Assembly: GCF_040729435.1 (NCBI RefSeq)
Contig: NZ_CP160398.1
Span: 3,224,001 to 3,288,000, forward strand
DNA: 64,000 bases
Direction: 5' to 3'
From: Pseudomonas sp. HOU2
Lineage (GTDB): Bacteria; Pseudomonadota; Gammaproteobacteria; Pseudomonadales; Pseudomonadaceae
Part shown: piece by piece, positions 1-64,000 of the stretch
How positions within the stretch are numbered: the stretch's first letter is position 1
Layout of the letters: every line of letters starts with the position of its first letter
Program-made: the position numbers and the translations under genes
Notes under the pieces: model-generated
Seen by the model: only the letters and a program-made list of their open reading frames with translations
Database searches by the model: none
Told to the model about the DNA's origin: nothing

Positions 1-64
1 GAAAAAGCGGCCAGGCACCCGCAGAGGTGCGTCCAGCCATCCAGCCTTGATCCGTGAGAACGTT

Positions 65-547
65 ATGGAACCCGGAAACGCCCAACTGTCGATGACGGTA
101 TTGATGACACCCGACATGGCCAACTTCTCTGGCAATGTCCACGGCGGCACCCTGCTCAAATACCTCGACGAAGTGGCTTACGCCTGCGCGAGCCGCTATG
201 CCGGCCGCTACGTGGTGACGCTGTCGGTGGATCAGGTGATTTTCCGCGAGCCGATCCATGTCGGCGAACTGGTGACCTTCCTCGCCTCGGTCAACTACAC
301 CGGCAACACCTCGATGGAAGTCGGCATCAAAGTGGTGACCGAGAACATCCGCGAGCGTTCGGTGCGCCACACCAACAGCTGCTTCTTCACCATGGTCGCG
401 GTGGATGACCAGCGCAAACCGGCGGCCGTACCGCCGCTGCAACCGCAGAACAGCGAAGACAAGCGTCGTTACATGCAGGCGCAGCAGCGTCGGCAGATTC
501 GCCAGGAGCTGGAAAAGCGTTATCAGGAGATCAAGGGCGACGCCTGA
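65..547 (+). CDS. Acyl-CoA thioesterase, YciA-like hotdog protein
   Basis: Single hotdog-fold protein of 160 residues, predicted to hydrolyse acyl-CoA thioesters in the cytoplasm. The acyl-CoA thioesterase signature is visible as GNVHGG at residues 24-29 followed by an acidic residue (LDE) near 35. The C-terminal 30 residues are charged and helical (QAQQRRQIRQELEKR). The length fits the YciA/Acot family. A TTG lies six codons upstream in frame, but the ATG at 65 puts the start right before the conserved fold. It is the first gene of the window, and a REP pair separates it from convergent pdxY. The preferred acyl chain cannot be read from the sequence. Confidence 0.85.
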   Translation: MEPGNAQLSMTVLMTPDMANFSGNVHGGTLLKYLDEVAYACASRYAGRYVVTLSVDQVIFREPIHVGELVTFLASVNYTGNTSMEVGIKVVTENIRERSVRHTNSCFFTMVAVDDQRKPAAVPPLQPQNSEDKRRYMQAQQRRQIRQELEKRYQEIKGDA

Positions 548-556
548 GATCAAAAG

Positions 557-636
557 CAAAAGATCGCAGTCTGCGGCAGCTCCTACAGAGGACTAATGTT
601 CACCCTGTAGGAGCTGCCGCAGGCTGCGATCTTTTG
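557..636. repeat. REP inverted pair (GTAGGAGCTGCCGCAGGCTGCGATC family)
   Basis: Two inverted arms, 557-588 and 605-636, share the REP core TAGGAGCTGCCGCAG and end in an A/T run (CAAAAGATCG / CGATCTTTTG). The arms differ at one or two bases. It sits between the convergent thioesterase and pdxY genes, so it can also form a bidirectional terminator-like hairpin. The same family recurs at 43683-43771 and, degenerate, at 50286-50342. Confidence 0.9.
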
Positions 637-649
637 AACGATAACGCGA

Positions 650-1522
650 TTACAGACTGATCGCGGTCGCCTCGAATTTCACCCGCGGATGCGCAATCCG
701 GTCCTGCGCCCTGACCAGTTGCAGCTCATAGCTGGCACAAGCCTGGGTCTCCAGCAGCACTTCATGCACCGCCGCTGCGGTGAATTCGAACGCCGCCACC
801 AGACTGTCGCCCAACAGCACTCGCGCCAGGAACAGCCCGGACGTCAGGTCGCCCACGCCCACCGGCTGGCGCGGAAACGCCAGCAACGGACGGCGCAGGT
901 GCCAGCTTTCGTCAGCCGTCACCAACAACATCTCGAAACCATCCGCCGGTTTGCCCGGATAATCCAGGTGCTTGACCAGCACCGCTTTCGGCCCACGCGC
1001 CAGCAACGCCCGAGCCATCGCCAGGCAGTCGAACAGCGACTGCGGCTTGCGCCCGGAGAAGCTGTCCAGCTCCAGTTGGTTCGGGCACATGATGTCCGCC
1101 ACCGCAGCGGCCTCCTCCAAGAGGAAATCGCTGACTTCGGCCGGCACACTGCAGCCCTTCTCCGGATGACCCATCACCGGGTCGCACAGGTACAGCGCCT
1201 TCGGATTGACCGACTTGATGCGCTCGACACCCCGCAGAATCGCCCGGCCCTGTGCCGCGCTGCCCAGATAACCGGAGAGCACCGCGTCGCAATTGCCCAG
1301 CTCACCGATGGCGGCGATGCCTTCGACCAGTTCGGGGATCTGATGCGGCGCCAGCACCTCTCCGGCCCACTGCCCGTACTGGGTGTGGTTGGAAAACTGC
1401 ACGGTATTGAGCGGCCAGACATTCACCCCGACCCGCTGCATCGGAAACACAGCGGCGCTGTTGCCGGCGTGGCCGAAGACCACATGGGACTGAATGGCGA
1501 GCAGATGAGGCGTACGTTTCAT
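650..1522 (-). CDS. pdxY: Pyridoxal kinase PdxY
   Basis: ATP-dependent kinase of the ribokinase superfamily that phosphorylates pyridoxal to PLP in the vitamin B6 salvage pathway. The 290 residues include the N-terminal substrate-site motif GHAGNSAA (17-24), CDPVMG (113-118) and the anion hole GVGDLTSG (222-229), in which Asp225 is the expected catalytic base. The length and the start [14 protein letters not shown] match PdxY rather than PdxK. It is divergent from the DUF3301 gene across 117 bp that should hold both promoters. Confidence 0.93.
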
Positions 1523-1639
1523 TCGGGTTATTCCGTAAAACGATTGAAATTCAAGCCGCGCAGTATGCGACGAAACACAGCCTGTACGACAGACCGGCGA
1601 CGCAGTTAAGCTGCGCCTATCTTTTGGAGTTTCCTGTTG

Positions 1640-2053
1640 ATGCTGACCCTCGAAAACATCTTCGTGCTGATGCTGTTCGCCGTTGCCGGCGCCTGGCTAT
1701 GGCACAACCACGGCCTGCGCGAGCGGGCGCTGGAGCGGGTCAAGCAGCATTGCATCAATGTCGGCGTCGAGTTGCTGGACGGCAACGTCGCGTTGAAGAA
1801 AATCGGTTTGCTCAAGGATGCCAGCGGTCGGCGGCGTCTGGCCCGGGTCTACAATTTCGAGTTCACCGTGACCGGCGAAACCCGGCACAACGGCACCATC
1901 ACCCAGTTCGGCGCGCACAGTGCGCAAATCGAACTGGCGCCCTACCCGGCACCGTTCGACGACTCGCCGTCGGTGGTCGAAGTTACCCGTCCACGGGCCG
2001 AAGTGATCGAACTGAGCCAGTGGCGTCAGGAACACAACAAGTGGAAGCCTTGA
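1640..2053 (+). CDS. DUF3301 membrane-anchored protein
   Basis: A 137-residue protein with one hydrophobic N-terminal segment (about residues 6-22), followed by a basic soluble domain with [12 protein letters not shown] and a GxITxFG stretch. This is the DUF3301 pattern common in gamma-proteobacteria; its function is unknown. The orientation is probably anchored in the inner membrane with the domain facing the cytoplasm (basic residues follow the segment). ATG at 1640 is chosen over the overlapping TTG at 1637 because GGAG at 1626-1629 gives normal spacing. It is convergent with the COG0523 gene, with 1 bp between the two. Confidence 0.75.
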
Positions 2054-2054
2054 G

Positions 2055-3026
2055 CTAACCCGTTTGCACCCGGCATTGCGTCAGGCCTGACTGCAAATCA
2101 TCGATACTTTGCGCATCGGCAAAGATCAGTTCGATGCGCGAATCCCGGCGCCACTCACTGGGCTGCCACTCCAGCTCGGCGTTATCCAGAGCATTTGCCG
2201 AAACCCAGCCCTGCTCGCTGTGGATGACCAGTTTCGCTCGCCGCCAGCCCAGCGCCTTCAACCACAAGCTCAGGCGTTGAGTATCGAATTTCTGCTCCGG
2301 GTGCCAGCGCCAGCCGATGCTCCAGCCACCCTCCTGCGCCTGACTCAGGCAGATCGGCAATGCCGGATCGCTCCATACCGCCGCAATCGCCCCCACACCC
2401 TGCGGTACGACGAGGTTATCCACACCCGCCACCGCTTGCGCAGCCGCGCCGGGCAACGCGTGCAAAGGCAGTTGCGCCTGCTGGGTCCAGATCAGTTTCA
2501 CTGACGGCAAACGCTGCACGATGGTCTGCCGCACAGCCTCGTCCAGACCTTCTGCCTTGTTCAGCAATAACAGACCAGCGCTGGCCAAGGCGTCCTGCTG
2601 AGCGGTCGGCAAGGCTTTCCCGGCGGCCAGCGCCTGGGCATCCAGCACTAACACACAGGGCTGCAGCGCCAGTACACCCAACCACGGCGCCTCGCCCAAC
2701 TGCTTGAGCAACTGCGCTGGATGGCCCAGCCCGGACGGCTCGATGAACAACCGATCCGGCCGCGCCTTGCGCAGCAAACGGCCAAGGCCGATCTGAAACG
2801 GCGCGCCGTTGACGCAACACAAACAGCCTCCGGCGACTTCGCCCAGTGCGATACCATCGGCGTCGCGGGTCAGTAACGCGGCATCGAGGCCGATCTGACC
2901 GAACTCGTTGATCAGCACTGCCCAGCGCTCGCCTGCCGGTCGCTGGGCCATGAGTTGGCGAATCAGGCTGGTCTTGCCGGCGCCCAGAGGGCCGGCGATG
3001 ACATGGGTAGGAATGTTCTGCAACAT
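2055..3026 (-). CDS. COG0523 (CobW/Zn chaperone family) GTPase
   Basis: G3E-family GTPase of 323 residues. Visible motifs are Walker A GPLGAGKT (12-19), the COG0523 metal motif CLCC (68-71), EPSGLGHP in the switch region, and LNKAE at the guanine-specificity position (an NKxD variant). The C-terminal half is the CobW_C type. Family members insert or deliver metals, often zinc, and the neighbouring zigA makes a zinc role likely. I chose the ATG at 3026, which places Walker A at the usual distance; an ATG at 3056 would add ten residues and overlap the divergent gene's start. Neither start has a strong Shine-Dalgarno. Confidence 0.85.
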   Translation of the reverse strand: MLQNIPTHVIAGPLGAGKTSLIRQLMAQRPAGERWAVLINEFGQIGLDAALLTRDADGIALGEVAGGCLCCVNGAPFQIGLGRLLRKARPDRLFIEPSGLGHPAQLLKQLGEAPWLGVLALQPCVLVLDAQALAAGKALPTAQQDALASAGLLLLNKAEGLDEAVRQTIVQRLPSVKLIWTQQAQLPLHALPGAAAQAVAGVDNLVVPQGVGAIAAVWSDPALPICLSQAQEGGWSIGWRWHPEQKFDTQRLSLWLKALGWRRAKLVIHSEQGWVSANALDNAELEWQPSEWRRDSRIELIFADAQSIDDLQSGLTQCRVQTG

Positions 3027-3054
3027 GGCTGGGCGTTTTCTGAAGGGGTTGGAC

Positions 3055-3411
3055 ATGCGTTGGATGGGATGGTCGTTGCTGTTGATGGTGCTGTCGAGCG
3101 AAGCATGGGCCCAGGCTTGCGTGGTGCACAGCCAGGGTGAGCGGCTCGACGTCAAGGTCTGCCAGCAGAACCGCAGCATTCCCGAGAAGCTGTTCAGCGA
3201 CGGCTTCTGCCAGCCGACGCTGGCCGGGCAGAAAGTCGAGGTGCAGTACGTCGATCAATGCCCGAGCGACGCGTTCGGCGTGTGCAGCAACGCGCAAGTC
3301 GCCAATATGCCCTATCGCCAGGATATCCACTATTACGGTGTCGCCTCCGACGCAGCGTATTTGCAGCCGTACTGCGAAGGCCAGAGCCAGGGCAAGTGGC
3401 TCAAGCCGTAA
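3055..3411 (+). CDS. Small secreted cysteine-rich protein
   Basis: A 118-residue protein with a clear Sec signal peptide (MRWMGWSLLLMVLSSEAWAQ, cleavage probably after AWA). The mature part holds six cysteines, which suggests three periplasmic disulfides. Homologues in Pseudomonas are sometimes labelled NADH:ubiquinone oxidoreductase, but no redox-cofactor motif is visible and I would not use that name. AAGGGG seven bases before the ATG supports the start. It is divergent from the COG0523 gene (28 bp between the chosen starts) and convergent with the DUF1826 gene. Function unknown; the company of zinc genes is only a hint. Confidence 0.75.
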   Translation: MRWMGWSLLLMVLSSEAWAQACVVHSQGERLDVKVCQQNRSIPEKLFSDGFCQPTLAGQKVEVQYVDQCPSDAFGVCSNAQVANMPYRQDIHYYGVASDAAYLQPYCEGQSQGKWLKP

Positions 3412-3414
3412 GCT

Positions 3415-4065
3415 TCAGCCTAGCCAGTCGAGGGTCAGCAGCACCCTTCGCTCACCCGGCGCCGGTTGCGGGGAGCGATGAATCAGCCCAAAACCTTCGT
3501 TGCCGTGCCACTTCTCGCCTTTCAATAGCGCCACATCACCGCACTTGAGTTGCTGGATTTGGCTCATGCCGTGCGGCTCGGCGTTGGCCTGGCCCAATTG
3601 CTCGCGATCCATCACCCCTTCCTTGAGCCATTGGCTGCCAATCCCGGCATAGGTGGTGATCAAGCGCACCGGCACATGATCGACATGGAAACGTGGACAC
3701 ATGGCTTTATCCAATACCCGCAGGCGTAAGCCGATACGCCGTGCGCCCAGCAGACAGGCGAAGGCACTCACCAGCCATTGCAGGTCAGCGACGAAGCCTT
3801 CGTAGCCTTGCAGATCACGGAACCCGGCGGCCAGTCCTTGCAGATCAGGATCGGCGTCTTCATTCGGCAATTCGATGCACAGCGCTTCCGCCAAAGGCTC
3901 GTTGAGCGAGAGCAGCAACTCTGCGAAATCGGCGATGTGCAGCGGCAGTTGGCGCTGCCAGACCGCGAGATTGACGTCGTCTTCGAGGATTCGCGTCAGC
4001 GTTTCGGGCGTCGGCTCCTGATGCTGATTACGGGTACGATTCTGCTGCAATTTGAGCGCGAGCAT
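3415..4065 (-). CDS. DUF1826 domain protein, companion of ZigA
   Basis: A 216-residue protein of the DUF1826 family, repeatedly found beside zinc-regulated COG0523 GTPases. Potential metal ligands cluster in the centre (CPRFHVDHVPVR) and near the C-terminus (GEKWHGNEGFGLIHRSP), which resembles a small cupin or oxygenase metal site, though no reaction is known. Its ATG overlaps the zigA stop by one base, so the two are translated from one message, and the Zur box ahead of zigA should control both. Biochemical function is not inferable. Confidence 0.8.
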   Translation of the reverse strand: MLALKLQQNRTRNQHQEPTPETLTRILEDDVNLAVWQRQLPLHIADFAELLLSLNEPLAEALCIELPNEDADPDLQGLAAGFRDLQGYEGFVADLQWLVSAFACLLGARRIGLRLRVLDKAMCPRFHVDHVPVRLITTYAGIGSQWLKEGVMDREQLGQANAEPHGMSQIQQLKCGDVALLKGEKWHGNEGFGLIHRSPQPAPGERRVLLTLDWLG

Positions 4066-5270
4066 CAGGCGGCCTCATCGTGCCAAGGGCCGAACGGGTC
4101 AGGCAGCATGCGCCAACCTTCTACGCCAACAGCTATCTCTTCGTCCGTGAGCAGGCAGGCCTCAAGTTCCGACCTGAGCTTTACGAAATTCATGTTCTGG
4201 CCTATGAAAACCAGCTCCTGACGGCAATCTCCGACATTGCGCGTCCAGTTTTCCATGATCGCTGCGGTACTTTCCTGATCCTGCGGCCATTGGCTTTTCG
4301 GTACGAAACGCCACCAGCGCCCGGCAAAACCATGACGCATCAGACCGCCGGCCTGCGACCAACTGCCTGCGTCGGTGGGTTTGCTGGCGAGCCAGAAATA
4401 GCCCTTGGAGCGCAGCAGTTTGCCGTTGGTCCACGGACGATCAATGAAGTTGAAGAAGCGCTGCGGATGAAACGGGCGACGCGCGCGGTAGGCCATCGAA
4501 GCGATACCGTATTCCGTAGTTTCCGGCACGTGTTCACCGCGCAATTCCTGTAACCAGCCTGGGGCCTGAGCGGCCTTCTCGAAATCGAAACGCCCGGTGT
4601 TGAGAATCTTCTCCAGCGGCACCTCGCCCATCACCATCGGGATGATCTCCGCCTGGGCGTTGAGGCGCTTGAGGATGGCCATCAGCTCTTCGCGCTCCTG
4701 ACGACTGATGAGGTCGATCTTGCTGATCAGCAGTACGTCGGCGAACTCGATTTGTTCGATCAGCAGATCGGTGATCGAGCGTTCATCTTCATCGCCCAGT
4801 GTCTCGCCGCGGGACGCGAGGCTCTCGGCAGCCTGATAATCGAGGAGGAAATTCACGCCGTCGACTACCGTGACCAGGGTGTCGAGCCGCGCGACGTCAG
4901 CAAGGCTCTGGCCCTGCTCATCGCGGAAGGTAAACGTTTCGGCTACCGGCAGTGGTTCGGAAATGCCAGTGGATTCGATGAGCAGGTAATCGAATCGTCC
5001 TTCGCGAGCAAGTTTGCCGACTTCTTCGAGCAGGTCCTCGCGTAACGTACAGCAGATACAACCGTTGCTCATCTCAACCAGTTTTTCTTCCGCACGATTC
5101 AGGCTGACATCGCGCTGGACTTCGCTGCCATCAATATTGATCTCGCTCACATCGTTAACGATGACCGCAACACGCAAGCCTTCTCTATTACGTAGTACGT
5201 AATTCAAAAGCGTACTTTTTCCGGCGCCGAGAAATCCCGATAAAACGGTCACGGGAAGCGGAGATGACAT
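4065..5270 (-). CDS. zigA: Zinc metallochaperone GTPase ZigA
   Basis: COG0523 GTPase of 401 residues: Walker [10 protein letters not shown] (12-20), metal motif CICC (71-74), ESTG (99-102), and SKID in place of NKxD. This matches the ZigA subfamily, which is induced by zinc starvation and thought to deliver zinc to client enzymes. The C-terminal CobW_C domain contains the typical RPFHPQRFF segment. GAGGAT seven bases upstream supports ATG 5270. It leads a two-gene unit with the DUF1826 gene and is divergent from a small secreted protein gene, with a Zur palindrome at 5410-5424 between them. Confidence 0.92.
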
Positions 5271-5409
5271 TGGATAATCCTCATCATGTGGTGGCCGATG
5301 TGCGTTTTGGCCTGTCTTGGCGTAGCGCAGCGCGTTCTATAGCTTCAAAACAGCGATATGACAGAAGCAGACGCTTGAAATCGACGAGCTCAGGCCTAAT
5401 TCAATTTAA

Positions 5410-5424
5410 TGTTATAGTATAACA
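5410..5424. promoter_or_regulatory. Zur box in the zigA / secreted-protein divergent promoter
   Basis: A perfect 15-bp palindrome, TGTTATA-G-TATAACA, in an AT-rich stretch. The core GTTATAxTATAAC is the gamma-proteobacterial Zur operator consensus. It lies 139 bp before zigA and 80 bp before the 125-residue protein, so one operator can serve both directions. Related boxes occur at 7121 and, weaker, at 21949. Confidence 0.88.
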
Positions 5425-5504
5425 ATATAAATAAGCCAGACCCGCTCTTGCCGAAACTGATAAAGCGCTGAAAGCTGCACGCAATCTGCCCATCGGGAAC
5501 CGCG

Positions 5505-5882
5505 ATGAAAACTGCTTTGAAATGCTCGCTACTGAGTCTCGCGCTGCTGTCCGGGGCCAACGCATGGGGGCAAATTCCCGCGCTCGCCCACTGCACACGC
5601 AGCGCCAATCTGCTGGCCTGCATCGATGCGCAGGGCAATGCCTACAGCGTGAACACGGTGGGCACCACGATTTATCTGCGAGGATTTGAAAAGGAAGGCA
5701 AACGCTACTGGGCGCAGACCAACAGTCGCTTCGGACAACTGACGTTCTTCACCGGGATCGCCTCTGACGGCGAAGCCTGGGTCGGCTACACCCGTCGCGT
5801 CGGCTGGACGACGATCAATCGCTTTTCCAGCTCTGGCGGCAGTAGCGCCAAATTCACCTGCAGCCGAATCACCGGCTGCTAA
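5505..5882 (+). CDS. Small secreted protein, probably Zur-controlled
   Basis: A 125-residue protein with a signal peptide (MKTALKCSLLSLALLSGANAWG) and four cysteines in the mature chain (CTRS, ACID, FTCS and the terminal GC), fitting two disulfides. The C-terminal half is rich in Gly, Ser and aromatics. Some databases call relatives glutamine synthetase; nothing here supports that. It occupies the position next to zigA where P. aeruginosa carries dksA2. The Zur palindrome 80 bp upstream implies expression under zinc limitation. Its last bases overlap the convergent amidase gene by 4 bp. Confidence 0.75.
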   Translation: MKTALKCSLLSLALLSGANAWGQIPALAHCTRSANLLACIDAQGNAYSVNTVGTTIYLRGFEKEGKRYWAQTNSRFGQLTFFTGIASDGEAWVGYTRRVGWTTINRFSSSGGSSAKFTCSRITGC

Positions 5883-7081
5883 ACCTGCGCTTTTTGCTGC
5901 TCCTGCTGCCAAGCGATGTAGCTATCTGCTGGCGGATTCTTCTGGAAGTAACGCTGCAATCCTTCAAACAGACCATCAGCCACAGCTCGCTGATGTCGTG
6001 GCGTGACTAGGCGCTGGCGGTCACGGGCGTTGGAAATGAAGCCGGTTTCCACCAGAATCGATGGCACATCCGGCGACTTCAAGACGGCAAATCCTGCCTG
6101 TTCCACGCGCTTCTGATGCAGCGTGGTAATACCCGCCAGACTGCTGAGAACGGTGCTGCCGAGTTGCAGGCTCGCGGCGATGGTGGCGCTCATCGACATG
6201 TCGAGGATCACGCCCGCGAGCATCGGATCCTTGTCTTTGAGATTGAGCAGGCTGGTCGCACCAAGCAGGTCCGCGCCGTTCTCCCGTTGCGCCATGAAGC
6301 GTGCAGTCGCTGACGTCGCCCCACCTTCGGACAGGCAATATACCGACGCTCCCGACGCCGTCAGACGCGGTGCCGCATCGGCGTGTACCGAGATAAACAT
6401 GTCGGCCTTGTGCTGACGTGCGATGTCCACACGCTTGCGAAGCGGCACGAAGAAGTCGTCATTGCGCACCAGTTTGACGTCGAAGCCTTTCTCCTTTTTC
6501 AGGCGTTTGGCGAGCAACTGGGCGATGGCAAGAACCACATCTTTTTCCCGCTCACCCTTGGCGCCAACCGCGCCTGGGTCTTTCCCGCCGTGCCCGGGAT
6601 CAACGACAACGATGATGTCGCGCTTGGGGTGAGCCTGATTCGAGGGTGTTTCACGTGGAACCATTGCCGGACTTGATGCCTGTTTGGCGTTTACCAGATC
6701 AAGCACCAAACGGTGTCCTTGGCCATCTTGAGGCGCCAAAAGGAAGCTGTTCAATAGCACCGGATGGTTCAGATCGAGAACGATCCGTGTATTCCCCTGA
6801 CCAAAATGCCCTGAGCGAATGGCGCGAATCGCGGTATCGGCCAGCGCTAATCGACCGAAATCGCCACTCAAACTCGCCCCGGGAAGGTCGATGATCAAGC
6901 GTTCTGGAGAGCTCAGCGAAAAGGTTTTGTAGCGCACCGGACCGCTAAGATCGAAGACCAATCTCAGCTTGTCATCCGAACGCCATAGGCGCGCATTGCG
7001 AATTTGCGCAGCCGAAACGGTGAAGGGAAAAGCCAAGGCCGTGCTGGCCAGAAGTAGACTGAGCAGATGACGTCTGTGCAT
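5879..7081 (-). CDS. N-acetylmuramoyl-L-alanine amidase (AMIN + Amidase_3), zinc-island paralogue
   Basis: A 400-residue periplasmic amidase that cleaves the bond between MurNAc and the stem peptide. The export signal starts HRRHLLSLLLAS, which resembles a Tat motif, as in E. coli AmiA/AmiC. The AMIN domain covers about 26-135 and the catalytic Amidase_3 domain about 155-380. Zinc ligands and catalytic residues are visible: DPGHGG (H164), the E of GEREKD (about 179), SVHAD (H233) and VETGF (E345). The start is divergent from folE2, and a good minus-strand promoter (TTGATT, 16 bp, TATAAC) overlaps the Zur box at 7121. It is most likely the zinc-starvation paralogue of the housekeeping amidase. 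A parS-like site lies inside. Confidence 0.9.
   Translation of the reverse strand: MHRRHLLSLLLASTALAFPFTVSAAQIRNARLWRSDDKLRLVFDLSGPVRYKTFSLSSPERLIIDLPGASLSGDFGRLALADTAIRAIRSGHFGQGNTRIVLDLNHPVLLNSFLLAPQDGQGHRLVLDLVNAKQASSPAMVPRETPSNQAHPKRDIIVVVDPGHGGKDPGAVGAKGEREKDVVLAIAQLLAKRLKKEKGFDVKLVRNDDFFVPLRKRVDIARQHKADMFISVHADAAPRLTASGASVYCLSEGGATSATARFMAQRENGADLLGATSLLNLKDKDPMLAGVILDMSMSATIAASLQLGSTVLSSLAGITTLHQKRVEQAGFAVLKSPDVPSILVETGFISNARDRQRLVTPRHQRAVADGLFEGLQRYFQKNPPADSYIAWQQEQQKAQV
6647..6662. other. parS-like site 1 (in amidase gene)
   Basis: TGTTTCACGTGGAACC matches the ParB site TGTTNCACGTGNAACA except for the last base. The two half-sites differ by one base (TTTCAC / GTGGAA), so it is not a perfect palindrome. 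It lies within the amidase coding sequence. The ParB that would read it is at 59120-59992. Confidence 0.75.
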
Positions 7082-7120
7082 GTGAAAGCCTGTTCATGAA
7101 AAAGGCATCGTGATTTGAAT

Positions 7121-7135
7121 TGTTATAATGTAACA
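7121..7135. promoter_or_regulatory. Zur box and promoter between amidase and folE2
   Basis: TGTTATA-A-TGTAACA is a 15-bp palindrome with one mismatch and the same GTTAxx-N-xxTAAC skeleton as the box at 5410. On the minus strand a -35 TTGATT (7144-7149) and a -10 TATAAC (7122-7127), 16 bp apart, place the -10 inside the box. On the plus strand it contains TATAAT at 7124-7129. Zur bound here would block both the amidase and the folE2 operon. Confidence 0.88.
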
Positions 7136-7165
7136 TCTAATTCAATCAACACGATGGTCCCGAAC

Positions 7166-8062
7166 ATGAATTCGCTGACACTTCCGGATATTGCGACTCA
7201 AGCCGCTCGCCAGGCATTACCGCTTGATTGGGTGGGAATGTGCGGCATTGCTCTGCCTGTTTTATTGCAAGGTCAACGTCTGGGCGCAAAAGCTGATGCA
7301 GGCGTGAGTCTCGATGATGGCGAGGCGCGCGGTATTCACATGTCGCGGCTGTATCTCGCACTGGCGACACTTGAGCGGCAGGACCTATCTCCCTCCCTGT
7401 TACGCCAGGTTCTCGAGGATTTTCTGGCCAGCCATGATGGTTTATCCAACGGCGCCTACCTGAAAATCCACTGCGAAGTGCTGCTGAAAAGGCCTGCGTT
7501 AGTCAGCCCTCTAGCCGGCTGGAAGAGCTACCCAGTGAGCATTTCTGCGAGCCTGAAAAACAAAGTGTTCCACGTGGAACTGAAAATTGAGGTGCCCTAC
7601 TCCTCAACTTGCCCGTGCTCAGCAGCTTTGGCGCGGCAGTTGATTCAGCAGCAATTCATCGATGACTTCGCCAACAAGCCACTGCACCATGCCGAAGTTT
7701 TGACCTGGCTTGGATCAAGCCAAGGCATTGTCGCCACCCCGCACAGCCAACGCAGCACCGCGCATCTGCACATGCATCTCGACGAGTTCATCGACGAGCT
7801 TCCCCTGAGTGTGATCATCAATGACGCCGAAGCGGCGCTCGGCACCGCCGTGCAAACCGCCGTGAAACGTGCCGACGAGCAAGCCTTCGCGTTAGCCAAT
7901 GGGCAGAACCTGATGTTCTGCGAAGACGCCGCGCGACGACTCAACCTGGCCCTGCGTCGCTCCCCCGGGGTGAGTGGATTCCACCTGCGAGTGATCCACG
8001 CCGAAAGCCTGCACGCCCACGACGCGGTCGCCGAAAGCCACTGGCATCGAGAACTCGAATGA
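7166..8062 (+). CDS. folE2: GTP cyclohydrolase FolE2 (type IB)
   Basis: Converts GTP to dihydroneopterin triphosphate, the first step of folate synthesis. FolE2 works with other divalent metals when the zinc enzyme FolE fails, which is why it is placed under Zur. The family hallmark STCPCSAALAR is present, with the active-site cysteine at residue 149 when counted from ATG 7166. An in-frame ATG at 7154 would add four residues; 7166 is preferred because homologues begin MNxLTLPDIA, although no strong ribosome site precedes either. It is first of six tightly spaced plus-strand genes. It carries a near-perfect parS at 7566. Confidence 0.92.
   Translation: MNSLTLPDIATQAARQALPLDWVGMCGIALPVLLQGQRLGAKADAGVSLDDGEARGIHMSRLYLALATLERQDLSPSLLRQVLEDFLASHDGLSNGAYLKIHCEVLLKRPALVSPLAGWKSYPVSISASLKNKVFHVELKIEVPYSSTCPCSAALARQLIQQQFIDDFANKPLHHAEVLTWLGSSQGIVATPHSQRSTAHLHMHLDEFIDELPLSVIINDAEAALGTAVQTAVKRADEQAFALANGQNLMFCEDAARRLNLALRRSPGVSGFHLRVIHAESLHAHDAVAESHWHRELE
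7566..7581. other. parS site 2 (in folE2)
   Basis: TGTTCCACGTGGAACT contains the perfect 14-bp palindrome GTTCCACGTGGAAC, the core of Pseudomonas parS; only the outermost base deviates from TGTTCCACGTGGAACA. It is read as KVFHVEL in folE2, so the site is accommodated in coding sequence. Confidence 0.85.
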
Positions 8063-8727
8063 TCCGTTGCCACACCCTGAGTTGGGGCGCACCCGGCCAA
8101 CCACTGACTTCGCCACTGACCCTATCGCTGGAACACGGCAGCCTCGGCGCCATCATCGGCGCCAACGGCTGCGGTAAGAGCAGCCTGTTGAAAGTCATCG
8201 CCGGATTGCAGGAGCCGTTATCGGGAAAGGTCGCACTGGGTGTTTCACGTCAGGGCGGTTTGGCGTTCCTGCCGCAACAGCAACACCTCGACCGACAGTT
8301 CCCCATCAGCCTCGAAGAGCTGGTGGCCGCGGGTTTCTGGGGCCGTCGACTGTCGACGCAACTGCGCACGCAACGACTCGTCAACGCACTGGAAAATTGG
8401 CACCTTAGCGGTCTGGAACAGCGTCCGCTGATGGCCCTCTCCGGTGGCGAGTTGCAACGCGCCCTGCTCGCCCGCTTGAGTCTGACCGACGCCCCATTGC
8501 TGCTCCTTGACGAACCCCACGCCGCACTCGATGAACTGGGCCAACAATTGCTCTGGCAACACATCCACGCCTGGCACTCCGAAGGACGGACACTGCTGGT
8601 GGTCTGCCATGACCTCGCCGCTGTCCGCCAACACATCCCGCAGACCCTGCTGATCAAAAACCGCGAATGCGTGTTCGGACCCAGTACCGAACTGATCCAG
8701 CAAACACCCGATATGCAGGTGGCCTGA
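8059..8727 (+). CDS. Metal ABC transporter ATP-binding protein (ZnuC-like)
   Basis: ATPase of a metal-type ABC importer, 222 residues. Walker A GANGCGKSS (34-42), Q-loop PQQQHLDRQFP, signature LSGGELQRALLARL, Walker B LLLLDEP and switch His VVCHD are all intact. The ATG overlaps the folE2 stop by 4 bp, and the next gene starts in its own stop codon, so translation is coupled. Together with the permease and the TroA-type binding protein that follow, it forms a complete importer. Location in a Zur-controlled operon points to zinc; manganese cannot be excluded from sequence alone. Confidence 0.9.
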   Translation: MIRCHTLSWGAPGQPLTSPLTLSLEHGSLGAIIGANGCGKSSLLKVIAGLQEPLSGKVALGVSRQGGLAFLPQQQHLDRQFPISLEELVAAGFWGRRLSTQLRTQRLVNALENWHLSGLEQRPLMALSGGELQRALLARLSLTDAPLLLLDEPHAALDELGQQLLWQHIHAWHSEGRTLLVVCHDLAAVRQHIPQTLLIKNRECVFGPSTELIQQTPDMQVA

Positions 8728-9593
8728 TGCTTACCGTCGCCCACCTCTGGCAACCGTTCAGCGAGTTCGTGTTTATGCGCCGAGCGCTGCTCGGTGGACT
8801 GGTATTGGCCTGTAGCACAGCGCCGCTCGGTGTGTTCCTGATCCTGCGGCGCATGAGCCTGATCGGTGACGCCGTCGCCCACGGCATCCTTCCCGGCGCG
8901 GCATTGGGCTTCTGGTTCGCCGGTCTGAGTCTCCCCGCGTTGACCTTCGGTGGTCTGGGTGCCGGGCTGGGCATGGCCGGACTGGCCGCCTGGATTACCC
9001 GCCGCACCGGTCTGCGCGAAGACGCCAGCCTCGCTGCGATCTACCCGATCTCGCTCGCCAGTGGCGTGCTGATTCTTGGCATCGCCGGCAAGCGTCTGGA
9101 TCTGCTGCACTTGCTGTTCGGCTCAGCGCTCGCCGTCGACGGCCCAACCCTCAACGGCATGTTGTGGGTGTCGGGACTGAGCCTAGCCGCCATGGCCCTG
9201 ATCTACAAACCGCTGCTGCTCGACACCCTCGACCCGTTGTTCCTACAAACCGTCAGCCGGCTCGGCCCGCTCGCCCACGGTGTGTTCCTGACATTGGTGG
9301 TACTGAATCTGGTGATCGGTTTCCAGGCCATCGGCGCCTTGATGGTGGTCGGCCTGATGATGCTGCCCGCCGCCGCTTCGCGGTTCTGGAGTCGTCGCCT
9401 GCCTGCCCTGATTGCGATCTCGGCGCTCATCGGCTGCCTGTCGGTGTGGTGCGGATTGTTGATCTCGTTCTACTACTCGCTGCCCAGTGGTCCGGCCATC
9501 GTGCTGGTCGCGGGGATCGGTTATCTGCTGTCGGTCGTGTTCGGGCCGGTGCACGGTTTGCTGCGCCGCCCGCCTTTGCTCACATCCCCATGA
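8727..9593 (+). CDS. Metal ABC transporter permease (ZnuB-like)
   Basis: Integral membrane permease of the ABC-3 family, 288 residues, with about eight hydrophobic segments. The cytoplasmic coupling region LRRMSLIGDAVAHGILPGAALG is typical of ZnuB/TroC permeases. The start at 8727 uses TGATG overlap with the ATPase gene; an in-frame upstream ATG inside that gene is unlikely. The stop overlaps the region where the binding-protein message begins. It should form the membrane channel of the importer with the neighbouring ATPase. Confidence 0.9.
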   Translation: MLTVAHLWQPFSEFVFMRRALLGGLVLACSTAPLGVFLILRRMSLIGDAVAHGILPGAALGFWFAGLSLPALTFGGLGAGLGMAGLAAWITRRTGLREDASLAAIYPISLASGVLILGIAGKRLDLLHLLFGSALAVDGPTLNGMLWVSGLSLAAMALIYKPLLLDTLDPLFLQTVSRLGPLAHGVFLTLVVLNLVIGFQAIGALMVVGLMMLPAAASRFWSRRLPALIAISALIGCLSVWCGLLISFYYSLPSGPAIVLVAGIGYLLSVVFGPVHGLLRRPPLLTSP

Positions 9594-9604
9594 GGTGTTT
9601 CCCG

Positions 9605-10480
9605 ATGCGCGCTTTACTCGTATTGTTCAGCCTGCTGCTCTCGATGTCGTTGTCGGCGGCGGAAAAATTGCCCGTGGTCACCAGCTTCAGCATCCTCGCC
9701 GACATGGTTCACCAAGTGGGTGGCGAGCATATCCAGATCACCAATATGGTCGGCCCGGACGCCGACGCGCACACCTATGAACCGACACCGGACGATGCCA
9801 AAGCGCTGCTCAAAGCCAAACTGATCATCAAGAACGGCCTCGGTTTCGAACCATGGCTTGATCGTCTGGTGACCAGCACCGAGACAAAAGCCACGGTCGT
9901 CAGTGCCAGCCGTGGTGTGATTCCTCGATCGCTGGATGAGGATGGCGAGACCATTCCCGACCCGCACGCCTGGCACAACCTGGCCAACACCGAGTTGTAT
10001 GTCGCCAATATCACCAAGGCACTGATCGCCGCCGATCCGGCGAACAAGGCCGACTACCAACGCAACAGTCAGACCTACCTGAAACAGATCTACGCCCTGC
10101 TCGCCGAAGCCAAGGCCAAGCTCGGTTCACTGCCGCCGGGCAATCGCAAGATTGTCACCAGCCACGATGCCTTCGGTTATCTCGGTCAGGCCTACGGCAT
10201 CGACTTCATGGCGCCGCAAGGTCTGTCCACCGAGCGCGAACCTTCGGCTGCCGAAGTCGCTGCGCTGATCACCCAGATCCGTCAGGCCAAGGTCAAAGCG
10301 GTGTTCATGGAAAACATCAAGGACGCGCGCCTGCTCAAGCAGATCGCCGAAGAAAGCGGCGCGCACATTGGCGGCACGTTGTACTCCGATGCCCTCGCCG
10401 CCAGTGGCCCGGCCAGCACCTTTGCCGGCTTGTTTCGATACAACCTCAACACCCTTTACGACGCGCTGAGCCAACCATGA
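9605..10480 (+). CDS. Periplasmic metal-binding protein (TroA/ZnuA family)
   Basis: A 291-residue substrate-binding protein with a signal peptide (MRALLVLFSLLLSMSLSAAE). Four likely metal ligands are visible: H56 (DAHTYEP), H121 (DPHAWHN), H187 (SHDAFGY) and D262 (LYSDAL), the three-His-plus-Asp set of TroA-like proteins. It lacks the His-rich loop of E. coli-type ZnuA, which marks it as a second system rather than the main znuA. GAGGTG at 9592-9597 selects ATG 9605 over ATG 9590. It is coupled to the carbonic anhydrase gene by a 4-bp overlap. Confidence 0.88.
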   Translation: MRALLVLFSLLLSMSLSAAEKLPVVTSFSILADMVHQVGGEHIQITNMVGPDADAHTYEPTPDDAKALLKAKLIIKNGLGFEPWLDRLVTSTETKATVVSASRGVIPRSLDEDGETIPDPHAWHNLANTELYVANITKALIAADPANKADYQRNSQTYLKQIYALLAEAKAKLGSLPPGNRKIVTSHDAFGYLGQAYGIDFMAPQGLSTEREPSAAEVAALITQIRQAKVKAVFMENIKDARLLKQIAEESGAHIGGTLYSDALAASGPASTFAGLFRYNLNTLYDALSQP

Positions 10481-11037
10481 TTCGCAAAAACCCTTCCGGC
10501 GATTTGCCGCACATTGCCGAGTCGGCCTACGTCGATAAAACCGCGATCATCTGCGGCAAGGTGGTCATCGGTGAGAACGTCTTCGTCGGCCCCTACGCGG
10601 TGATCCGTGCTGACGAAGTAGACGCTTCGGGCACGATGGAGCCGATCACCATCGGCGCCAATTCGAATATCCAGGACGGCGTGGTGATTCACTCCAAATC
10701 CGGCGCGGCAGTAACCATCGGCGAATTCACCTCGATCGCACACCGCTCGATCGTGCATGGTCCGTGCAAGGTCGGCGACCGGGTGTTCATTGGCTTCAAT
10801 AGCGTGCTGTTCAATTGTGTGGTCGGTGACGGCTGTGTGGTTCGACACAACTCGGTAGTCGACGGCCGAGATTTGCCGGACGCGTTTTACGTGCCCTCCA
10901 CCACCCGCATCGGCCCCAACACCGACCTCTCGCAGTTCCCGCCAGTGAGTGTCAGCGCCTCGGAGTTTTCCGAAGACGTGGCGCGCACCAACGTCGATCT
11001 GGTGCGCGGTTACAAAGCCTTGCAAAACGAGTTCTGA
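10477..11037 (+). CDS. Gamma-class carbonic anhydrase-like protein
   Basis: Left-handed beta-helix protein of 186 residues with repeated hexapeptides (for example VIGENV, TIGANS, KVGDRV). The metal-binding His triad of gamma carbonic anhydrases is present: H72, H89 and H94 (VVIHSK, SIAHRSIVHGP). This class can use iron or cobalt in place of zinc, so it may replace a zinc-only carbonic anhydrase during starvation. P. aeruginosa carries an equivalent gene between folE2 and the second dihydroorotase. It overlaps the binding-protein gene by 4 bp and sits 3 bp before the dihydroorotase. Activity itself is inferred. Confidence 0.87.
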   Translation: MIRKNPSGDLPHIAESAYVDKTAIICGKVVIGENVFVGPYAVIRADEVDASGTMEPITIGANSNIQDGVVIHSKSGAAVTIGEFTSIAHRSIVHGPCKVGDRVFIGFNSVLFNCVVGDGCVVRHNSVVDGRDLPDAFYVPSTTRIGPNTDLSQFPPVSVSASEFSEDVARTNVDLVRGYKALQNEF

Positions 11038-11040
11038 ACC

Positions 11041-12372
11041 ATGAGCAGTGTGCTGATTCGCAATGCCAGACTGGTCAACGAAGGACGCGAGTACGATGGC
11101 GATCTGCTGGTCAGTCATGGCCGTATCGTCAAGATTGCGCGCAGCATCGAGGGTGAAAATGCCCGCGTGGAAATCGACGCCCAAGGTCAATGGCTGTTGC
11201 CGGGGATGATTGATGACCAGGTGCATTTTCGCGAACCGGGGTCGCCGGCCAAGGGCAGTATTCATAGCGAGTCGCGCGCTGCGGTGGCGGGCGGCATCAC
11301 CAGTTTCATGGACATGCCCAACACCCGACCGGCCACCCTGACCCTGGAAGCGCTGGCGGATAAAAAACGCCGGGCGGCGATTAACTCCGTGGCCAATTAT
11401 GGCTTCCACTTCGGTGTCAGTCAGGACAACCTCGACACCGTCGCCGCACTCAATCCCTGCGAAGTGGCCGGGGTCAAAGTGTTCATGGGCGCGTCCACTG
11501 GCAACATGTTGGTGGATGACCCGAAAACTCTCGAGCGTCTGTTCGCCGTAGTGCCGACGATCCTGCTGGCCCATTGCGAACACACACCGAGCATCGAGGC
11601 CAATGCAGCACGTCTGCGCGAACTCCACGGCGACCACCTGCCGGCGAATATCCATGCACTGATTCGTGATGCCGAGGCTTGCTACCGCTCCTCTTCGCTG
11701 GCGGTGGAACTGGCCAGACGTCACGGCACCCGCCTGCACGTTTTGCACCTGACCACTGCTCGCGAACTCGAGTTGTTCGAGGACAAGCCGCTCGCCCAGA
11801 AACACATCACGGCTGAAGTCTGCCTGCATCATCTGCTATTCGATGACCGCGACTATCCGGCCCTCGGCAACCTGATCAAATGCAATCCTGCGATCAAGAC
11901 CCAAACCGACCGCGACGCCCTGCGCGCGGCGCTGCTGAGTAACCGACTGGACGTCATCGGCAGCGATCACGCACCGCATACCTGGGCAGAAAAGCAGCGC
12001 CCGTATGCCGAAGCGCCTGCCGGCTTGCCGCTGGTGCAGCACGCCTTGCCGGCGATGCTGGAACTGGTGGCCGATGGCATGCTGCCGATCACCACGCTGG
12101 TGGCGAAGACCAGCCATCGGGTGGCGGATCTGTTTGCGATTCCGGATCGAGGTTATTTGCGGGAGGGGTATTGGGCGGATCTGGTGCTGGTTGAGCCAGC
12201 GGCTCTGGAGGTGTCGCGGCAACCGATCCTGTCGCAGTGCGGGTGGACGCCGTTTGCTGACAAGACTTTCCGCTATCGGGTGAATACAACGTTGGTGTCG
12301 GGGCAGATTGCCTGGCGGGAGCGGCGTATCAACGAAGGATGCCAGGGGCTGGCGTTGCGATTTATGCGGTGA
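11041..12372 (+). CDS. Dihydroorotase, zinc-starvation paralogue (PyrC2/PyrQ type)
   Basis: Amidohydrolase of 443 residues that would cyclise carbamoyl-aspartate to dihydroorotate in pyrimidine synthesis. Metal-site segments are DDQVHFREPG (58-67), GVKVFMGAST, LAHCEH, LHVLHLT and GSDHAPHT. The first His of the usual HxH pair is Gln60, as in a subset of bacterial dihydroorotases (QVHFREPG), so activity is probably kept but the metal site may differ. Last gene of the folE2 unit, followed by a REP hairpin. In P. aeruginosa the corresponding gene is under Zur and backs up the housekeeping enzyme. Confidence 0.88.
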   Translation: MSSVLIRNARLVNEGREYDGDLLVSHGRIVKIARSIEGENARVEIDAQGQWLLPGMIDDQVHFREPGSPAKGSIHSESRAAVAGGITSFMDMPNTRPATLTLEALADKKRRAAINSVANYGFHFGVSQDNLDTVAALNPCEVAGVKVFMGASTGNMLVDDPKTLERLFAVVPTILLAHCEHTPSIEANAARLRELHGDHLPANIHALIRDAEACYRSSSLAVELARRHGTRLHVLHLTTARELELFEDKPLAQKHITAEVCLHHLLFDDRDYPALGNLIKCNPAIKTQTDRDALRAALLSNRLDVIGSDHAPHTWAEKQRPYAEAPAGLPLVQHALPAMLELVADGMLPITTLVAKTSHRVADLFAIPDRGYLREGYWADLVLVEPAALEVSRQPILSQCGWTPFADKTFRYRVNTTLVSGQIAWRERRINEGCQGLALRFMR

Positions 12373-12384
12373 CAACCAAGACGC

Positions 12385-12450
12385 CTTCGCGAGCAGGCTC
12401 GCTCCCACAGGAATCACCTTGTCCCTGTGGGAGCGGGCTTGCTCGCGAAG
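12385..12450. repeat. REP inverted pair (CTGTGGGAGCGGGCTTGCTCGCGAAG family)
   Basis: Arms at 12385-12410 and 12425-12450 are inverted copies with two or three differences around a 14-nt loop. It lies between the convergent dihydroorotase and DUF3617 genes and can act as a transcript end. This is a different REP family from that at 557 and 43683. Confidence 0.9.
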
Positions 12451-12453
12451 CTT

Positions 12454-12972
12454 TTAAGCCCTCGGCTTCACAGTGCCGCAATCCTGACCCAACCACACCG
12501 CACGGGTTTCCAAGCTGCCCTTCTGGTTAATGCCGATGGCATTGAACGTGCCGTTGGCCACGGTGGTGAACTCACGATCACTGAGGAACGTCGCGACACC
12601 CGTGCCTTGCGCTTTCGGGCAGCTGAAGCGGAATTTCCACTGGTTGCCGGTGCGCTCGGTGATCTGCTGTTTGCAGCCCGATTGCGGATCGGCCAGCGGA
12701 ATATCGTTGGTCGCCACTTGTTGCGGCGTCAGGCAGGCACGGATGCCCTTGCCGCCGATGTTGATCCCGTTCTTTTCCAGCGCCGCACGTTGTTGCGGAG
12801 TCATCTGGCCTTGCAACTGGCCAAGGATCGATTGCACATCCATGGGCTGGTCATCGACCTTGACGTTGCTCGAGGTCATTTCCCATAGCCCCGGCTGCAG
12901 CATTTGCGCCTGCGCAACCAGCGGCATTGCCAAACCCAGGCCCAGCGCCAAACCCAGCAGACGAACGTTCAT
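12454..12972 (-). CDS. DUF3617 exported protein
   Basis: A 172-residue exported protein with a signal peptide (MNVRLLGLALGLGLAMPLVAQAQ). It opens with LQPGLWEMTSSN and contains ACLTPQQ and CKQQITERTGNQWKFRFSCP, the DUF3617 pattern, with four or five conserved cysteines suggesting periplasmic disulfides. Its function is unknown. It stands alone, divergent from clsA across 133 bp. Confidence 0.8.
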   Translation of the reverse strand: MNVRLLGLALGLGLAMPLVAQAQMLQPGLWEMTSSNVKVDDQPMDVQSILGQLQGQMTPQQRAALEKNGINIGGKGIRACLTPQQVATNDIPLADPQSGCKQQITERTGNQWKFRFSCPKAQGTGVATFLSDREFTTVANGTFNAIGINQKGSLETRAVWLGQDCGTVKPRA

Positions 12973-13105
12973 CGAAAAAAACTCCTGATCAGTAGTGGCC
13001 GTTAGACGTCGGCCGGTTGCTTCGGTTCATGCACCAATTAAATAGCGACATTCGCCTCGGAACATGGTCTGTTACGCATTGAGTCTTCAGGAGCAAGGCT
13101 GCCCC

Positions 13106-14545
13106 ATGGATTATTTCGGACCGCACATTTTCGGTTATCTGATCGCCCTGATACATAGCCTCGGCTTGATCGCCGCCATCCACGCGGTGCTGACCGTACG
13201 CACCGCCCAAGGCTCGATCGCCTGGGCATTGTCGCTTATTTTCATTCCCTACCTGACGCTCATCCCTTATCTGGTATTCGGCCGCAGCACCTTCGACGGC
13301 TACATCAAGGCACGCCGTCAGGCCAACGAACAGATGCGCCAGGCGATCTCCGAGCTGAACTGGCGCCCGTGGGTCGAAGAGGCCCTCACCGCCCGTGCAT
13401 CCAACGCCTACGCCTCACTGCGCGCCATGCCCAAATTGGGTCGTATGCCGTGCCTGGCAAACAACGAAGTACAGCTGCTGGTGAATGGCCACGCGACCTT
13501 CGAGGCGATTTTCCGTGCCATCGATCAAGCGCGCGAAGCCGTACTGGTGCAGTTTTTCATCATTCATGACGACCGCCTCGGGCAGCGCCTGCGCGACCTG
13601 TTGCTGAAAAAAGCCGCCGAAGGCGTGGCGATCCATCTGCTCTACGACCGGATCGGCAGCCACGCCCTGCCCCATAGCTTCGTGCAGGCGTTGCGCGACG
13701 GCGGTGTCGAGGTCAAAGCCTTCGCCACGCGCAGCGGCTGGCTCAATCGCTTCCAGGTGAATTTCCGCAACCACCGCAAAATCGTCGTGGTCGATGGCGT
13801 GCTCGGCTTTGTCGGTGGGCACAACGTCGGCGATGAGTACATGGGCGAGAAGCCGCCGCTGGCGCCCTGGCGCGATACCCACGTGCAAGTGCGCGGGCCG
13901 GTGGTGGCCTGCATGCAGGAGTCGTTTGCCGAGGACTGGTTCTGGGCCGCACGGACTTTGCCGCCGCTGATCCTGCCAGACGTTTACCCGGAGGACGGCG
14001 TGCTCTGCCAGTTGCTGGCAAGCGGCCCCGCCGACGCTTACGAAACCTGCTCGCTGTTCTTCGTCGAAGCGATCCACGCAGCGACCGAGCGCGTGTGGAT
14101 CACCAGCCCGTACTTCATTCCCGACGAAGCAGTCTTCGCCGCGTTGCGTCTGGCGGTGCTGCGCGGCGTCGACGTGCGTCTGCTGCTGCCATCGCGCCCC
14201 GATCACCGCATCGTCTACGCCGCGTCCAGCCTGTATGCCTTCGAAGCGGTGCGCGCCGGCGTGCGCGTGTTCCGCTACGAACCGGGTTTCCTGCATCAGA
14301 AAGTGGTGTTGATCGACAGCGAAATCAGCGCCATCGGTAGCGCCAATCTGGATAACCGTTCGTTCCGGCTGAATTTCGAAGTGATGTTGCTGACCGTCGA
14401 CAGCGACTTCGCCGCCAGCGTGGAACAGATGCTCAACGCCGACTTCGAGCAAGCTTACGAAGTCGCCAAAGAGGAAAGCCGGGAGATCCACCGCCTGCAA
14501 CAGCTCGGCATGCGGATCGCCCGGCTGATTTCCCCGATTCTCTGA
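13106..14545 (+). CDS. clsA: Cardiolipin synthase A
   Basis: Phospholipase-D superfamily enzyme of 479 residues that condenses two phosphatidylglycerols into cardiolipin and glycerol at the inner membrane. Two N-terminal membrane segments (about 7-27 and 35-55) precede the two catalytic HKD motifs, HRKIVVVDG and HQKVVLIDS, each followed by the usual GxxN / GSANLDNRS stretch. The ORF is open 14 codons further upstream, but ATG 13106 gives the standard ClsA N-terminus, with AGGAG 12 bases ahead. A GC-rich hairpin follows the stop. Confidence 0.93.
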
Positions 14546-14580
14546 ACGGCGCCTCTCCCCACAGCGGGAGAGAGGCGTTC
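14544..14580. terminator. GC-rich hairpin between clsA and cfa
   Basis: An imperfect stem pairs GAACGGCGCCTCTCCC with GGGAGAGAGGCGTTC across a CACAGC loop. It begins at the clsA stop and lies 6 bp beyond the convergent cfa stop. There is no clear U-tract on either side, so factor-independent termination is probable, not certain. Confidence 0.5.
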
Positions 14581-14585
14581 AGGCA

Positions 14586-15773
14586 TTACGGGTGATAGAT
14601 GTCGTCCCGCGTCCAAGGCAACTCATGGCTGCCATCGGCGTGCGCTTTCACTGCCAGAATCTGGTGCAGATTGATCCAGCCCCGCGCGAAGGCGTAAGCA
14701 CATCCGGCCAGATACAGGCGCCAGATGCGCAGCGCCTGCTCAGGCACCATTTTCGCCGCAGCTTCGAGGTTGTCTTCCAGCCGCTCGCTCCAGTGGTCCA
14801 GCGTGCGCGCGTAATGCAGACGCAGGCTTTCGACGTCGACAATTTCCAGGCCTGCTTCACTGATCTCGGCCGAGATCATTGCCAGATGCGGCAGCTCGCC
14901 ATTGGGGAATACATATTTCTCGATGAAATCCCCAGCGCCACGCCCGACCGGGCGACCATCGGTGTGTTTGGCGGTGATGCCATGGTTCATCACCAGACCG
15001 CCCTCTTTCACCGCACCAAACAGGACGTTGCAATATTCGGCGAGGTTGGCGTGGCCGACGTGTTCGAACATGCCAACGCTGACTACCTTGTCGAAGCGCC
15101 CGTCCTGCGGCAGATCGCGGTAGTCGAGCAGTTGCAGTTCGACCTGGTCTTCCAGGCCCTCGGCTTTGACGCGCTCGCGGGCCAGTGCCAGTTGTTCCTT
15201 GCTCAGGGTAATGCCGAACACTTTGGCGCCAAACTCCCGCGCCGCAAAACGCGCCAGCCCACCCCAACCGCAGCCGACATCCAGCAGGTAGTCGCCGGGC
15301 TGCAGACGCAGCTTGCGACACAGGTGCCGGAACTTGGCCTGTTGCGCTTGCTCGAGGGTTTCACTGCCGGTTTCAAAATAGGCGCAGGAATACGCCATGT
15401 CGCTGTCTAGCCAGAGCTGGTAGAACTCGTTGGACAGGTCGTAGTGATAAGAAATGGCTTTGGCGTCGGTTTCCTTGTCGTGCACCGCTCGCACAGGCTG
15501 GGCGCCTTCATCTTCGTCGAGCAAGGCACTGCTCAGTTCGTCGCAAACCCGGATGACTTCGCTGATCGAGCCCTCCAGTTCAAGCTTGCCTTCGACGAAC
15601 GCCGCCCCCAGCGCGTCTAGGCTTGGATGGGTGAACTGGGTGACCATCGTCGGGTCCTTGACCACGATGGTTACGCTGGGCGCCGGGCCCAGATTGAACT
15701 CATGGCCGTCCCAGAGTCGCAGGCGAAGTGGAAGCTGCAAATTCTGCAAGGCCGGTGGAAGTTGCGCGAGCAT
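14586..15773 (-). CDS. cfa: Cyclopropane-fatty-acyl-phospholipid synthase
   Basis: SAM-dependent enzyme of 395 residues that adds a methylene bridge to unsaturated acyl chains of membrane phospholipids. The substrate-binding N-terminal region is followed by the SAM site LLDVGCGWGG (about 163-172), GITLSKEQ, and the downstream EHVGHANL and FIEKYVFPNGELP segments characteristic of CFA synthases. The length is usual. Neighbouring clsA is convergent, so the two lipid genes do not share a promoter. Confidence 0.93.
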   Translation of the reverse strand: MLAQLPPALQNLQLPLRLRLWDGHEFNLGPAPSVTIVVKDPTMVTQFTHPSLDALGAAFVEGKLELEGSISEVIRVCDELSSALLDEDEGAQPVRAVHDKETDAKAISYHYDLSNEFYQLWLDSDMAYSCAYFETGSETLEQAQQAKFRHLCRKLRLQPGDYLLDVGCGWGGLARFAAREFGAKVFGITLSKEQLALARERVKAEGLEDQVELQLLDYRDLPQDGRFDKVVSVGMFEHVGHANLAEYCNVLFGAVKEGGLVMNHGITAKHTDGRPVGRGAGDFIEKYVFPNGELPHLAMISAEISEAGLEIVDVESLRLHYARTLDHWSERLEDNLEAAAKMVPEQALRIWRLYLAGCAYAFARGWINLHQILAVKAHADGSHELPWTRDDIYHP

Positions 15774-15878
15774 GGAAAATCCCCCTTGTTTCAGACGTCA
15801 GATCTGAGGGTAGACCATCCTTGAAAAATAGCAGGCTATCGATTTGATAGTCCGCCCCTATAAGCCGCGATCGCCCAA

Positions 15879-15894
15879 GGGCGCCAGTGCGCCC
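15879..15894. other. Perfect GC hairpin downstream of the P-type ATPase gene
   Basis: GGGCGC-CAGT-GCGCCC forms a 6-bp stem with a 4-nt loop, 63 nt past the ATPase stop. There is no U-tract, so it may only stabilise the 3' end. The rest of the 183-bp gap (15774-15956) shows no gene; it should contain the cfa promoter, which I cannot place. Confidence 0.4.
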
Positions 15895-15956
15895 CGGGCA
15901 AGAGCACCTACACAGATGACTGCTTTGCGCCTCGACAGTTCGCAAAATTGCGTGAG

Positions 15957-17858
15957 CTAGTCCTGAAGCTTCAACAACGGTTCCTGAAACCGCAGCAAGC
16001 GCCCGGCGTTGCCCAACACCAGTAATGTACTGAGGTTGTGCAGCAACGCTGCAATCATCGCCCCGGCAGCACCAAGCCAGCCGAAGGCGGCGAAGACGAC
16101 AATCGCCAGCGTCCAGCCCAGACCGATGATCACGTTGACCTGCAAGGTCTTGCGGCACTGGCGGCTCAGGCGCACACAGGTGCCGAGGCGGCGCAGGTCA
16201 CTGCCGATCAGGACGATATCCGCCGAAGCCAGGGCAATGTCGGCACCGCCTGCGCCCATCGCCACACCCACCACACCGGCCTTGAGCGCCAGCGAATCAT
16301 TGATGCCGTCACCCACCACCATTGGCCGGAAACCGTTGTCGATTTCCTTGAGCACGCGGTTGAGCTTGTCCTCGGGCAGCGCTTGCGCTTCCACCTCTTG
16401 CAGGCCGACCTCGCAGGCCAGGGTCTGCGCAACACTCTGGCGGTCGCCGGTCAGCAGCAGCTGGCGACCCAGCCCCAGTTCGCGCAATTCAGCGAGGGCA
16501 AAGCGCGCTTCCGGTTTGACGCTGTCGGCCAGCAACAGCCAGGCGACAAACTCGCCGTTTAACGCCAGCCCGGCAATCGGCCCGTCGTGCTCGGGAACGT
16601 TGGTGGTGACGATGCCCAGTTGCGCGAACAGTTCGGGACGCCCCAGCGCCGCCTCACCCTGCGCGGTCATGGCCACGACACCCAGACCCTGGCGCTCGTG
16701 AATGTCCGTCAGCGGCAGGCTCTGCTCTTGACTGACTAACCCCGCCAACGCCCGGCTGACAGGATGACTGCTGGCCGCGCCGAGACTGGCGGCCAGAGCC
16801 ATCACCGAGGCCTGATCCAGACGCGGGCTGCTGACCGATTGCAAACGCAAGGTCCCGTACGTCAGCGTGCCAGTCTTGTCGACCACCAGCGAGGTGAGAT
16901 CGGCCAGCTCTTCAAGAAACGCCGAACTGCGGATCAGAATGCCGTGGCGCGCCGCGACCGCCACTCCGGCAATTGCCGTGGCCGGTGCCGACAGCACCAA
17001 GGCGCAAGGACATGCGGCTACCAGCACCGCGAGCATCGCCTGCGCATCATGGGTGACAAACCAGGTCACCGCCGCCAGCAACAACACCAGCACCATGTAG
17101 CTGCCGGCATAACGTTCAAGCAAACGGGTGATGGGTGGCTTCGAGCGTTCGGCGTTCTGCATCAGTGCGATGACCTTACCCAGCGTCGATTGATCGCCGG
17201 TGCGGGTCACCTCAATACGCAGCAAGCCGTCGAGGTTGATCGCGCCGCCGAATACCGTCATGCCCACCGCCGTTTCCACCGGCACCGACTCGCCGGTGAT
17301 CGATGCCGTATCGAGGCTGGCCTGGCCGAACAACACCCGGCCATCCGCTGGCACCCGATCACCGGCGCGCACCTCTACCGTGTCGCCGGGTTTGAGCGTG
17401 CCGTTATCGACTTCGATGATCGAACCGTCCGCCTGAATCTTGCGCGCGTGGCTGCGGGTCAACTGGCCGAGGGCGTGGATCGCTTCCTGCGAACCGATCA
17501 CGCTGCGCTCTTCCAGCACGTGGCCGAAAATCATGATGATCGGCAGCAGCGCGGCCGTCAGCAGATCCCCGGTCGCCCAGGCACCGAGCATCGCCAGCGC
17601 AATCAGTTGATCGGTGATGCCGTGCAGGCTCGGATAACGCAGGCTGTACCACGCCGAACGCATCACCGGCACCGCCACCAATAAAGAGGCGAAACCCAAC
17701 AGCAACTGACTGACACCGGTTTGCTCCGGTACCAGCCAGCGCCAGATCAGGCCAAGGCCGAGCAAGCCGAGGGCAAGCATCGCCAGGGTCAATTGCCGTG
17801 CAGCGCGGCGTTGTTCGGCCGAGGACAGCAGGCTCGGTGCGGCAGTGGTCGCAGTCAT
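15957..17858 (-). CDS. P1B-type metal ATPase, HmtA-like
   Basis: Heavy-metal P-type ATPase of 633 residues. Motifs are complete: TGES (188-191), CPC in the transport helix (283-285), DKTGT (327-331, phosphorylation site), SHP (364-366) and GDGIND (516-521). It has no N-terminal CxxC metal-binding domain. Size, motif set and linkage to SPFH proteins resemble P. aeruginosa HmtA, reported to import copper and zinc, rather than an efflux pump. It is last of four genes overlapping by 4 bp, with a Zur-like palindrome ahead of the first. Direction and metal are inferred. Confidence 0.85.
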   Translation of the reverse strand: MTATTAAPSLLSSAEQRRAARQLTLAMLALGLLGLGLIWRWLVPEQTGVSQLLLGFASLLVAVPVMRSAWYSLRYPSLHGITDQLIALAMLGAWATGDLLTAALLPIIMIFGHVLEERSVIGSQEAIHALGQLTRSHARKIQADGSIIEVDNGTLKPGDTVEVRAGDRVPADGRVLFGQASLDTASITGESVPVETAVGMTVFGGAINLDGLLRIEVTRTGDQSTLGKVIALMQNAERSKPPITRLLERYAGSYMVLVLLLAAVTWFVTHDAQAMLAVLVAACPCALVLSAPATAIAGVAVAARHGILIRSSAFLEELADLTSLVVDKTGTLTYGTLRLQSVSSPRLDQASVMALAASLGAASSHPVSRALAGLVSQEQSLPLTDIHERQGLGVVAMTAQGEAALGRPELFAQLGIVTTNVPEHDGPIAGLALNGEFVAWLLLADSVKPEARFALAELRELGLGRQLLLTGDRQSVAQTLACEVGLQEVEAQALPEDKLNRVLKEIDNGFRPMVVGDGINDSLALKAGVVGVAMGAGGADIALASADIVLIGSDLRRLGTCVRLSRQCRKTLQVNVIIGLGWTLAIVVFAAFGWLGAAGAMIAALLHNLSTLLVLGNAGRLLRFQEPLLKLQD

Positions 17859-18916
17859 TTACTGGCTCCCTGAATGATCAGGCGGGAATCGTCTTTCGGA
17901 TCGACCGTGGTCACTGACCCGGCCTGGCCGAGGATCTTCGGCATGCGTTCGCGGTACAGACGCAGGAGCATCTGCGGGTCGGTGCCCTGTTGCTGCGCCT
18001 TGGCCAGGCTCATTACCGTGGCGGTGTCGGCAGAGGCTTTGGCCAAGCGTTCGCCTGCCTGTGCGTGGGCCACTTGCAGCGTGCGGTCGGCTTGCTCGTT
18101 CGCGGTCTGGGTGAGTTTTTCCGCCTCGGTGCGTGCATTGGCGACGGCTTTGTCGGCTTGCTGACTGGCGGTCAATACCGCATTGAAGGCGCTGACCGCA
18201 GGGTCCGGCAGACTCGACTGCACGTCGACCCGCGCCACCTCGATGCCGATGCCCTGCCCACCCGCCTTCAGTTCCGCCAGGCGTTTGTTGATGCCTTGCA
18301 CCAGATCACCACGCAGGCGTTCGCGGCGCTCGGCTGCCTGATTGTCGGCGCCGATCAACTCGGGCCGCGCGACCAGAATAGTGTCCAGATCCCGGGCAGC
18401 AGTCAAAGCCACGGCGCTGCGGGTGACCAGCCGATCCAGTGCCGGCAGCACATGATCACCCTGCAGGACGAAGTCATAGGGATCGGTGACTTTGTAAAAC
18501 ACCCGCACATCCAGTTGCACCACGCCGGCGTCGCCGGTCAGCAAATAGCCGGAACCGGCCAACGCATCGCTCAGCGGAGTGGCGAAGGTTGCCACACGAT
18601 CAGCCTTGATCGCCTCACTGCTGCGCAGCAGGTTTTCCACTCGACGCTCAATCACCCGATCCGCTGCCGGCAGCAAAACCACCTGCTCGAACGGCTGCGG
18701 CCAGGCCAACAACAGCCCGGCATTCTGGATGCGTTGCAGTGCGCCAAAGTGCAGAACCACGGCGCGATTTTGTGGATCGATCTGCCGCACATTGGAAAAC
18801 GCCCACGCCAACGCGGCCAACACCGTGACCGCGTACAAGGCAAAAAACGCCAGGCGTCCGGCTTGAATCCACGGACTGCTCAGCGAATGTGTTCCACGTG
18901 GAACTTCATCACTCAT
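17855..18916 (-). CDS. SPFH/Band-7 protein, HflK-like (third of operon)
   Basis: A 353-residue membrane protein with one N-terminal segment (about 20-43), then a Band-7/SPFH domain beginning RQIDPQNRAVVLHFG, then a long Ala/Glu/Gln-rich helical region (about 255-310) likely to form coiled coils. Relatives of HflK/HflC form large ring or cage assemblies around membrane partners such as FtsH. Translation is coupled at both ends by 4-bp overlaps. It is much shorter than the first SPFH gene of the operon. The link with a metal ATPase suggests a scaffold for the transporter. Confidence 0.8.
   Translation of the reverse strand: MSDEVPRGTHSLSSPWIQAGRLAFFALYAVTVLAALAWAFSNVRQIDPQNRAVVLHFGALQRIQNAGLLLAWPQPFEQVVLLPAADRVIERRVENLLRSSEAIKADRVATFATPLSDALAGSGYLLTGDAGVVQLDVRVFYKVTDPYDFVLQGDHVLPALDRLVTRSAVALTAARDLDTILVARPELIGADNQAAERRERLRGDLVQGINKRLAELKAGGQGIGIEVARVDVQSSLPDPAVSAFNAVLTASQQADKAVANARTEAEKLTQTANEQADRTLQVAHAQAGERLAKASADTATVMSLAKAQQQGTDPQMLLRLYRERMPKILGQAGSVTTVDPKDDSRLIIQGASK
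18890..18905. other. parS site 3 (in SPFH gene)
   Basis: TGTTCCACGTGGAACT is identical in all 16 bases to the site at 7566, with the perfect core GTTCCACGTGGAAC. It falls in the first codons of the 353-residue SPFH gene (read on the minus strand within EVPRGTHS). Confidence 0.85.
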
Positions 18917-19959
18917 GGCTGCGATCCAGATTTGTTTTCGACATTCGGCGGGCCGTCCACCAGTACCCGAAACGGCGCAGCGTCGGTGCGCAGAATCAGC
19001 TTGGTATCCGGCGTAACGATAGTGCCCAAGGTGTCCAGCGAGCGCAGCAGGTTGTACAACTGCGGCGACCCAGCGTAGGCACGCCCATAAATTTGCGCCG
19101 CTTCGACTCGGGATTGCGCTTCGATTTCTGCTGCTTTAACTGTCGCGTCCGCCTGAACAATTCGTGCATCGCGCTCGGCAGCAGAACGAATTTGCGCAGC
19201 TTCCCGCTTGCCGATGGCGGTGCGTTCGGTGGCGATTGTTTCACGCTCGGCGCGCATCCGGTCGACCGTGGCCGTGAGCGTCACCGAAGGCAAGGTCAGA
19301 CGCTCGACACCCACCTGCACCACGCGCACACCGTAAGTGGCAAGCAGTTGCTGATCGATCTGCTGATGCAGTTGCGCTTCGAAATCGGCGATACGCACTT
19401 TGCTGGCATCGGTATTTACCAGATCCGCCAAATCAAAACTGCTGGCGGTGGTTTCCAGCGCGGAGCCGACAAAGGTGCGAATCTGCCGCGCCGCTTCGTC
19501 CGGCTGATTCTGCACCGCACGCATGAAACGTTGCACGTTGTCCGGGTCGCCCTGCACCTGCCACGCCACGTAGGCCTGAACGATGATGCGCAAACCGTCG
19601 CGAGTGCCGACATCCTGCAAACCGCTGGAAGTAGTGCGCAGGCGCAAATCCACCGGGATCGCCGCTTCGAAGGGCGCCGGCCAGCGCCAGCTCAAACCCG
19701 GCTCAAGCAACACTCGAGACGGATTACCGAAACGGGTGATGACCGTGGCCTCGCCCGAGCGCACTTGCACCAGGCTTGCTGCCGCGATGGCGAACGCCAC
19801 CAGCAACAGCGCCCAGCCCATCCGCCGCCACGGGAATGGCCCCGCCTCTTCCGGCGCACCGTGGTGATGGTGATGATGCCCATGATGGTGGTGATGCCCG
19901 GCATGGCCATGATCATGGCCACTGTGGTCATGGGAATCGTGAATGTGCGACTGATTCAA
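18913..19959 (-). CDS. SPFH/Band-7 protein with His-rich N-terminal tail (HflC-like)
   Basis: A 348-residue protein. The first 34 residues contain 18 histidines, including runs of five and six, followed by one membrane segment (about 48-66) and an SPFH domain starting VRSGEATVITRFG. The helical region REAAQIRSAAERDARIVQADAT is HflC-like. A His cluster of this type binds zinc, nickel or copper; on the ordinary topology it would lie in the cytoplasm, beside the ATPase made from the same message. The start codon is TTG, supported by AGGAG seven bases upstream and overlap with the upstream stop. Confidence 0.82.
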   Translation of the reverse strand: MNQSHIHDSHDHSGHDHGHAGHHHHHGHHHHHHGAPEEAGPFPWRRMGWALLLVAFAIAAASLVQVRSGEATVITRFGNPSRVLLEPGLSWRWPAPFEAAIPVDLRLRTTSSGLQDVGTRDGLRIIVQAYVAWQVQGDPDNVQRFMRAVQNQPDEAARQIRTFVGSALETTASSFDLADLVNTDASKVRIADFEAQLHQQIDQQLLATYGVRVVQVGVERLTLPSVTLTATVDRMRAERETIATERTAIGKREAAQIRSAAERDARIVQADATVKAAEIEAQSRVEAAQIYGRAYAGSPQLYNLLRSLDTLGTIVTPDTKLILRTDAAPFRVLVDGPPNVENKSGSQP

Positions 19960-21917
19960 GGGGCAACTCCTGGTTGAGCGGTGGTGCGCGCAGGCGTCGG
20001 ATCAGCCGGCAGCGTGAACGTACGCAGGTCGATGGTCGGCGCATTGCTGCTGCCGCCTAAACGGTGGTCGAGTACCAACAATTTGGCCTTGCTCAGACCC
20101 AGGCTGAGCTGACTCAGATATTGCTCGAGCACGAATGCCTGGCCAGCGCTGGCATAAGCTTTCTGCTCAGCGCTGAACTTCAGGTCTGCCGCCTGCGCCG
20201 TCGCATTGATTTCACGGGCGCTGGCACTGGCCTGATCGCGGGCGAGACTGGCCTGCAACTGCGCCTGATTACTGGCTTCTGCCGCAGCGCCGCGCTCACG
20301 GGAGATCAACGCCTGCGCGCCGATCTGTGCTGCTTGCACGCTGTGGTAAGCATTGGCAGCACCGGCGGGCGGATGAATCGCTTCGACCACCGTGGCGAGA
20401 ATCTCCACACCGCTGTTGAGCTTCTGCAGATCGCCTTGCACCGCACGACCGATTTCTTCGCCCAGCCCTACCCGGTCAGCACCGAGCAAACCGTCGAGGG
20501 TGCGCGAGGCAAAATCGTGCACCAGAATCCGACTCGCTGTGCTGCGGATCAGCGTCGGCACATCAGCGTTGTTGTAGGTCGCCGCCAAGGCGTCCTGATC
20601 CCGCAGGCCGATGCGATAGACGAAGCGCACGTCCATGTTGACGATCTGAAAGCTCTGCTGATCGCCACGACTGCTGGCGATCACCTGGGATTTGTCGTTG
20701 ACGTGGCTGGCATCCCACAAGCGGTTGGCGCTCATTGGCGCCGCGCCTTCGGCGGGCTCGGCCTGGGTCGGCGCAGGCGCATCACCGACGCTGGTTGCCA
20801 ATTCATGCACCACGCCGTTCTCGACGATGAGCACCCGACCCAGCGGCCATGGCAAACCGGCGTGCAATCCGGGGCCGAACACTTGCACCGGTTTGCCGAA
20901 ACGTTCGTAGATACCGCGCCCTTGCAACGGGATTTCGTGGATACCGGTCAGCAACCAACCGACGGCAGCCACCAGCGCCAGCACCGGCAGAAAGGCGCGA
21001 CGCATGTAGCTGAACGCCCAGATCTGGCGCAGATCAATGCCGAAGCGATTGTGCAATTCATGCTGCAAGGCGAGCAGCGGTTGGGGCGGCCAACGCAGCA
21101 TGTCGGCGACAAAACTGCGCGCCAGCAGGGTCGGTTCGAGCTGCTCGCGCCGGGGGCTGAAAACCGACAGAACTGCGCGCAATAGCAACTCGATCGCGAC
21201 CAATCCCGGCAAGATTCCGATCAGCACCGCAAGGCGCACTGGCCACACGGAAGCCTCGCTGGCAAATAACAGGCATAACGCGCCCACTACCAGACTGATG
21301 ATCGCAACGCGCGACAGTTGCGCAAGCGATCCGGCTTCCGGCCATTGCGCCGGATTCTCCTGAGCCAATTGCCGCTCCAGCACCAGCAAGCCAAAACCCA
21401 ACAGCAACATCAGTGCGGCGCCCACCGTGGCCGACAGCCCCACCGCAGCGGGCGGTAACGCCAGATTCCAGACCTGTTCGATGCCGATCATCACCAGCAC
21501 CGACCACCCGCCCAGCCACAGCGTGGCCGCGCCGATCTGCCCCAGCAAATGCAAACTGCGCTGACTCAGACGCTCCAGCAGCCGCTCGTACCAGCCGTCA
21601 GCTGGCGTTGGCTCGACTTCGCTCAACGGCTCGTGGGCGAGCGGATGCATGACTCGCGCACGCCATTGCGTCACCCACCATGCCGACTGCAGGCCGGCGA
21701 CCAGCACCAGCAACGCCGCACCCAGATTCACCAGCAGCGCCGGCCAGATCGATTGCGCGGCAAACAACCCGACAAACATCGCCAGCACCCACCCTGCCCC
21801 GGCCAATGCGCCGAGACCAATGGCCAGGCGGCGCAATCGTCGCCCCTGCGCGGCCGCTTGTTGAAAGCGTGGCAACCCGGTCACTTGCGTGCCATCGACA
21901 TCCAGATCGACTTGCAT
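19956..21917 (-). CDS. Large multi-pass SPFH protein (HflK-like), first gene of the ATPase operon
   Basis: About 653 residues from ATG 21917 (661 from ATG 21941). The N-terminal 300 residues hold five or six hydrophobic segments, a single one follows near 320-340, then an SPFH domain begins EIPLQGRGIYERFGKPV and ends in an Ala/Gln-rich helical region. Ordinary HflK has one membrane segment, so the multi-pass extension is distinctive. ATG 21917 is preferred because GGGG lies just ahead and because it leaves room for a promoter beside the Zur-like box at 21949. It overlaps the next gene by 4 bp. Confidence 0.8.
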   Translation of the reverse strand: MQVDLDVDGTQVTGLPRFQQAAAQGRRLRRLAIGLGALAGAGWVLAMFVGLFAAQSIWPALLVNLGAALLVLVAGLQSAWWVTQWRARVMHPLAHEPLSEVEPTPADGWYERLLERLSQRSLHLLGQIGAATLWLGGWSVLVMIGIEQVWNLALPPAAVGLSATVGAALMLLLGFGLLVLERQLAQENPAQWPEAGSLAQLSRVAIISLVVGALCLLFASEASVWPVRLAVLIGILPGLVAIELLLRAVLSVFSPRREQLEPTLLARSFVADMLRWPPQPLLALQHELHNRFGIDLRQIWAFSYMRRAFLPVLALVAAVGWLLTGIHEIPLQGRGIYERFGKPVQVFGPGLHAGLPWPLGRVLIVENGVVHELATSVGDAPAPTQAEPAEGAAPMSANRLWDASHVNDKSQVIASSRGDQQSFQIVNMDVRFVYRIGLRDQDALAATYNNADVPTLIRSTASRILVHDFASRTLDGLLGADRVGLGEEIGRAVQGDLQKLNSGVEILATVVEAIHPPAGAANAYHSVQAAQIGAQALISRERGAAAEASNQAQLQASLARDQASASAREINATAQAADLKFSAEQKAYASAGQAFVLEQYLSQLSLGLSKAKLLVLDHRLGGSSNAPTIDLRTFTLPADPTPARTTAQPGVAP

Positions 21918-21948
21918 ATCACCCCAACACCTTGGATTCATCGGCTTA

Positions 21949-21967
21949 TTCGTTACGATATAACGAA
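21949..21967. promoter_or_regulatory. Zur-like palindrome upstream of SPFH/P1B-ATPase operon
   Basis: TTCGTTACG-A-TATAACGAA is a 19-bp inverted repeat with two mismatched positions. Its inner core GTTACGATATAAC shares the GTTAxx-N-xxTAAC skeleton with the boxes at 5410 and 7121. It ends 32 bp before the preferred start (21917), which suits an operator overlapping a promoter. It is also about 160 bp ahead of divergent lpd3. It is weaker than the other two boxes. Confidence 0.65.
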
Positions 21968-22127
21968 AGCCGTGAAATATTCGTACACAAATTCGCTTAT
22001 CTAAAGATGCGCCACCTGTCGCTTAGCTGAAGCCTTGACCGAAATGTCCGGAAACGCACATATTACGTTCGTAATTTTATTCGCCTACTATTTTCAGCGA
22101 TCGGTATTCCCAACCTGGAGCAACAGC

Positions 22128-23528
22128 ATGAGCAACTACGACGTGGTCATTCTGGGCGGCGGCCCCGGTGGTTATAACGCGGCGATCCGCGCCGGCCAGC
22201 TGGGCCTGAAAGCCGCGTGCGTGGAAGGACGCGCCACCCTCGGCGGCACCTGCCTTAACCTCGGTTGCATGCCGTCCAAGGCCTTGCTACATGCTTCGGA
22301 GCTGTACGACGCGGCAATGGGTGCGGAATTCGCCAACCTCGGCATCGAAGTCAAACCCACGCTCAACCTCGCGCAAATGATGAAACAGAAAGACGAAAGC
22401 GTGAACGGCCTGACCAAAGGCATCGAGTTTCTGTTTCGCAAGAACAAGGTCGACTGGATCAAGGGCTGGGGCCGCATCGATGGTCCGGGCAAAGTCATGG
22501 TGACCGACGAGCAAGGCAACAAGACCGAACTGAGCGCCAAGGACATCATCATCGCCACCGGCTCCGAACCCACGCCCCTGCCCGGCGTCGAGATCGACAA
22601 CCAGCGCATTCTCGACTCCACCGGCGCGCTGTCGCTGAGTGAAGTGCCCAAGCATCTGGTGGTGATCGGCGCCGGGGTGATCGGCCTGGAGCTGGGCTCA
22701 GTCTGGCGCCGCCTCGGCGCCCAGGTGACCGTGGTCGAATACCTCGACCGCATCTGCCCGGGTGTTGATGGCGAGGCCGGTAAAACCTTGCAACGCTCGC
22801 TGAGCAAGCAAGGCATCAGCTTCAAGCTAAGTTCCAAAGTTACCAGCGCCACGAGTTCGGCCAATGGCGTGCAGCTCAGCGTCGAACCCGCCGCCGGTGG
22901 CAACGCTGAATTGCTCGAAGCCGACTACGTGCTGGTCGCCATCGGCCGGCGTCCGTACACCAAAGGCCTGGGCCTGGAGAATGTCGGCCTGAGCACCGAC
23001 AAGCGCGGCATGCTTGCCAACCGCCAGCACCGCACCGAGGCGCCGGGCGTGTGGGTGATCGGTGACGTAACCTCCGGCCCGATGCTCGCGCACAAGGCCG
23101 AAGACGAAGCGATGGCCTGTGTTGAACAGATTGTCGGCAAGGCCGGCGAGGTCAACTACGAGCTGATTCCCAACGTCATCTACACCCGGCCCGAGCTGGC
23201 CAGCGTCGGCAAGACCGAAGAGCAGCTCAAGGCCGAAGGCCGCGCCTACAAGGTCGGCAAATTCCCCTTCACCGCCAACAGCCGGGCGAAGATCAACCAT
23301 GAAACCGAAGGCTTTGCCAAAGTCCTTGCCGATGAACGCACGGATGAAGTGCTCGGCGTGCACCTGGTCGGTCCGAGTGTCAGCGAAATGATCGGTGAAT
23401 ACTGCGTGGCCATGGAGTTCAGCGCCTCAGCCGAAGACATTGCGCTGACCTGCCATCCGCACCCGACCCGCTCCGAGGCGCTGCGTCAGGCGGCCATGAA
23501 TGTCGAGGGGATGGCAACGCAGATGTAG
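22128..23528 (+). CDS. lpd3: Dihydrolipoyl dehydrogenase (LPD-3 type)
   Basis: FAD-dependent pyridine nucleotide-disulfide oxidoreductase of 466 residues that reoxidises lipoamide or a related dithiol with NAD+. FAD motif GGGPGGYNAA (10-19), redox pair C42/C47 in GGTCLNLGCMPSK, NAD motif GAGVIGLELG and C-terminal HPHPTRSE with the catalytic His are all present. The length equals P. putida LPD-3, and no E1 or E2 genes are adjacent, so it probably is not the pyruvate or 2-oxoglutarate complex copy. CTGGAG at 22115-22120 fixes ATG 22128. The stop codon lies in a hexanucleotide repeat. Confidence 0.88.
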   Translation: MSNYDVVILGGGPGGYNAAIRAGQLGLKAACVEGRATLGGTCLNLGCMPSKALLHASELYDAAMGAEFANLGIEVKPTLNLAQMMKQKDESVNGLTKGIEFLFRKNKVDWIKGWGRIDGPGKVMVTDEQGNKTELSAKDIIIATGSEPTPLPGVEIDNQRILDSTGALSLSEVPKHLVVIGAGVIGLELGSVWRRLGAQVTVVEYLDRICPGVDGEAGKTLQRSLSKQGISFKLSSKVTSATSSANGVQLSVEPAAGGNAELLEADYVLVAIGRRPYTKGLGLENVGLSTDKRGMLANRQHRTEAPGVWVIGDVTSGPMLAHKAEDEAMACVEQIVGKAGEVNYELIPNVIYTRPELASVGKTEEQLKAEGRAYKVGKFPFTANSRAKINHETEGFAKVLADERTDEVLGVHLVGPSVSEMIGEYCVAMEFSASAEDIALTCHPHPTRSEALRQAAMNVEGMATQM

Positions 23529-23579
23529 ATGTAGATGTAGATGTAGATGTAGATGTAGATGTAGATGTAGATGTAGATG
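23523..23579. repeat. Hexanucleotide tandem repeat (ATGTAG)n
   Basis: About nine and a half perfect copies of ATGTAG in direct tandem. The first copy contains the last codon (ATG) and stop (TAG) of lpd3, so all further copies are untranslated. Every copy carries an in-frame TAG, so change in copy number cannot extend the protein. Its likely origin is replication slippage. Confidence 0.95.
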
Positions 23580-23591
23580 GTCACCCAAACC

Positions 23592-23682
23592 CTGTGGGAG
23601 CTGGCTTGCCAGCGATGGCGTCAGTCCTGTAACCGTTGCGGTCGCTGACACATCGCTATCGCTGGCAAGCCAGCTCCCACAG
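23592..23682. repeat. REP inverted pair (CTGTGGGAGCTGGCTTGCCAGCGAT family) plus a lone half-element
   Basis: Arms 23592-23616 and 23658-23682 are perfect 25-bp inverted copies separated by 41 nt. A single related element (ATGTGGGAGTGAGCCTGCTCGCGAT) follows at about 23716-23740. All lie in the 226-bp space between convergent lpd3 and the Lrp gene. Confidence 0.9.
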
Positions 23683-23754
23683 TTGACCGTGTTTCTGCTG
23701 GAGGACTGCGCTCAAATGTGGGAGTGAGCCTGCTCGCGATCAAGACGACTCGGT

Positions 23755-24228
23755 CTACAGCGGCAAATGCCCCAACGGCAACGCCCCCGGCGTCTTCACC
23801 GTGTGAATCGCAAAGTTGCTGCGAATGTCGCTCACGCCCGGCAGCTTCAGCAGGCAGCCGCTGAGAAAGCGGTCATACGCGCGCAAATCCGGCACCACTA
23901 CCTGCAACAGAAAGTCCGACTCCCCCGACACCAGGAAGGCCGAGATCACCTCCGGCAGCGCCGTGACCGCTGCGTAAAAGGCTTCGGCCTGCTCATCGTT
24001 GTGGCGCTCGACCTTGACCCCGACAAACACCGTCAGCCCCAACCCTACCTCATCGCGATCCAGGTTGGCCTGGTAACCGCGAATCACCCCGGCCTCCTCC
24101 AGCATCCGAACCCGGCGCAGGCACGGTGACGCCGACAGGCCGATCTCGTCCGCCAACTCGACGTTGCTCAAGCGTCCGTTGCGCTGCAGGGCGGCGAGAA
24201 TTTTGCGATCAAAGGCGTCGAGTTTCAT
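23755..24228 (-). CDS. Lrp/AsnC family transcriptional regulator
   Basis: A 157-residue regulator: N-terminal winged helix (MKLDAFDRKILAALQRNGRL, then ELADEIGLSASPCLRRVRMLEE as recognition region) and a C-terminal RAM ligand-binding domain with the VSGESDFLLQV signature. The start at 24228 replaces a longer frame because AGGAT precedes it and MKLDxFDxKIL is the family's standard beginning. It is divergent from a LysE-type exporter gene across 144 bp, the usual pairing in which the regulator senses an amino acid and controls its export. Confidence 0.9.
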   Translation of the reverse strand: MKLDAFDRKILAALQRNGRLSNVELADEIGLSASPCLRRVRMLEEAGVIRGYQANLDRDEVGLGLTVFVGVKVERHNDEQAEAFYAAVTALPEVISAFLVSGESDFLLQVVVPDLRAYDRFLSGCLLKLPGVSDIRSNFAIHTVKTPGALPLGHLPL

Positions 24229-24372
24229 GGTTGGCAGATCCTGATGGTCAAGGCGCAAAAAGAAAGCAGGTTATGCCAATCACAATGCTTTTTGAAGCTG
24301 GCTTCGCAAGCACCTGTCCTGACCTTGCGTCATAGACTTGGCTCACCGAATCGATAACGAAAGGGCGGCGAC

Positions 24373-25002
24373 ATGGCAAATATCGGGTTGTTTTTTCTGG
24401 CACTGGCGGTGGTCTTCCTGTTGCCCGGGCCGGACATGATCCTGCTGCTGCAAACCGGTGCCCGTCAGGGTCGTGGCGCGGCACTGGCGACTGCCGTGGG
24501 TCTGGCGATTGCCCGGGGCTGTCATGTGGCGTTGGCGGCGTTGGGTCTGGCCGCGCTGTTCAAGGCAGCGCCGTGGACGTTTGATCTGGTGCGTCTGGCG
24601 GGCGCGGCGTACTTGCTGTGGATCGGCGTTCAATGCCTGCGCAGCACGTTGTTGCCGAACCTCACTGCAACTGCCGTGACGGACACCCAGGGACAATGGC
24701 GCGAGGCGATTCGCCGTGGCTTGCTGACCAATCTGCTCAACCCCAAGGCGCTGCTGTTCTGCTCGGTGCTGTTGCCGCAATTCATCGTCAATGACGGCGC
24801 AGCGGTGCTGACCCAATTTGCCACCCTCGGCGCGTTGCTGGTGGGCATCGGGCTGCTGTTCGACAGTGCCTATGCCCTGACCGGCGCGGCGCTGGGCCGC
24901 TGGCTGCAACACAGCCCAACCGCCCAGCGCGTTCAGCAGTGGCTGTTTGGCAGCCTGCTGATCGGCTTCGCCGTGCGCCTGACGTTTATTCAGCAGGCTT
25001 AG
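24373..25002 (+). CDS. LysE/RhtB family amino-acid exporter
   Basis: Inner-membrane exporter of 209 residues with five or six hydrophobic segments. The family hallmark PGPDMILLLQTGARQG is at about 18-33, and LLTNLLNPKALLF follows the central loop. The substrate is unknown; neighbouring Lrp suggests an amino acid. The 3' end overlaps the convergent TPR-like gene by 4 bp. Confidence 0.9.
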   Translation: MANIGLFFLALAVVFLLPGPDMILLLQTGARQGRGAALATAVGLAIARGCHVALAALGLAALFKAAPWTFDLVRLAGAAYLLWIGVQCLRSTLLPNLTATAVTDTQGQWREAIRRGLLTNLLNPKALLFCSVLLPQFIVNDGAAVLTQFATLGALLVGIGLLFDSAYALTGAALGRWLQHSPTAQRVQQWLFGSLLIGFAVRLTFIQQA

Positions 25003-27131
25003 GGTTTGCGGGCCTTGCGCCGACGACTGAACAACACCAGCACGCCAGCGCTGATCAACAGCAGGACACCGACCACCGGCCATTTGTACGGACGCAACGA
25101 ATTGCGCACCGCGTCGGTCACCTGGGTCACGTAACGCTTGTCGGCATTTTCGAAATCCGGGTACGGGCACTGATTGCCGAAGTCCACCGCCCACGGCACG
25201 TACGGGCCTTCATTGACGTAGCGTCGATACAGCGCGCTCTGCTCTTGCAGGCTGCTGTTGAAACCGGCGGCGTTACACAACACCGCAGCAAACGCCTGGC
25301 TGGTGTGCGGTAGATTATCAGCGGCCCGACTGGCCAGCGCGGTCGCGACAAAACGGTAGTGATAGCGCTCGTCCGGCTGCGCTTCACTGGCTTTCTGGCG
25401 CTTCACTTCGTCCTCGGCCACCAGCGGCCCGACTTTCAGCTCGGTGTTTTCCAGGCTGTAGTTGCCGCCAAACGTGGCGTAGTCCGGCGCCATCTCGTAG
25501 CCGAGAATATCCATGCCCCACTCGCGTGCGGTCCACGCCGCGTTGTACAAGGCACTGGCGCGTCTGGTCGGCCACCACGCAGCGTCGGCCTTCATGCGTT
25601 GCTCGCCATAGAGCCGGGCCTTGTGCTGCAGATCGGGATTGTCGAAATAGCCGACCGCTTCCTCGTAATGCCCCTCGCGCAGCAAGCGTCGTCCCAGCAG
25701 ATTGCGCAGGCTGGCAGCGACCGGTAGCGGCACGTAGTTGTCGCGTTGCTGCTGAGTCAGCGCCGGTGGCGCCGGCACGTTGTCATCGACATAGCGCTTG
25801 AGTTCATCGACCGTCAGCACGCGCTCGGCCACCGTCGCTGCGTCGAACCAATAGATGCTGTTGCTGCGATACAACTGGACGAACGCTTGCAGGTATTCAC
25901 CGCGTTGCAGCGCGAGAATCGCGCTCTCACCCTCGACCCGGCATTTCGGCTGAACGGTTTCAAAGTCCCAGTCCGGAGTACGCCGGTAGCCCCAATCTTC
26001 GCTCTGCGGGAAGGCCTGCGCGGCTTTGGCATAGGCGGCGGCCGCAGCATTTTTATCGCCGTCACGCACTGCCAGTTTCGCCCGCAGCCACCACGCCAGT
26101 CCGCCATCACCGGCGTTTTCAAGAAAGGCCTTGGCGCTGGCGTAATCACCCTGTTGATAGTTCATCGCCGCCAGTCGATCGGCGTTTTCCAGGCTGCCAC
26201 GGGTGCTGTTCTGCAGCAGCTTGATCAGTTTTTTCTCGTTCGGCGGTTGTTCGTCGAATGACCAGCCCATGCGGCTGATCAACGAAGCGGTAACCAGTTG
26301 CTGCACGGCTTTGCGCTCAAGCAGCTTGGCCAGTTGCGGCTCAGGCAGTTCGGCCAGCTCATTCATCAGTTGTTTCAGCGAGGTGTAACCCACGGCCGAG
26401 CCGTGCAGGTTCTGCGCTTCGTACAGTTCGATGGCGCCGTTCCAGTCACCGGCGGTACGCAGCACCCGTGCCTCTTCACCGAGGCTGGCCACCCCCAGCT
26501 CCAGCGGATCGCTCAAGCCATCGATGCTCATCTGTCGGGCCTGGCGGAAGGCTTCGCGCGCGTTCTCGAGCGTTTCGATGGCATCGCTTGCTTCGGCACT
26601 CATGGCAAACCAGGTGCGGCCCAGGGAATACGCCGCCCAGGTACTGCGCAGCGGACGCTGATCGGCCGGCAGCGCCAGCACTTTGTTGAAATATTCGATC
26701 GCCAGCGGATGATCGCCGGTGGCAAACGCCACCGCGCCGGCCACGTACAAGCGGATTTCCGCTGGCAGACTGGCGCCTTGCGCCTCGACCTGACGCGCAT
26801 CGGTCAGACCGCGCAATTGCTTGACCAACGCCTGTTGCTCGGCGCTCAGACCGACCTGTTCAGCTTTCTCGCGAACCGCCGCAGGTTCGTTCTCGTCGCC
26901 GTACATGTCGTCGGGATTGTGCGTCGCAGCGGTGACGTTCTTCAGCCCGGCGATGGTTTTGCCCAGGCGGCTGATCTCGAAGTTGAAGTTGCCCTCCGGC
27001 AGCTCGGCCAGGCTTTGCCCGCGATTGTCGAGCAGGCGCATCGGGAAGTCCGGGCCGCAGGCCAGCGCCGAACCCAGCGGCAGGCTGAGACTCAGGCAGA
27101 GCAGATGGCGGGGCCAGTTACGGGTCAACAT
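24999..27131 (-). CDS. Large envelope protein with helical repeats and C-terminal membrane anchor
   Basis: A 710-residue protein that I cannot assign to a characterised family. It has a signal sequence ending SALA, a long alpha-helical body with TPR-like pairs (AIEYFNKVLALPADQ, AYAKAAQAFP, GHYEEAVGYFDNP), and a single C-terminal membrane segment (WPVVGVLLLISAGVLVLFS) followed by RRRKARKP. The topology is therefore periplasmic body with a short cytoplasmic tail. AGGAGG five bases before ATG 27131 overrides a much longer frame. It overlaps the upstream lipoprotein gene by 14 bp, so the two are co-translated. Confidence 0.75.
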   Translation of the reverse strand: MLTRNWPRHLLCLSLSLPLGSALACGPDFPMRLLDNRGQSLAELPEGNFNFEISRLGKTIAGLKNVTAATHNPDDMYGDENEPAAVREKAEQVGLSAEQQALVKQLRGLTDARQVEAQGASLPAEIRLYVAGAVAFATGDHPLAIEYFNKVLALPADQRPLRSTWAAYSLGRTWFAMSAEASDAIETLENAREAFRQARQMSIDGLSDPLELGVASLGEEARVLRTAGDWNGAIELYEAQNLHGSAVGYTSLKQLMNELAELPEPQLAKLLERKAVQQLVTASLISRMGWSFDEQPPNEKKLIKLLQNSTRGSLENADRLAAMNYQQGDYASAKAFLENAGDGGLAWWLRAKLAVRDGDKNAAAAAYAKAAQAFPQSEDWGYRRTPDWDFETVQPKCRVEGESAILALQRGEYLQAFVQLYRSNSIYWFDAATVAERVLTVDELKRYVDDNVPAPPALTQQQRDNYVPLPVAASLRNLLGRRLLREGHYEEAVGYFDNPDLQHKARLYGEQRMKADAAWWPTRRASALYNAAWTAREWGMDILGYEMAPDYATFGGNYSLENTELKVGPLVAEDEVKRQKASEAQPDERYHYRFVATALASRAADNLPHTSQAFAAVLCNAAGFNSSLQEQSALYRRYVNEGPYVPWAVDFGNQCPYPDFENADKRYVTQVTDAVRNSLRPYKWPVVGVLLLISAGVLVLFSRRRKARKP

Positions 27132-28305
27132 GCGAACCTCCTTGATCAATAGATGCACAGCGCGCCCAACCGATGGCGCGCTGGCCACCCGCCGGCAGAC
27201 GACCGTCGCGCAGGCGGGTGAAGGTAAGCAGATCCGCGCTCTGTTGCAACGAGTAACCGGCGAGCGCATCGGCGCCTTCGCAAGCGCTGGCCTTGACGGT
27301 GATGCGCGTGGGCCAGGCACTGTCGAGGTTTCCGACATTGCGCAGGGCAATGTCTTGCAGGCCATCGTGGTCGCTGAACGTCAGGCCCAGCCGGCTGCTC
27401 AACGCATCGCCACGGGCCACGGCGCTCAACGTGGCCAGGCTCCAGGCCCGACGATCATTGGCCAGCGGCAGACGAAACCAGATCAACCCGGCCAGATGCG
27501 CCGGCGGGTCCTCGCGCAGCTCTTTTGCCAGTTGGCTCAGTTGCAACGGATCGGCGAGCAGTTCCCGGCGTTGCCCATCACGCTCGACCGGTACTTCGCT
27601 CTCCACTACCGGGGCACCGCCGGCATCTGGCAGCAACGCCACGCCATAGGCCGGCAGCGCCAGATAGAAGGGTTTGCTGCTGATTTTGCCCCAGGCGCTG
27701 GCCCAGCGCCGAGCCTGCTCGGGGTCGAACAAGCCGCGTCGCGGATCGCTGACGGCATGCACCTGCAGCACGCTGCTGTCGACTGTGGTCAACAATGCCG
27801 GCAGCTGTGAACTGCCGAGCCACGCCGGCAGCGCGGTGATGCTCAGCGGCAACGATGCGGGCAACGCGGAGCGCAGATGTGTCAGGAATTCGATGTATTC
27901 CGGCAGACGCGCATTACCCGCATCATGGTCGATCTCGACGCCACCCAGGGTCAGCCCCTGCGCCTGCCAGTCGGCGACAACCTGAAAAATCCGATCCGTG
28001 ACCTGTGCCTGATCCAGCCCCTTGAGCTGACCATCGAGGCGAATCACCGCAATCAGTGGCCGGCCATCGTGCTGGAGCAACGGCGCATCGATACGCGCAC
28101 GATGCCAGCCGTCATTGGGGAACGCCTGCAAGGCCAGCACACGCAAGGTCGAGAAGTCGTTACGGCTGTCTTTCAGCGCGAGTTCATGGGCGGACGTCCA
28201 CTGGCGTTGCCAGACGTAGAGTTGCTGATCGAGGGCGGGGGCGTCATGCCGCTCGCAAGCAGCGAGCAGCAGCGCCGCGATCAAAATCGAAAAGCCGAAC
28301 CGCAT
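27118..28305 (-). CDS. DUF3142 lipoprotein
   Basis: A 395-residue protein with a lipoprotein signal (MRFGFSILIAALLLAAC, lipobox LAAC). The body is of the DUF3142 type and resembles a TIM-barrel glycoside-hydrolase fold: GGVEIDHDAG in the position of a catalytic strand and PLSITALPAWLGS after it. Activity is unproven. ATG 28305 is chosen over an adjacent TTG. It is the upstream partner of the 710-residue envelope protein. Confidence 0.78.
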   Translation of the reverse strand: MRFGFSILIAALLLAACERHDAPALDQQLYVWQRQWTSAHELALKDSRNDFSTLRVLALQAFPNDGWHRARIDAPLLQHDGRPLIAVIRLDGQLKGLDQAQVTDRIFQVVADWQAQGLTLGGVEIDHDAGNARLPEYIEFLTHLRSALPASLPLSITALPAWLGSSQLPALLTTVDSSVLQVHAVSDPRRGLFDPEQARRWASAWGKISSKPFYLALPAYGVALLPDAGGAPVVESEVPVERDGQRRELLADPLQLSQLAKELREDPPAHLAGLIWFRLPLANDRRAWSLATLSAVARGDALSSRLGLTFSDHDGLQDIALRNVGNLDSAWPTRITVKASACEGADALAGYSLQQSADLLTFTRLRDGRLPAGGQRAIGWARCASIDQGGSHVDP

Positions 28306-28350
28306 CAAATGCCTATTCCCTGCCGGTACAAAAATGCAGGGTACACAAAT

Positions 28351-28446
28351 CCCTGTAGGAGTGAGCCTGCTCGCGATGACGGAGTGTCAGGCAACATCGA
28401 TATCGGATGTTACTGCGCCATCGCGAGCAGTCTCACTCCTACAGGG
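28351..28446. repeat. REP inverted pair (CCCTGTAGGAGTGAGCCTGCTCGCGATG family)
   Basis: Arms 28351-28378 and 28419-28446 are inverted with one or two differences and a 40-nt spacer that itself contains a short palindrome (ACATCGATATCGGATGT). It lies between two minus-strand genes, separating the DUF3142 unit from the end of the polysaccharide-modification unit. Confidence 0.9.
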
Positions 28447-28455
28447 GAAAGCGAC

Positions 28456-29283
28456 TCAAGGCTTGCGGGCAATGATCACCTGACTCTTCGCCACCACCGC
28501 ATCCAGCGCCTGCTTGATCTGCGCACCACGGGGCGAATCGAGCACCGCTTGCCAGGTGTTGGCCCAATGCTCGAGCAACGGGTGATCCGGGTTGCTGAAA
28601 TCGACCTTGGCTTCCCAGAACAGCAGCATCCACATCGACCAGTAAAAACCGTACTGACTGTGGCTGATGATCTCCAGCCCGGCGTCGCTGACCATCGCCT
28701 TGAACTGCTCTTCGCTGATGATGCGAATGTGGTTGGGCTTCCGGAAATACTCCGGCGCCGCAATGTCCTTCTGCAAATCTTCAGAGCTTGGGTGCGGCAC
28801 GCTCAACAGGTACAGCGCACCGGACTGGCCGACCCGCACCAGCTCGGCAAGAAACTGCGCCGGGTCGTCGACGTGTTCGATGACTTCGGTGGAGACCACC
28901 CGGGTGGCGGTGCCGTCGGCAATCGGCAACGGATTGCAGTCGGTGACGTGGCACTCGACGCTGCGCGCCGGGGTATCGCTCAGGCGCTGGCGAGTCGCCT
29001 CGACCTTGGCGCCATCGATGTCGGCAATGATGATCTTCGCCCCGCGCATGCCGCAGAAATGCACGTTGCCGCCGTCACCACAGCCGACATCGAGCAAGGT
29101 GTCATCGGCGGTCACCGGGAAGCCCTTGAACAGCTCGCCGGTCTCCTGATTGAACCAGCCGCTGAGCTTGGCATCGTAGAGGCCGAGCATGTACGGATCG
29201 ACCTTGTCCGCCGCCGGGGCGACGGGTTGCGCGGGGGCCGGTGCAGGCGTCGCCGCCGTGAGTTTTTTCAAGAGGCTCAGCAT
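28456..29283 (-). CDS. SAM-dependent methyltransferase (polysaccharide cluster, last gene)
   Basis: Class I methyltransferase of 275 residues. SAM motif LLDVGCGDGG follows an Ala/Pro-rich N-terminal segment (about 10-25); STEVIEHVDDP and LLSVPHPSSEDLQ are the later motifs. The C-terminus AKSQVIIARKP is almost the same as in the methyltransferase two genes upstream, so the two are paralogues. The counterpart arm in P. aeruginosa (PA5455-PA5459) has two methyltransferases with an acyltransferase and two glycosyltransferases, associated with A-band polysaccharide. A role in methylating a rhamnan sugar is inferred. Confidence 0.82.
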   Translation of the reverse strand: MLSLLKKLTAATPAPAPAQPVAPAADKVDPYMLGLYDAKLSGWFNQETGELFKGFPVTADDTLLDVGCGDGGNVHFCGMRGAKIIIADIDGAKVEATRQRLSDTPARSVECHVTDCNPLPIADGTATRVVSTEVIEHVDDPAQFLAELVRVGQSGALYLLSVPHPSSEDLQKDIAAPEYFRKPNHIRIISEEQFKAMVSDAGLEIISHSQYGFYWSMWMLLFWEAKVDFSNPDHPLLEHWANTWQAVLDSPRGAQIKQALDAVVAKSQVIIARKP

Positions 29284-30431
29284 GAGGTGGCTCCAGGGGT
29301 TGAAACGGCGGTTCGGGACGTATCGAGGCGCCGCACCAGAGCAGCACCGCGATTACGCATCGGCATTTCGATGACGCGGTAGTTCAGCTCGCTGAGCAGC
29401 ACGATCAGGCCGCAGGCGATCAGCAAGGTGAAAATCGGGTGCCCGGCCGGGCTCGGCAGACCGGCAGCCTGCAAGCGGAAGATCAGCTCCCGCACCAGCA
29501 GGTAGGCCGGGATATGAATCAGGTAAATGCCGTAGGAGCGACTGCCGATCCACGCCATCAGCCGTTGCAGGTGGCCTGCCGGCAGCAGGTAATCGCGGTT
29601 GTACGAGGCGATCCACACCAGCAGCGCGCCGAGCACGGCAATCGAGCCGATGCGATAAGGCGCGAAAGTGAAACGGTCGGTGGCCATGAAACTCATCAGC
29701 AGTGCCACGCCGATCAGCACTGAAACCCCGGCCCACGGTCGCCGCAGAAACGTCGGCTGCCAGCGCTGCCAAGAAGGTTGCGCACTCCACAGCGCCAGCA
29801 GCACGCCGAGCGCCAGCGCATCAGTGCGCACCACCATCAGCAACGGCGTGCGCAGGGTGAACAGTTGCACCGCGACCAGCGCCAGCAAGGCCCAGACCAG
29901 ATGCTTGCGGCACAGCACAATCAGCAGCGGAAACAGCAGGTAAAACTGCTCCTCCAGCGCCAGGCTCCAGTAGACGAAACTGCTGCCGTATTCGTAATGA
30001 AAGAAGCTGTCGGCAAAACGGAAGTTGGCGTACTGCAACACCCCCGCCAGGGTCGCCTGCAGGTTGGCATGCAAGCCGCCAAAGGCCCCGGAACGGTTGA
30101 GAAACACGCACGCGAGGAGAATCAGCGCCAGCCACAACCAGGCCGACGGCAACAGGCGAAACACCCGCCGCAGCCAGAAATTGCGCGTCTGCTGCCAGCA
30201 CTCCTGACGCGTCGTGCTGCCTTGCAGCGCAGGAATCAGGCTGCGCGCGATGACGAAGCCGGAGATCGCGAAAAACAGATCGACGCCCCACCACGGTTGC
30301 GCCCAGCCGTGGATGTTTTCCAGCAGCGGTACCGTGTCGGTGAACAGACTGCCCTGCAAGTGATGGAACAACACGCCGAGGACGGCGACCGCGCGCAACA
30401 CCTCGATGTCCATGATCCGCCTGGCACTCAT
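29277..30431 (-). CDS. Acyltransferase 3 family membrane protein
   Basis: A 384-residue integral membrane protein with about ten hydrophobic segments. The acyltransferase-3 signature is at the N-terminus (IEVLRAVAVLGVLFHHLQG, then GVDLFFAISGFVIARSL). Such enzymes O-acetylate sugars or lipopolysaccharide from the cytoplasmic side. The ATG overlaps the upstream methyltransferase gene by 4 bp, and its 3' end overlaps the next by 7 bp. The acceptor is presumably the glycan made by this locus. Confidence 0.85.
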   Translation of the reverse strand: MSARRIMDIEVLRAVAVLGVLFHHLQGSLFTDTVPLLENIHGWAQPWWGVDLFFAISGFVIARSLIPALQGSTTRQECWQQTRNFWLRRVFRLLPSAWLWLALILLACVFLNRSGAFGGLHANLQATLAGVLQYANFRFADSFFHYEYGSSFVYWSLALEEQFYLLFPLLIVLCRKHLVWALLALVAVQLFTLRTPLLMVVRTDALALGVLLALWSAQPSWQRWQPTFLRRPWAGVSVLIGVALLMSFMATDRFTFAPYRIGSIAVLGALLVWIASYNRDYLLPAGHLQRLMAWIGSRSYGIYLIHIPAYLLVRELIFRLQAAGLPSPAGHPIFTLLIACGLIVLLSELNYRVIEMPMRNRGAALVRRLDTSRTAVSTPGATSC

Positions 30432-31312
30432 GGCTGACTCCCGGCGCCGGTTTCGCCAGCCAGTGGTTTGCGGGCGATGATCACCTGACTTTTGGGCATG
30501 AAGCGGTCGAGCATCTGCTTGATTGCCAGGCCATCGGGCTGCGCCAGCAGGTCTTGCCAGGTACGCGCCCAGCTCTCCATCAGCGGCGGGTACGGCGCCT
30601 GAATCCGGTCGCGCACCGCGCCACCGAGGTCACGGCCGGCAGCGCGCTCGCTGGCCCAGAAGAAGATCATGCCCATCACCCAGAAGAACCCGCTGGCCTG
30701 TCGATGCTCGATCACCAGCCCGGCGTTCTCCACCAGTTCGGCAAAGCGCTGCTCGGTGAAAATCTGCACATGATTGGGCGTCTGGTAATAACTGGCCGGG
30801 GCGATGCCCTGTTGCAGGTGCTCACCCACCGGTGCCGGCACACTCAGCAGGTACTGCGCGCCCGGGCGGCCCATGCGCACCAGTTCGGCCATGAACGGTT
30901 CCGGCTGATCAATGTGTTCCAGCACTTCCATGCACACCACTTTGCTCGCGCAACCGGCGGCCAGCGGCAATGGCAGGCTGTTGCTGACCAGCCCCAGATT
31001 CGGCTTGGTGCTCTGCGCCTCAACCTGCCGCGCCAGATCGCGAACTTTGTCATGTTCGCTGTCGGTGAAGATTACCGAGGCGCCCTGTCGCACCGCGAAC
31101 AGCGTCGCCACGCCCTCGCCACAACCGACGTCGAGCAAGGTGTCGTCAGCGGTGATCGCGAAGCCCTTGAGCAATTCACCACTGTCGGGCAAAAACCAGC
31201 CGTCGAGGATCGCGTCATGCAACCCCACATCCCGTGGCGAAACCTGGCCGGGCGGCTCAGGTGCAACAGGCAAGGGCGCGGGACGCAGGCGTGCAAGCAG
31301 ACGCCGGATCAT
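30428..31312 (-). CDS. SAM-dependent methyltransferase (paralogue)
   Basis: A 294-residue class I methyltransferase, similar throughout to the 275-residue protein at 28456: shared DDTLLDVGCG, MEVLEHID, LLSVPAP, PNHVQIFTEQRF and the C-terminal KSQVIIARKPL. The duplication flanking an acyltransferase suggests two methylation steps on one glycan. The start overlaps the upstream glycosyltransferase gene by 4 bp. Confidence 0.82.
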   Translation of the reverse strand: MIRRLLARLRPAPLPVAPEPPGQVSPRDVGLHDAILDGWFLPDSGELLKGFAITADDTLLDVGCGEGVATLFAVRQGASVIFTDSEHDKVRDLARQVEAQSTKPNLGLVSNSLPLPLAAGCASKVVCMEVLEHIDQPEPFMAELVRMGRPGAQYLLSVPAPVGEHLQQGIAPASYYQTPNHVQIFTEQRFAELVENAGLVIEHRQASGFFWVMGMIFFWASERAAGRDLGGAVRDRIQAPYPPLMESWARTWQDLLAQPDGLAIKQMLDRFMPKSQVIIARKPLAGETGAGSQP

Positions 31313-32613
31313 GCGCTCGCGGCTTCCACGGACAACGCTTTGATGGCTTGCGCACGCTGGGCAAAAAACGTCCGCAGACGCTCCTCAGCGCTCGCCTGAC
31401 TGCAGAATTTCTGCAGGTTGTGCACGGCATGTTCGGACATCCGCGCGTAGCGCTCGACATCGTTTTTCGCCACCGCATAACTGTCGCGATACGCCGCGCA
31501 CAGTGAGTCCCAATCGGTCATGTAGCGCAAGGTGCGATAGGCCGCCCGTGGGTCATGGGGCCAAGCCGTCAGCTCCTCGGTGGAAGCGACGATGAACGCG
31601 TTGTCGCTGTCGACGTAATCGGCCATCGCCGTGTTCAGCGGCGCAATTGCCGGTTTGCCACAGGACATGAACTCCATCAGCGGCAGGCACTGGCCTTCGC
31701 CATAGGAGCTGTTGACCACATAGCTGGTGGCCTGCACCAGTGCCTCGTAATCGGCGTCCGCCAGATACCCGTGAATCAGCACGATCCGGCACTGGTAGGA
31801 CTGGTTCTTGTACAGGTGATGCAGCATGTCGCTCAGGGCATTGGCGATGTCATGGTGCGTGAGCTTGAGCACCAGGGTCGCATCGGCGACCTCACGGAAC
31901 GTGGTGCAGAAGGCACTAAGCATGTCCTGCCAGTTCTTGCGCCCGTCATACGGGTTGAACACCGAGGTGTAGACCACGCCGTCCAGTTGCAACTGGCAGT
32001 CCTGCGGCGGCCCGGCAAACGACAGCGGCGTGCCTTCGCACAACCCGGGCGGACCGTAGGGGCGCAGATCCACCGTGCGGCTGTCGAGCAGCAGACCGCG
32101 CAGCTTCAACTGCACCGCTTCGACCACTGGCTGCTTGCGTAACTGCGCACCGCGGGCGGCGAAGCGATCCCACACCGGCGCGGGAATCGCGCAGATCGGA
32201 TAGTCCGCGCCCATCACCTCACAGACCGCGTCCACCGTGAAACTCGAATGGGTAATCGCCATGCCGCAGGCGTTCAACACCACGCGCCAGTCGTGACGCG
32301 GTTCGCCGTGCCAGCTCTCGGTGGGGATGGTGCTGAACTCCCAGGCAAATACCGGGATGGTCGGGCAGGCGTAATGAATCGGCGTGCGATGCGGCGGCGA
32401 GAACGACAGAAACACGCATGCCTCGCCACGGCTCAGGCAATCGAAGTACAGGCGATCGACCAACTCGTCCGGGTTACTCACTTCAATCACTTGCCCGAGG
32501 CGCTCCAGCACCGGGCGGAATTCCTTGAGGACAAAGTAGTAGCTGTATTCGGGCCGGCCAAGGTTCTGCTGGATGTTGCTCTTGTTGGTTTCGGAATGAA
32601 TGATGATCAGCAT
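31309..32613 (-). CDS. Glycosyltransferase, GT-B fold (short paralogue)
   Basis: A 434-residue protein with a GT4-type C-terminal half: YTSVFNPYDGRKNW, then VLKLTH, VLIHGYLADADYEALVQATSYVVNSSYGEGQCLPLMEFMSCGKP, where the GEGxxLPxxE part is the nucleotide-sugar site. The N-terminus MLIIIHSETN...NLGRPEYSYYFVLKEFRPVLE is shared with the longer glycosyltransferase next to it. It is likely to add a sugar to the A-band or a related chain. 7-bp overlap with the upstream gene. Confidence 0.82.
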   Translation of the reverse strand: MLIIIHSETNKSNIQQNLGRPEYSYYFVLKEFRPVLERLGQVIEVSNPDELVDRLYFDCLSRGEACVFLSFSPPHRTPIHYACPTIPVFAWEFSTIPTESWHGEPRHDWRVVLNACGMAITHSSFTVDAVCEVMGADYPICAIPAPVWDRFAARGAQLRKQPVVEAVQLKLRGLLLDSRTVDLRPYGPPGLCEGTPLSFAGPPQDCQLQLDGVVYTSVFNPYDGRKNWQDMLSAFCTTFREVADATLVLKLTHHDIANALSDMLHHLYKNQSYQCRIVLIHGYLADADYEALVQATSYVVNSSYGEGQCLPLMEFMSCGKPAIAPLNTAMADYVDSDNAFIVASTEELTAWPHDPRAAYRTLRYMTDWDSLCAAYRDSYAVAKNDVERYARMSEHAVHNLQKFCSQASAEERLRTFFAQRAQAIKALSVEAASA

Positions 32614-34232
32614 GATGCAGCCCCCGCCTCGGCGATCAGCTCTGGGCTTGCACTCGGCGTCAGTTGAAAAAACTGCGCCAGACGCTGCTGCACTGGAGCA
32701 AAACTGCAGTACTCGCGCATGCGTTCATTGGCCGCCAAGGCCATGGCCTGATAGGCCTGTGGATCGTTCTTGGCCATGGCGTAACTGTTTTCATAGGCGG
32801 TTTTCAACGAGCCCCAGTCCGGGCGATGGCGCAGGGTGCGGTAGAGGATCCGCACATCGTCCGGCCAGATGGTCGGCTCACGGCTGGACTTGACGATGAA
32901 ACCGACACGCTCGTCGATGTAGTCATGCATCGCCGTATGGTCCGGCGCAATCACCGGACGCGCGCAGGACATGAACTCCATCAGCGGCAGGCACAGCCCT
33001 TCGCAGCGCGACGCGTTGACGTAGAAACTGGCCGCTCCGTAAAGCCTAGCGAACTCTTCGTCTTCCAGATAGCCGTGCATGACCACTACCCGGCATGAGA
33101 ACGGCGACAGCTGCGACAACAAGGTGATCAGGTGCACGTAATAGGTCGCCAGATCGTTCTGCGTCATCTTCAGCACCAGCGTGGCATCTTCGACGTCGCG
33201 CATGGCCCAGCAGAAAGCCGTGATCAGGTGATGCCAGTTCTTGCGTCCGTCTTCGGGATTGAACACGCTCACGTACACCACGCCGCTGACCTCGGCCTGC
33301 AGCGTGGCGCTGGTGTCCGGCAAGCAGGCCTGTGGGTGCTCGGCCACCGTCGGTGCTTCGACAGTGACCGCTGGCGGCAACGGTTCAGGGGCTGGCGTAC
33401 GCAACCGGAAGAGCTGGCGGCGCAGAGCGACCGGCAGCAAATCGCGAACGGCTTCGCGATACCACTGCAGCAGGTTGTGCTTGAGCAGAAACAGCGGTCG
33501 GTGTTCGTTGGAGGCCGCTGTCGCTCGCCAGCCTTCGCGCAAGTAATGCTTGGTGATGAATGCGCGCCGGCGCAGGGTCAGTTCCGGTGGTGGTGGGACA
33601 GGTTCGGACGGCGCAGCGACGTCGACCGGCTCGCTGGCCTCCACTGCCGGCTCGTTGGGCGTGGGTGCAATCAACCCATCGGCGGACAAGCCGAGGGCTC
33701 GGCTGTCGATGATGCAGCCCTTGATCTGCAAAACCGCCCCTGGGTTCACCGCAGCAGGCGGGAACCGCCGACGCACCCCGGCGAAGCCTTCCCACAAAGG
33801 CGTCGGCAACACCAGGACCGGGAAATCTTCGCCCATGGTCCGGCGAATGGCCTCTGCGGTGTGGCTGGACAAGGTGATCGCCCGACCGTGACGGGCCAGG
33901 ATCCGGCTCCAGTCATGACGGGCATCTTCTTGATGAGGGTCGACCGGGATCGAGTCGTACTCCCACGCAATCACGCAGACCACCGGACATTGCAGGTCGG
34001 TCGGGGTTTTATGCGGCGGAGCGAACGAAAGGAAGAGACAATCCTGACCGGCCAGTTGCAACTGGCGGTACAGCGGGTCGACTTCCGCCGCCGACGACAC
34101 CACGTGCACTTGCCCAAGGCTTTCCAGCACAGGACGGTAGGCCTTGAGCACGAAGTAATAGCTGTATTCCGGACGCCCCAGGCTCTGGCTGATGGAGCGG
34201 TCGTTGACGTCCGAGTAAAGAATGAAATTCAT
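32607..34232 (-). CDS. Glycosyltransferase, GT-B fold, with a central insertion
   Basis: A 541-residue paralogue of the 434-residue enzyme downstream. Both share SLGRPEYSYYFVLKAYRPVLE near the start and YVSVFNPEDGRKNW, VLKMTQ and RCEGLCLPLMEFMSC in the catalytic half. Between them this protein has about 110 extra residues, partly Pro/Glu-rich (VPPPPEL, PAPEPLPPAV) around a basic helical stretch (LRRRAFITKHYLREGW). ATG 34232 is preferred to an in-frame upstream start because it aligns with the paralogue. It is first in the minus-strand arm. Confidence 0.82.
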   Translation of the reverse strand: MNFILYSDVNDRSISQSLGRPEYSYYFVLKAYRPVLESLGQVHVVSSAAEVDPLYRQLQLAGQDCLFLSFAPPHKTPTDLQCPVVCVIAWEYDSIPVDPHQEDARHDWSRILARHGRAITLSSHTAEAIRRTMGEDFPVLVLPTPLWEGFAGVRRRFPPAAVNPGAVLQIKGCIIDSRALGLSADGLIAPTPNEPAVEASEPVDVAAPSEPVPPPPELTLRRRAFITKHYLREGWRATAASNEHRPLFLLKHNLLQWYREAVRDLLPVALRRQLFRLRTPAPEPLPPAVTVEAPTVAEHPQACLPDTSATLQAEVSGVVYVSVFNPEDGRKNWHHLITAFCWAMRDVEDATLVLKMTQNDLATYYVHLITLLSQLSPFSCRVVVMHGYLEDEEFARLYGAASFYVNASRCEGLCLPLMEFMSCARPVIAPDHTAMHDYIDERVGFIVKSSREPTIWPDDVRILYRTLRHRPDWGSLKTAYENSYAMAKNDPQAYQAMALAANERMREYCSFAPVQQRLAQFFQLTPSASPELIAEAGAASC

Positions 34233-34659
34233 GGCATCCCACGGTGCAACCACCATCCCGGCGGTTTCACGCTATGACGGCCAAGCGCTGGAGCGAGTCG
34301 GGATCACCGCTGCTCGTCCTTCGTCATGGAGCTCGTCTTCGTTCTTGTTTTAGTGGCTGGTTTCACCCTGTTGCGCAACAACCCCGGCGAACCTGGGGAG
34401 ATGGCGACGATGGCCATTCTAAACACATCCGTCGCGAATCCGGGAACCGCCCGACGAGAATAAATCAGGCTACGCTGACGAGAACTGACCGGTCACGGTT
34501 TGCGCTGTTGAAATTGCTGCGCATTTGGCACAGATTGGTAACAAACAACTACAACAACGACTTCGCCTGCCGTCATGTCGGTCTTTTCATCCGGCCTGAC
34601 AGACTTCTCCTCAAAGCCTGTGGGAAAGTGGCGAAAGTTAAAGACCAAGGGGTCGCTGT
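34233..34659. promoter_or_regulatory. Divergent promoter region of the A-band locus (no gene)
   Basis: A 427-bp intergenic space between the minus-strand modification arm and the plus-strand rmd operon. Its GC content falls near rmd (for example AACAAACAACTACAACAACG at 34540-34559). No convincing sigma-70 hexamer pair or operator palindrome was found, and no JUMPstart element. It must hold both promoters. Confidence 0.6.
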
Positions 34660-36539
<1,880 letters not shown>

Positions 36540-36542
36540 GTC

Positions 36543-37985
36543 ATGCTGATCCCCGTGATTCTGTCCGGCGGTGCCGGTACTCGTCTGTGGCCGGTGTCCC
36601 GCGAGGGCCATCCCAAACCGTTCATGACCTTGCCCGACGGCCAGTCGCTTCTGGGCAAGACCTACCAGCGGGCGGCGGCATTGCTTGAAGGCTGGGGTGA
36701 CATTGTCACGGTGACCAACCGCGAATATTACTTCCAGAGCAAGGATCACTATTGCGCCGCCCATGTGTCGAGGCATCGCGGGCACTTCCTGCTGGAGCCG
36801 ACCGGGCGCAACACCGCCCCGGCGATTGCCGCCGCCGCCCTGTCGCTGCAGGCGCTGCACGGTGACGACGCGATCATGGTGGTGATGCCCGCCGACCATT
36901 TGATCGTTAATCAGCAAGCCCTCAAGAGCGCCGTCGAACACGCGGTCAACCTGGCGAAGGACGGTTATCTGGTGACCTTCGGCGTGCTGCCGACCGCCCC
37001 GGAAACCGGCTTCGGCTACATCGAGACCGGCGCACCGCTGGACGCCAAAGGCGCAGCAAAAGTGCAGCGTTTCGTGGAAAAACCCGACCTGCAAACCGCC
37101 TCCCATTACCTGGAAAGCGGCAACTTCCTGTGGAACTCGGGCATGTTCTGCTTCACCACCGCGACCCTGATCAACGAACTGCAATTGCACGCGCCAGAGT
37201 TGCTGGAACAGACCCGCGCCTGCATGGACGCCAGTGCCGCGGTGGAAACCGTCGGCTGCCTGCAACAGGAACTGTCGCCGACACTGTTCGCTGAGATCAC
37301 CGATATCTCCATCGATTACGCGTTGATGGAACGTTCAGAAAAAGTCGTGGTGGTGCCCGCTGGTTTCGACTGGAGCGACATCGGTTCGTGGGGCGCGGTG
37401 GCGGCGCTGGTGCCGGCCGATGCCGACAACAATCGCGCCAGCGGCGAAGCAGTCTTCATCGACAGCCACAACAACTTTGTGCAGAGCGAAGGCCGGCTGG
37501 TGGCAACGGTGGGTGTAGATGACCTGATCATCGTCGACACCGCCGACGCGGTGCTGGTGGCCCATGCTGATCGCGCCCAGGATGTGCGACGCGTCGCCAA
37601 ACATCTCAAGGACAAATCCCACGAAGCCTATCGCCTGCATCGCACGGTCAGCCGTCCATGGGGCACCTACACCGTGCTCGAGGAAGGCCCGCGCTTCAAG
37701 ATCAAGCGCATCGTGGTCAAGCCCGGCGGCAAGCTGTCACTGCAAATGCACCATCACCGCAACGAACACTGGGTGGTGGTCGAGGGCATGGCCAAAGTCA
37801 CCAACAACGGCAGCGGCACGCATCTGGTGGCCAAAAACGAATCGACATTCATTGCCGCCGGACACCGGCATCGCCTGGAAAACCCCGGGGTGATCGACCT
37901 GGTAATCATCGAGGTGCAAAGCGGCGAATACCTCGGTGAAGACGACATCGTGCGCTTCGAAGACCAATACGGCAGGACGGTTTGA
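36543..37985 (+). CDS. wbpW: Mannose-1-phosphate guanylyltransferase / phosphomannose isomerase (WbpW)
   Basis: Bifunctional 480-residue enzyme of the AlgA/WbpW family. It supplies GDP-mannose to Gmd. The N-terminal nucleotidyltransferase shows LSGGAGTRLWPVSRE (7-21) and FVEKPD; the C-terminal cupin isomerase shows RPWGTYTVLEEGPRFK and the metal-site run QMHHHRNEHW. Operon position after gmd makes WbpW a better name than AlgA. 3 bp separate it from gmd, and its stop overlaps the wzm start. Confidence 0.92.
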   Translation: MLIPVILSGGAGTRLWPVSREGHPKPFMTLPDGQSLLGKTYQRAAALLEGWGDIVTVTNREYYFQSKDHYCAAHVSRHRGHFLLEPTGRNTAPAIAAAALSLQALHGDDAIMVVMPADHLIVNQQALKSAVEHAVNLAKDGYLVTFGVLPTAPETGFGYIETGAPLDAKGAAKVQRFVEKPDLQTASHYLESGNFLWNSGMFCFTTATLINELQLHAPELLEQTRACMDASAAVETVGCLQQELSPTLFAEITDISIDYALMERSEKVVVVPAGFDWSDIGSWGAVAALVPADADNNRASGEAVFIDSHNNFVQSEGRLVATVGVDDLIIVDTADAVLVAHADRAQDVRRVAKHLKDKSHEAYRLHRTVSRPWGTYTVLEEGPRFKIKRIVVKPGGKLSLQMHHHRNEHWVVVEGMAKVTNNGSGTHLVAKNESTFIAAGHRHRLENPGVIDLVIIEVQSGEYLGEDDIVRFEDQYGRTV

Positions 37986-38782
37986 TGCTGCTTTCCCTGT
38001 ACCGCTCGCTGCGCAGCTACCGCGGATTCATCCTCGGCAGCGTCAAGCGGGAGTTTCAGGCGCGTTATCGCAATTCGCTGTTCGGCGCGCTGTGGACCGT
38101 GCTCAACCCGTTGTCGATGATCGTCGTGTACACGGTGATCTTTTCCCAGATCATGCGCGCGCGCCTGCCGGGGGTCGAAGACGGCCTGGCTTACAGCGTG
38201 TACCTGTGCGCCGGTCTGCTGACCTGGGGACTGTTCGCGGAAATCACTTCGCGCAGCCAGAGCATGTTTCTGGAAAACGCCAATCTGCTGAAGAAAATCA
38301 GCTTCCCGCGCATCTGCCTGCCGGTGATTGCGCTGCTCAACGCCGGGATCAACTTCGCGATCATTCTCGCGCTGTTCTTCGGTTTTCTGCTGATCAGTGG
38401 ACGCCTGCCCGGCATGGCCCTGCTGGCGCTGATTCCGCTGTTGCTGGTGCAGGTGATCTTCGCCGCCGGGCTGGGGATGATCCTCGGCATTCTCAACGTG
38501 TTCTTCCGCGATGTCGGGCAGATGTTCGGCATCTGCCTGCAGTTCTGGTTCTGGCTGACACCGATCGTTTACCCGCTCTCGATCCTGCCGCCGGGCATCC
38601 AGCACCTGATCAGCCTCAACCCGATGACGGCACTGATGACCAGTTACCAGAACGTGTTCCTCTACAACCAGTGGCCGGACTGGTCGTCACTGCTGCCGTT
38701 GCTGATCCTCGGCCTGCTGTTCTGCGCCATGGCCCTGCGCCTGTTCCGGCAACGTGTCGGCGAAATGGTGGATGAACTCTGA
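37985..38782 (+). CDS. wzm: O-antigen/A-band ABC export permease Wzm
   Basis: ABC-2 type permease of 265 residues with six hydrophobic segments. The amphipathic N-terminus VKREFQARYRNSLFGALWTVLNPL is the family signature. It exports the completed polysaccharide across the inner membrane with Wzt. The ATG at 37985 overlaps the wbpW stop; an in-frame TTG one codon before is less likely. Confidence 0.92.
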   Translation: MLLSLYRSLRSYRGFILGSVKREFQARYRNSLFGALWTVLNPLSMIVVYTVIFSQIMRARLPGVEDGLAYSVYLCAGLLTWGLFAEITSRSQSMFLENANLLKKISFPRICLPVIALLNAGINFAIILALFFGFLLISGRLPGMALLALIPLLLVQVIFAAGLGMILGILNVFFRDVGQMFGICLQFWFWLTPIVYPLSILPPGIQHLISLNPMTALMTSYQNVFLYNQWPDWSSLLPLLILGLLFCAMALRLFRQRVGEMVDEL

Positions 38783-40047
38783 TGGGACATATACGCGTCA
38801 GCGGCCTGGGCAAGGCCTACAAGCAATACCCCAATCGCTGGAGCCGGTTGTTCGAGTGGCTGGTGCCGTTTTCCGGCACCCGACACCACTTGCACTGGGT
38901 TCTGCAGGACATCGATTTCGAGATTCAACCCGGTGAAGCGGTCGGCATCGTCGGGGTCAACGGCGCGGGCAAAAGTACGCTGCTGAAGATGATCACCGGC
39001 ACCACGCAACCGAGTTGCGGGCAGATTCAACTGCAAGGCCGCGTCGCCGCCCTGCTGGAACTGGGCATGGGGTTTCACCCGGACTTCACCGGCCGCCAGA
39101 ACGCGTTCATGGCCGGCCAGTTGTTGGGCATGCAGGTCGAAGAGATCGAAGCGCTGATGCCGCAAATCGAGAGTTTTGCCGAAATCGGCGAAGCCATCGA
39201 TCACCCGGTGCGCACCTACTCCAGTGGCATGCAAATGCGCCTGGCCTTCAGCGTTGCCACCGCCCGACGTCCAGACATCCTGATCGTCGATGAAGCACTG
39301 TCGGTGGGCGACGCCTACTTCCAGCACAAAAGCTTCGAGCGCATCCGCAACTTCCGCAAGGCCGGTACCACGTTGCTGATCGTGTCCCACGACCGCTCGG
39401 CGATTCAGTCGATCTGCGACACCGCGATCCTCCTGGAGAACGGCCGCCTGGCCATGCGCGGCAAACCCGAAGAGGTCATGGACTACTACAACGCCATGCT
39501 TGCCCAGCGCGAAGGCCAGATCGTGCGCCAGGAAATGCTCGCCAACGGCCAGGTGCAGACCATTTCCGGGACGGGTGAGGCGGGGATTGTCAGTGTGCGT
39601 CTGCTCGACGCTCAAGGGCGCAGTCTGGAAGTGGCGGAAGTCGGCCAGCCGGTGGTGCTGGAAGTTCAGACCGCAGTGCGCGAGGACATCGAACGGCTGG
39701 TGCTGGGCTTTCTGATCAAGGACCGCCTCGGCCAGGCGATCTACGGCATCAATACCCATCGCCAGGACCAGGCAATCAGCGACCTGAGCGCCGGTGAGCA
39801 GGTGACGTTCCGCTTCGCCTTCGACATGCGCCTGGGCAAGGGCAGCTATTCGGTGGCGCTGAGCCTGTCGCGCCTGGATTCGCATCTGGATCGCAACTTC
39901 GAATGGCGCGATTACGGTCTGGTCTTCCACGTCATCAACAATCGTCAGGAAGACTTCGTCGGCTGCTCGTGGCTGCAAGCCCGGACCGAGATCAGCCGCT
40001 CCAGTGAAAACACCGAGCAACTACCTGACAGGGAAATCTCGCAATGA
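38782..40047 (+). CDS. wzt: A-band ABC exporter ATPase Wzt with carbohydrate-binding domain
   Basis: A 421-residue ATPase. Walker [12 protein letters not shown], the Q/H-region LELGMGFHPDFTGRQN typical of Wzt, signature YSSGMQMRLAFSVA and Walker B DILIVDEALSVGD lie in the first 240 residues. The last 160 residues form a beta-rich domain (VVLEVQTAVREDIERLVLGF...WRDYGLVFHV) like Wzt C-terminal domains that recognise the end of their own polysaccharide. That implies chain length control by a terminal modification, in line with the methyltransferases across the promoter. Confidence 0.92.
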   Translation: MGHIRVSGLGKAYKQYPNRWSRLFEWLVPFSGTRHHLHWVLQDIDFEIQPGEAVGIVGVNGAGKSTLLKMITGTTQPSCGQIQLQGRVAALLELGMGFHPDFTGRQNAFMAGQLLGMQVEEIEALMPQIESFAEIGEAIDHPVRTYSSGMQMRLAFSVATARRPDILIVDEALSVGDAYFQHKSFERIRNFRKAGTTLLIVSHDRSAIQSICDTAILLENGRLAMRGKPEEVMDYYNAMLAQREGQIVRQEMLANGQVQTISGTGEAGIVSVRLLDAQGRSLEVAEVGQPVVLEVQTAVREDIERLVLGFLIKDRLGQAIYGINTHRQDQAISDLSAGEQVTFRFAFDMRLGKGSYSVALSLSRLDSHLDRNFEWRDYGLVFHVINNRQEDFVGCSWLQARTEISRSSENTEQLPDREISQ

Positions 40048-41420
40048 CACGACTGTTGGTGGAGTGCACCTACGTTTTCGAACACCCGTCCGCCAACTCG
40101 GGCATTCAACGGGTAGTGCGCAACGTCATTCAACAGTTGCCCGACGCCGACCGCGAGCGTGAATGTATCCCGGTGGTGATGCTCGACGGCGCTCTGTATC
40201 AGGTTAAAAGCCTGGCGCCGATCAAAACCCCGAAAATCAATCTGACCAGCCTGCGGGTGAAGCTCGAACAATGGGCCAACGGCTTCTGGCTGCGCCATCG
40301 CGCTCTGGAACGACGCTGGCCTTTCAGCCGGTCACATTTCACCCGGCGAGTGTTGTACGTACTCTGCCGACTCACCGCGTTCGCCTGTTTCAGCCTGCCG
40401 ATGCGCGTGCTCGGGCGCCTGCTCAAGGGCAAGCCGGTGCCCGAGCGCTGCGTGCCATTGCAACATCAGGCCGGCGATCAACTGGTATTGCTCGACTCGT
40501 CCTGGCACGCCAACTTTTTCCCCTTGGCCGAACAACTCAAACGCGACGGCGTCGGTATCGTTTCGGTGATCTACGACCTGATCCCGCTGACCCATCCACA
40601 GTTTTGCGACGCGGGTCTGGTCAAGGTGTTCAACGACTGGTTCGACTGGATCGCGCGCACGGCTGATGGCTATGTCGCGATCTCGACCACCATCCGCGAT
40701 CAGGTGCGCCAGGAGATGCTGCGCCGGATCGGCACGCAACAGGTGCAGCAGCGCTGGTTCGATTATTTCCACCTCGGTTCCGAACTGGACCTGACCGACG
40801 CCGCAGCGGAGGTCGATCGCAACCTGCTGAACCTGTTCAAGACCCCTGAACCGGTATTCCTGATGGTCAGCACCATCGAGCCGCGCAAGAATCACGCCTA
40901 CCTGCTCGATGCCTTCGAACAGGCCTGGGCTGCCGGCTCCAGGGCGCGCTTGTGCATTGCCGGGAAAATCGGCTGGAAGTGCGAGGCGCTGATCGAGCGA
41001 ATCCGCCAGCATCCACAACTGAACCGTCGCCTGTTCATGTTCAACTCGCTCTCGGACAAAAGCCTTGAGCACGCCTATTCCCACGCCACGGCGCTGGTGT
41101 TCCCGTCGCATGTCGAAGGGTTCGGCCTGCCCCTGGTGGAAGCCATGCAGCGCGGGCTGCCGGCGATGGCCAGCGACATCCCGGTGTTTCGCGAAATCGG
41201 CGGCGATTACATGGCGTATTTCGATCTGCACAACCCGCAGAGCCTTACCGACCTGGTGCTCGGGATGGAGCGCTCGGGGCAGTTTCCGGCGCCCATGAGC
41301 CTGGATCAATGGCGCTGGCTGAGCTGGCGCGAAGCGAGCGCGCAACTGGTGCAGCGCATCGAGCGCAACCTGAACCATCCACTGCCCGCGTCCGAAGGCC
41401 AGCATGCGCATTGCTCTTAA
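40044..41420 (+). CDS. wbpX: A-band glycosyltransferase WbpX
   Basis: A 458-residue GT4-family glycosyltransferase. Donor-site elements are VSTIEPRKNHAYLLDAFE and ALVFPSHVEGFGLPLVEAM (E-x7-E region). The position directly after wzt and the length agree with P. aeruginosa WbpX, one of three D-rhamnosyltransferases. Its start overlaps the wzt stop by 4 bp and its end overlaps wbpY by 17 bp. Confidence 0.85.
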   Translation: MTRLLVECTYVFEHPSANSGIQRVVRNVIQQLPDADRERECIPVVMLDGALYQVKSLAPIKTPKINLTSLRVKLEQWANGFWLRHRALERRWPFSRSHFTRRVLYVLCRLTAFACFSLPMRVLGRLLKGKPVPERCVPLQHQAGDQLVLLDSSWHANFFPLAEQLKRDGVGIVSVIYDLIPLTHPQFCDAGLVKVFNDWFDWIARTADGYVAISTTIRDQVRQEMLRRIGTQQVQQRWFDYFHLGSELDLTDAAAEVDRNLLNLFKTPEPVFLMVSTIEPRKNHAYLLDAFEQAWAAGSRARLCIAGKIGWKCEALIERIRQHPQLNRRLFMFNSLSDKSLEHAYSHATALVFPSHVEGFGLPLVEAMQRGLPAMASDIPVFREIGGDYMAYFDLHNPQSLTDLVLGMERSGQFPAPMSLDQWRWLSWREASAQLVQRIERNLNHPLPASEGQHAHCS

Positions 41421-42534
41421 CGCGCGGATTCTTCAGGCGCCACGCACCGGCATCGGCCATTACGTCGCCGAACTGGTCCGCGCCTTGCGCGACACAACCG
41501 ATGTCGAGGTGGCGTTGTTCCACGGCTGGGGCTGGAGCTCGGCCTTGCCGGAAGCGGCCATGCCCGGCTACTCGCGCCTGACGCCACTGTTGCGGCAGAT
41601 CCCCGGGGCCTATCAGGCACGGCGCTGGCTGGAGCAGAAACGTTTCGATCAGGGCCGTGCGCAAGGCATCGATCTGTATCACGAGCCAAGCCTGTGGCCG
41701 CTGGCCTTCGACGGCCCGACCGTGATCACTCTGCACGACCTGACCCACCTGCACTTTCCTGACAGCCAACCGGCGGCGCGTCTCAAGGAAATCGAACGGC
41801 GCCTGGCGGCTGGCGTGCAACAGGCGCAACGGATCATCACCGACTCGCAGGCGATAGCCGACGAGGCGCAGGCTTGTTTTGGTCTGCCGGCCGAGCGTTT
41901 CGTGGTGGCGCCACTGGGGGTAGCCGAGCGTTTTCATCCACGGGAGTCGCACGCCATCGAGGCAGTGCTCAAGGCGCATGCCGTCGCCGCGCGCGAATAC
42001 TTCCTGTGTGTCGGTACCCTGGAGCCGCGCAAGAATCTGAGCCTGGCGCTGCGTGCCCACGCCCTGCTACCGGACGCCGTGCGCCAGCGTTTTCCGTTGC
42101 TGATCGTCGGCATGGCCGGTTGGCAACAGGCCCAGTTCAGCGATGAACTGCGCCAGGCCCTGGCCTCAGGGCACGTTTGCCTGCTCGGCTATCTGCCGGA
42201 TGAACAGGTCGCACAACTGCTGGCCGGCGCCCGTGCGCTGGTGTTTCCGTCGCTGTATGAAGGCTTCGGGTTACCGGTACTGGAAGCCATGGCCAGTGGC
42301 ACCCCGGTGATCCTCACCCGTTCTTCAGCCATGCCGGAAGTCGCCGGCCCGGCAGGCAACTACATTGAATCAGACGATGCACACGGCTTGCGCGATGCGC
42401 TGAACCGCCTGATCGACGATCAAGCGCATTGGCAGGCCTGCCGAGAAGCCGGATTGCACCGGACGCGGCTATTTTCCTGGGAACGTTGCGCACAGGCCAC
42501 CGCCAGTGCCTACCGCCAGGCCATGGGAGGCTGA
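41404..42534 (+). CDS. wbpY: A-band glycosyltransferase WbpY
   Basis: A 376-residue GT4 enzyme: N-terminal MRIALNARILQAPRTGIGHYVAEL, then VGTLEPRKNLSLALRAH and ALVFPSLYEGFGLPVLEAMASGTPV. The order in the locus identifies it as WbpY, expected to extend the alpha-D-rhamnan. The 17-bp overlap with wbpX and the immediate junction to wbpZ show tight translational coupling. Confidence 0.85.
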   Translation: MRIALNARILQAPRTGIGHYVAELVRALRDTTDVEVALFHGWGWSSALPEAAMPGYSRLTPLLRQIPGAYQARRWLEQKRFDQGRAQGIDLYHEPSLWPLAFDGPTVITLHDLTHLHFPDSQPAARLKEIERRLAAGVQQAQRIITDSQAIADEAQACFGLPAERFVVAPLGVAERFHPRESHAIEAVLKAHAVAAREYFLCVGTLEPRKNLSLALRAHALLPDAVRQRFPLLIVGMAGWQQAQFSDELRQALASGHVCLLGYLPDEQVAQLLAGARALVFPSLYEGFGLPVLEAMASGTPVILTRSSAMPEVAGPAGNYIESDDAHGLRDALNRLIDDQAHWQACREAGLHRTRLFSWERCAQATASAYRQAMGG

Positions 42535-43665
42535 ATGCGAGTTCTTCATTTTTTCAAGACGTACCTGCCAGATTCGGTCGGCGGCATCGAACAAGTGATC
42601 TTCCAGCTCTGCGAAAGCGGCGCGCATCACGGCATCGACGGCCAGGTGCTGACCCTCAGCGCTGACCCGTCCCCGCCGGTGGTGCAACTGGGTCAACACG
42701 AAGTGCATCGCGCCAGACTCGACATCCAGTTCGCCTCCACCGGTTTTTCCTGGAGCGTGTTCAAACAGTTTCGCGAACTGGCCGCCGAAGCCGATGTGGT
42801 CAACTACCACTTCCCGTGGCCGTTCATGGACTTGGTGCATTTCGCCAGCGGCATGAACAAACCGAGCGTGGTGACCTATCACTCGGACATCATTCGCCAG
42901 AAGCATCTGCTCAAACTCTACCGGCCGCTGATGAACCGCTTCCTCTCCAGCGCCGACCGGATTGTCGCGGCCTCACCGAACTATCTGCACACCAGCGATG
43001 TGTTGCAGCAGTTCCAGGACAAGACCCGGGTGATTCCGTACGGTTTGAACAAGGCCGGTTATCCACAGGCCGACCGCGAGCGGATGAATCGCTGGCGCCA
43101 GCAGCTTGGGGATAAGTTCTTCCTGTTCGTCGGGGTCATGCGTTATTACAAGGGCCTGCATATCCTGCTCGACGCGTTGAAGGATGTGGATTATCCGGTG
43201 GTGATCGTCGGCGCCGGGCCGCTCGAGCTGGAGTTGCACGCCCAGGCTGCCGCGCTGGGTTTGCGCAATATCCACTTCCTCGGGCGCCTGGGCGATGAAG
43301 ACAAGGTCGCCCTGCTGCAACTGAGCTACGCCATCGTGTTCCCGTCGCACCTGCGTTCCGAAGCGTTCGGCATTTCGCTGCTCGAAGGCGCGATGTACGG
43401 AAAACCGATGATCTCCAGCGAAATCGGCACCGGCACCAGTTACATCAATATCCACAACGAAACCGGGCTGTTGGTGCCGCCGAGCAATCCACAGGCGTTT
43501 CGCGAGGCGATGCGCGCCCTGTGGGACAACCCGGAACGTGCGGCAGCCATGGGCGTCAAGGCCGAGGCGCGTTACCGGCAGCTGTTCACCGCCGACGAAA
43601 TGGGCCGCAAGTGGACCGAGTTGTACCAGGAACTGCTCGAAGAAAAGGCCCTGTCCTACGCCTGA
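42535..43665 (+). CDS. wbpZ: A-band glycosyltransferase WbpZ
   Basis: A 376-residue GT4 enzyme starting MRVLHFFKTYLPDSVGGIEQ. Catalytic-half elements FVGVMRYYKGLHILLDAL and SEAFGISLLEGAMYGKP are clear. In P. aeruginosa, WbpZ adds the first D-rhamnose to the lipid-linked primer. It ends the operon and is followed after 17 bp by a perfect REP hairpin that can stop transcription. Confidence 0.87.
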   Translation: MRVLHFFKTYLPDSVGGIEQVIFQLCESGAHHGIDGQVLTLSADPSPPVVQLGQHEVHRARLDIQFASTGFSWSVFKQFRELAAEADVVNYHFPWPFMDLVHFASGMNKPSVVTYHSDIIRQKHLLKLYRPLMNRFLSSADRIVAASPNYLHTSDVLQQFQDKTRVIPYGLNKAGYPQADRERMNRWRQQLGDKFFLFVGVMRYYKGLHILLDALKDVDYPVVIVGAGPLELELHAQAAALGLRNIHFLGRLGDEDKVALLQLSYAIVFPSHLRSEAFGISLLEGAMYGKPMISSEIGTGTSYINIHNETGLLVPPSNPQAFREAMRALWDNPERAAAMGVKAEARYRQLFTADEMGRKWTELYQELLEEKALSYA

Positions 43666-43682
43666 CCCGCCACAACACCGAT

Positions 43683-43771
43683 CCCCTGTAGGAGCTGCCG
43701 CAGGCTGCGATCTTTTGATCCTGGGTTTTTTAAAATCAAAAGATCGCAGCCTGCGGCAGCTCCTACAGGGG
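43683..43771. repeat. Perfect REP pair, 37-bp arms
   Basis: Arms 43683-43719 and 43735-43771 are exact reverse complements over 37 bp with a 15-nt loop. Each begins CCCCTGTAGGAGCTGCCGCA and ends CGATCTTTTGAT. Located between convergent wbpZ and the oxidoreductase gene, it probably also works as a bidirectional terminator. Arms without any mismatch suggest recent formation or active correction. Confidence 0.93.
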
Positions 43772-43775
43772 GGCA

Positions 43776-45806
43776 TTACAGATCCAGCACCAACGGCCGC
43801 TCACTCTGCGCCGGCACCGCGCAGCAAATCAGCACCTGCCCCGCTTCCGGCATGTCTGCCGGTGGCTGTGGATAATTCACCGCGCCACTGATCAACCGCG
43901 TCTTGCAGGTGCCGCACGAACCTCCACGGCAACTGAACTCGGGGCGCAGGCCACGGCTTTCTGCGAGCTCCAGCAGACTGCCGCCGTCCGGCTGCCAGCG
44001 CGCTTCCTTGGCAGAGCGTTCGAACATCACCGGCACTGACGTGATGGCTGCGGGTGGTTGCTCGATGACCAGCGCATCCAGGTCGGGCTGGCGCTTGAGC
44101 GTCGACGGGCCGAAGGTTTCGGCATGGATCCGCGCGTCGCGAATGTCCAGCTCACGCAGGCTGTCGTAGATACTTTGGGTAAAGGCGCCGGGACCACAGA
44201 CAGCAAAATCGATCTGGTCGTAGTCCTCGACCTCCAGCAGATCGCGCAGCAATGCGCTATCAATGCGCCCATGGCGGTCGAAATCCTCGCCCTCGTGCAC
44301 ATCGGCTTCCGGCTGGCTGAGCAGGCGAATCACCCGTACCGAATCGCCAGCAGTTTCCAGCAAGCGATCCAGCTCTTGGCGAAACGGCTGATCGGCCAGG
44401 CTGCGTGAACTCTGCAGCAACCACGTCGGCCGAATCCGCCGGGTGCGCAGGCCTTGGTACACCACCTCGCGCAGCATCGACAGCAACGGTGTAATGCCAA
44501 CCCCCGCCGCCAGCAGCACCAGCGGCCGCTGTTCCAGCGGTGCCACGGTGAAGTGCCCCTGTGGCGCCCGCGCCTCGAGGATATCGCCGACCCGGATCTG
44601 CTGGTGCAAATGGCCTGAGATCAAGCCCTCGCGTTTCACACTGATGCGCAGGAAATCATCCGATGGCGCACTCGACAGGCTGTAAGTACGGATATGCGTT
44701 TCACCGTTCAGGGTGAAGCGCAGCGGCAGGTGCTGCCCGGCCTGAAACACCGGCATCCCCGCGCCGTCGTCCGGTTGCAGATAGATCGAGCGGATGTGCT
44801 GGCTCTCCCTTTCGATGCGGGTCACCCGCAGCGGCCGCCAGCGGTCACCCAATGCCTTGGCCTGCAAGCGTGCATCGGCCTGAGCCCAGGTGCCGGTCAA
44901 CAGGCTGGTGGGCGACATGCCGTCGAAGCGCCAGCGCAAAGCCAACGCCGCCGGGCGCCGCACCAGCCTCTCTACCTCGAATGTCCACAGGCGCTCGGCG
45001 CCCTGGAACGCTTCGATCTGCGGCCCTTCAAGGATGATCTCGGTCCGCCCGCTCAGTTGCAGCACATCGCCTGTGGAAAAGTCGATGAACAGCAGGCCCG
45101 CCTTGGGATTGAGCAGCAGATTGCCGAGCGTATTGAAATGCAGGTTGCCGGCAAAATCCGGGATGGTCAGACGATTACCTTCAACCCGGACAAACCCGGC
45201 CTGCCCGCCACGATGGGAAACATCCACCGCACGCTGTCCGTCCGCATCGACGTAACTGGCGACAAAGAAAGTGTCGGCGCTCTCGATCATGACTCTGGCC
45301 GCATCATCAAGACCGTCGCCGTGCTGCGTTGGCCGCGTCTGCGGATCGCTCAGCGGCACGCGCTGGAACTGACGCAGTTGAATGTATTGCGGACAGTTGC
45401 CGAAAGCCTGATCCACGCTCACCTCGAAACCCTGCACGGTCAGATTGTCGACATGACCGTTGAGGCGATTGCGGCGGCGGGTATGCAACTCAATGCCGAG
45501 CAACCCGATCGGCTCGCCATTGCGCAATTGCGCCGGATCATCAGCAGCGGGTTGGCTGGCGAAGTGCAGGTGCTCGGGATCAGGCGAATGAGCAAACCCC
45601 GGCGCGCCTTCGAGCACGCTGGCCCATGGACGCCCGTCAGCATCGACCGCGCCGTACAGCATGAACGGTAATTGCTCATAAAATGCGCGGTGCTGGTCCG
45701 GCATCCAGTCGCGAATCACTTTTCGGCCGAAGGCCTCCATGCGCTCGGCAACGCCGACATGGGCCTGCAGTTGTTGCTCTCCAGCGTGCCACGGTGAACG
45801 TTCCAT
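43776..45806 (-). CDS. Three-domain oxidoreductase: PNPOx-like + FNR-like + 2Fe-2S ferredoxin
   Basis: A 676-residue fusion. Residues about 30-310 resemble two pyridoxamine-phosphate-oxidase-type flavin-binding halves (FFVASYVDADGQRAVDVSHRG). About 325-570 form a ferredoxin-reductase unit with FAD motif RTYSLSSAP and nucleotide segment GVGITPLLSMLR. About 590-676 form a plant-type ferredoxin with CRGGSCGTC and a final Cys at ICC (near 661). It should pass electrons between NAD(P)H, flavin and the cluster; the terminal acceptor is unknown. ATG 45806 is chosen over an adjacent GTG. Confidence 0.83.
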   Translation of the reverse strand: MERSPWHAGEQQLQAHVGVAERMEAFGRKVIRDWMPDQHRAFYEQLPFMLYGAVDADGRPWASVLEGAPGFAHSPDPEHLHFASQPAADDPAQLRNGEPIGLLGIELHTRRRNRLNGHVDNLTVQGFEVSVDQAFGNCPQYIQLRQFQRVPLSDPQTRPTQHGDGLDDAARVMIESADTFFVASYVDADGQRAVDVSHRGGQAGFVRVEGNRLTIPDFAGNLHFNTLGNLLLNPKAGLLFIDFSTGDVLQLSGRTEIILEGPQIEAFQGAERLWTFEVERLVRRPAALALRWRFDGMSPTSLLTGTWAQADARLQAKALGDRWRPLRVTRIERESQHIRSIYLQPDDGAGMPVFQAGQHLPLRFTLNGETHIRTYSLSSAPSDDFLRISVKREGLISGHLHQQIRVGDILEARAPQGHFTVAPLEQRPLVLLAAGVGITPLLSMLREVVYQGLRTRRIRPTWLLQSSRSLADQPFRQELDRLLETAGDSVRVIRLLSQPEADVHEGEDFDRHGRIDSALLRDLLEVEDYDQIDFAVCGPGAFTQSIYDSLRELDIRDARIHAETFGPSTLKRQPDLDALVIEQPPAAITSVPVMFERSAKEARWQPDGGSLLELAESRGLRPEFSCRGGSCGTCKTRLISGAVNYPQPPADMPEAGQVLICCAVPAQSERPLVLDL

Positions 45807-45866
45807 CACGCATCTCCCCGCGCCGCCGGCGCATTGTGGATAACTCGATCGGATCGGGCCGAACCT

Positions 45867-46493
45867 TCAGGCCGTCTTCTGCAGACCGGCGACCGTGCGC
45901 GGCATGCCGACAAAACCGGGCAAGGCTTCGACACGCGCCAGCCAGGCACGCACGTTGGCGTAGTCGTCCAGCGACACATTGCCTTCCGGCGCATGGGCGA
46001 TGTAGCTGTAGGCGGACACGTCAGCGATGGTGGGTTCGCTGCCGGCCAGGTACGGGGTTTTGCCCAGCTCCACCTCCATCACCTTGAGCAGGTTGTGCGC
46101 ACGGGTAATCGCTTCTTCAGCATTCAACTGTGCGCCAAACACCGTCACCAATCGTGCAGCAGCAGGTCCGAAAGCAATCGGCCCGGCAGCGGCCGATAAC
46201 CAGCGCTGCACCCGTGCCGCACCGACCGGATCGGTTGGCAGCCAACGGCCGTGGCCGTACTTCTGCGCCAGATACACCAGAATCGCGTTGGAGTCGGCCA
46301 GCACCACACCGTCATCGTCGATCGCCGGCACCTGACCGAAACTGTTGATCGCCAGATATGCCGGCTGCTTGTGCTCACCCTTGGCCAGATCGACCAGGAT
46401 CAGCTCGGTCGGCAGTTGCAGCAGGGATAACATCAGCTCCACGCGATGGGCGTGGCCGGAACGCGGGAAGTTGTAGAGTTTGATCGCTTGCAT
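45867..46493 (-). CDS. Glutathione S-transferase family protein
   Basis: A 208-residue GST with N-terminal thioredoxin-like domain ([19 protein letters not shown], then [24 protein letters not shown], the glutathione-binding VPAI/DS segments) and an all-helical C-terminal domain with the [17 protein letters not shown] box. GGAG eight bases ahead selects ATG 46493. Same orientation as the LysR gene upstream and the oxidoreductase downstream, so a small detoxification unit is likely. Confidence 0.9.
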
Positions 46494-46595
46494 GGTCGAC
46501 TCCGCTGGAGAGGGCGCCGTTCGGGATGGCAGCGCCGATGGAGGCCATCTTCCCCTCATCCTTAGAGCAACAGAATCACCAGCAATCGCAATCGA

Positions 46596-47522
46596 TTATT
46601 TCACTGGATGAAATAACGCAGCGTTCTGCAGCGCCGGATGCTCGCGCAAGGCCTTCACCGCATGGTCGACAAAACTGCGCACCCGCACCGGCGCCTTGCG
46701 TCCGCCCTGATACACCACATGAATCGGCAGCGGTGGCAGTTCGAAATCGGCGAGGACAATTTCCAGTTCACCGGAGGCCACCTTGCCGGCGACTTGATAG
46801 GACAACACTCGCGTCAGTCCCAACCCCAGGCAGGCCGCAGTAATCGCCGCCTGGTTGGCGGTGACCACCAGCCGAGGCTCGGGTCGCACGCTGAGCGCTT
46901 CGCCCTGATCCATAAACGGCCAGTTGCGTAACTGGCCGATGGCCGAGGTCGCCACCACCGGCGCACCGGCCAGTGCCTGCGGATGCGCGGGACGGCCGTG
47001 TCGAGCCAGATAGGCCGGCGAACCACAGATCACCCGCCGTACTTCGCCGACCCGGATCGCGTGCTGATTGCTGTCCGGCAACTCACCGATGCGCACCGCG
47101 ACATCGATGCCCTCCTCGACCATGCTCACCACCCGATCGACCAACAGCGCATTGATCGAAACGTCCGGGTATTGCGTCAGATAAGCCGCCATCAGCGGTG
47201 TGACAAACAGCTCGCCGAACAATACCGGCGCAGTCACCGTCAATTGCCCGCGGGGCTGGGCGTGACTGCCCGCCGCCGAATCCTCGGCTTCCTGCACCTC
47301 GGCGAGAATTCTCCGACAATCTTCCAGATAACGCTGCCCAGCCTCACTCAGGTGCACAGTGCGCGTGGTGCGAATCAGCAACTGCGTACCGATGCGCTGC
47401 TCCAGCGCCGCCACGGCGCGGGTGACACTGGCCGCGGACAAACCAAGACGTCGCGCCGCCGCCGAGAAACCCTGTTCCTGGGCCACGGTGGCGAAGATCT
47501 GCATTTCCTGGAAGCGGTCCAT
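46596..47522 (-). CDS. LysR-type transcriptional regulator
   Basis: A 308-residue regulator. N-terminal helix-turn-helix FATVAQEQGFSAAARRLGLSAASVTRAVAALE is followed by the substrate domain opening RGQLTVTAPVLFGE. Genes with this beginning (MDRFQEMQIF) often control the adjacent oxidative or detoxification enzymes. Here it lies upstream of and parallel with the GST gene, not divergent, so autoregulation with read-through is possible. Confidence 0.88.
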   Translation of the reverse strand: MDRFQEMQIFATVAQEQGFSAAARRLGLSAASVTRAVAALEQRIGTQLLIRTTRTVHLSEAGQRYLEDCRRILAEVQEAEDSAAGSHAQPRGQLTVTAPVLFGELFVTPLMAAYLTQYPDVSINALLVDRVVSMVEEGIDVAVRIGELPDSNQHAIRVGEVRRVICGSPAYLARHGRPAHPQALAGAPVVATSAIGQLRNWPFMDQGEALSVRPEPRLVVTANQAAITAACLGLGLTRVLSYQVAGKVASGELEIVLADFELPPLPIHVVYQGGRKAPVRVRSFVDHAVKALREHPALQNAALFHPVK

Positions 47523-47543
47523 GGATGTCCTCGATTCAGATAC

Positions 47544-47571
47544 AAAAATCGCAGCCGAGGCTGCGATTTTT
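47544..47571. terminator. Intrinsic terminator after glmS (bidirectional)
   Basis: AAAAATCGCAGCC-GA-GGCTGCGATTTTT is a strong stem with A/T tracts on both sides. It lies 26 bp past the glmS stop on the minus strand and 21 bp before the LysR start, so it should end glmS transcription. Confidence 0.92.
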
Positions 47572-47633
47572 GCGGGTCAATGTCAGCTGTGGATAACTTA
47601 TTCCACCGTCACCGACTTCGCCAGGTTGCGCGG
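47571..47633 (-). other. attTn7 site, apparently unoccupied
   Basis: Tn7-type elements recognise the final ~36 bp of glmS (here about 47598-47633) and insert about 25 bp past the stop, near 47573. The native terminator follows at once and no Tn7 end or tns gene is present, so the site looks empty. Inferred from the conserved position, not from a binding-site match. Confidence 0.6.
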
Positions 47634-49430
47634 CTGGTCGACGTCGGTGCCCTTGAGCACGGCGACGTAGTACGACAGCAGCTGGAGCGGGACGGTGTAC
47701 AAGATCGGCGAAAGGATGTCGTGGATGTGCGGCATCTGCACCACGTGGGTGCCTTCGCCGTTGGTCATCCCGGCCTTCTCGTCAGCGAACACGATCAGTT
47801 CACCACCACGGGCGCGGACTTCCTGCAGGTTGGACTTGAGCTTCTCCAGCAGTTCGTTGTTTGGCGCCACGGTGACCACCGGCATGTCGTTATCCACAAG
47901 CGCCAGCGGTCCGTGCTTCAGCTCACCGGCCGGATAGGCTTCGGCGTGGATGTAGGAGATTTCCTTGAGCTTCAAGGCGCCCTCCATCGCCACCGGGAAT
48001 TGCGCGCCACGGCCGAGGAACAGGGTGTGATTCTTCTCGGCGAACAGCTCGGCGATTTTTTCCACGGTGCTGTCCATCGCCAGCGCTTCGCCCAGACGGG
48101 TCGGCAGACGACGCAATTCTTCCACCAGCGTGGCTTCAACGTCTTTGCCGAGCGTGCCGCGGACCTGACCCAGAGACAGGGTCAGCAGCAACAGGCCGAC
48201 CAGTTGTGTGGTGAAGGCTTTGGTCGAAGCCACACCGATTTCGCGACCGGCCTGGGTCAGCAAAGTCAGGTCGGACTCACGCACCAGCGAGCTGATGCCG
48301 ACGTTGCAGATCGCCAAGCTGGCGAGGAAGCCCAGCTCTTTGGCGTTGCGCAGCGCAGCCAGGGTGTCGGCGGTTTCGCCGGACTGGGAGATGGTGACGA
48401 ACAGGGTGTCCGGCTGCACCACCACCTTGCGGTAGCGGAATTCGCTGGCGACTTCGACCTGGCACGGAATACCAGCCAGTTCTTCGAGCCAGTAACGCGC
48501 AACCATGCCGGCGTGGTAACTGGTACCGCAGGCGACGATCTGCACGTTGCGCACTTTGGCGAACAGTTCGGCAGCCTGTGGACCGAAGGCCTGCACCAGT
48601 ACTTGATTGTTGCTCAGGCGACCTTCGAGGGTACGCTGCACCACGACCGGCTGTTCGTGGATTTCCTTAAGCATGTAGTGACGGAATTCGCCCTTGTCGG
48701 CGGCTTCGGCACCGTCGCTGTACTGTACGGTCTGGCGCTCGACGGCGTTGCCGTTGACGTCCCAGATCTGCACGTTATCGCGGCGAATTTCAGCGATATC
48801 GCCTTCTTCCAGGTACATGAAGCGGTCAGTCACCTGGCGCAGGGCCAACTGGTCGGAGGCGAGGAAGTTCTCGCCCAGGCCCAGACCGATCACCAACGGG
48901 CTGCCACTGCGCGCGGCAACCAGGCGATCCGGCTGTTGTGCGTTGATCACGGCCAGACCGTAGGCACCGTGCAGTTCCTTGACCGTGGCTTTCAGCGCGA
49001 CGGTCAGGTCAGGCTGATCCTTGAGTTTATGGCTCAGCAGGTGCGCGATGACTTCGGTGTCAGTGTCCGAAGTGAACACGTAACCCAGCGCTTTCAGTTG
49101 CTCACGCAGGGCTTCGTGGTTCTCGATGATGCCGTTGTGCACCACGGCGATATCACCGGAGAAATGCGGGTGCGCGTTGCGCTCGCAAGGTGCACCGTGG
49201 GTCGCCCAACGGGTGTGGGCGATACCGAGACGGCCAACCAGCGGCTGTGCGGCCAGCGCCGCTTCCAGCTCGCTGACCTTGCCCGGACGGCGCATGCGCT
49301 CGAGCTTTTCATCGTTGGTGAAAACTGCCACACCGGCGCTGTCATAGCCGCGGTATTCAAGGCGCTTGAGGCCTTCAAGCAGGATGGCGGTGATATTACG
49401 TTCAGCTACTGCGCCGACAATTCCACACAT
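47598..49430 (-). CDS. glmS: Glutamine--fructose-6-phosphate aminotransferase GlmS
   Basis: A 610-residue enzyme making glucosamine-6-phosphate for peptidoglycan and LPS. The N-terminal glutaminase exposes the nucleophile Cys2 ([12 protein letters not shown]) after Met removal, followed by EYRGYDSAG and HTRWATHG. Two SIS sugar domains carry [14 protein letters not shown] and the C-terminus [13 protein letters not shown], identical in character to all GlmS. The start is fixed by Cys2; a ten-codon longer frame is discarded. 2 bp behind glmR, so co-transcribed. Confidence 0.97.
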
Positions 49431-49432
49431 GC

Positions 49433-50209
49433 TTATTTCTCCTGACTGACAGCCGCGCAAATCACGGTGATACCGCGGGCCTGAATCTGATCGCGCGCAT
49501 CTTCAGGCAGGCGATCATCGGTAATGAGGGTATGAACGCTGCTCCACGGCAGCTCCAGGTTGGGAATCTTGCGGCCGATCTTGTCGGCCTCGACCATCAC
49601 GATCACTTCCCGCGCCACGTCGGCCATCACCCGGCTCAGACCGAGCAACTCGTTGAACGTGGTGGTGCCGCGCACCAGATCGATACCATCGGCGCCAATG
49701 AACAACTGGTCGAAGTCGTAAGAGCGTAGTACCTGCTCGGCGACCTGGCCCTGAAAGGACTCCGAATGTGGATCCCAGGTGCCGCCGGTCATCAGCAGCA
49801 CCGGCTCGTGTTCGAGTTCGCTCAAGGCGTTGGCGACATGCAGGGAGTTGGTCATGACCACCAGACCCGGCTGCTGGCCAAGTTCGGGAATCATCGCGGC
49901 AGTGGTGCTGCCACTGTCGATGATGATGCGGGCGTGTTCGCGGATGCGTTTGACGGCAGCACGGGCAATCGCCTGTTTGTACTTCGAAACGCTTTGGCCG
50001 GGTTCTGCGACCAGTTCCTGCGGCATGGTGATCGCCCCGCCGTAACGGCGCAGCAACAGACCATGGCTTTCCAGCGCAGCCAGATCCTTGCGGATCGTAA
50101 CTTCCGAGGTTTCGAAGCGCTTGGCCAGTTCATCCACACTGACTTCGCCCTGCTCATTGAGCAAGGCGAGGATGTTGTGCCGGCGTTGGGGCGTGTTGCG
50201 TTTCGACAT
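49433..50209 (-). CDS. glmR: DeoR/GlpR-family regulator GlmR
   Basis: A 258-residue DeoR-type regulator. N-terminal winged helix ([35 protein letters not shown]) and a C-terminal sugar-phosphate sensor domain ([21 protein letters not shown]). The gene order glmU-glmR-glmS is that of P. aeruginosa, where the protein affects amino-sugar metabolism and cell-envelope resistance. It should sense a phosphorylated sugar and adjust glmS. Confidence 0.9.
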
Positions 50210-50285
50210 GGCGACTTAAGTTTCGATTCGAAAGATAACGGAAGCAATCAAAACCTATTGCCTTTCAATCGTCAAGCTCAGGTCA

Positions 50286-50342
50286 TAAAAAATCGCAGCC
50301 CCCCGGCCCTCCTGTAGGAGCTGCCGAAGGCTGCGATCTTTT
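50286..50342. terminator. REP-derived terminator after glmU
   Basis: AAAAAATCGCAGCC pairs with GGCTGCGATCTTTT over a loop that contains a half REP of the TAGGAGCTGCCG family. It lies 26 bp past the glmU stop and 77 bp ahead of glmR, so it may separate glmU from glmR-glmS. The stem is imperfect in the middle. Confidence 0.75.
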
Positions 50343-50367
50343 GATGGTAAAGCCCGCTGTGGATAAC

Positions 50368-51735
50368 TCAGCTCTTCTTGATCTTCTCCGGACGCTTCCA
50401 GCCGTCGATATTTTTCTGCCGCGCCCGACCAACAGCCAACTGCGCGTTATCCACATTCTGCGTAATGGTCGAGCCAGCCGCAGTGGTTGCCCCCGACGAG
50501 ATATCCACAGGCGCGACCAACGAGTTGTTGGAGCCGATGAACACGTCCTCGCCCAACACGGTTTTCCACTTGTTGGCGCCATCGTAATTGCAGGTAATGG
50601 TGCCCGCGCCAATGTTGGTTCGTGCGCCAATTTCCGCGTCGCCCAGATAGGTCAGATGCCCGGCCTTGGCGCCCTCGCCCATGCGGGCATTTTTCAGTTC
50701 GACAAAGTTACCCACATGCGCACGTGCTTCGAGCACCGTGCCCGGGCGCAGACGGGCAAATGGACCGGCATCACTGCCTTCGCCAAGAATTGCGCCTTCG
50801 ATGTGACTGTTGGCTTTGATCACCACGCCTTTGCGCAGGGTACTGTCCTTGATCACGCAGTTCGGACCGATCACCACATCGTCCTCGATGACAACATTAC
50901 CTTCGAGAATCACGTTGACGTCGATCAGCACATCACGACCGACGGTGACTTCGCCACGCACATCGAAACGCGCCGGGTCACGCAGGGTCACGCCTTGCGC
51001 CATCAGACGGCGACCGGCGCGCAACTGGTAATGCCGCTCGAGCTCGGAGAGTTGCTTGCGATCGTTGGCGCCCTGCACTTCCATCGGGTCGTGCGGTTGT
51101 TCGGTGGCTACTACCAAACCATCGCTGACCGCCATTTCGATCACGTCGGTCAGGTAGTACTCGCCCTGTGCGTTGTTATTCGACAGGCGGCTCATCCAGT
51201 CGGCCAGGCGATTGGCCGGGACGGCGAGAATGCCGGTGTTGCCTTCAGTGATTGCGCGCTGGGCTTCGCTGGCATCTTTATGCTCGACGATGGCAGCGAC
51301 CTTCCCGTCAGCGTTGCGCACGATGCGGCCGTAACCGGTCGGGTCTTCCAGCTCGACGGTCAGCAGGCCCATCTGGCCCGGTACGACGTGCTTGAGCAGG
51401 CGCTGCAGGGTTTCAACTTCGATCAACGGCACGTCGCCGTAGAGAATCAGCACGGTGTCGGCGCTGATGAACGGCACAGCCTGAGCGGTTGCATGACCAG
51501 TGCCCAATTGCTGGTCCTGCAGCACGAAATTCAGATCGTCCGCCGCCAGACGCTCACGTACCACATCGGCACCGTGGCCGATCACCACATGAATGCGTTG
51601 TGGATCGAGCTGCCGTGCGCTGTGGATAACATGCCCAAGCATGGAATTGCCGGCAACCGGGTGCAGCACTTTCGGCAACGCCGAACGCATACGGGTACCT
51701 TGACCTGCCGCGAGGATAACGATTTCGAGAGACAT
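50368..51735 (-). CDS. glmU: Bifunctional GlcNAc-1-P uridylyltransferase / GlcN-1-P acetyltransferase GlmU
   Basis: A 455-residue enzyme that makes UDP-GlcNAc. The N-terminal uridylyltransferase shows [22 protein letters not shown] (8-29) and LYGDVPLI; the C-terminal left-handed beta helix shows repeated hexapeptides ([15 protein letters not shown]) and the acetyltransferase residues around [10 protein letters not shown]. The length matches the family. Downstream glmR and glmS complete the amino-sugar set. Confidence 0.97.
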
Positions 51736-51794
51736 GACTGGCTACCAATCCTGGGTGGTCAGCAACTGCGACCGGGTTGTTAAAATCGGAAAAG

Positions 51795-51824
51795 AAAAAA
51801 GGGTAGCCGAGGCTACCCTTTTTT
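51795..51824. terminator. Intrinsic terminator of the atp operon
   Basis: AAAAAAGGGTAGCC-GA-GGCTACCCTTTTTT, a 14-bp perfect stem with a flanking U-tract, 29 bp beyond the atpC stop and 59 bp before glmU. It should insulate glmU from the highly expressed atp operon. Confidence 0.95.
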
Positions 51825-51852
51825 ATCAATCGCACAACAAGCGGCTGACGGA

Positions 51853-52278
51853 TTAACCGCCAAACTTCTTGCGGATCTGCTGGACGGTGCGCAGCTGAGC
51901 TGCAGCCTCGGCCAGACGTGCGGACGCAGCTCCGTAGTCGAAATCTGCGCTCTTCTCGTGCAGAGCAGCTTCGGCAGCCTTGAGAGCTGCCTGGGCTTGA
52001 GCTTCATCCAGGTCGGCGGCACGTTGCACGGTATCGGCAAGCACCTTGACCATGTTCGGCTGAACCTCGAGGAAACCACCGGAGATGTAGAACACCTCGG
52101 CTTCCCCGCCTTGCTTGATCAGGCGGATCGGACCTGGCTTCAGATTAGTGATCAGCGGCGCGTGACCCAGAGCGATACCAAGATCACCCAGTGCACCGTG
52201 CGCAATCACCATCTCGACCAGGCCGGAAAAGATTTCCCCTTCCGCGCTGACGATATCGCAATGGACTGTCATAGCCAT
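51853..52278 (-). CDS. atpC: ATP synthase F1 epsilon subunit
   Basis: A 141-residue subunit: N-terminal beta sandwich ([14 protein letters not shown], then [12 protein letters not shown]) and C-terminal helical hairpin ([19 protein letters not shown]). It couples rotation to catalysis and inhibits ATP hydrolysis. Last gene of the operon, 45 bp after atpD. Confidence 0.96.
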
Positions 52279-52323
52279 CTGATTGCCTCAACCTAAATTA
52301 GCGCCCGTTGCCGGGCGCCGGGA

Positions 52324-53730
<1,407 letters not shown>

Positions 53731-54591
53731 TTAAACCGCGGCAGCGCCGCCGACGATTTCCGAGATCTCTTGGGTGATCGCAGCCTGACGCGCCTTGTTG
53801 TAGATCAGCTGCAAATCGCTGATCAAATCACCGGCGTTGTCGGTAGCGTTCTTCATCGCGATCATCCGCGCAGCTTGTTCAGCCGCGTTGTTCTCGACCA
53901 CCGCCTGGTAGACCTGCGACTCGACGTAACGGACCATCAAGCCGTCAAGCAGCTCTTTGGCATCCGGTTCGTAGAGATAGTCCCAGTGGTGCTTGAGATC
54001 CTGATCCGGGGTGGCCACCAGTGGAATCAACTGCTCCACGGTAGGCTGTTGCGTCATGGTGTTGATGAACTTGTTGGACACCACGGACAGGCGGTCAATA
54101 CGGCCATCCAGGTAGGCATCCAGCATCACCTTGACGCTGCCGATCAGATCATTGATCGACGGCTCTTCACCCAGGTGGCTGATAGCTGCAACGACGTTAC
54201 CGCCGAAGTTGCGGAAAAAGGCCGCACCCTTGCTACCAACGACACACAGATCAATCTCGACGCCGTTTTCGCGGTTTACCGCCATGTCCTTGACCAGGGC
54301 CTTGAACAGGTTGGTGTTCAAGCCACCGCACAGACCACGGTCACTGCTCACGACGACATAACCGACGCGCTTTACTTCGCGGTCGATCATGAACGGGTGG
54401 CGGTATTCCGGGTTGGCGTTGGCCAGATGCCCAATTACCTGGCGGATACGCTCCGCATAAGGACGGCTGGCTGCCATGCGCATTTGTGCCTTGCGCATTT
54501 TGCTCACCGCCACTTTTTCCATGGCGCTGGTAATTTTTTGCGTGCTTTTGATGCTCGCAATCTTACTGCGAATCTCTTTTGCGCCTGCCAT
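53731..54591 (-). CDS. atpG: ATP synthase F1 gamma subunit
   Basis: The rotating central stalk, 286 residues. N- and C-terminal helices form the coiled coil ([20 protein letters not shown] at the start; [11 protein letters not shown] at the end), around a Rossmann-like middle with [10 protein letters not shown]. 50 bp after atpA. Confidence 0.97.
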
Positions 54592-54641
54592 GTAACACCT
54601 ATCAGGTTAGCAAGCGGGAGCCTCACGGCTCCCGCTGCGGC

Positions 54642-56186
54642 TTACCAGGTTTGGGTGGCCTTGAACTTCTCGATACCGGCTTTCATGCCAGCGTCGATTT
54701 CGTCATTGAAGTCACCTTTAACGTTGATCTTGGCCATCAAATCGGCGTGATCGCGGTTGAAGAAAGCAATCAGCGCTTGTTCGAAGCTGCCGATCTTGGC
54801 GATTTCAATGTCAGTCAGGAACCCACGCTCAGCGGCATACAGCGACAGCGCCATGTCAGCGATCGACATTGGTGCGTATTGCTTCTGCTTCATCAGCTCG
54901 GTAACGCGCTGACCATGCTCAAGTTGCTTACGGGTCGCTTCGTCCAGGTCAGAAGCGAACTGGGCGAATGCCGCCAGTTCACGGTACTGAGCCAGAGCGG
55001 TACGGATACCACCGGACAGCTTCTTGATGATCTTGGTCTGAGCGGCACCACCCACACGGGATACCGAAACACCGGCGTTCACTGCAGGGCGGATGCCCGA
55101 GTTGAACATGGCCGATTCCAGGAAGATCTGACCGTCGGTGATGGAAATCACGTTGGTCGGAACGAACGCGGAAACGTCGCCAGCCTGGGTTTCGATGATC
55201 GGCAGTGCGGTCAGGGAACCGGTTTTGCCGGTCACTGCGCCGTTGGTGAACTTCTCTACGTACTCTTCCGAAACGCGGGATGCGCGCTCCAGCAGACGGG
55301 AGTGGAGATAGAACACGTCGCCTGGGTAAGCTTCACGGCCTGGTGGACGGCGCAGCAGCAGGGAAATCTGGCGGTAAGCCACTGCTTGCTTGGACAGATC
55401 GTCATAAACGATCAGCGCGTCTTCACCGCGGTCGCGGAAGAATTCACCCATGGTGCAACCGGAGTACGGTGCCAGGAACTGCAGCGCAGGAGATTCCGAA
55501 GCACTGGCAGCCACGATGATCGTGTTGGCCAGGGCACCGTTTTCTTCCAGCTTGCGAACCACGTTGGCGATGGTCGATTGCTTCTGACCGATGGCTACGT
55601 AGACGCAGAAAATGCCGCTGTCTTTCTGGTTGATGATCGCGTCGATCGCCAGAGCGGTTTTACCGATCTGACGGTCACCGATGATCAGCTCACGCTGGCC
55701 ACGGCCGACAGGGATCATGGCATCGACAGCCTTGTAGCCAGTCTGTACAGGCTGGTCTACCGACTTACGCCAGATCACGCCTGGAGCAACTTTCTCGACC
55801 GCGTCGGTCTCGGTGTTGCCCAGTGGACCTTTGCCGTCAACAGGGTTACCCAGTGCGTCGACTACGCGACCCAGCAGTTCCTTACCAACCGGAACTTCGA
55901 GGATGCGGCCGGTGCACTTGGCGCTCATGCCTTCAGCCAGAGACTGGTAGGAGCCCAATACAACGGCACCTACGGAGTCTTGCTCCAGGTTGAGGGCCAT
56001 ACCGTAGACGCCGCCCGGAAACTCGATCATCTCGCCGTACATGACGTCGGCCAGACCGTGAATCCGCACGATACCGTCAGATACGCTGACGACAGTGCCT
56101 TCGTTACGGGCTTGGGAGGTCACATCGAGCTTGTCGATGCGGCCCTTGATAATTTCACTTATTTCGGAAGGATTGAGTTGCTGCAT
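54642..56186 (-). CDS. atpA: ATP synthase F1 alpha subunit
   Basis: The non-catalytic nucleotide-binding subunit, 514 residues. P-loop [13 protein letters not shown] and the arginine finger in the [19 protein letters not shown] region are present. The N-terminus [17 protein letters not shown] binds delta. 21 bp after atpH. Confidence 0.98.
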
Positions 56187-56207
56187 TGCTCTGCTGCCCC
56201 TTCAAAC

Positions 56208-56744
56208 TCAAGATTTCAATGCTTCGGCAAGTTTCGCGATTTTGCCGCGAATCGAGCCATCGATAACCAGGTCGCCGGCGCGGATAACGACACCACCTAT
56301 AAGGGCAGCATCCTCCGCAACTTGCAGGCGCACTTCCCGGTTGAGTCGTGCACTGAGAACCTTGGCGAGTTTGTCTTGCTGTTCTTGGTTCAATGCGAAA
56401 GCACTGGTCACTTCAACGTCTACCGACTTCTCTTGTTCGGCCTTGTACAGGTCGAAAAGAGCGGCGATCTCCGGCAGAAGCGGGAGACGGTCGTTTTCGG
56501 CAACGACATTGATGAAGTTCTGTGCCTTGGCATCAAACTTGTCGCCGCACACGTCAATGAACGTGGCGGCCTTTTCTGCGCTCGTCAGTCGCGGGGCCTT
56601 GAGCACGCGCTGCATGGTGTCGTCTTGCGACACCGCTGCAGCCAGGCCGAGCATGGCTGACCAATTGGCCAGTTGCTGGTGGGCCTGAGCGTGCTCGAAG
56701 GCCGCCTTAGCGTAAGGTCGGGCCAACGTGGTCAGTTCTGCCAT
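56208..56744 (-). CDS. atpH: ATP synthase F1 delta subunit
   Basis: A 178-residue peripheral-stalk protein (family OSCP/delta). N-terminal helical bundle [19 protein letters not shown] and C-terminal [22 protein letters not shown] are characteristic. Links subunits b to the top of alpha. 12 bp after atpF. Confidence 0.96.
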
Positions 56745-56756
56745 GATCGCCCTCGC

Positions 56757-57227
56757 TTAGATTTCAGCAGCCAGTTGGTTAACCAGCTCTGCGTGCGCGT
56801 TTTGATCGATTGTGGCACCCAGGATCTTCTCGGCGCCGCCGACAGCCAGCAAGCCCACTTGGGCACGCAGCTTGTCTTTGACACTGTTCAGTTCCTGTTC
56901 GATCTCGGCTTGAGCCTGAACCTTCACACGGTCAGCGTCGATACGGGCTTTTTCAACAGCCTCTTCAACGATCTGGTTACCGCGTTTCTTGGCTTGCTCG
57001 ATGATTTCAGCTGCCTGAGCTTTCGCTTCGCGCAGTTGCTGACCCGCTTTCTCTTGGGCCAACTCCAGGTCGCGAGCTGCACGGCTGGCAGCGTCCAGAC
57101 CATCAGCGATCTTCTTTTGACGTTCGTGCAGTGCCGCGATGACCGGAGGCCATACGAACTTCATGCAGAACAGTACAAAAATCAGGAACGCAACGGACTG
57201 GCCAATCAGGGTCGCATTAATGTTCAC
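56757..57227 (-). CDS. atpF: ATP synthase Fo b subunit
   Basis: A 156-residue stator subunit with a single N-terminal membrane helix ([27 protein letters not shown]) and a long charged coiled coil ([23 protein letters not shown]). The C-terminus binds delta. 59 bp after atpE. Confidence 0.96.
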
Positions 57228-57286
57228 GCCAACACCTCGCAGTTACGTTGTCCATCACACCAAATTACTCGGAAGAATCCGGGTAA

Positions 57287-57559
<273 letters not shown>

Positions 57560-57631
57560 TTACGTCGTATGGTTTAGGTTTTTTAGATTAAAGCGGTAAA
57601 ACAAATCGTTTCAGAGGCCCGGTTAAGAGCC

Positions 57632-57653
57632 CCCTCCCGTTTGACCGGGAGGG
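57632..57653. other. Perfect stem-loop between atpB and atpE
   Basis: CCCTCCCG-TTTGAC-CGGGAGGG, an 8-bp GC stem with a 6-nt loop, 25 bp past the atpB stop and 87 bp before atpE. There is no U-tract, so it is not a standard terminator; it could block 3' exonuclease or mark an RNA processing point that favours abundant atpE. Confidence 0.65.
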
Positions 57654-57677
57654 ACATCAGATCAGCCGAGGCTGCTC

Positions 57678-58971
<1,294 letters not shown>

Positions 58972-59048
58972 CACGATTGCTCTCCAATGGTCGGCTGCCG
59001 AAATTCAATAACTTGGCATAATTTGTGCCGACAAAATGCGCGCAGAGT

Positions 59049-59070
59049 ATAGGGGCGGTTCTGCCCCTAT
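59049..59070. terminator. Perfect hairpin downstream of parB, in the atp leader region
   Basis: ATAGGGGC-GGTTCT-GCCCCTAT, an 8-bp perfect stem, 50 bp beyond the parB stop and 78 bp before atpI. It lacks a long U-tract on the minus strand, so it is a weak terminator or a 5' leader structure of the atp message. Confidence 0.5.
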
Positions 59071-59119
59071 TCAACTGTCAGGTAGTGATTTCCGACTGCG
59101 CGCTACATGAGGAAATGTT

Positions 59120-59992
59120 TCAGCGGATGTGTGCGAGCACACCTTGAAGCTCATCGAGGGAGTTGTAACCGATCACCAGCTGACCTTTTCCCTTCTTGCC
59201 GTGGCGAATCTGCACCGCAGAGCCTAGGCGCTCGGCCAGACGCTGTTCAAGCCGGGCGATGTCCGGGTCGGGTTTGGCCGCTTCCACAGGCTCCGGTTTG
59301 CCACTCAACCACTGACGAACCAGTGCCTCGGTTTGGCGCACAGTCAGGCCGCGTGCGACAACATGTCGCGCCCCTTCCACCTGCTGATTGTCCGGCAGAC
59401 CGAGCAAAGCACGGGCATGACCCATTTCCAGGTCACCGTGGGACAGCATGGTCTTGATGACTTCCGGCAGTGCAATAAGTCGCAACAGGTTAGCCACAGT
59501 CACCCGGGACTTACCCACAGCCTCGGCCACCTGCTGTTGGGTGAGCTGGAATTCCTGCTGCAGACGCTGCAGGGCGACGGCTTCTTCGATCGGGTTCAGG
59601 TCTTCACGCTGAATGTTCTCGATCAGCGCAATGGCGATCGCAGTCTCATCCGGCACATCCCGGACCATCGCCGGGATGGTTTCCTGGCCGGCCTGCTGGC
59701 TGGCGCGCCAGCGGCGTTCACCGGCGATGATTTCGAAGCGGCCACCGCCAATCGGGCGCACCACGATCGGCTGCATCACGCCTTGCGCCTTGATCGACTG
59801 CGCCAGCTCTTCCAGCGCCTGTGGATCCATGTCGCGGCGTGGCTGGTATTTGCCACGCTGCAGCAGATCCAGCGGCAGGTGTTGCAGTTCACGGGTATCG
59901 GCCTGCGCCGCCTGTTCTTCCAGCGCGCTGACGGTCGGACCACTCAGCAGTGCATCCAGTCCACGTCCGAGACCTCGTTTCTTGACGGCCAT
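59120..59992 (-). CDS. parB: Chromosome-partitioning protein ParB
   Basis: A 290-residue CTPase and DNA-binding protein that loads at parS and spreads. N-terminal KKRGLGRGLDALL (ParA contact), CTP-pocket boxes including AGERRWRA, helix-turn-helix TQQQVAEAVGKSRVTVANLL, and C-terminal dimerisation domain with GKGQLVIGYNSLDEL. Three candidate parS sites are in the left third of the window. 9 bp after parA. Confidence 0.97.
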   Translation of the reverse strand: MAVKKRGLGRGLDALLSGPTVSALEEQAAQADTRELQHLPLDLLQRGKYQPRRDMDPQALEELAQSIKAQGVMQPIVVRPIGGGRFEIIAGERRWRASQQAGQETIPAMVRDVPDETAIAIALIENIQREDLNPIEEAVALQRLQQEFQLTQQQVAEAVGKSRVTVANLLRLIALPEVIKTMLSHGDLEMGHARALLGLPDNQQVEGARHVVARGLTVRQTEALVRQWLSGKPEPVEAAKPDPDIARLEQRLAERLGSAVQIRHGKKGKGQLVIGYNSLDELQGVLAHIR

Positions 59993-60001
59993 GGGGATTC
60001 C

Positions 60002-60799
60002 TTAAGTTGGCTGGGCAGCGGCGATGCGTGAATTTTTGCGCTGACGGCGAACCATCTCGCCCGCCAGGGCCAGGTAGGCCAGCGCGCCGCGCGATTGCTT
60101 GTCGTAGGCCAATGCCGGCATACCGTAGCTCGGCGCTTCGGCCAGACGAATGTTGCGCGGGATCACCGTGTCGTACAGCTGTTCGCCAAAGTGCTCCTTG
60201 AGCTGCGCCGAAACATCGTTCATCAGGCTCAGCCGCGGGTCGTACATGGTGCGCAGCAGACCTTCGACCTTGAGGTTCGGGTTCAGCAGTTCGGCAATGC
60301 GCTTGATGTTATCCACAAGGTCGCTCAAGCCTTCGAGCGCAAAGTACTCGCACTGCATGGGGATAATCACCCCGTCAGCGGCAACCAGTGCGTTCAGGGT
60401 GAGCATCGACAGCGACGGCGGGCAGTCGATCAGAATGTAATCGTAATTTTCACGGATCGGCGCCAGCGCGCTGCGCAGACGGCTTTCCTTCATCTGCATT
60501 TCCAGCAGCACCACTTCGGCCGCGGTCAGGTCGCGGTTGGCCGGTAGCAATTGATAACCGCCGTGCTCGGAGTAGTGCATGGCCTGGGCCAGATCGCATT
60601 CGCCGATCAGCAGGTCGTAGACCGAGTTTTCCAGGCCATGTTTATCCACACCGCTACCCATGGTGGCGTTGCCCTGTGGATCGAGATCGATCAACAGCAC
60701 CCGGCGCTTGGTCGCGACCAGGGATGCTGCGAGGTTGATGCAGGTGGTGGTCTTGCCCACACCACCCTTCTGGTTCGCTATCGCGAATACCTTAGCCAT
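60002..60799 (-). CDS. parA: Chromosome-partitioning ATPase ParA
   Basis: A 265-residue Walker ATPase. Deviant Walker A KGGVGKTT (11-18) with the signature lysine, DLDPQGNAT and IDCPPSLS are visible. It drives ParB-parS movement and so origin segregation. ATG 60799 (MAKVFAIANQKGG) is the family start; an ATG six codons upstream is in frame but less likely. A DnaA-box-like TTATCCACA occurs twice within it. Confidence 0.96.
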   Translation of the reverse strand: MAKVFAIANQKGGVGKTTTCINLAASLVATKRRVLLIDLDPQGNATMGSGVDKHGLENSVYDLLIGECDLAQAMHYSEHGGYQLLPANRDLTAAEVVLLEMQMKESRLRSALAPIRENYDYILIDCPPSLSMLTLNALVAADGVIIPMQCEYFALEGLSDLVDNIKRIAELLNPNLKVEGLLRTMYDPRLSLMNDVSAQLKEHFGEQLYDTVIPRNIRLAEAPSYGMPALAYDKQSRGALAYLALAGEMVRRQRKNSRIAAAQPT

Positions 60800-60817
60800 T
60801 CTTGCTTGTGTTCCCAA

Positions 60818-61462
60818 TCATGCCGTGCGGCGCAGTATCAGCAGATGGCGTTGGCCTTGGCAACCGGGTACGGCCAGGGCGTGTTCGCTATCGAGTTTGA
60901 AGTCTGCCGGCAATGCTACCAGCTCATCGGCCGGATGAACGCCCTTCATTGCCAGCCAGCGCGTGTCGGCATCGCCGAGGTGGCGAGTCCAGTTGGTAAA
61001 GTTCTCCATGCTGCTGAAGGCCCGGGAAATGATCCCGTTGAATGGCTGGGCAGGCTGGAACGCTTCGACGCGGCTGTGGATAACTTGCAGGTTATCCAGT
61101 TTGAGTTCGAGTTTGACCTGAGTCAGGAAGCGGGTTTTCTTGCCGTTGCTGTCCAGACAGGTGACTTGCGAGTCCGGATACAGGATCGCCAACGGAATGC
61201 CGGGCATGCCGCCGCCGCTGCCAACGTCAAGCCAACGACCGTTTTCGATGAACGACATCACGCTTAAGCTATCGAGCAGATGCCGCGAAACCATTTCATC
61301 AGGATCGCGCACTGCAGTCAGGTTGTAGGCCTGGTTCCATTTGATCAACAGGGCCAGGTAGCCCAGCAACAATTCGTGCTGGGCTGCGGTGAGATTGACA
61401 CCGAGCGCGCGGGCTCCTGTGGATAACTCTTCGGCGTGTTGCGAAGTGACCTTAGAACTCAA
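60818..61462 (-). CDS. rsmG: 16S rRNA (guanine-N7) methyltransferase RsmG
   Basis: A 214-residue SAM enzyme methylating G527 of 16S rRNA. SAM motif [15 protein letters not shown] and the following [10 protein letters not shown] segment are family marks. The start codon is TTG, overlapping the mnmG stop by 4 bp, with GGAG eight bases ahead. Loss of this gene gives low-level streptomycin resistance in other bacteria. Confidence 0.95.
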
Positions 61463-63357
61463 GCGCTTTGCTCCAACTGACGGCCCGCGCCGCGTTTTTT
61501 CAAATGAATCATCAACAGCGAAATCGCCGCCGGGGTCACGCCCGGGATCCGCGAAGCCTGGCCGAGCGTCTCCGGACGCGTCGCACCGAGCTTGCTCTGG
61601 ATCTCCTTGGAGAGACCGGAAATGTTGGTGTAATCGATATCCACAGGCAGTTTCGTGTCTTCACTGGCGCGCAGACGGGCGATTTCGTCCTGTTGACGGT
61701 CGATGTAACCGGCGTATTTGGTCTTGATTTCAACCTGTTCGGCGACCTGTGGATCTTCGGCGCCCTGCCCGGTTACTTCGACCAGACCAGCGTAGTCGAT
61801 TTCCGGACGGCTCAAGAGGTTGAGCAAGTTGTATTCGTGGGTCAGCGGCGTGCCGAATTTCCCGGCAATCGCATCGCCTTGCTGAGTGCCCGGGCGAACC
61901 CAAGTGCTTTTCAGGCGCTGCTCTTCGAGCTCAATGCTTTCGCGTTTCTTGCAGAACGCCGCCCAACGCGCGTCATCGACCAGACCCAGTTCGCGACCTT
62001 TTTCGGTCAGACGCAGGTCGGCGTTGTCCTCACGCAGGATCAGGCGGTACTCGGCACGGGAAGTGAACATGCGGTACGGCTCTTGGGTACCGAGGGTGAT
62101 CAGGTCGTCGACCAGTACGCCGATGTACGCCTCGTCGCGACGCGGGCACCAGGCTTCTTTGCCCTTCGCACGCAAGGCGGCGTTGGCCCCGGCGAGCAGA
62201 CCTTGGGCACCGGCTTCTTCGTAACCGGTGGTGCCGTTGATCTGACCAGCGAAGAACAGACCGCCAATCACCTTGGTTTCCAGGCTGTATTTCAAATCGC
62301 GCGGGTCGAAGTAGTCGTACTCGATCGCATAACCCGGACGCACGATGTGCGCGTTTTCCATGCCGCGGATCGATTGCACGATCTGCAATTGCACGTCGAA
62401 CGGCAAACTTGTGGATATCCCGTTCGGGTACAGCTCATGAGTGGTCAGGCCTTCCGGCTCGATGAACACCTGATGGCTTTCCTTGTCGGCAAAGCGGTGA
62501 ATCTTGTCTTCGATCGACGGGCAATAACGCGGACCAATGCCCTCGATTTCGCCGGCAGCGGAATACATCGGCGAACGGTCAAGGTTCGCCGCGATGATTT
62601 CGTGGGTGCGGGCGTTGGTATGGGTAATCCAGCAACTGACCTGGCGCGGATGCTGTTCCTTGTTGCCCATGAACGACATGACCGGGATCGGCGTATCGCC
62701 TGGTTGCTCAGTCATGACCGAGAAATCCACAGATTTGCCATCGATGCGCGGTGGTGTACCGGTTTTCAGGCGACCGACACGCAACGGCAGTTCACGCAGA
62801 CGATGTGCCAGGGCAATCGATGGTGGATCACCGGCGCGACCACCGGAAAAATTCTGCAAACCGATGTGGATAAGTCCACCGAGGAAGGTACCAGTGGTCA
62901 ACACCACGGAATCGGCGAAGAACCGCAGACCCATTTGCGTGACAACACCACGTACCTGCTCTTGCTCGACGATCAGGTCGTCAGCGGCCTGTTGAAATAT
63001 CCACAGGTTCGGCTGGTTTTCCAGAATTTCGCGAACAGCTGCTTTGTAAAGAATACGGTCGGCCTGCGCACGGGTTGCCCGTACGGCTGGACCTTTGCGG
63101 CTGTTCAACACGCGAAACTGGATACCGCCCAGATCGGTAGCCATGGCCATCGCGCCGCCGAGGGCGTCGATTTCCTTGACCAGATGGCTTTTGCCAATGC
63201 CACCGATGGCCGGGTTGCAGCTCATGGCACCGAGGGTTTCCACGTTATGCGTCAGCAACAGGGTTTTTGCCCCCATACGTGCTGAGGCCAGTGCTGCCTC
63301 GGTACCGGCATGACCGCCGCCGATGACGATCACTTCAAAACGGGAAGGGAAATCCAC
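61459..63357 (-). CDS. mnmG: tRNA uridine 5-carboxymethylaminomethyl modification enzyme MnmG (GidA)
   Basis: A 632-residue FAD protein that, with MnmE, modifies wobble uridine-34. FAD motif [13 protein letters not shown], the [16 protein letters not shown] block and C-terminal [16 protein letters not shown] are all typical. Two GTG codons stand in tandem at 63360 and 63357; GAGG favours the second. No mnmE is present next to it inside the window. The gene heads mnmG-rsmG-parA-parB on the minus strand. Confidence 0.96.
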
Positions 63358-63360
63358 CAC

Positions 63361-63885
63361 GCACCTCGTGCCTGCTTAAGTAGGTATTCAGGAATAGTTT
63401 GAGATCAGGTTTCTGGACCTGGTCGACAAGTATAGGGACTTCGCCCTTCCTAAAGAACCCTTTGCACAAAATTTAACCAGCTGTGGAGAACTCGAGGTTA
63501 AAAGAATAAAAAAGAGAGAAATTTATAAAACCTTTGTTTTAATGCTTATTCTTACTGACCGACCTTTCTGTGGATAGATTGCTACAGGCCTTATTATTCA
63601 ATGTGTACAGAGTTTCAAAACCCTGTTATCAGGTCCTCAGGAGGCCCTTGGATAACCGGTTTAAGCCTGTGGATGAATGGGGTGGTTATCCACAGAGGCA
63701 GTTATATCCAGTTTTCACGCCCTGTTATCAACTGACCTCAGAGGCGGTTATTCACAGGGCTTAATCCACAGAAATTCAACCAGACGGTTTTTTCAGGACG
63801 CAGTAAAACGCCACCGAGAGATCGGAGACGAGCATGAAGTCGATAGAGGGATGTGACAGGGCTATTGTGAGAGAACGTAACAGAG
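63361..63885. other. AT-rich, DnaA-box-rich intergenic region upstream of mnmG (origin-like)
   Basis: No gene in 565 bp before the ECF sigma start. It holds one exact DnaA box TTATCCACA (63686-63694), TTATTCACA (63748-63756) and 8/9 matches near 63482, 63569, 63668 and 63762. CCTGTTATCA occurs twice (near 63632 and 63721). The stretch 63460-63560 is strikingly A/T-rich. The pattern resembles an origin or DnaA-regulated promoter; in Pseudomonas the proven oriC is next to dnaA, so this may be a secondary cluster or the mnmG control region. Confidence 0.65.
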
Positions 63886-63904
63886 GCTAATAATAGCCAT
63901 TATC
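63886..63904. promoter_or_regulatory. Fur box ahead of ECF sigma gene
   Basis: GCTAATAATAGCCATTATC matches 15 of 19 bases of the Fur consensus GATAATGATAATCATTATC. It ends 21 bp before the sigma factor start, the typical place for iron-repressed pseudomonad sigma genes. Confidence 0.8.
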
Positions 63905-63925
63905 ATTAACTCGTCAGTTTCTCCC

Positions 63926-64000
63926 ATGTCCCTACCCGCCCATCATGCTGCGATCGAGCAAATCTACGAGCAACACCATTCGTGGCTGTATGGATGGCTG
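63926..64000 (+). CDS. ECF sigma factor of the FecI/iron-starvation type (partial, cut by window end)
   Basis: The first 25 codons read MSLPAHHAAIEQIYEQHHSW followed by LYGWL, which fits the beginning of FecI-type ECF sigma factors (acidic helix then HHxWLxGWL). The Fur box just upstream agrees with an iron-controlled sigma for a TonB receptor. The rest, including any FecR anti-sigma, is beyond the window. Confidence 0.75.
   Translation, partial: MSLPAHHAAIEQIYEQHHSWLYGWL

Follow-up and report, generated by a model that had tools for sequence, protein, structure and literature searches.

Three SPFH genes and an HmtA-type P1B ATPase gene form a conserved unit behind a Zur-type box in Pseudomonas sp. 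HOU2

Why should three SPFH genes be tied to the gene of a metal-transporting P1B ATPase, and what might the four products do together when zinc is short? The question is raised by a locus in the genome of Pseudomonas sp. HOU2, lying in a 64,000-nucleotide stretch (hereafter the window, to which all positions refer). On its minus strand, positions 15957-21941 carry three SPFH genes and one P1B ATPase gene in the order SPFH1-2-3-ATPase. The initial annotation had described four genes overlapping by 4 bp each, encoding a multi-pass SPFH protein, a His-rich SPFH protein, a third SPFH protein and a metal ATPase; the open reading frame coordinates gave the 4-bp overlap at all three junctions, and the Pfam assignments together with the counts of transmembrane (TM) helices and His residues agreed with the description of the products. 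Band_7 (PF01145) was found above cut-off in SPFH1, SPFH2 and SPFH3, while the fourth product matched E1-E2_ATPase and Hydrolase and lacked an HMA domain. The features are as follows.

21949..21967, read on the minus strand: Zur-type palindrome TTCGTTATATCGTAACGAA upstream of SPFH1, 10/11 core positions
19956..21941, minus strand: SPFH1, HflK-like, in which an N-terminal domain of six helices is followed by a seventh TM helix and the SPFH domain (open reading frame, 661 aa)
21147..21866, minus strand: six-helix bundle of SPFH1 (residues 26-265), predicted to be CDF/ZnT-like and lacking the CDF metal-site pattern
20286..20924, minus strand: SPFH (Band 7) domain of SPFH1, residues 340-552 (Pfam PF01145, 67.8 bits)
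18913..19959, minus strand: SPFH2, HflC-like, TTG start (348 aa; PF01145 112 bits; hflC profile 97 bits, below cut-off)
19858..19959, minus strand: His-rich N-terminal tail of SPFH2, about residues 1-34, ahead of the sole TM helix (from the sequence)
17855..18916, minus strand: SPFH3, HflK-like, one TM helix (353 aa; PF01145 70 bits; hflK profile 94 bits, below cut-off)
15957..17858, minus strand: HmtA-type P1B ATPase, 633 aa, no HMA domain and, in the HOU2 genome, no His tail (TIGR01525, 519 bits)
17004..17012, minus strand: CPC motif of the ATPase, residues 283-285 (CPC in 80/80 named loci, the best 80 of at least 446)
16026..16040, minus strand: HNLST motif of the ATPase (residues 607-611), located in its last TM helix (DTGAT there in ZntA, HEGST in P1B-4 pumps)

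The start of SPFH1 is probably at 21917 (653 aa), matching most of the closest database entries, which would leave 31 bp between the start and the palindrome.

The order SPFH1-2-3-ATPase was kept in all 126 loci read from alpha-, beta- and gammaproteobacteria. These comprised 40/40 loci picked for spread among about 134 other matches, 80/80 named loci, which are the best 80 of at least 446 confirmed stretches, and 6/6 further loci; six of the 40 share their ATPase stretch with a named locus among the 80, leaving 120 distinct loci, most of the 126 are from Pseudomonas, and the loci are not all independent. In one locus (L050), SPFH2 is broken in the automated reading. Among 398 sampled genomes, SPFH1 and the ATPase were present in the same 11, HOU2 included. 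Plasmids carry the module as well, in Rhizobium, Burkholderia, Paraburkholderia and Klebsiella, and two of these plasmids were typed as conjugative. The identical order ruled out chance neighbours as an explanation, and the proposal that a dedicated set of three SPFH proteins is tied to the pump held in every locus. From these comparisons the module looks obligate, and the presence of the four genes together in every relative read suggests that the pump works in a purpose-built housing. In the titles and abstracts of the best-ranked open-access matches, no description of the module as a unit was found.

As regards regulation, the 13-base core of the palindrome fits 10/11 fixed positions of GTTATAnnATAAC. 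In the HOU2 genome (6.05 Mb), ten distinct places had at most one mismatch to this pattern. Three lie inside the window; of the other seven, three precede zinc- or TonB-type genes (by reading of the annotation) and four precede genes without a clear zinc link. At up to two mismatches the genome was not enriched (85/86 versus 168/142 for a reversed-pattern control), and the core match alone is therefore weak evidence. The strong evidence for a Zur-type box, at the level of sequence, is its conservation upstream of SPFH1: at least 9/11 positions were matched in 36/39 relatives (counted without the window itself and without L065, whose SPFH1 is split over two frames) versus 15/2453 control windows from the same loci. 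The same threshold was reached in 78/80 named loci (the best 80 of at least 446). None of six plasmid loci contained the core at 9/11 or better, and three of four Rhizobium-type loci share an 18-base palindrome in its place. A simple scan found no sigma-70 promoter for SPFH1 below the box on the SPFH1 strand. The window also holds a zinc-starvation gene island.

Published results from P. aeruginosa mostly agree with the Zur-like control that had been proposed, and the conserved box supports it as well. In a znuA mutant, PA2437-2439 were raised 9.0 to 14.4-fold and hmtA 5.6-fold (PMC4542158). Zur with zinc shifted the PA2439 promoter in vitro (PMC8531726), and protein amounts were higher in zinc-depleted cells, the increase being called significant for PA2438 and PA2439 (PMC11761036).

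The ATPase is 82% identical over 620 aa to the P. aeruginosa protein P0134, in line with the kinship to HmtA expected from the initial annotation; from its species, cluster size and gene order, P0134 is presumably PA2435 (HmtA). Judged by sequence, the unit corresponds to the hmtA locus of P. aeruginosa, PA2439-PA2435. Gene order and box sequence supply the traits of an HmtA-like locus, SPFH genes and a Zur-type site upstream, and the P. aeruginosa locus PA2434-PA2439 (paFlo5-7) shares three SPFH genes with a P1B ATPase, the Zur site and, according to published data, the zinc-starvation response. Certain differences were noted. In the sister genus, which probably includes P. aeruginosa, 660-695 nt separate SPFH3 from the automated ATPase start in 9/13 loci, and a small additional reading frame was present in all four that were examined, whereas the window has the 4-bp overlap. 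P0134 has a His-rich start, unlike the window ATPase. A 2026 study describes the SPFH proteins of P. aeruginosa as largely dispensable in its assays, and neither of the terms HmtA and ATPase occurs in its main text (PMC13086221).

With respect to pump class, the CPC motif at 283-285 is a P1B-2 (ZntA/CadA) trait, while the Lys and Asp of the last two TM helices are absent (GLGWTL and LLHNLST versus GLKGIF and LADTGAT in ZntA). In ZntA, the Lys in these helices matters. So does the Asp of the last helix (PMC10800456). The P1B-4 (CoaT/CzcP) motifs SPC and HEGGT(X)5N, as given in the same source, are likewise absent, CPC and HNLST(X)5N being found instead. Residues W582, H607 and N608 were present in 40/40 ATPase rows with residues, the window included; the set lacks L053, whose ATPase is cut by a contig end, and identity correlations were taken without L053 and L065. 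A Rhodococcus ATPase adjoining a DUF1490 gene (PacL family), which we take to be CtpC-like, also has HN in its last helix. In a tree of 20 such pumps and 12 other P1B ATPases, the former made up their own clade (100/100) outside the CopA-, CadA- and CzcP-type rows; the tree has no outgroup root and long branches, the Rhodococcus row being the longest, leave deep placement unsure. Placement among the efflux pumps or apart from them had been set as a check, and the clade stood apart. By motifs and tree, the ATPase belongs to a long-stemmed P1B clade of its own, marked by CPC and H-N-x-[S/G]-T and distinct from pumps of the ZntA or CoaT type.

The direction of transport is the point at which a different reading enters. 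Import by P1B pumps is disputed: reviews cite HmtA as the example, and another review calls all P1B pumps exporters. The pump could be an exporter like other P1B ATPases, expelling metal that slips in through de-repressed uptake or loading zinc into periplasmic enzymes, with the SPFH set as a scaffold. On that view, HmtA would have been assigned as an importer in the literature because it had been overexpressed in the absence of its partners, and a review does state that HmtA import rests on overexpression. The last-helix HNxST(X)5N resembles HEGGT(X)5N of P1B-4 pumps, which export Fe, Co or Zn (PMC10800456), and PacL1/CtpC is a scaffolded zinc exporter (PMC9374683). However, a Zur-type box and a zinc-starvation response make little sense for zinc export, the tree, which has long branches and no outgroup root, places the pump outside the exporter rows, and the ZntA Lys and Asp are missing. 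Export is considered unlikely.

The SPFH proteins themselves were compared with E. coli HflK/HflC, which act with FtsH and share an SPFH domain behind an N-terminal TM anchor; HflK/C, erlin, stomatin and QmcA are among the structures that the SPFH part matches best. In contrast to the two subunits and protease partner of E. coli, the window encodes three subunits and a P1B ATPase as partner gene, and the six-helix domain is a feature of its SPFH1, unlike HflK/HflC. It could be argued that the trio serves membrane-protein quality control, by modulating FtsH or a different protease when zinc is short, the pump being a mere co-regulated neighbour. Many database entries do name SPFH1 as HflK or as an HflC-type regulator of protease activity, hflK and hflC are the top-scoring NCBIfam profiles, and PA2437-2439 are taken as FtsH modulators in the NAC paper (PMC9431628). 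All three proteins nevertheless missed the NCBIfam equivalog cut-offs (SPFH1 50 and SPFH3 94 versus 159.4 for hflK; SPFH2 97 versus 134.4 for hflC), scores by which HflK/HflC orthology of the trio was ruled out. The HOU2 genome has a separate hflK-hflC pair, to which SPFH2 is 28% and SPFH3 24% identical and SPFH1 alignable over 36 residues only. The module has no protease gene, and co-regulation alone would not call for the link to the pump seen in all loci read. A protease role appears distinctly improbable.

The N-terminal six-helix domain of SPFH1 is predicted to fold like the zinc transporters YiiP/ZnT, at the fold level only. In an alignment of 257 sequences, no CDF metal pair of the form D/E/H-x3-D/E/H (PMC10800456) was conserved in TM2 or TM5; N72 was found in TM2 and Arg/Lys 211 in TM5, and the sole conserved acid near TM5 was E202, where this helix begins, and position 206 was Leu or Ile. 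Four SPFH1-type N-domains gave no match to PF01545 up to E 10, only stray weak Pfam matches, none of them CDF; hhalign against 30 CDF proteins returned a probability of 0.5%, and a PDB sequence search with whole SPFH1 found no match. Since profile comparison and relaxed Pfam thus gave no sequence kinship, that idea was dropped and the claim stays at fold level. SPFH1 differs from the CDF proteins YiiP and ZnT in having no conserved metal pair, no CDF C-terminal domain and no detectable sequence similarity. An SPFH protein with a CDF-like fold was not found in the titles and abstracts of the best-ranked open-access matches.

Seven TM helices precede the SPFH domain in SPFH1 and one each in SPFH2 and SPFH3. 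By the charge rule, the N-terminus of SPFH1 is inside (5 K/R before the first helix, 0 after). For SPFH2 and SPFH3 the count is balanced, with 2 K/R on either side, and their orientation therefore rests on likeness to HflK/HflC. SPFH2 of the window has 18 His between its N-terminus and the end of the TM helix, and a His-rich tail (at least 5 His) ahead of this helix was present in 124/125 assessable loci, a set that includes the best 80 of at least 446 and leaves out L189 (masked) and L199 (tail not found). In the sole exception, the His tail is on the ATPase. An ATPase tail of at least 5 His was counted in 14/127 cases by the chosen starts, an undercount, in 26/41 by the longest in-frame start, and in 34/120 database entries among the matches listed. 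The His tail may occur on SPFH2 or on the ATPase.

When these results are considered together, we give about even chances to a Zur-repressed zinc-starvation module in which a zinc pump sits in a dedicated SPFH scaffold. As zinc falls, Zur would come off the 21949-21967 box, allowing joint expression of all four genes. The HflC-like SPFH2 and the HflK-like SPFH1 and SPFH3 would then, like HflK/HflC, form a hetero-oligomeric scaffold that faces the periplasm and surrounds the HmtA-type pump, for which the CDF-like six-helix domain of SPFH1, devoid of the CDF metal site, may serve as a membrane dock. Gene order, conservation, box, motifs and predicted fold come from this analysis, and the zinc-starvation response and in vitro Zur binding from published P. 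aeruginosa work; from these we infer the complex, the docking, the transport direction, the membrane side and the role of the tail. A more specific version is tentative: SPFH1 would be a CDF-derived, transport-dead fold fused to an HflK-type cage subunit, forming with SPFH2 and SPFH3 a periplasmic chamber round an inward-pumping P1B ATPase, that is, a zinc-import compartment with the pump as client of the cage, and cytoplasmic His tails on SPFH2 or the ATPase would replace the metal-binding domain of the pump.

The closest parallel with a scaffold is mycobacterial PacL1-CtpC, which shares a P1B ATPase and an operon-encoded scaffold, PacL1, with a metal-binding His motif (PMC9374683). PacL1 does not belong to the SPFH proteins, and PacL1-CtpC provides efflux under zinc excess, in contrast to the zinc starvation of the window unit. 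PacL1 stabilises CtpC independently of its metal-binding motif (PMC9374683), and the trio might in the same way only stabilise or insert the pump, as chaperone or microdomain, without a closed cage or metal handling. A simple stabiliser would seem not to need as much as three separate SPFH genes together with a conserved His tail, and this role is regarded as possible though somewhat doubtful.

The zinc-starvation response of the P. aeruginosa locus was already known; the apparent obligate linkage, the predicted CDF-like fold of SPFH1, the separate ATPase clade and the His-tail pattern are new here. Should the pump depend on the three SPFH partners to function, work on HmtA by itself has dealt with an incomplete machine. 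If the scaffolded module is real, SPFH cages would gain a transporter client, the arrangement of a P1B pump plus scaffold would extend from mycobacterial efflux to zinc starvation, and a transporter fold may have been reused as a scaffold part.

The initial annotation had described four overlapping frames, three for SPFH proteins and one for a P1B ATPase, and these were borne out by the open reading frames, by a 4-bp overlap at each of the three junctions and by Pfam domains. The genes, named in transcription order, are as follows:

19956-21941, minus strand: SPFH1, Band_7 (Pfam)
18913-19959, minus strand: SPFH2, Band_7 (Pfam)
17855-18916, minus strand: SPFH3, Band_7 (Pfam)
15957-17858, minus strand: P1B ATPase, P-type ATPase domains (Pfam)

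The window ATPase gave no Pfam match to an HMA metal-binding domain. Elsewhere in the host genome (6.05 Mb, single contig), three further P1B ATPases above the family cut-off and three further SPFH domains were found, the latter including a pair read as hflK-hflC. The best named database matches of SPFH1 came from Pseudomonas, several of them from P. koreensis or P. fluorescens.

At the search thresholds used, SPFH1 was present in 11 of the 398 genomes of the phylum sample (the window's own counted), and the ATPase was present in the same 11. Within the genus, SPFH1 occurred in 118 of 199 genomes, and SPFH2 was detected in 13/25 genomes of one sister genus. From about 134 further matches, 40 were examined with wide flanks, and the order SPFH1-SPFH2-SPFH3-ATPase was observed in all 40. 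An ATPase-only search of named genomes gave loci that included Buttiauxella, Rahnella and Enterobacter, with three SPFH genes preceding the ATPase in 80/80 (the best 80 of at least 446). SPFH2 was also matched at 60-80% identity in ten plasmid records; all six examined carried the module in order (three from Rhizobium and one each from Burkholderia ubonensis, Paraburkholderia sprentiae and Klebsiella aerogenes). As six of the 40 loci recurred among the 80, the proposed dedicated SPFH set tied to an ATPase was upheld by gene order in 120 distinct loci. Frame breaks were noted in two of the 40 loci, in SPFH1 of L065 (two pieces) and SPFH2 of L050, reflecting decay or assembly error.

Pairwise identities of the four proteins correlated at 0.90-0.98 across 51 loci, as a unit moving as one would give, although common ancestry alone would also be expected to yield high values. 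In the ATPase tree, Rhizobium-type copies were nested among the Pseudomonas copies, with support of 97/98 on the enclosing branch and 89/89 at the nearest join; this placement favours transfer across classes.

Several loci showed additional features. The Klebsiella aerogenes plasmid pYD-K10_1 (L201) was typed as conjugative, with a Tn3-family transposase gene less than 3 kb from the module. On the Paraburkholderia sprentiae plasmid (L203), genes for a metal ABC permease and a PCu(A)C-type copper chaperone lay upstream, which may hint at copper besides zinc. In four sister-genus loci (L066, L047, L067 and L073), the 667-671 bp gap between SPFH3 and the ATPase held a reading frame of some 150-162 aa whose start resembles a signal sequence, probably the counterpart of P. 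aeruginosa PA2436.

Regulation was assessed through the Zur core, the 13-base centre (11 scored positions) of the palindrome at 21949-21967. A core scoring at least 9/11 preceded SPFH1 in 37 of the 40 loci, window counted. Excluding the window, the comparison was 36/39 loci vs 15/2453 control windows from the same loci, a degree of conservation that supports the suggested Zur-like box as a predicted site. The core was likewise present in 78/80 named loci (the best 80 of at least 446), and it was absent ahead of the module in all six plasmid loci examined. Three of the four Rhizobium-type loci (L048, L199 and L204, not L202) shared the palindrome GATACGTAATAACGTATC ahead of SPFH1, which may be a local site for Zur or another metal regulator.

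Allowing one mismatch, the host genome contained ten matches to the Zur core, three of them in the window (5411, 7122 and 21952). Judged by the neighbouring frames, two of the other seven preceded TonB-type receptors (L192 and L194), one preceded a His-rich exported protein (L193), and for four no evident connection to zinc was seen (L195, two in L197, and L198). A two-mismatch core lay between ZnuA-like and zur-like genes (L196).

The cores at 5411-5423 and 7122-7134 belong to a zinc-starvation gene island at 2055-12372. It comprises two CobW-type GTPases, DUF1826, an amidase, FolE2, a second ZnuABC-like set (ABC ATPase, ABC-3 permease and ZnuA-type binding protein), a gamma carbonic anhydrase-like hexapeptide protein and a dihydroorotase-like amidohydrolase. 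The island lies about 3.6 kb from the operon, and the genes between them (13064-15773) are presumably phospholipase D/cardiolipin synthase-like and cyclopropane fatty acid synthase-like. In P. aeruginosa, PA numbers place island and hmtA operon far apart (PMC9431628).

Both operon and zinc response are already known from P. aeruginosa. Expression of PA2434-PA2439 was reported to be raised when znuA is mutated, and the Zur site predicted there was weak (PMC4542158). Zur binding to the PA2439 promoter in vitro was described, as was the lack of a drop in hmtA mRNA upon zinc addition (PMC8531726). Increases were further reported for the locus proteins under zinc depletion (PMC11761036), for PA2437-PA2439 transcripts after NAC treatment (PMC9431628) and, in the presence of calprotectin, for the HmtA system (PMC8557868). 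The names PaFlo5-7 were given to the SPFH proteins of this locus in a 2026 study, which reported slight phenotypes and termed their distribution patchy; its main text mentions zinc once, and neither HmtA nor ATPase appears there (PMC13086221). In the publications examined, no explanation of the operon's architecture was found.

The window ATPase was 82% identical to the P. aeruginosa cation-translocating P-type ATPase P0134 (standing for 1424 sequences), in agreement with the HmtA likeness noted in the initial annotation. In a midpoint-rooted tree of 20 module-type pumps and 12 other P1B ATPases, in which branches were long, the module pumps formed a single clade (100/100) whose stem measured 4.36 changes per column. 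The window protein has CPC as in ZntA, but without ZntA's Lys and Asp, and H607-N-x-S-T at the place of HEGST in P1B-4 pumps. HN[LFM]ST was found in 80/80 named loci (the best 80 of at least 446), and HNVGT in both Burkholderia-type copies. Judged by these motifs, the predicted metal site differs from both divalent-metal exporter groups and is compatible with either transport direction. The import assignment of HmtA is described as based on overexpression phenotypes (review PMC10393844); a P-type ATPase review treats every P1B pump as an exporter (PMC10654040). On a Rhodococcus plasmid (L236), an ATPase adjoining a DUF1490 (PacL-type) gene carried CPC and the last-helix HN pair, as in the HmtA clade.

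The best profile was hflC for SPFH2 and hflK for SPFH1 and SPFH3, all three below cut-offs; the module is made of HflK/HflC-like parts, yet is not HflK/HflC. SPFH1 has six TM helices, then a seventh ahead of the SPFH domain, and the charge rule placed its N-terminus inside (5 vs 0). SPFH2 and SPFH3 each contain a single TM helix; because the charge rule was even for both (2 vs 2), their SPFH domains would be periplasmic, and the His tail cytoplasmic, by analogy with HflK/HflC.

The SPFH2 tail carried at least five His in 124 of 125 assessable loci, the lone exception being the Klebsiella plasmid L201 (one His in the SPFH2 tail, five on the ATPase). At least five His were found on the ATPase in 26/41 cases (longest in-frame starts) and in 34 of the 120 database entries listed, including P0134; the window ATPase has no His tail. 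Since the tail occurs on SPFH2 or the ATPase, it seems to be a feature of the complex rather than of one protein, the exception being a single case.

In joining a P1B pump to a His-bearing scaffold encoded in its operon, the module resembles the mycobacterial PacL1-CtpC system as described (PMC9374683), although it lies outside that family. The simplest account would be a pump made under zinc starvation together with an SPFH scaffold of its own. That the module serves zinc starvation is nearly certain; the whole picture, a Zur-controlled zinc pump inside a dedicated SPFH scaffold with the six-helix domain of SPFH1 as dock, has an even chance of being correct, and the odds given to import and to a CDF-derived dock are lower.
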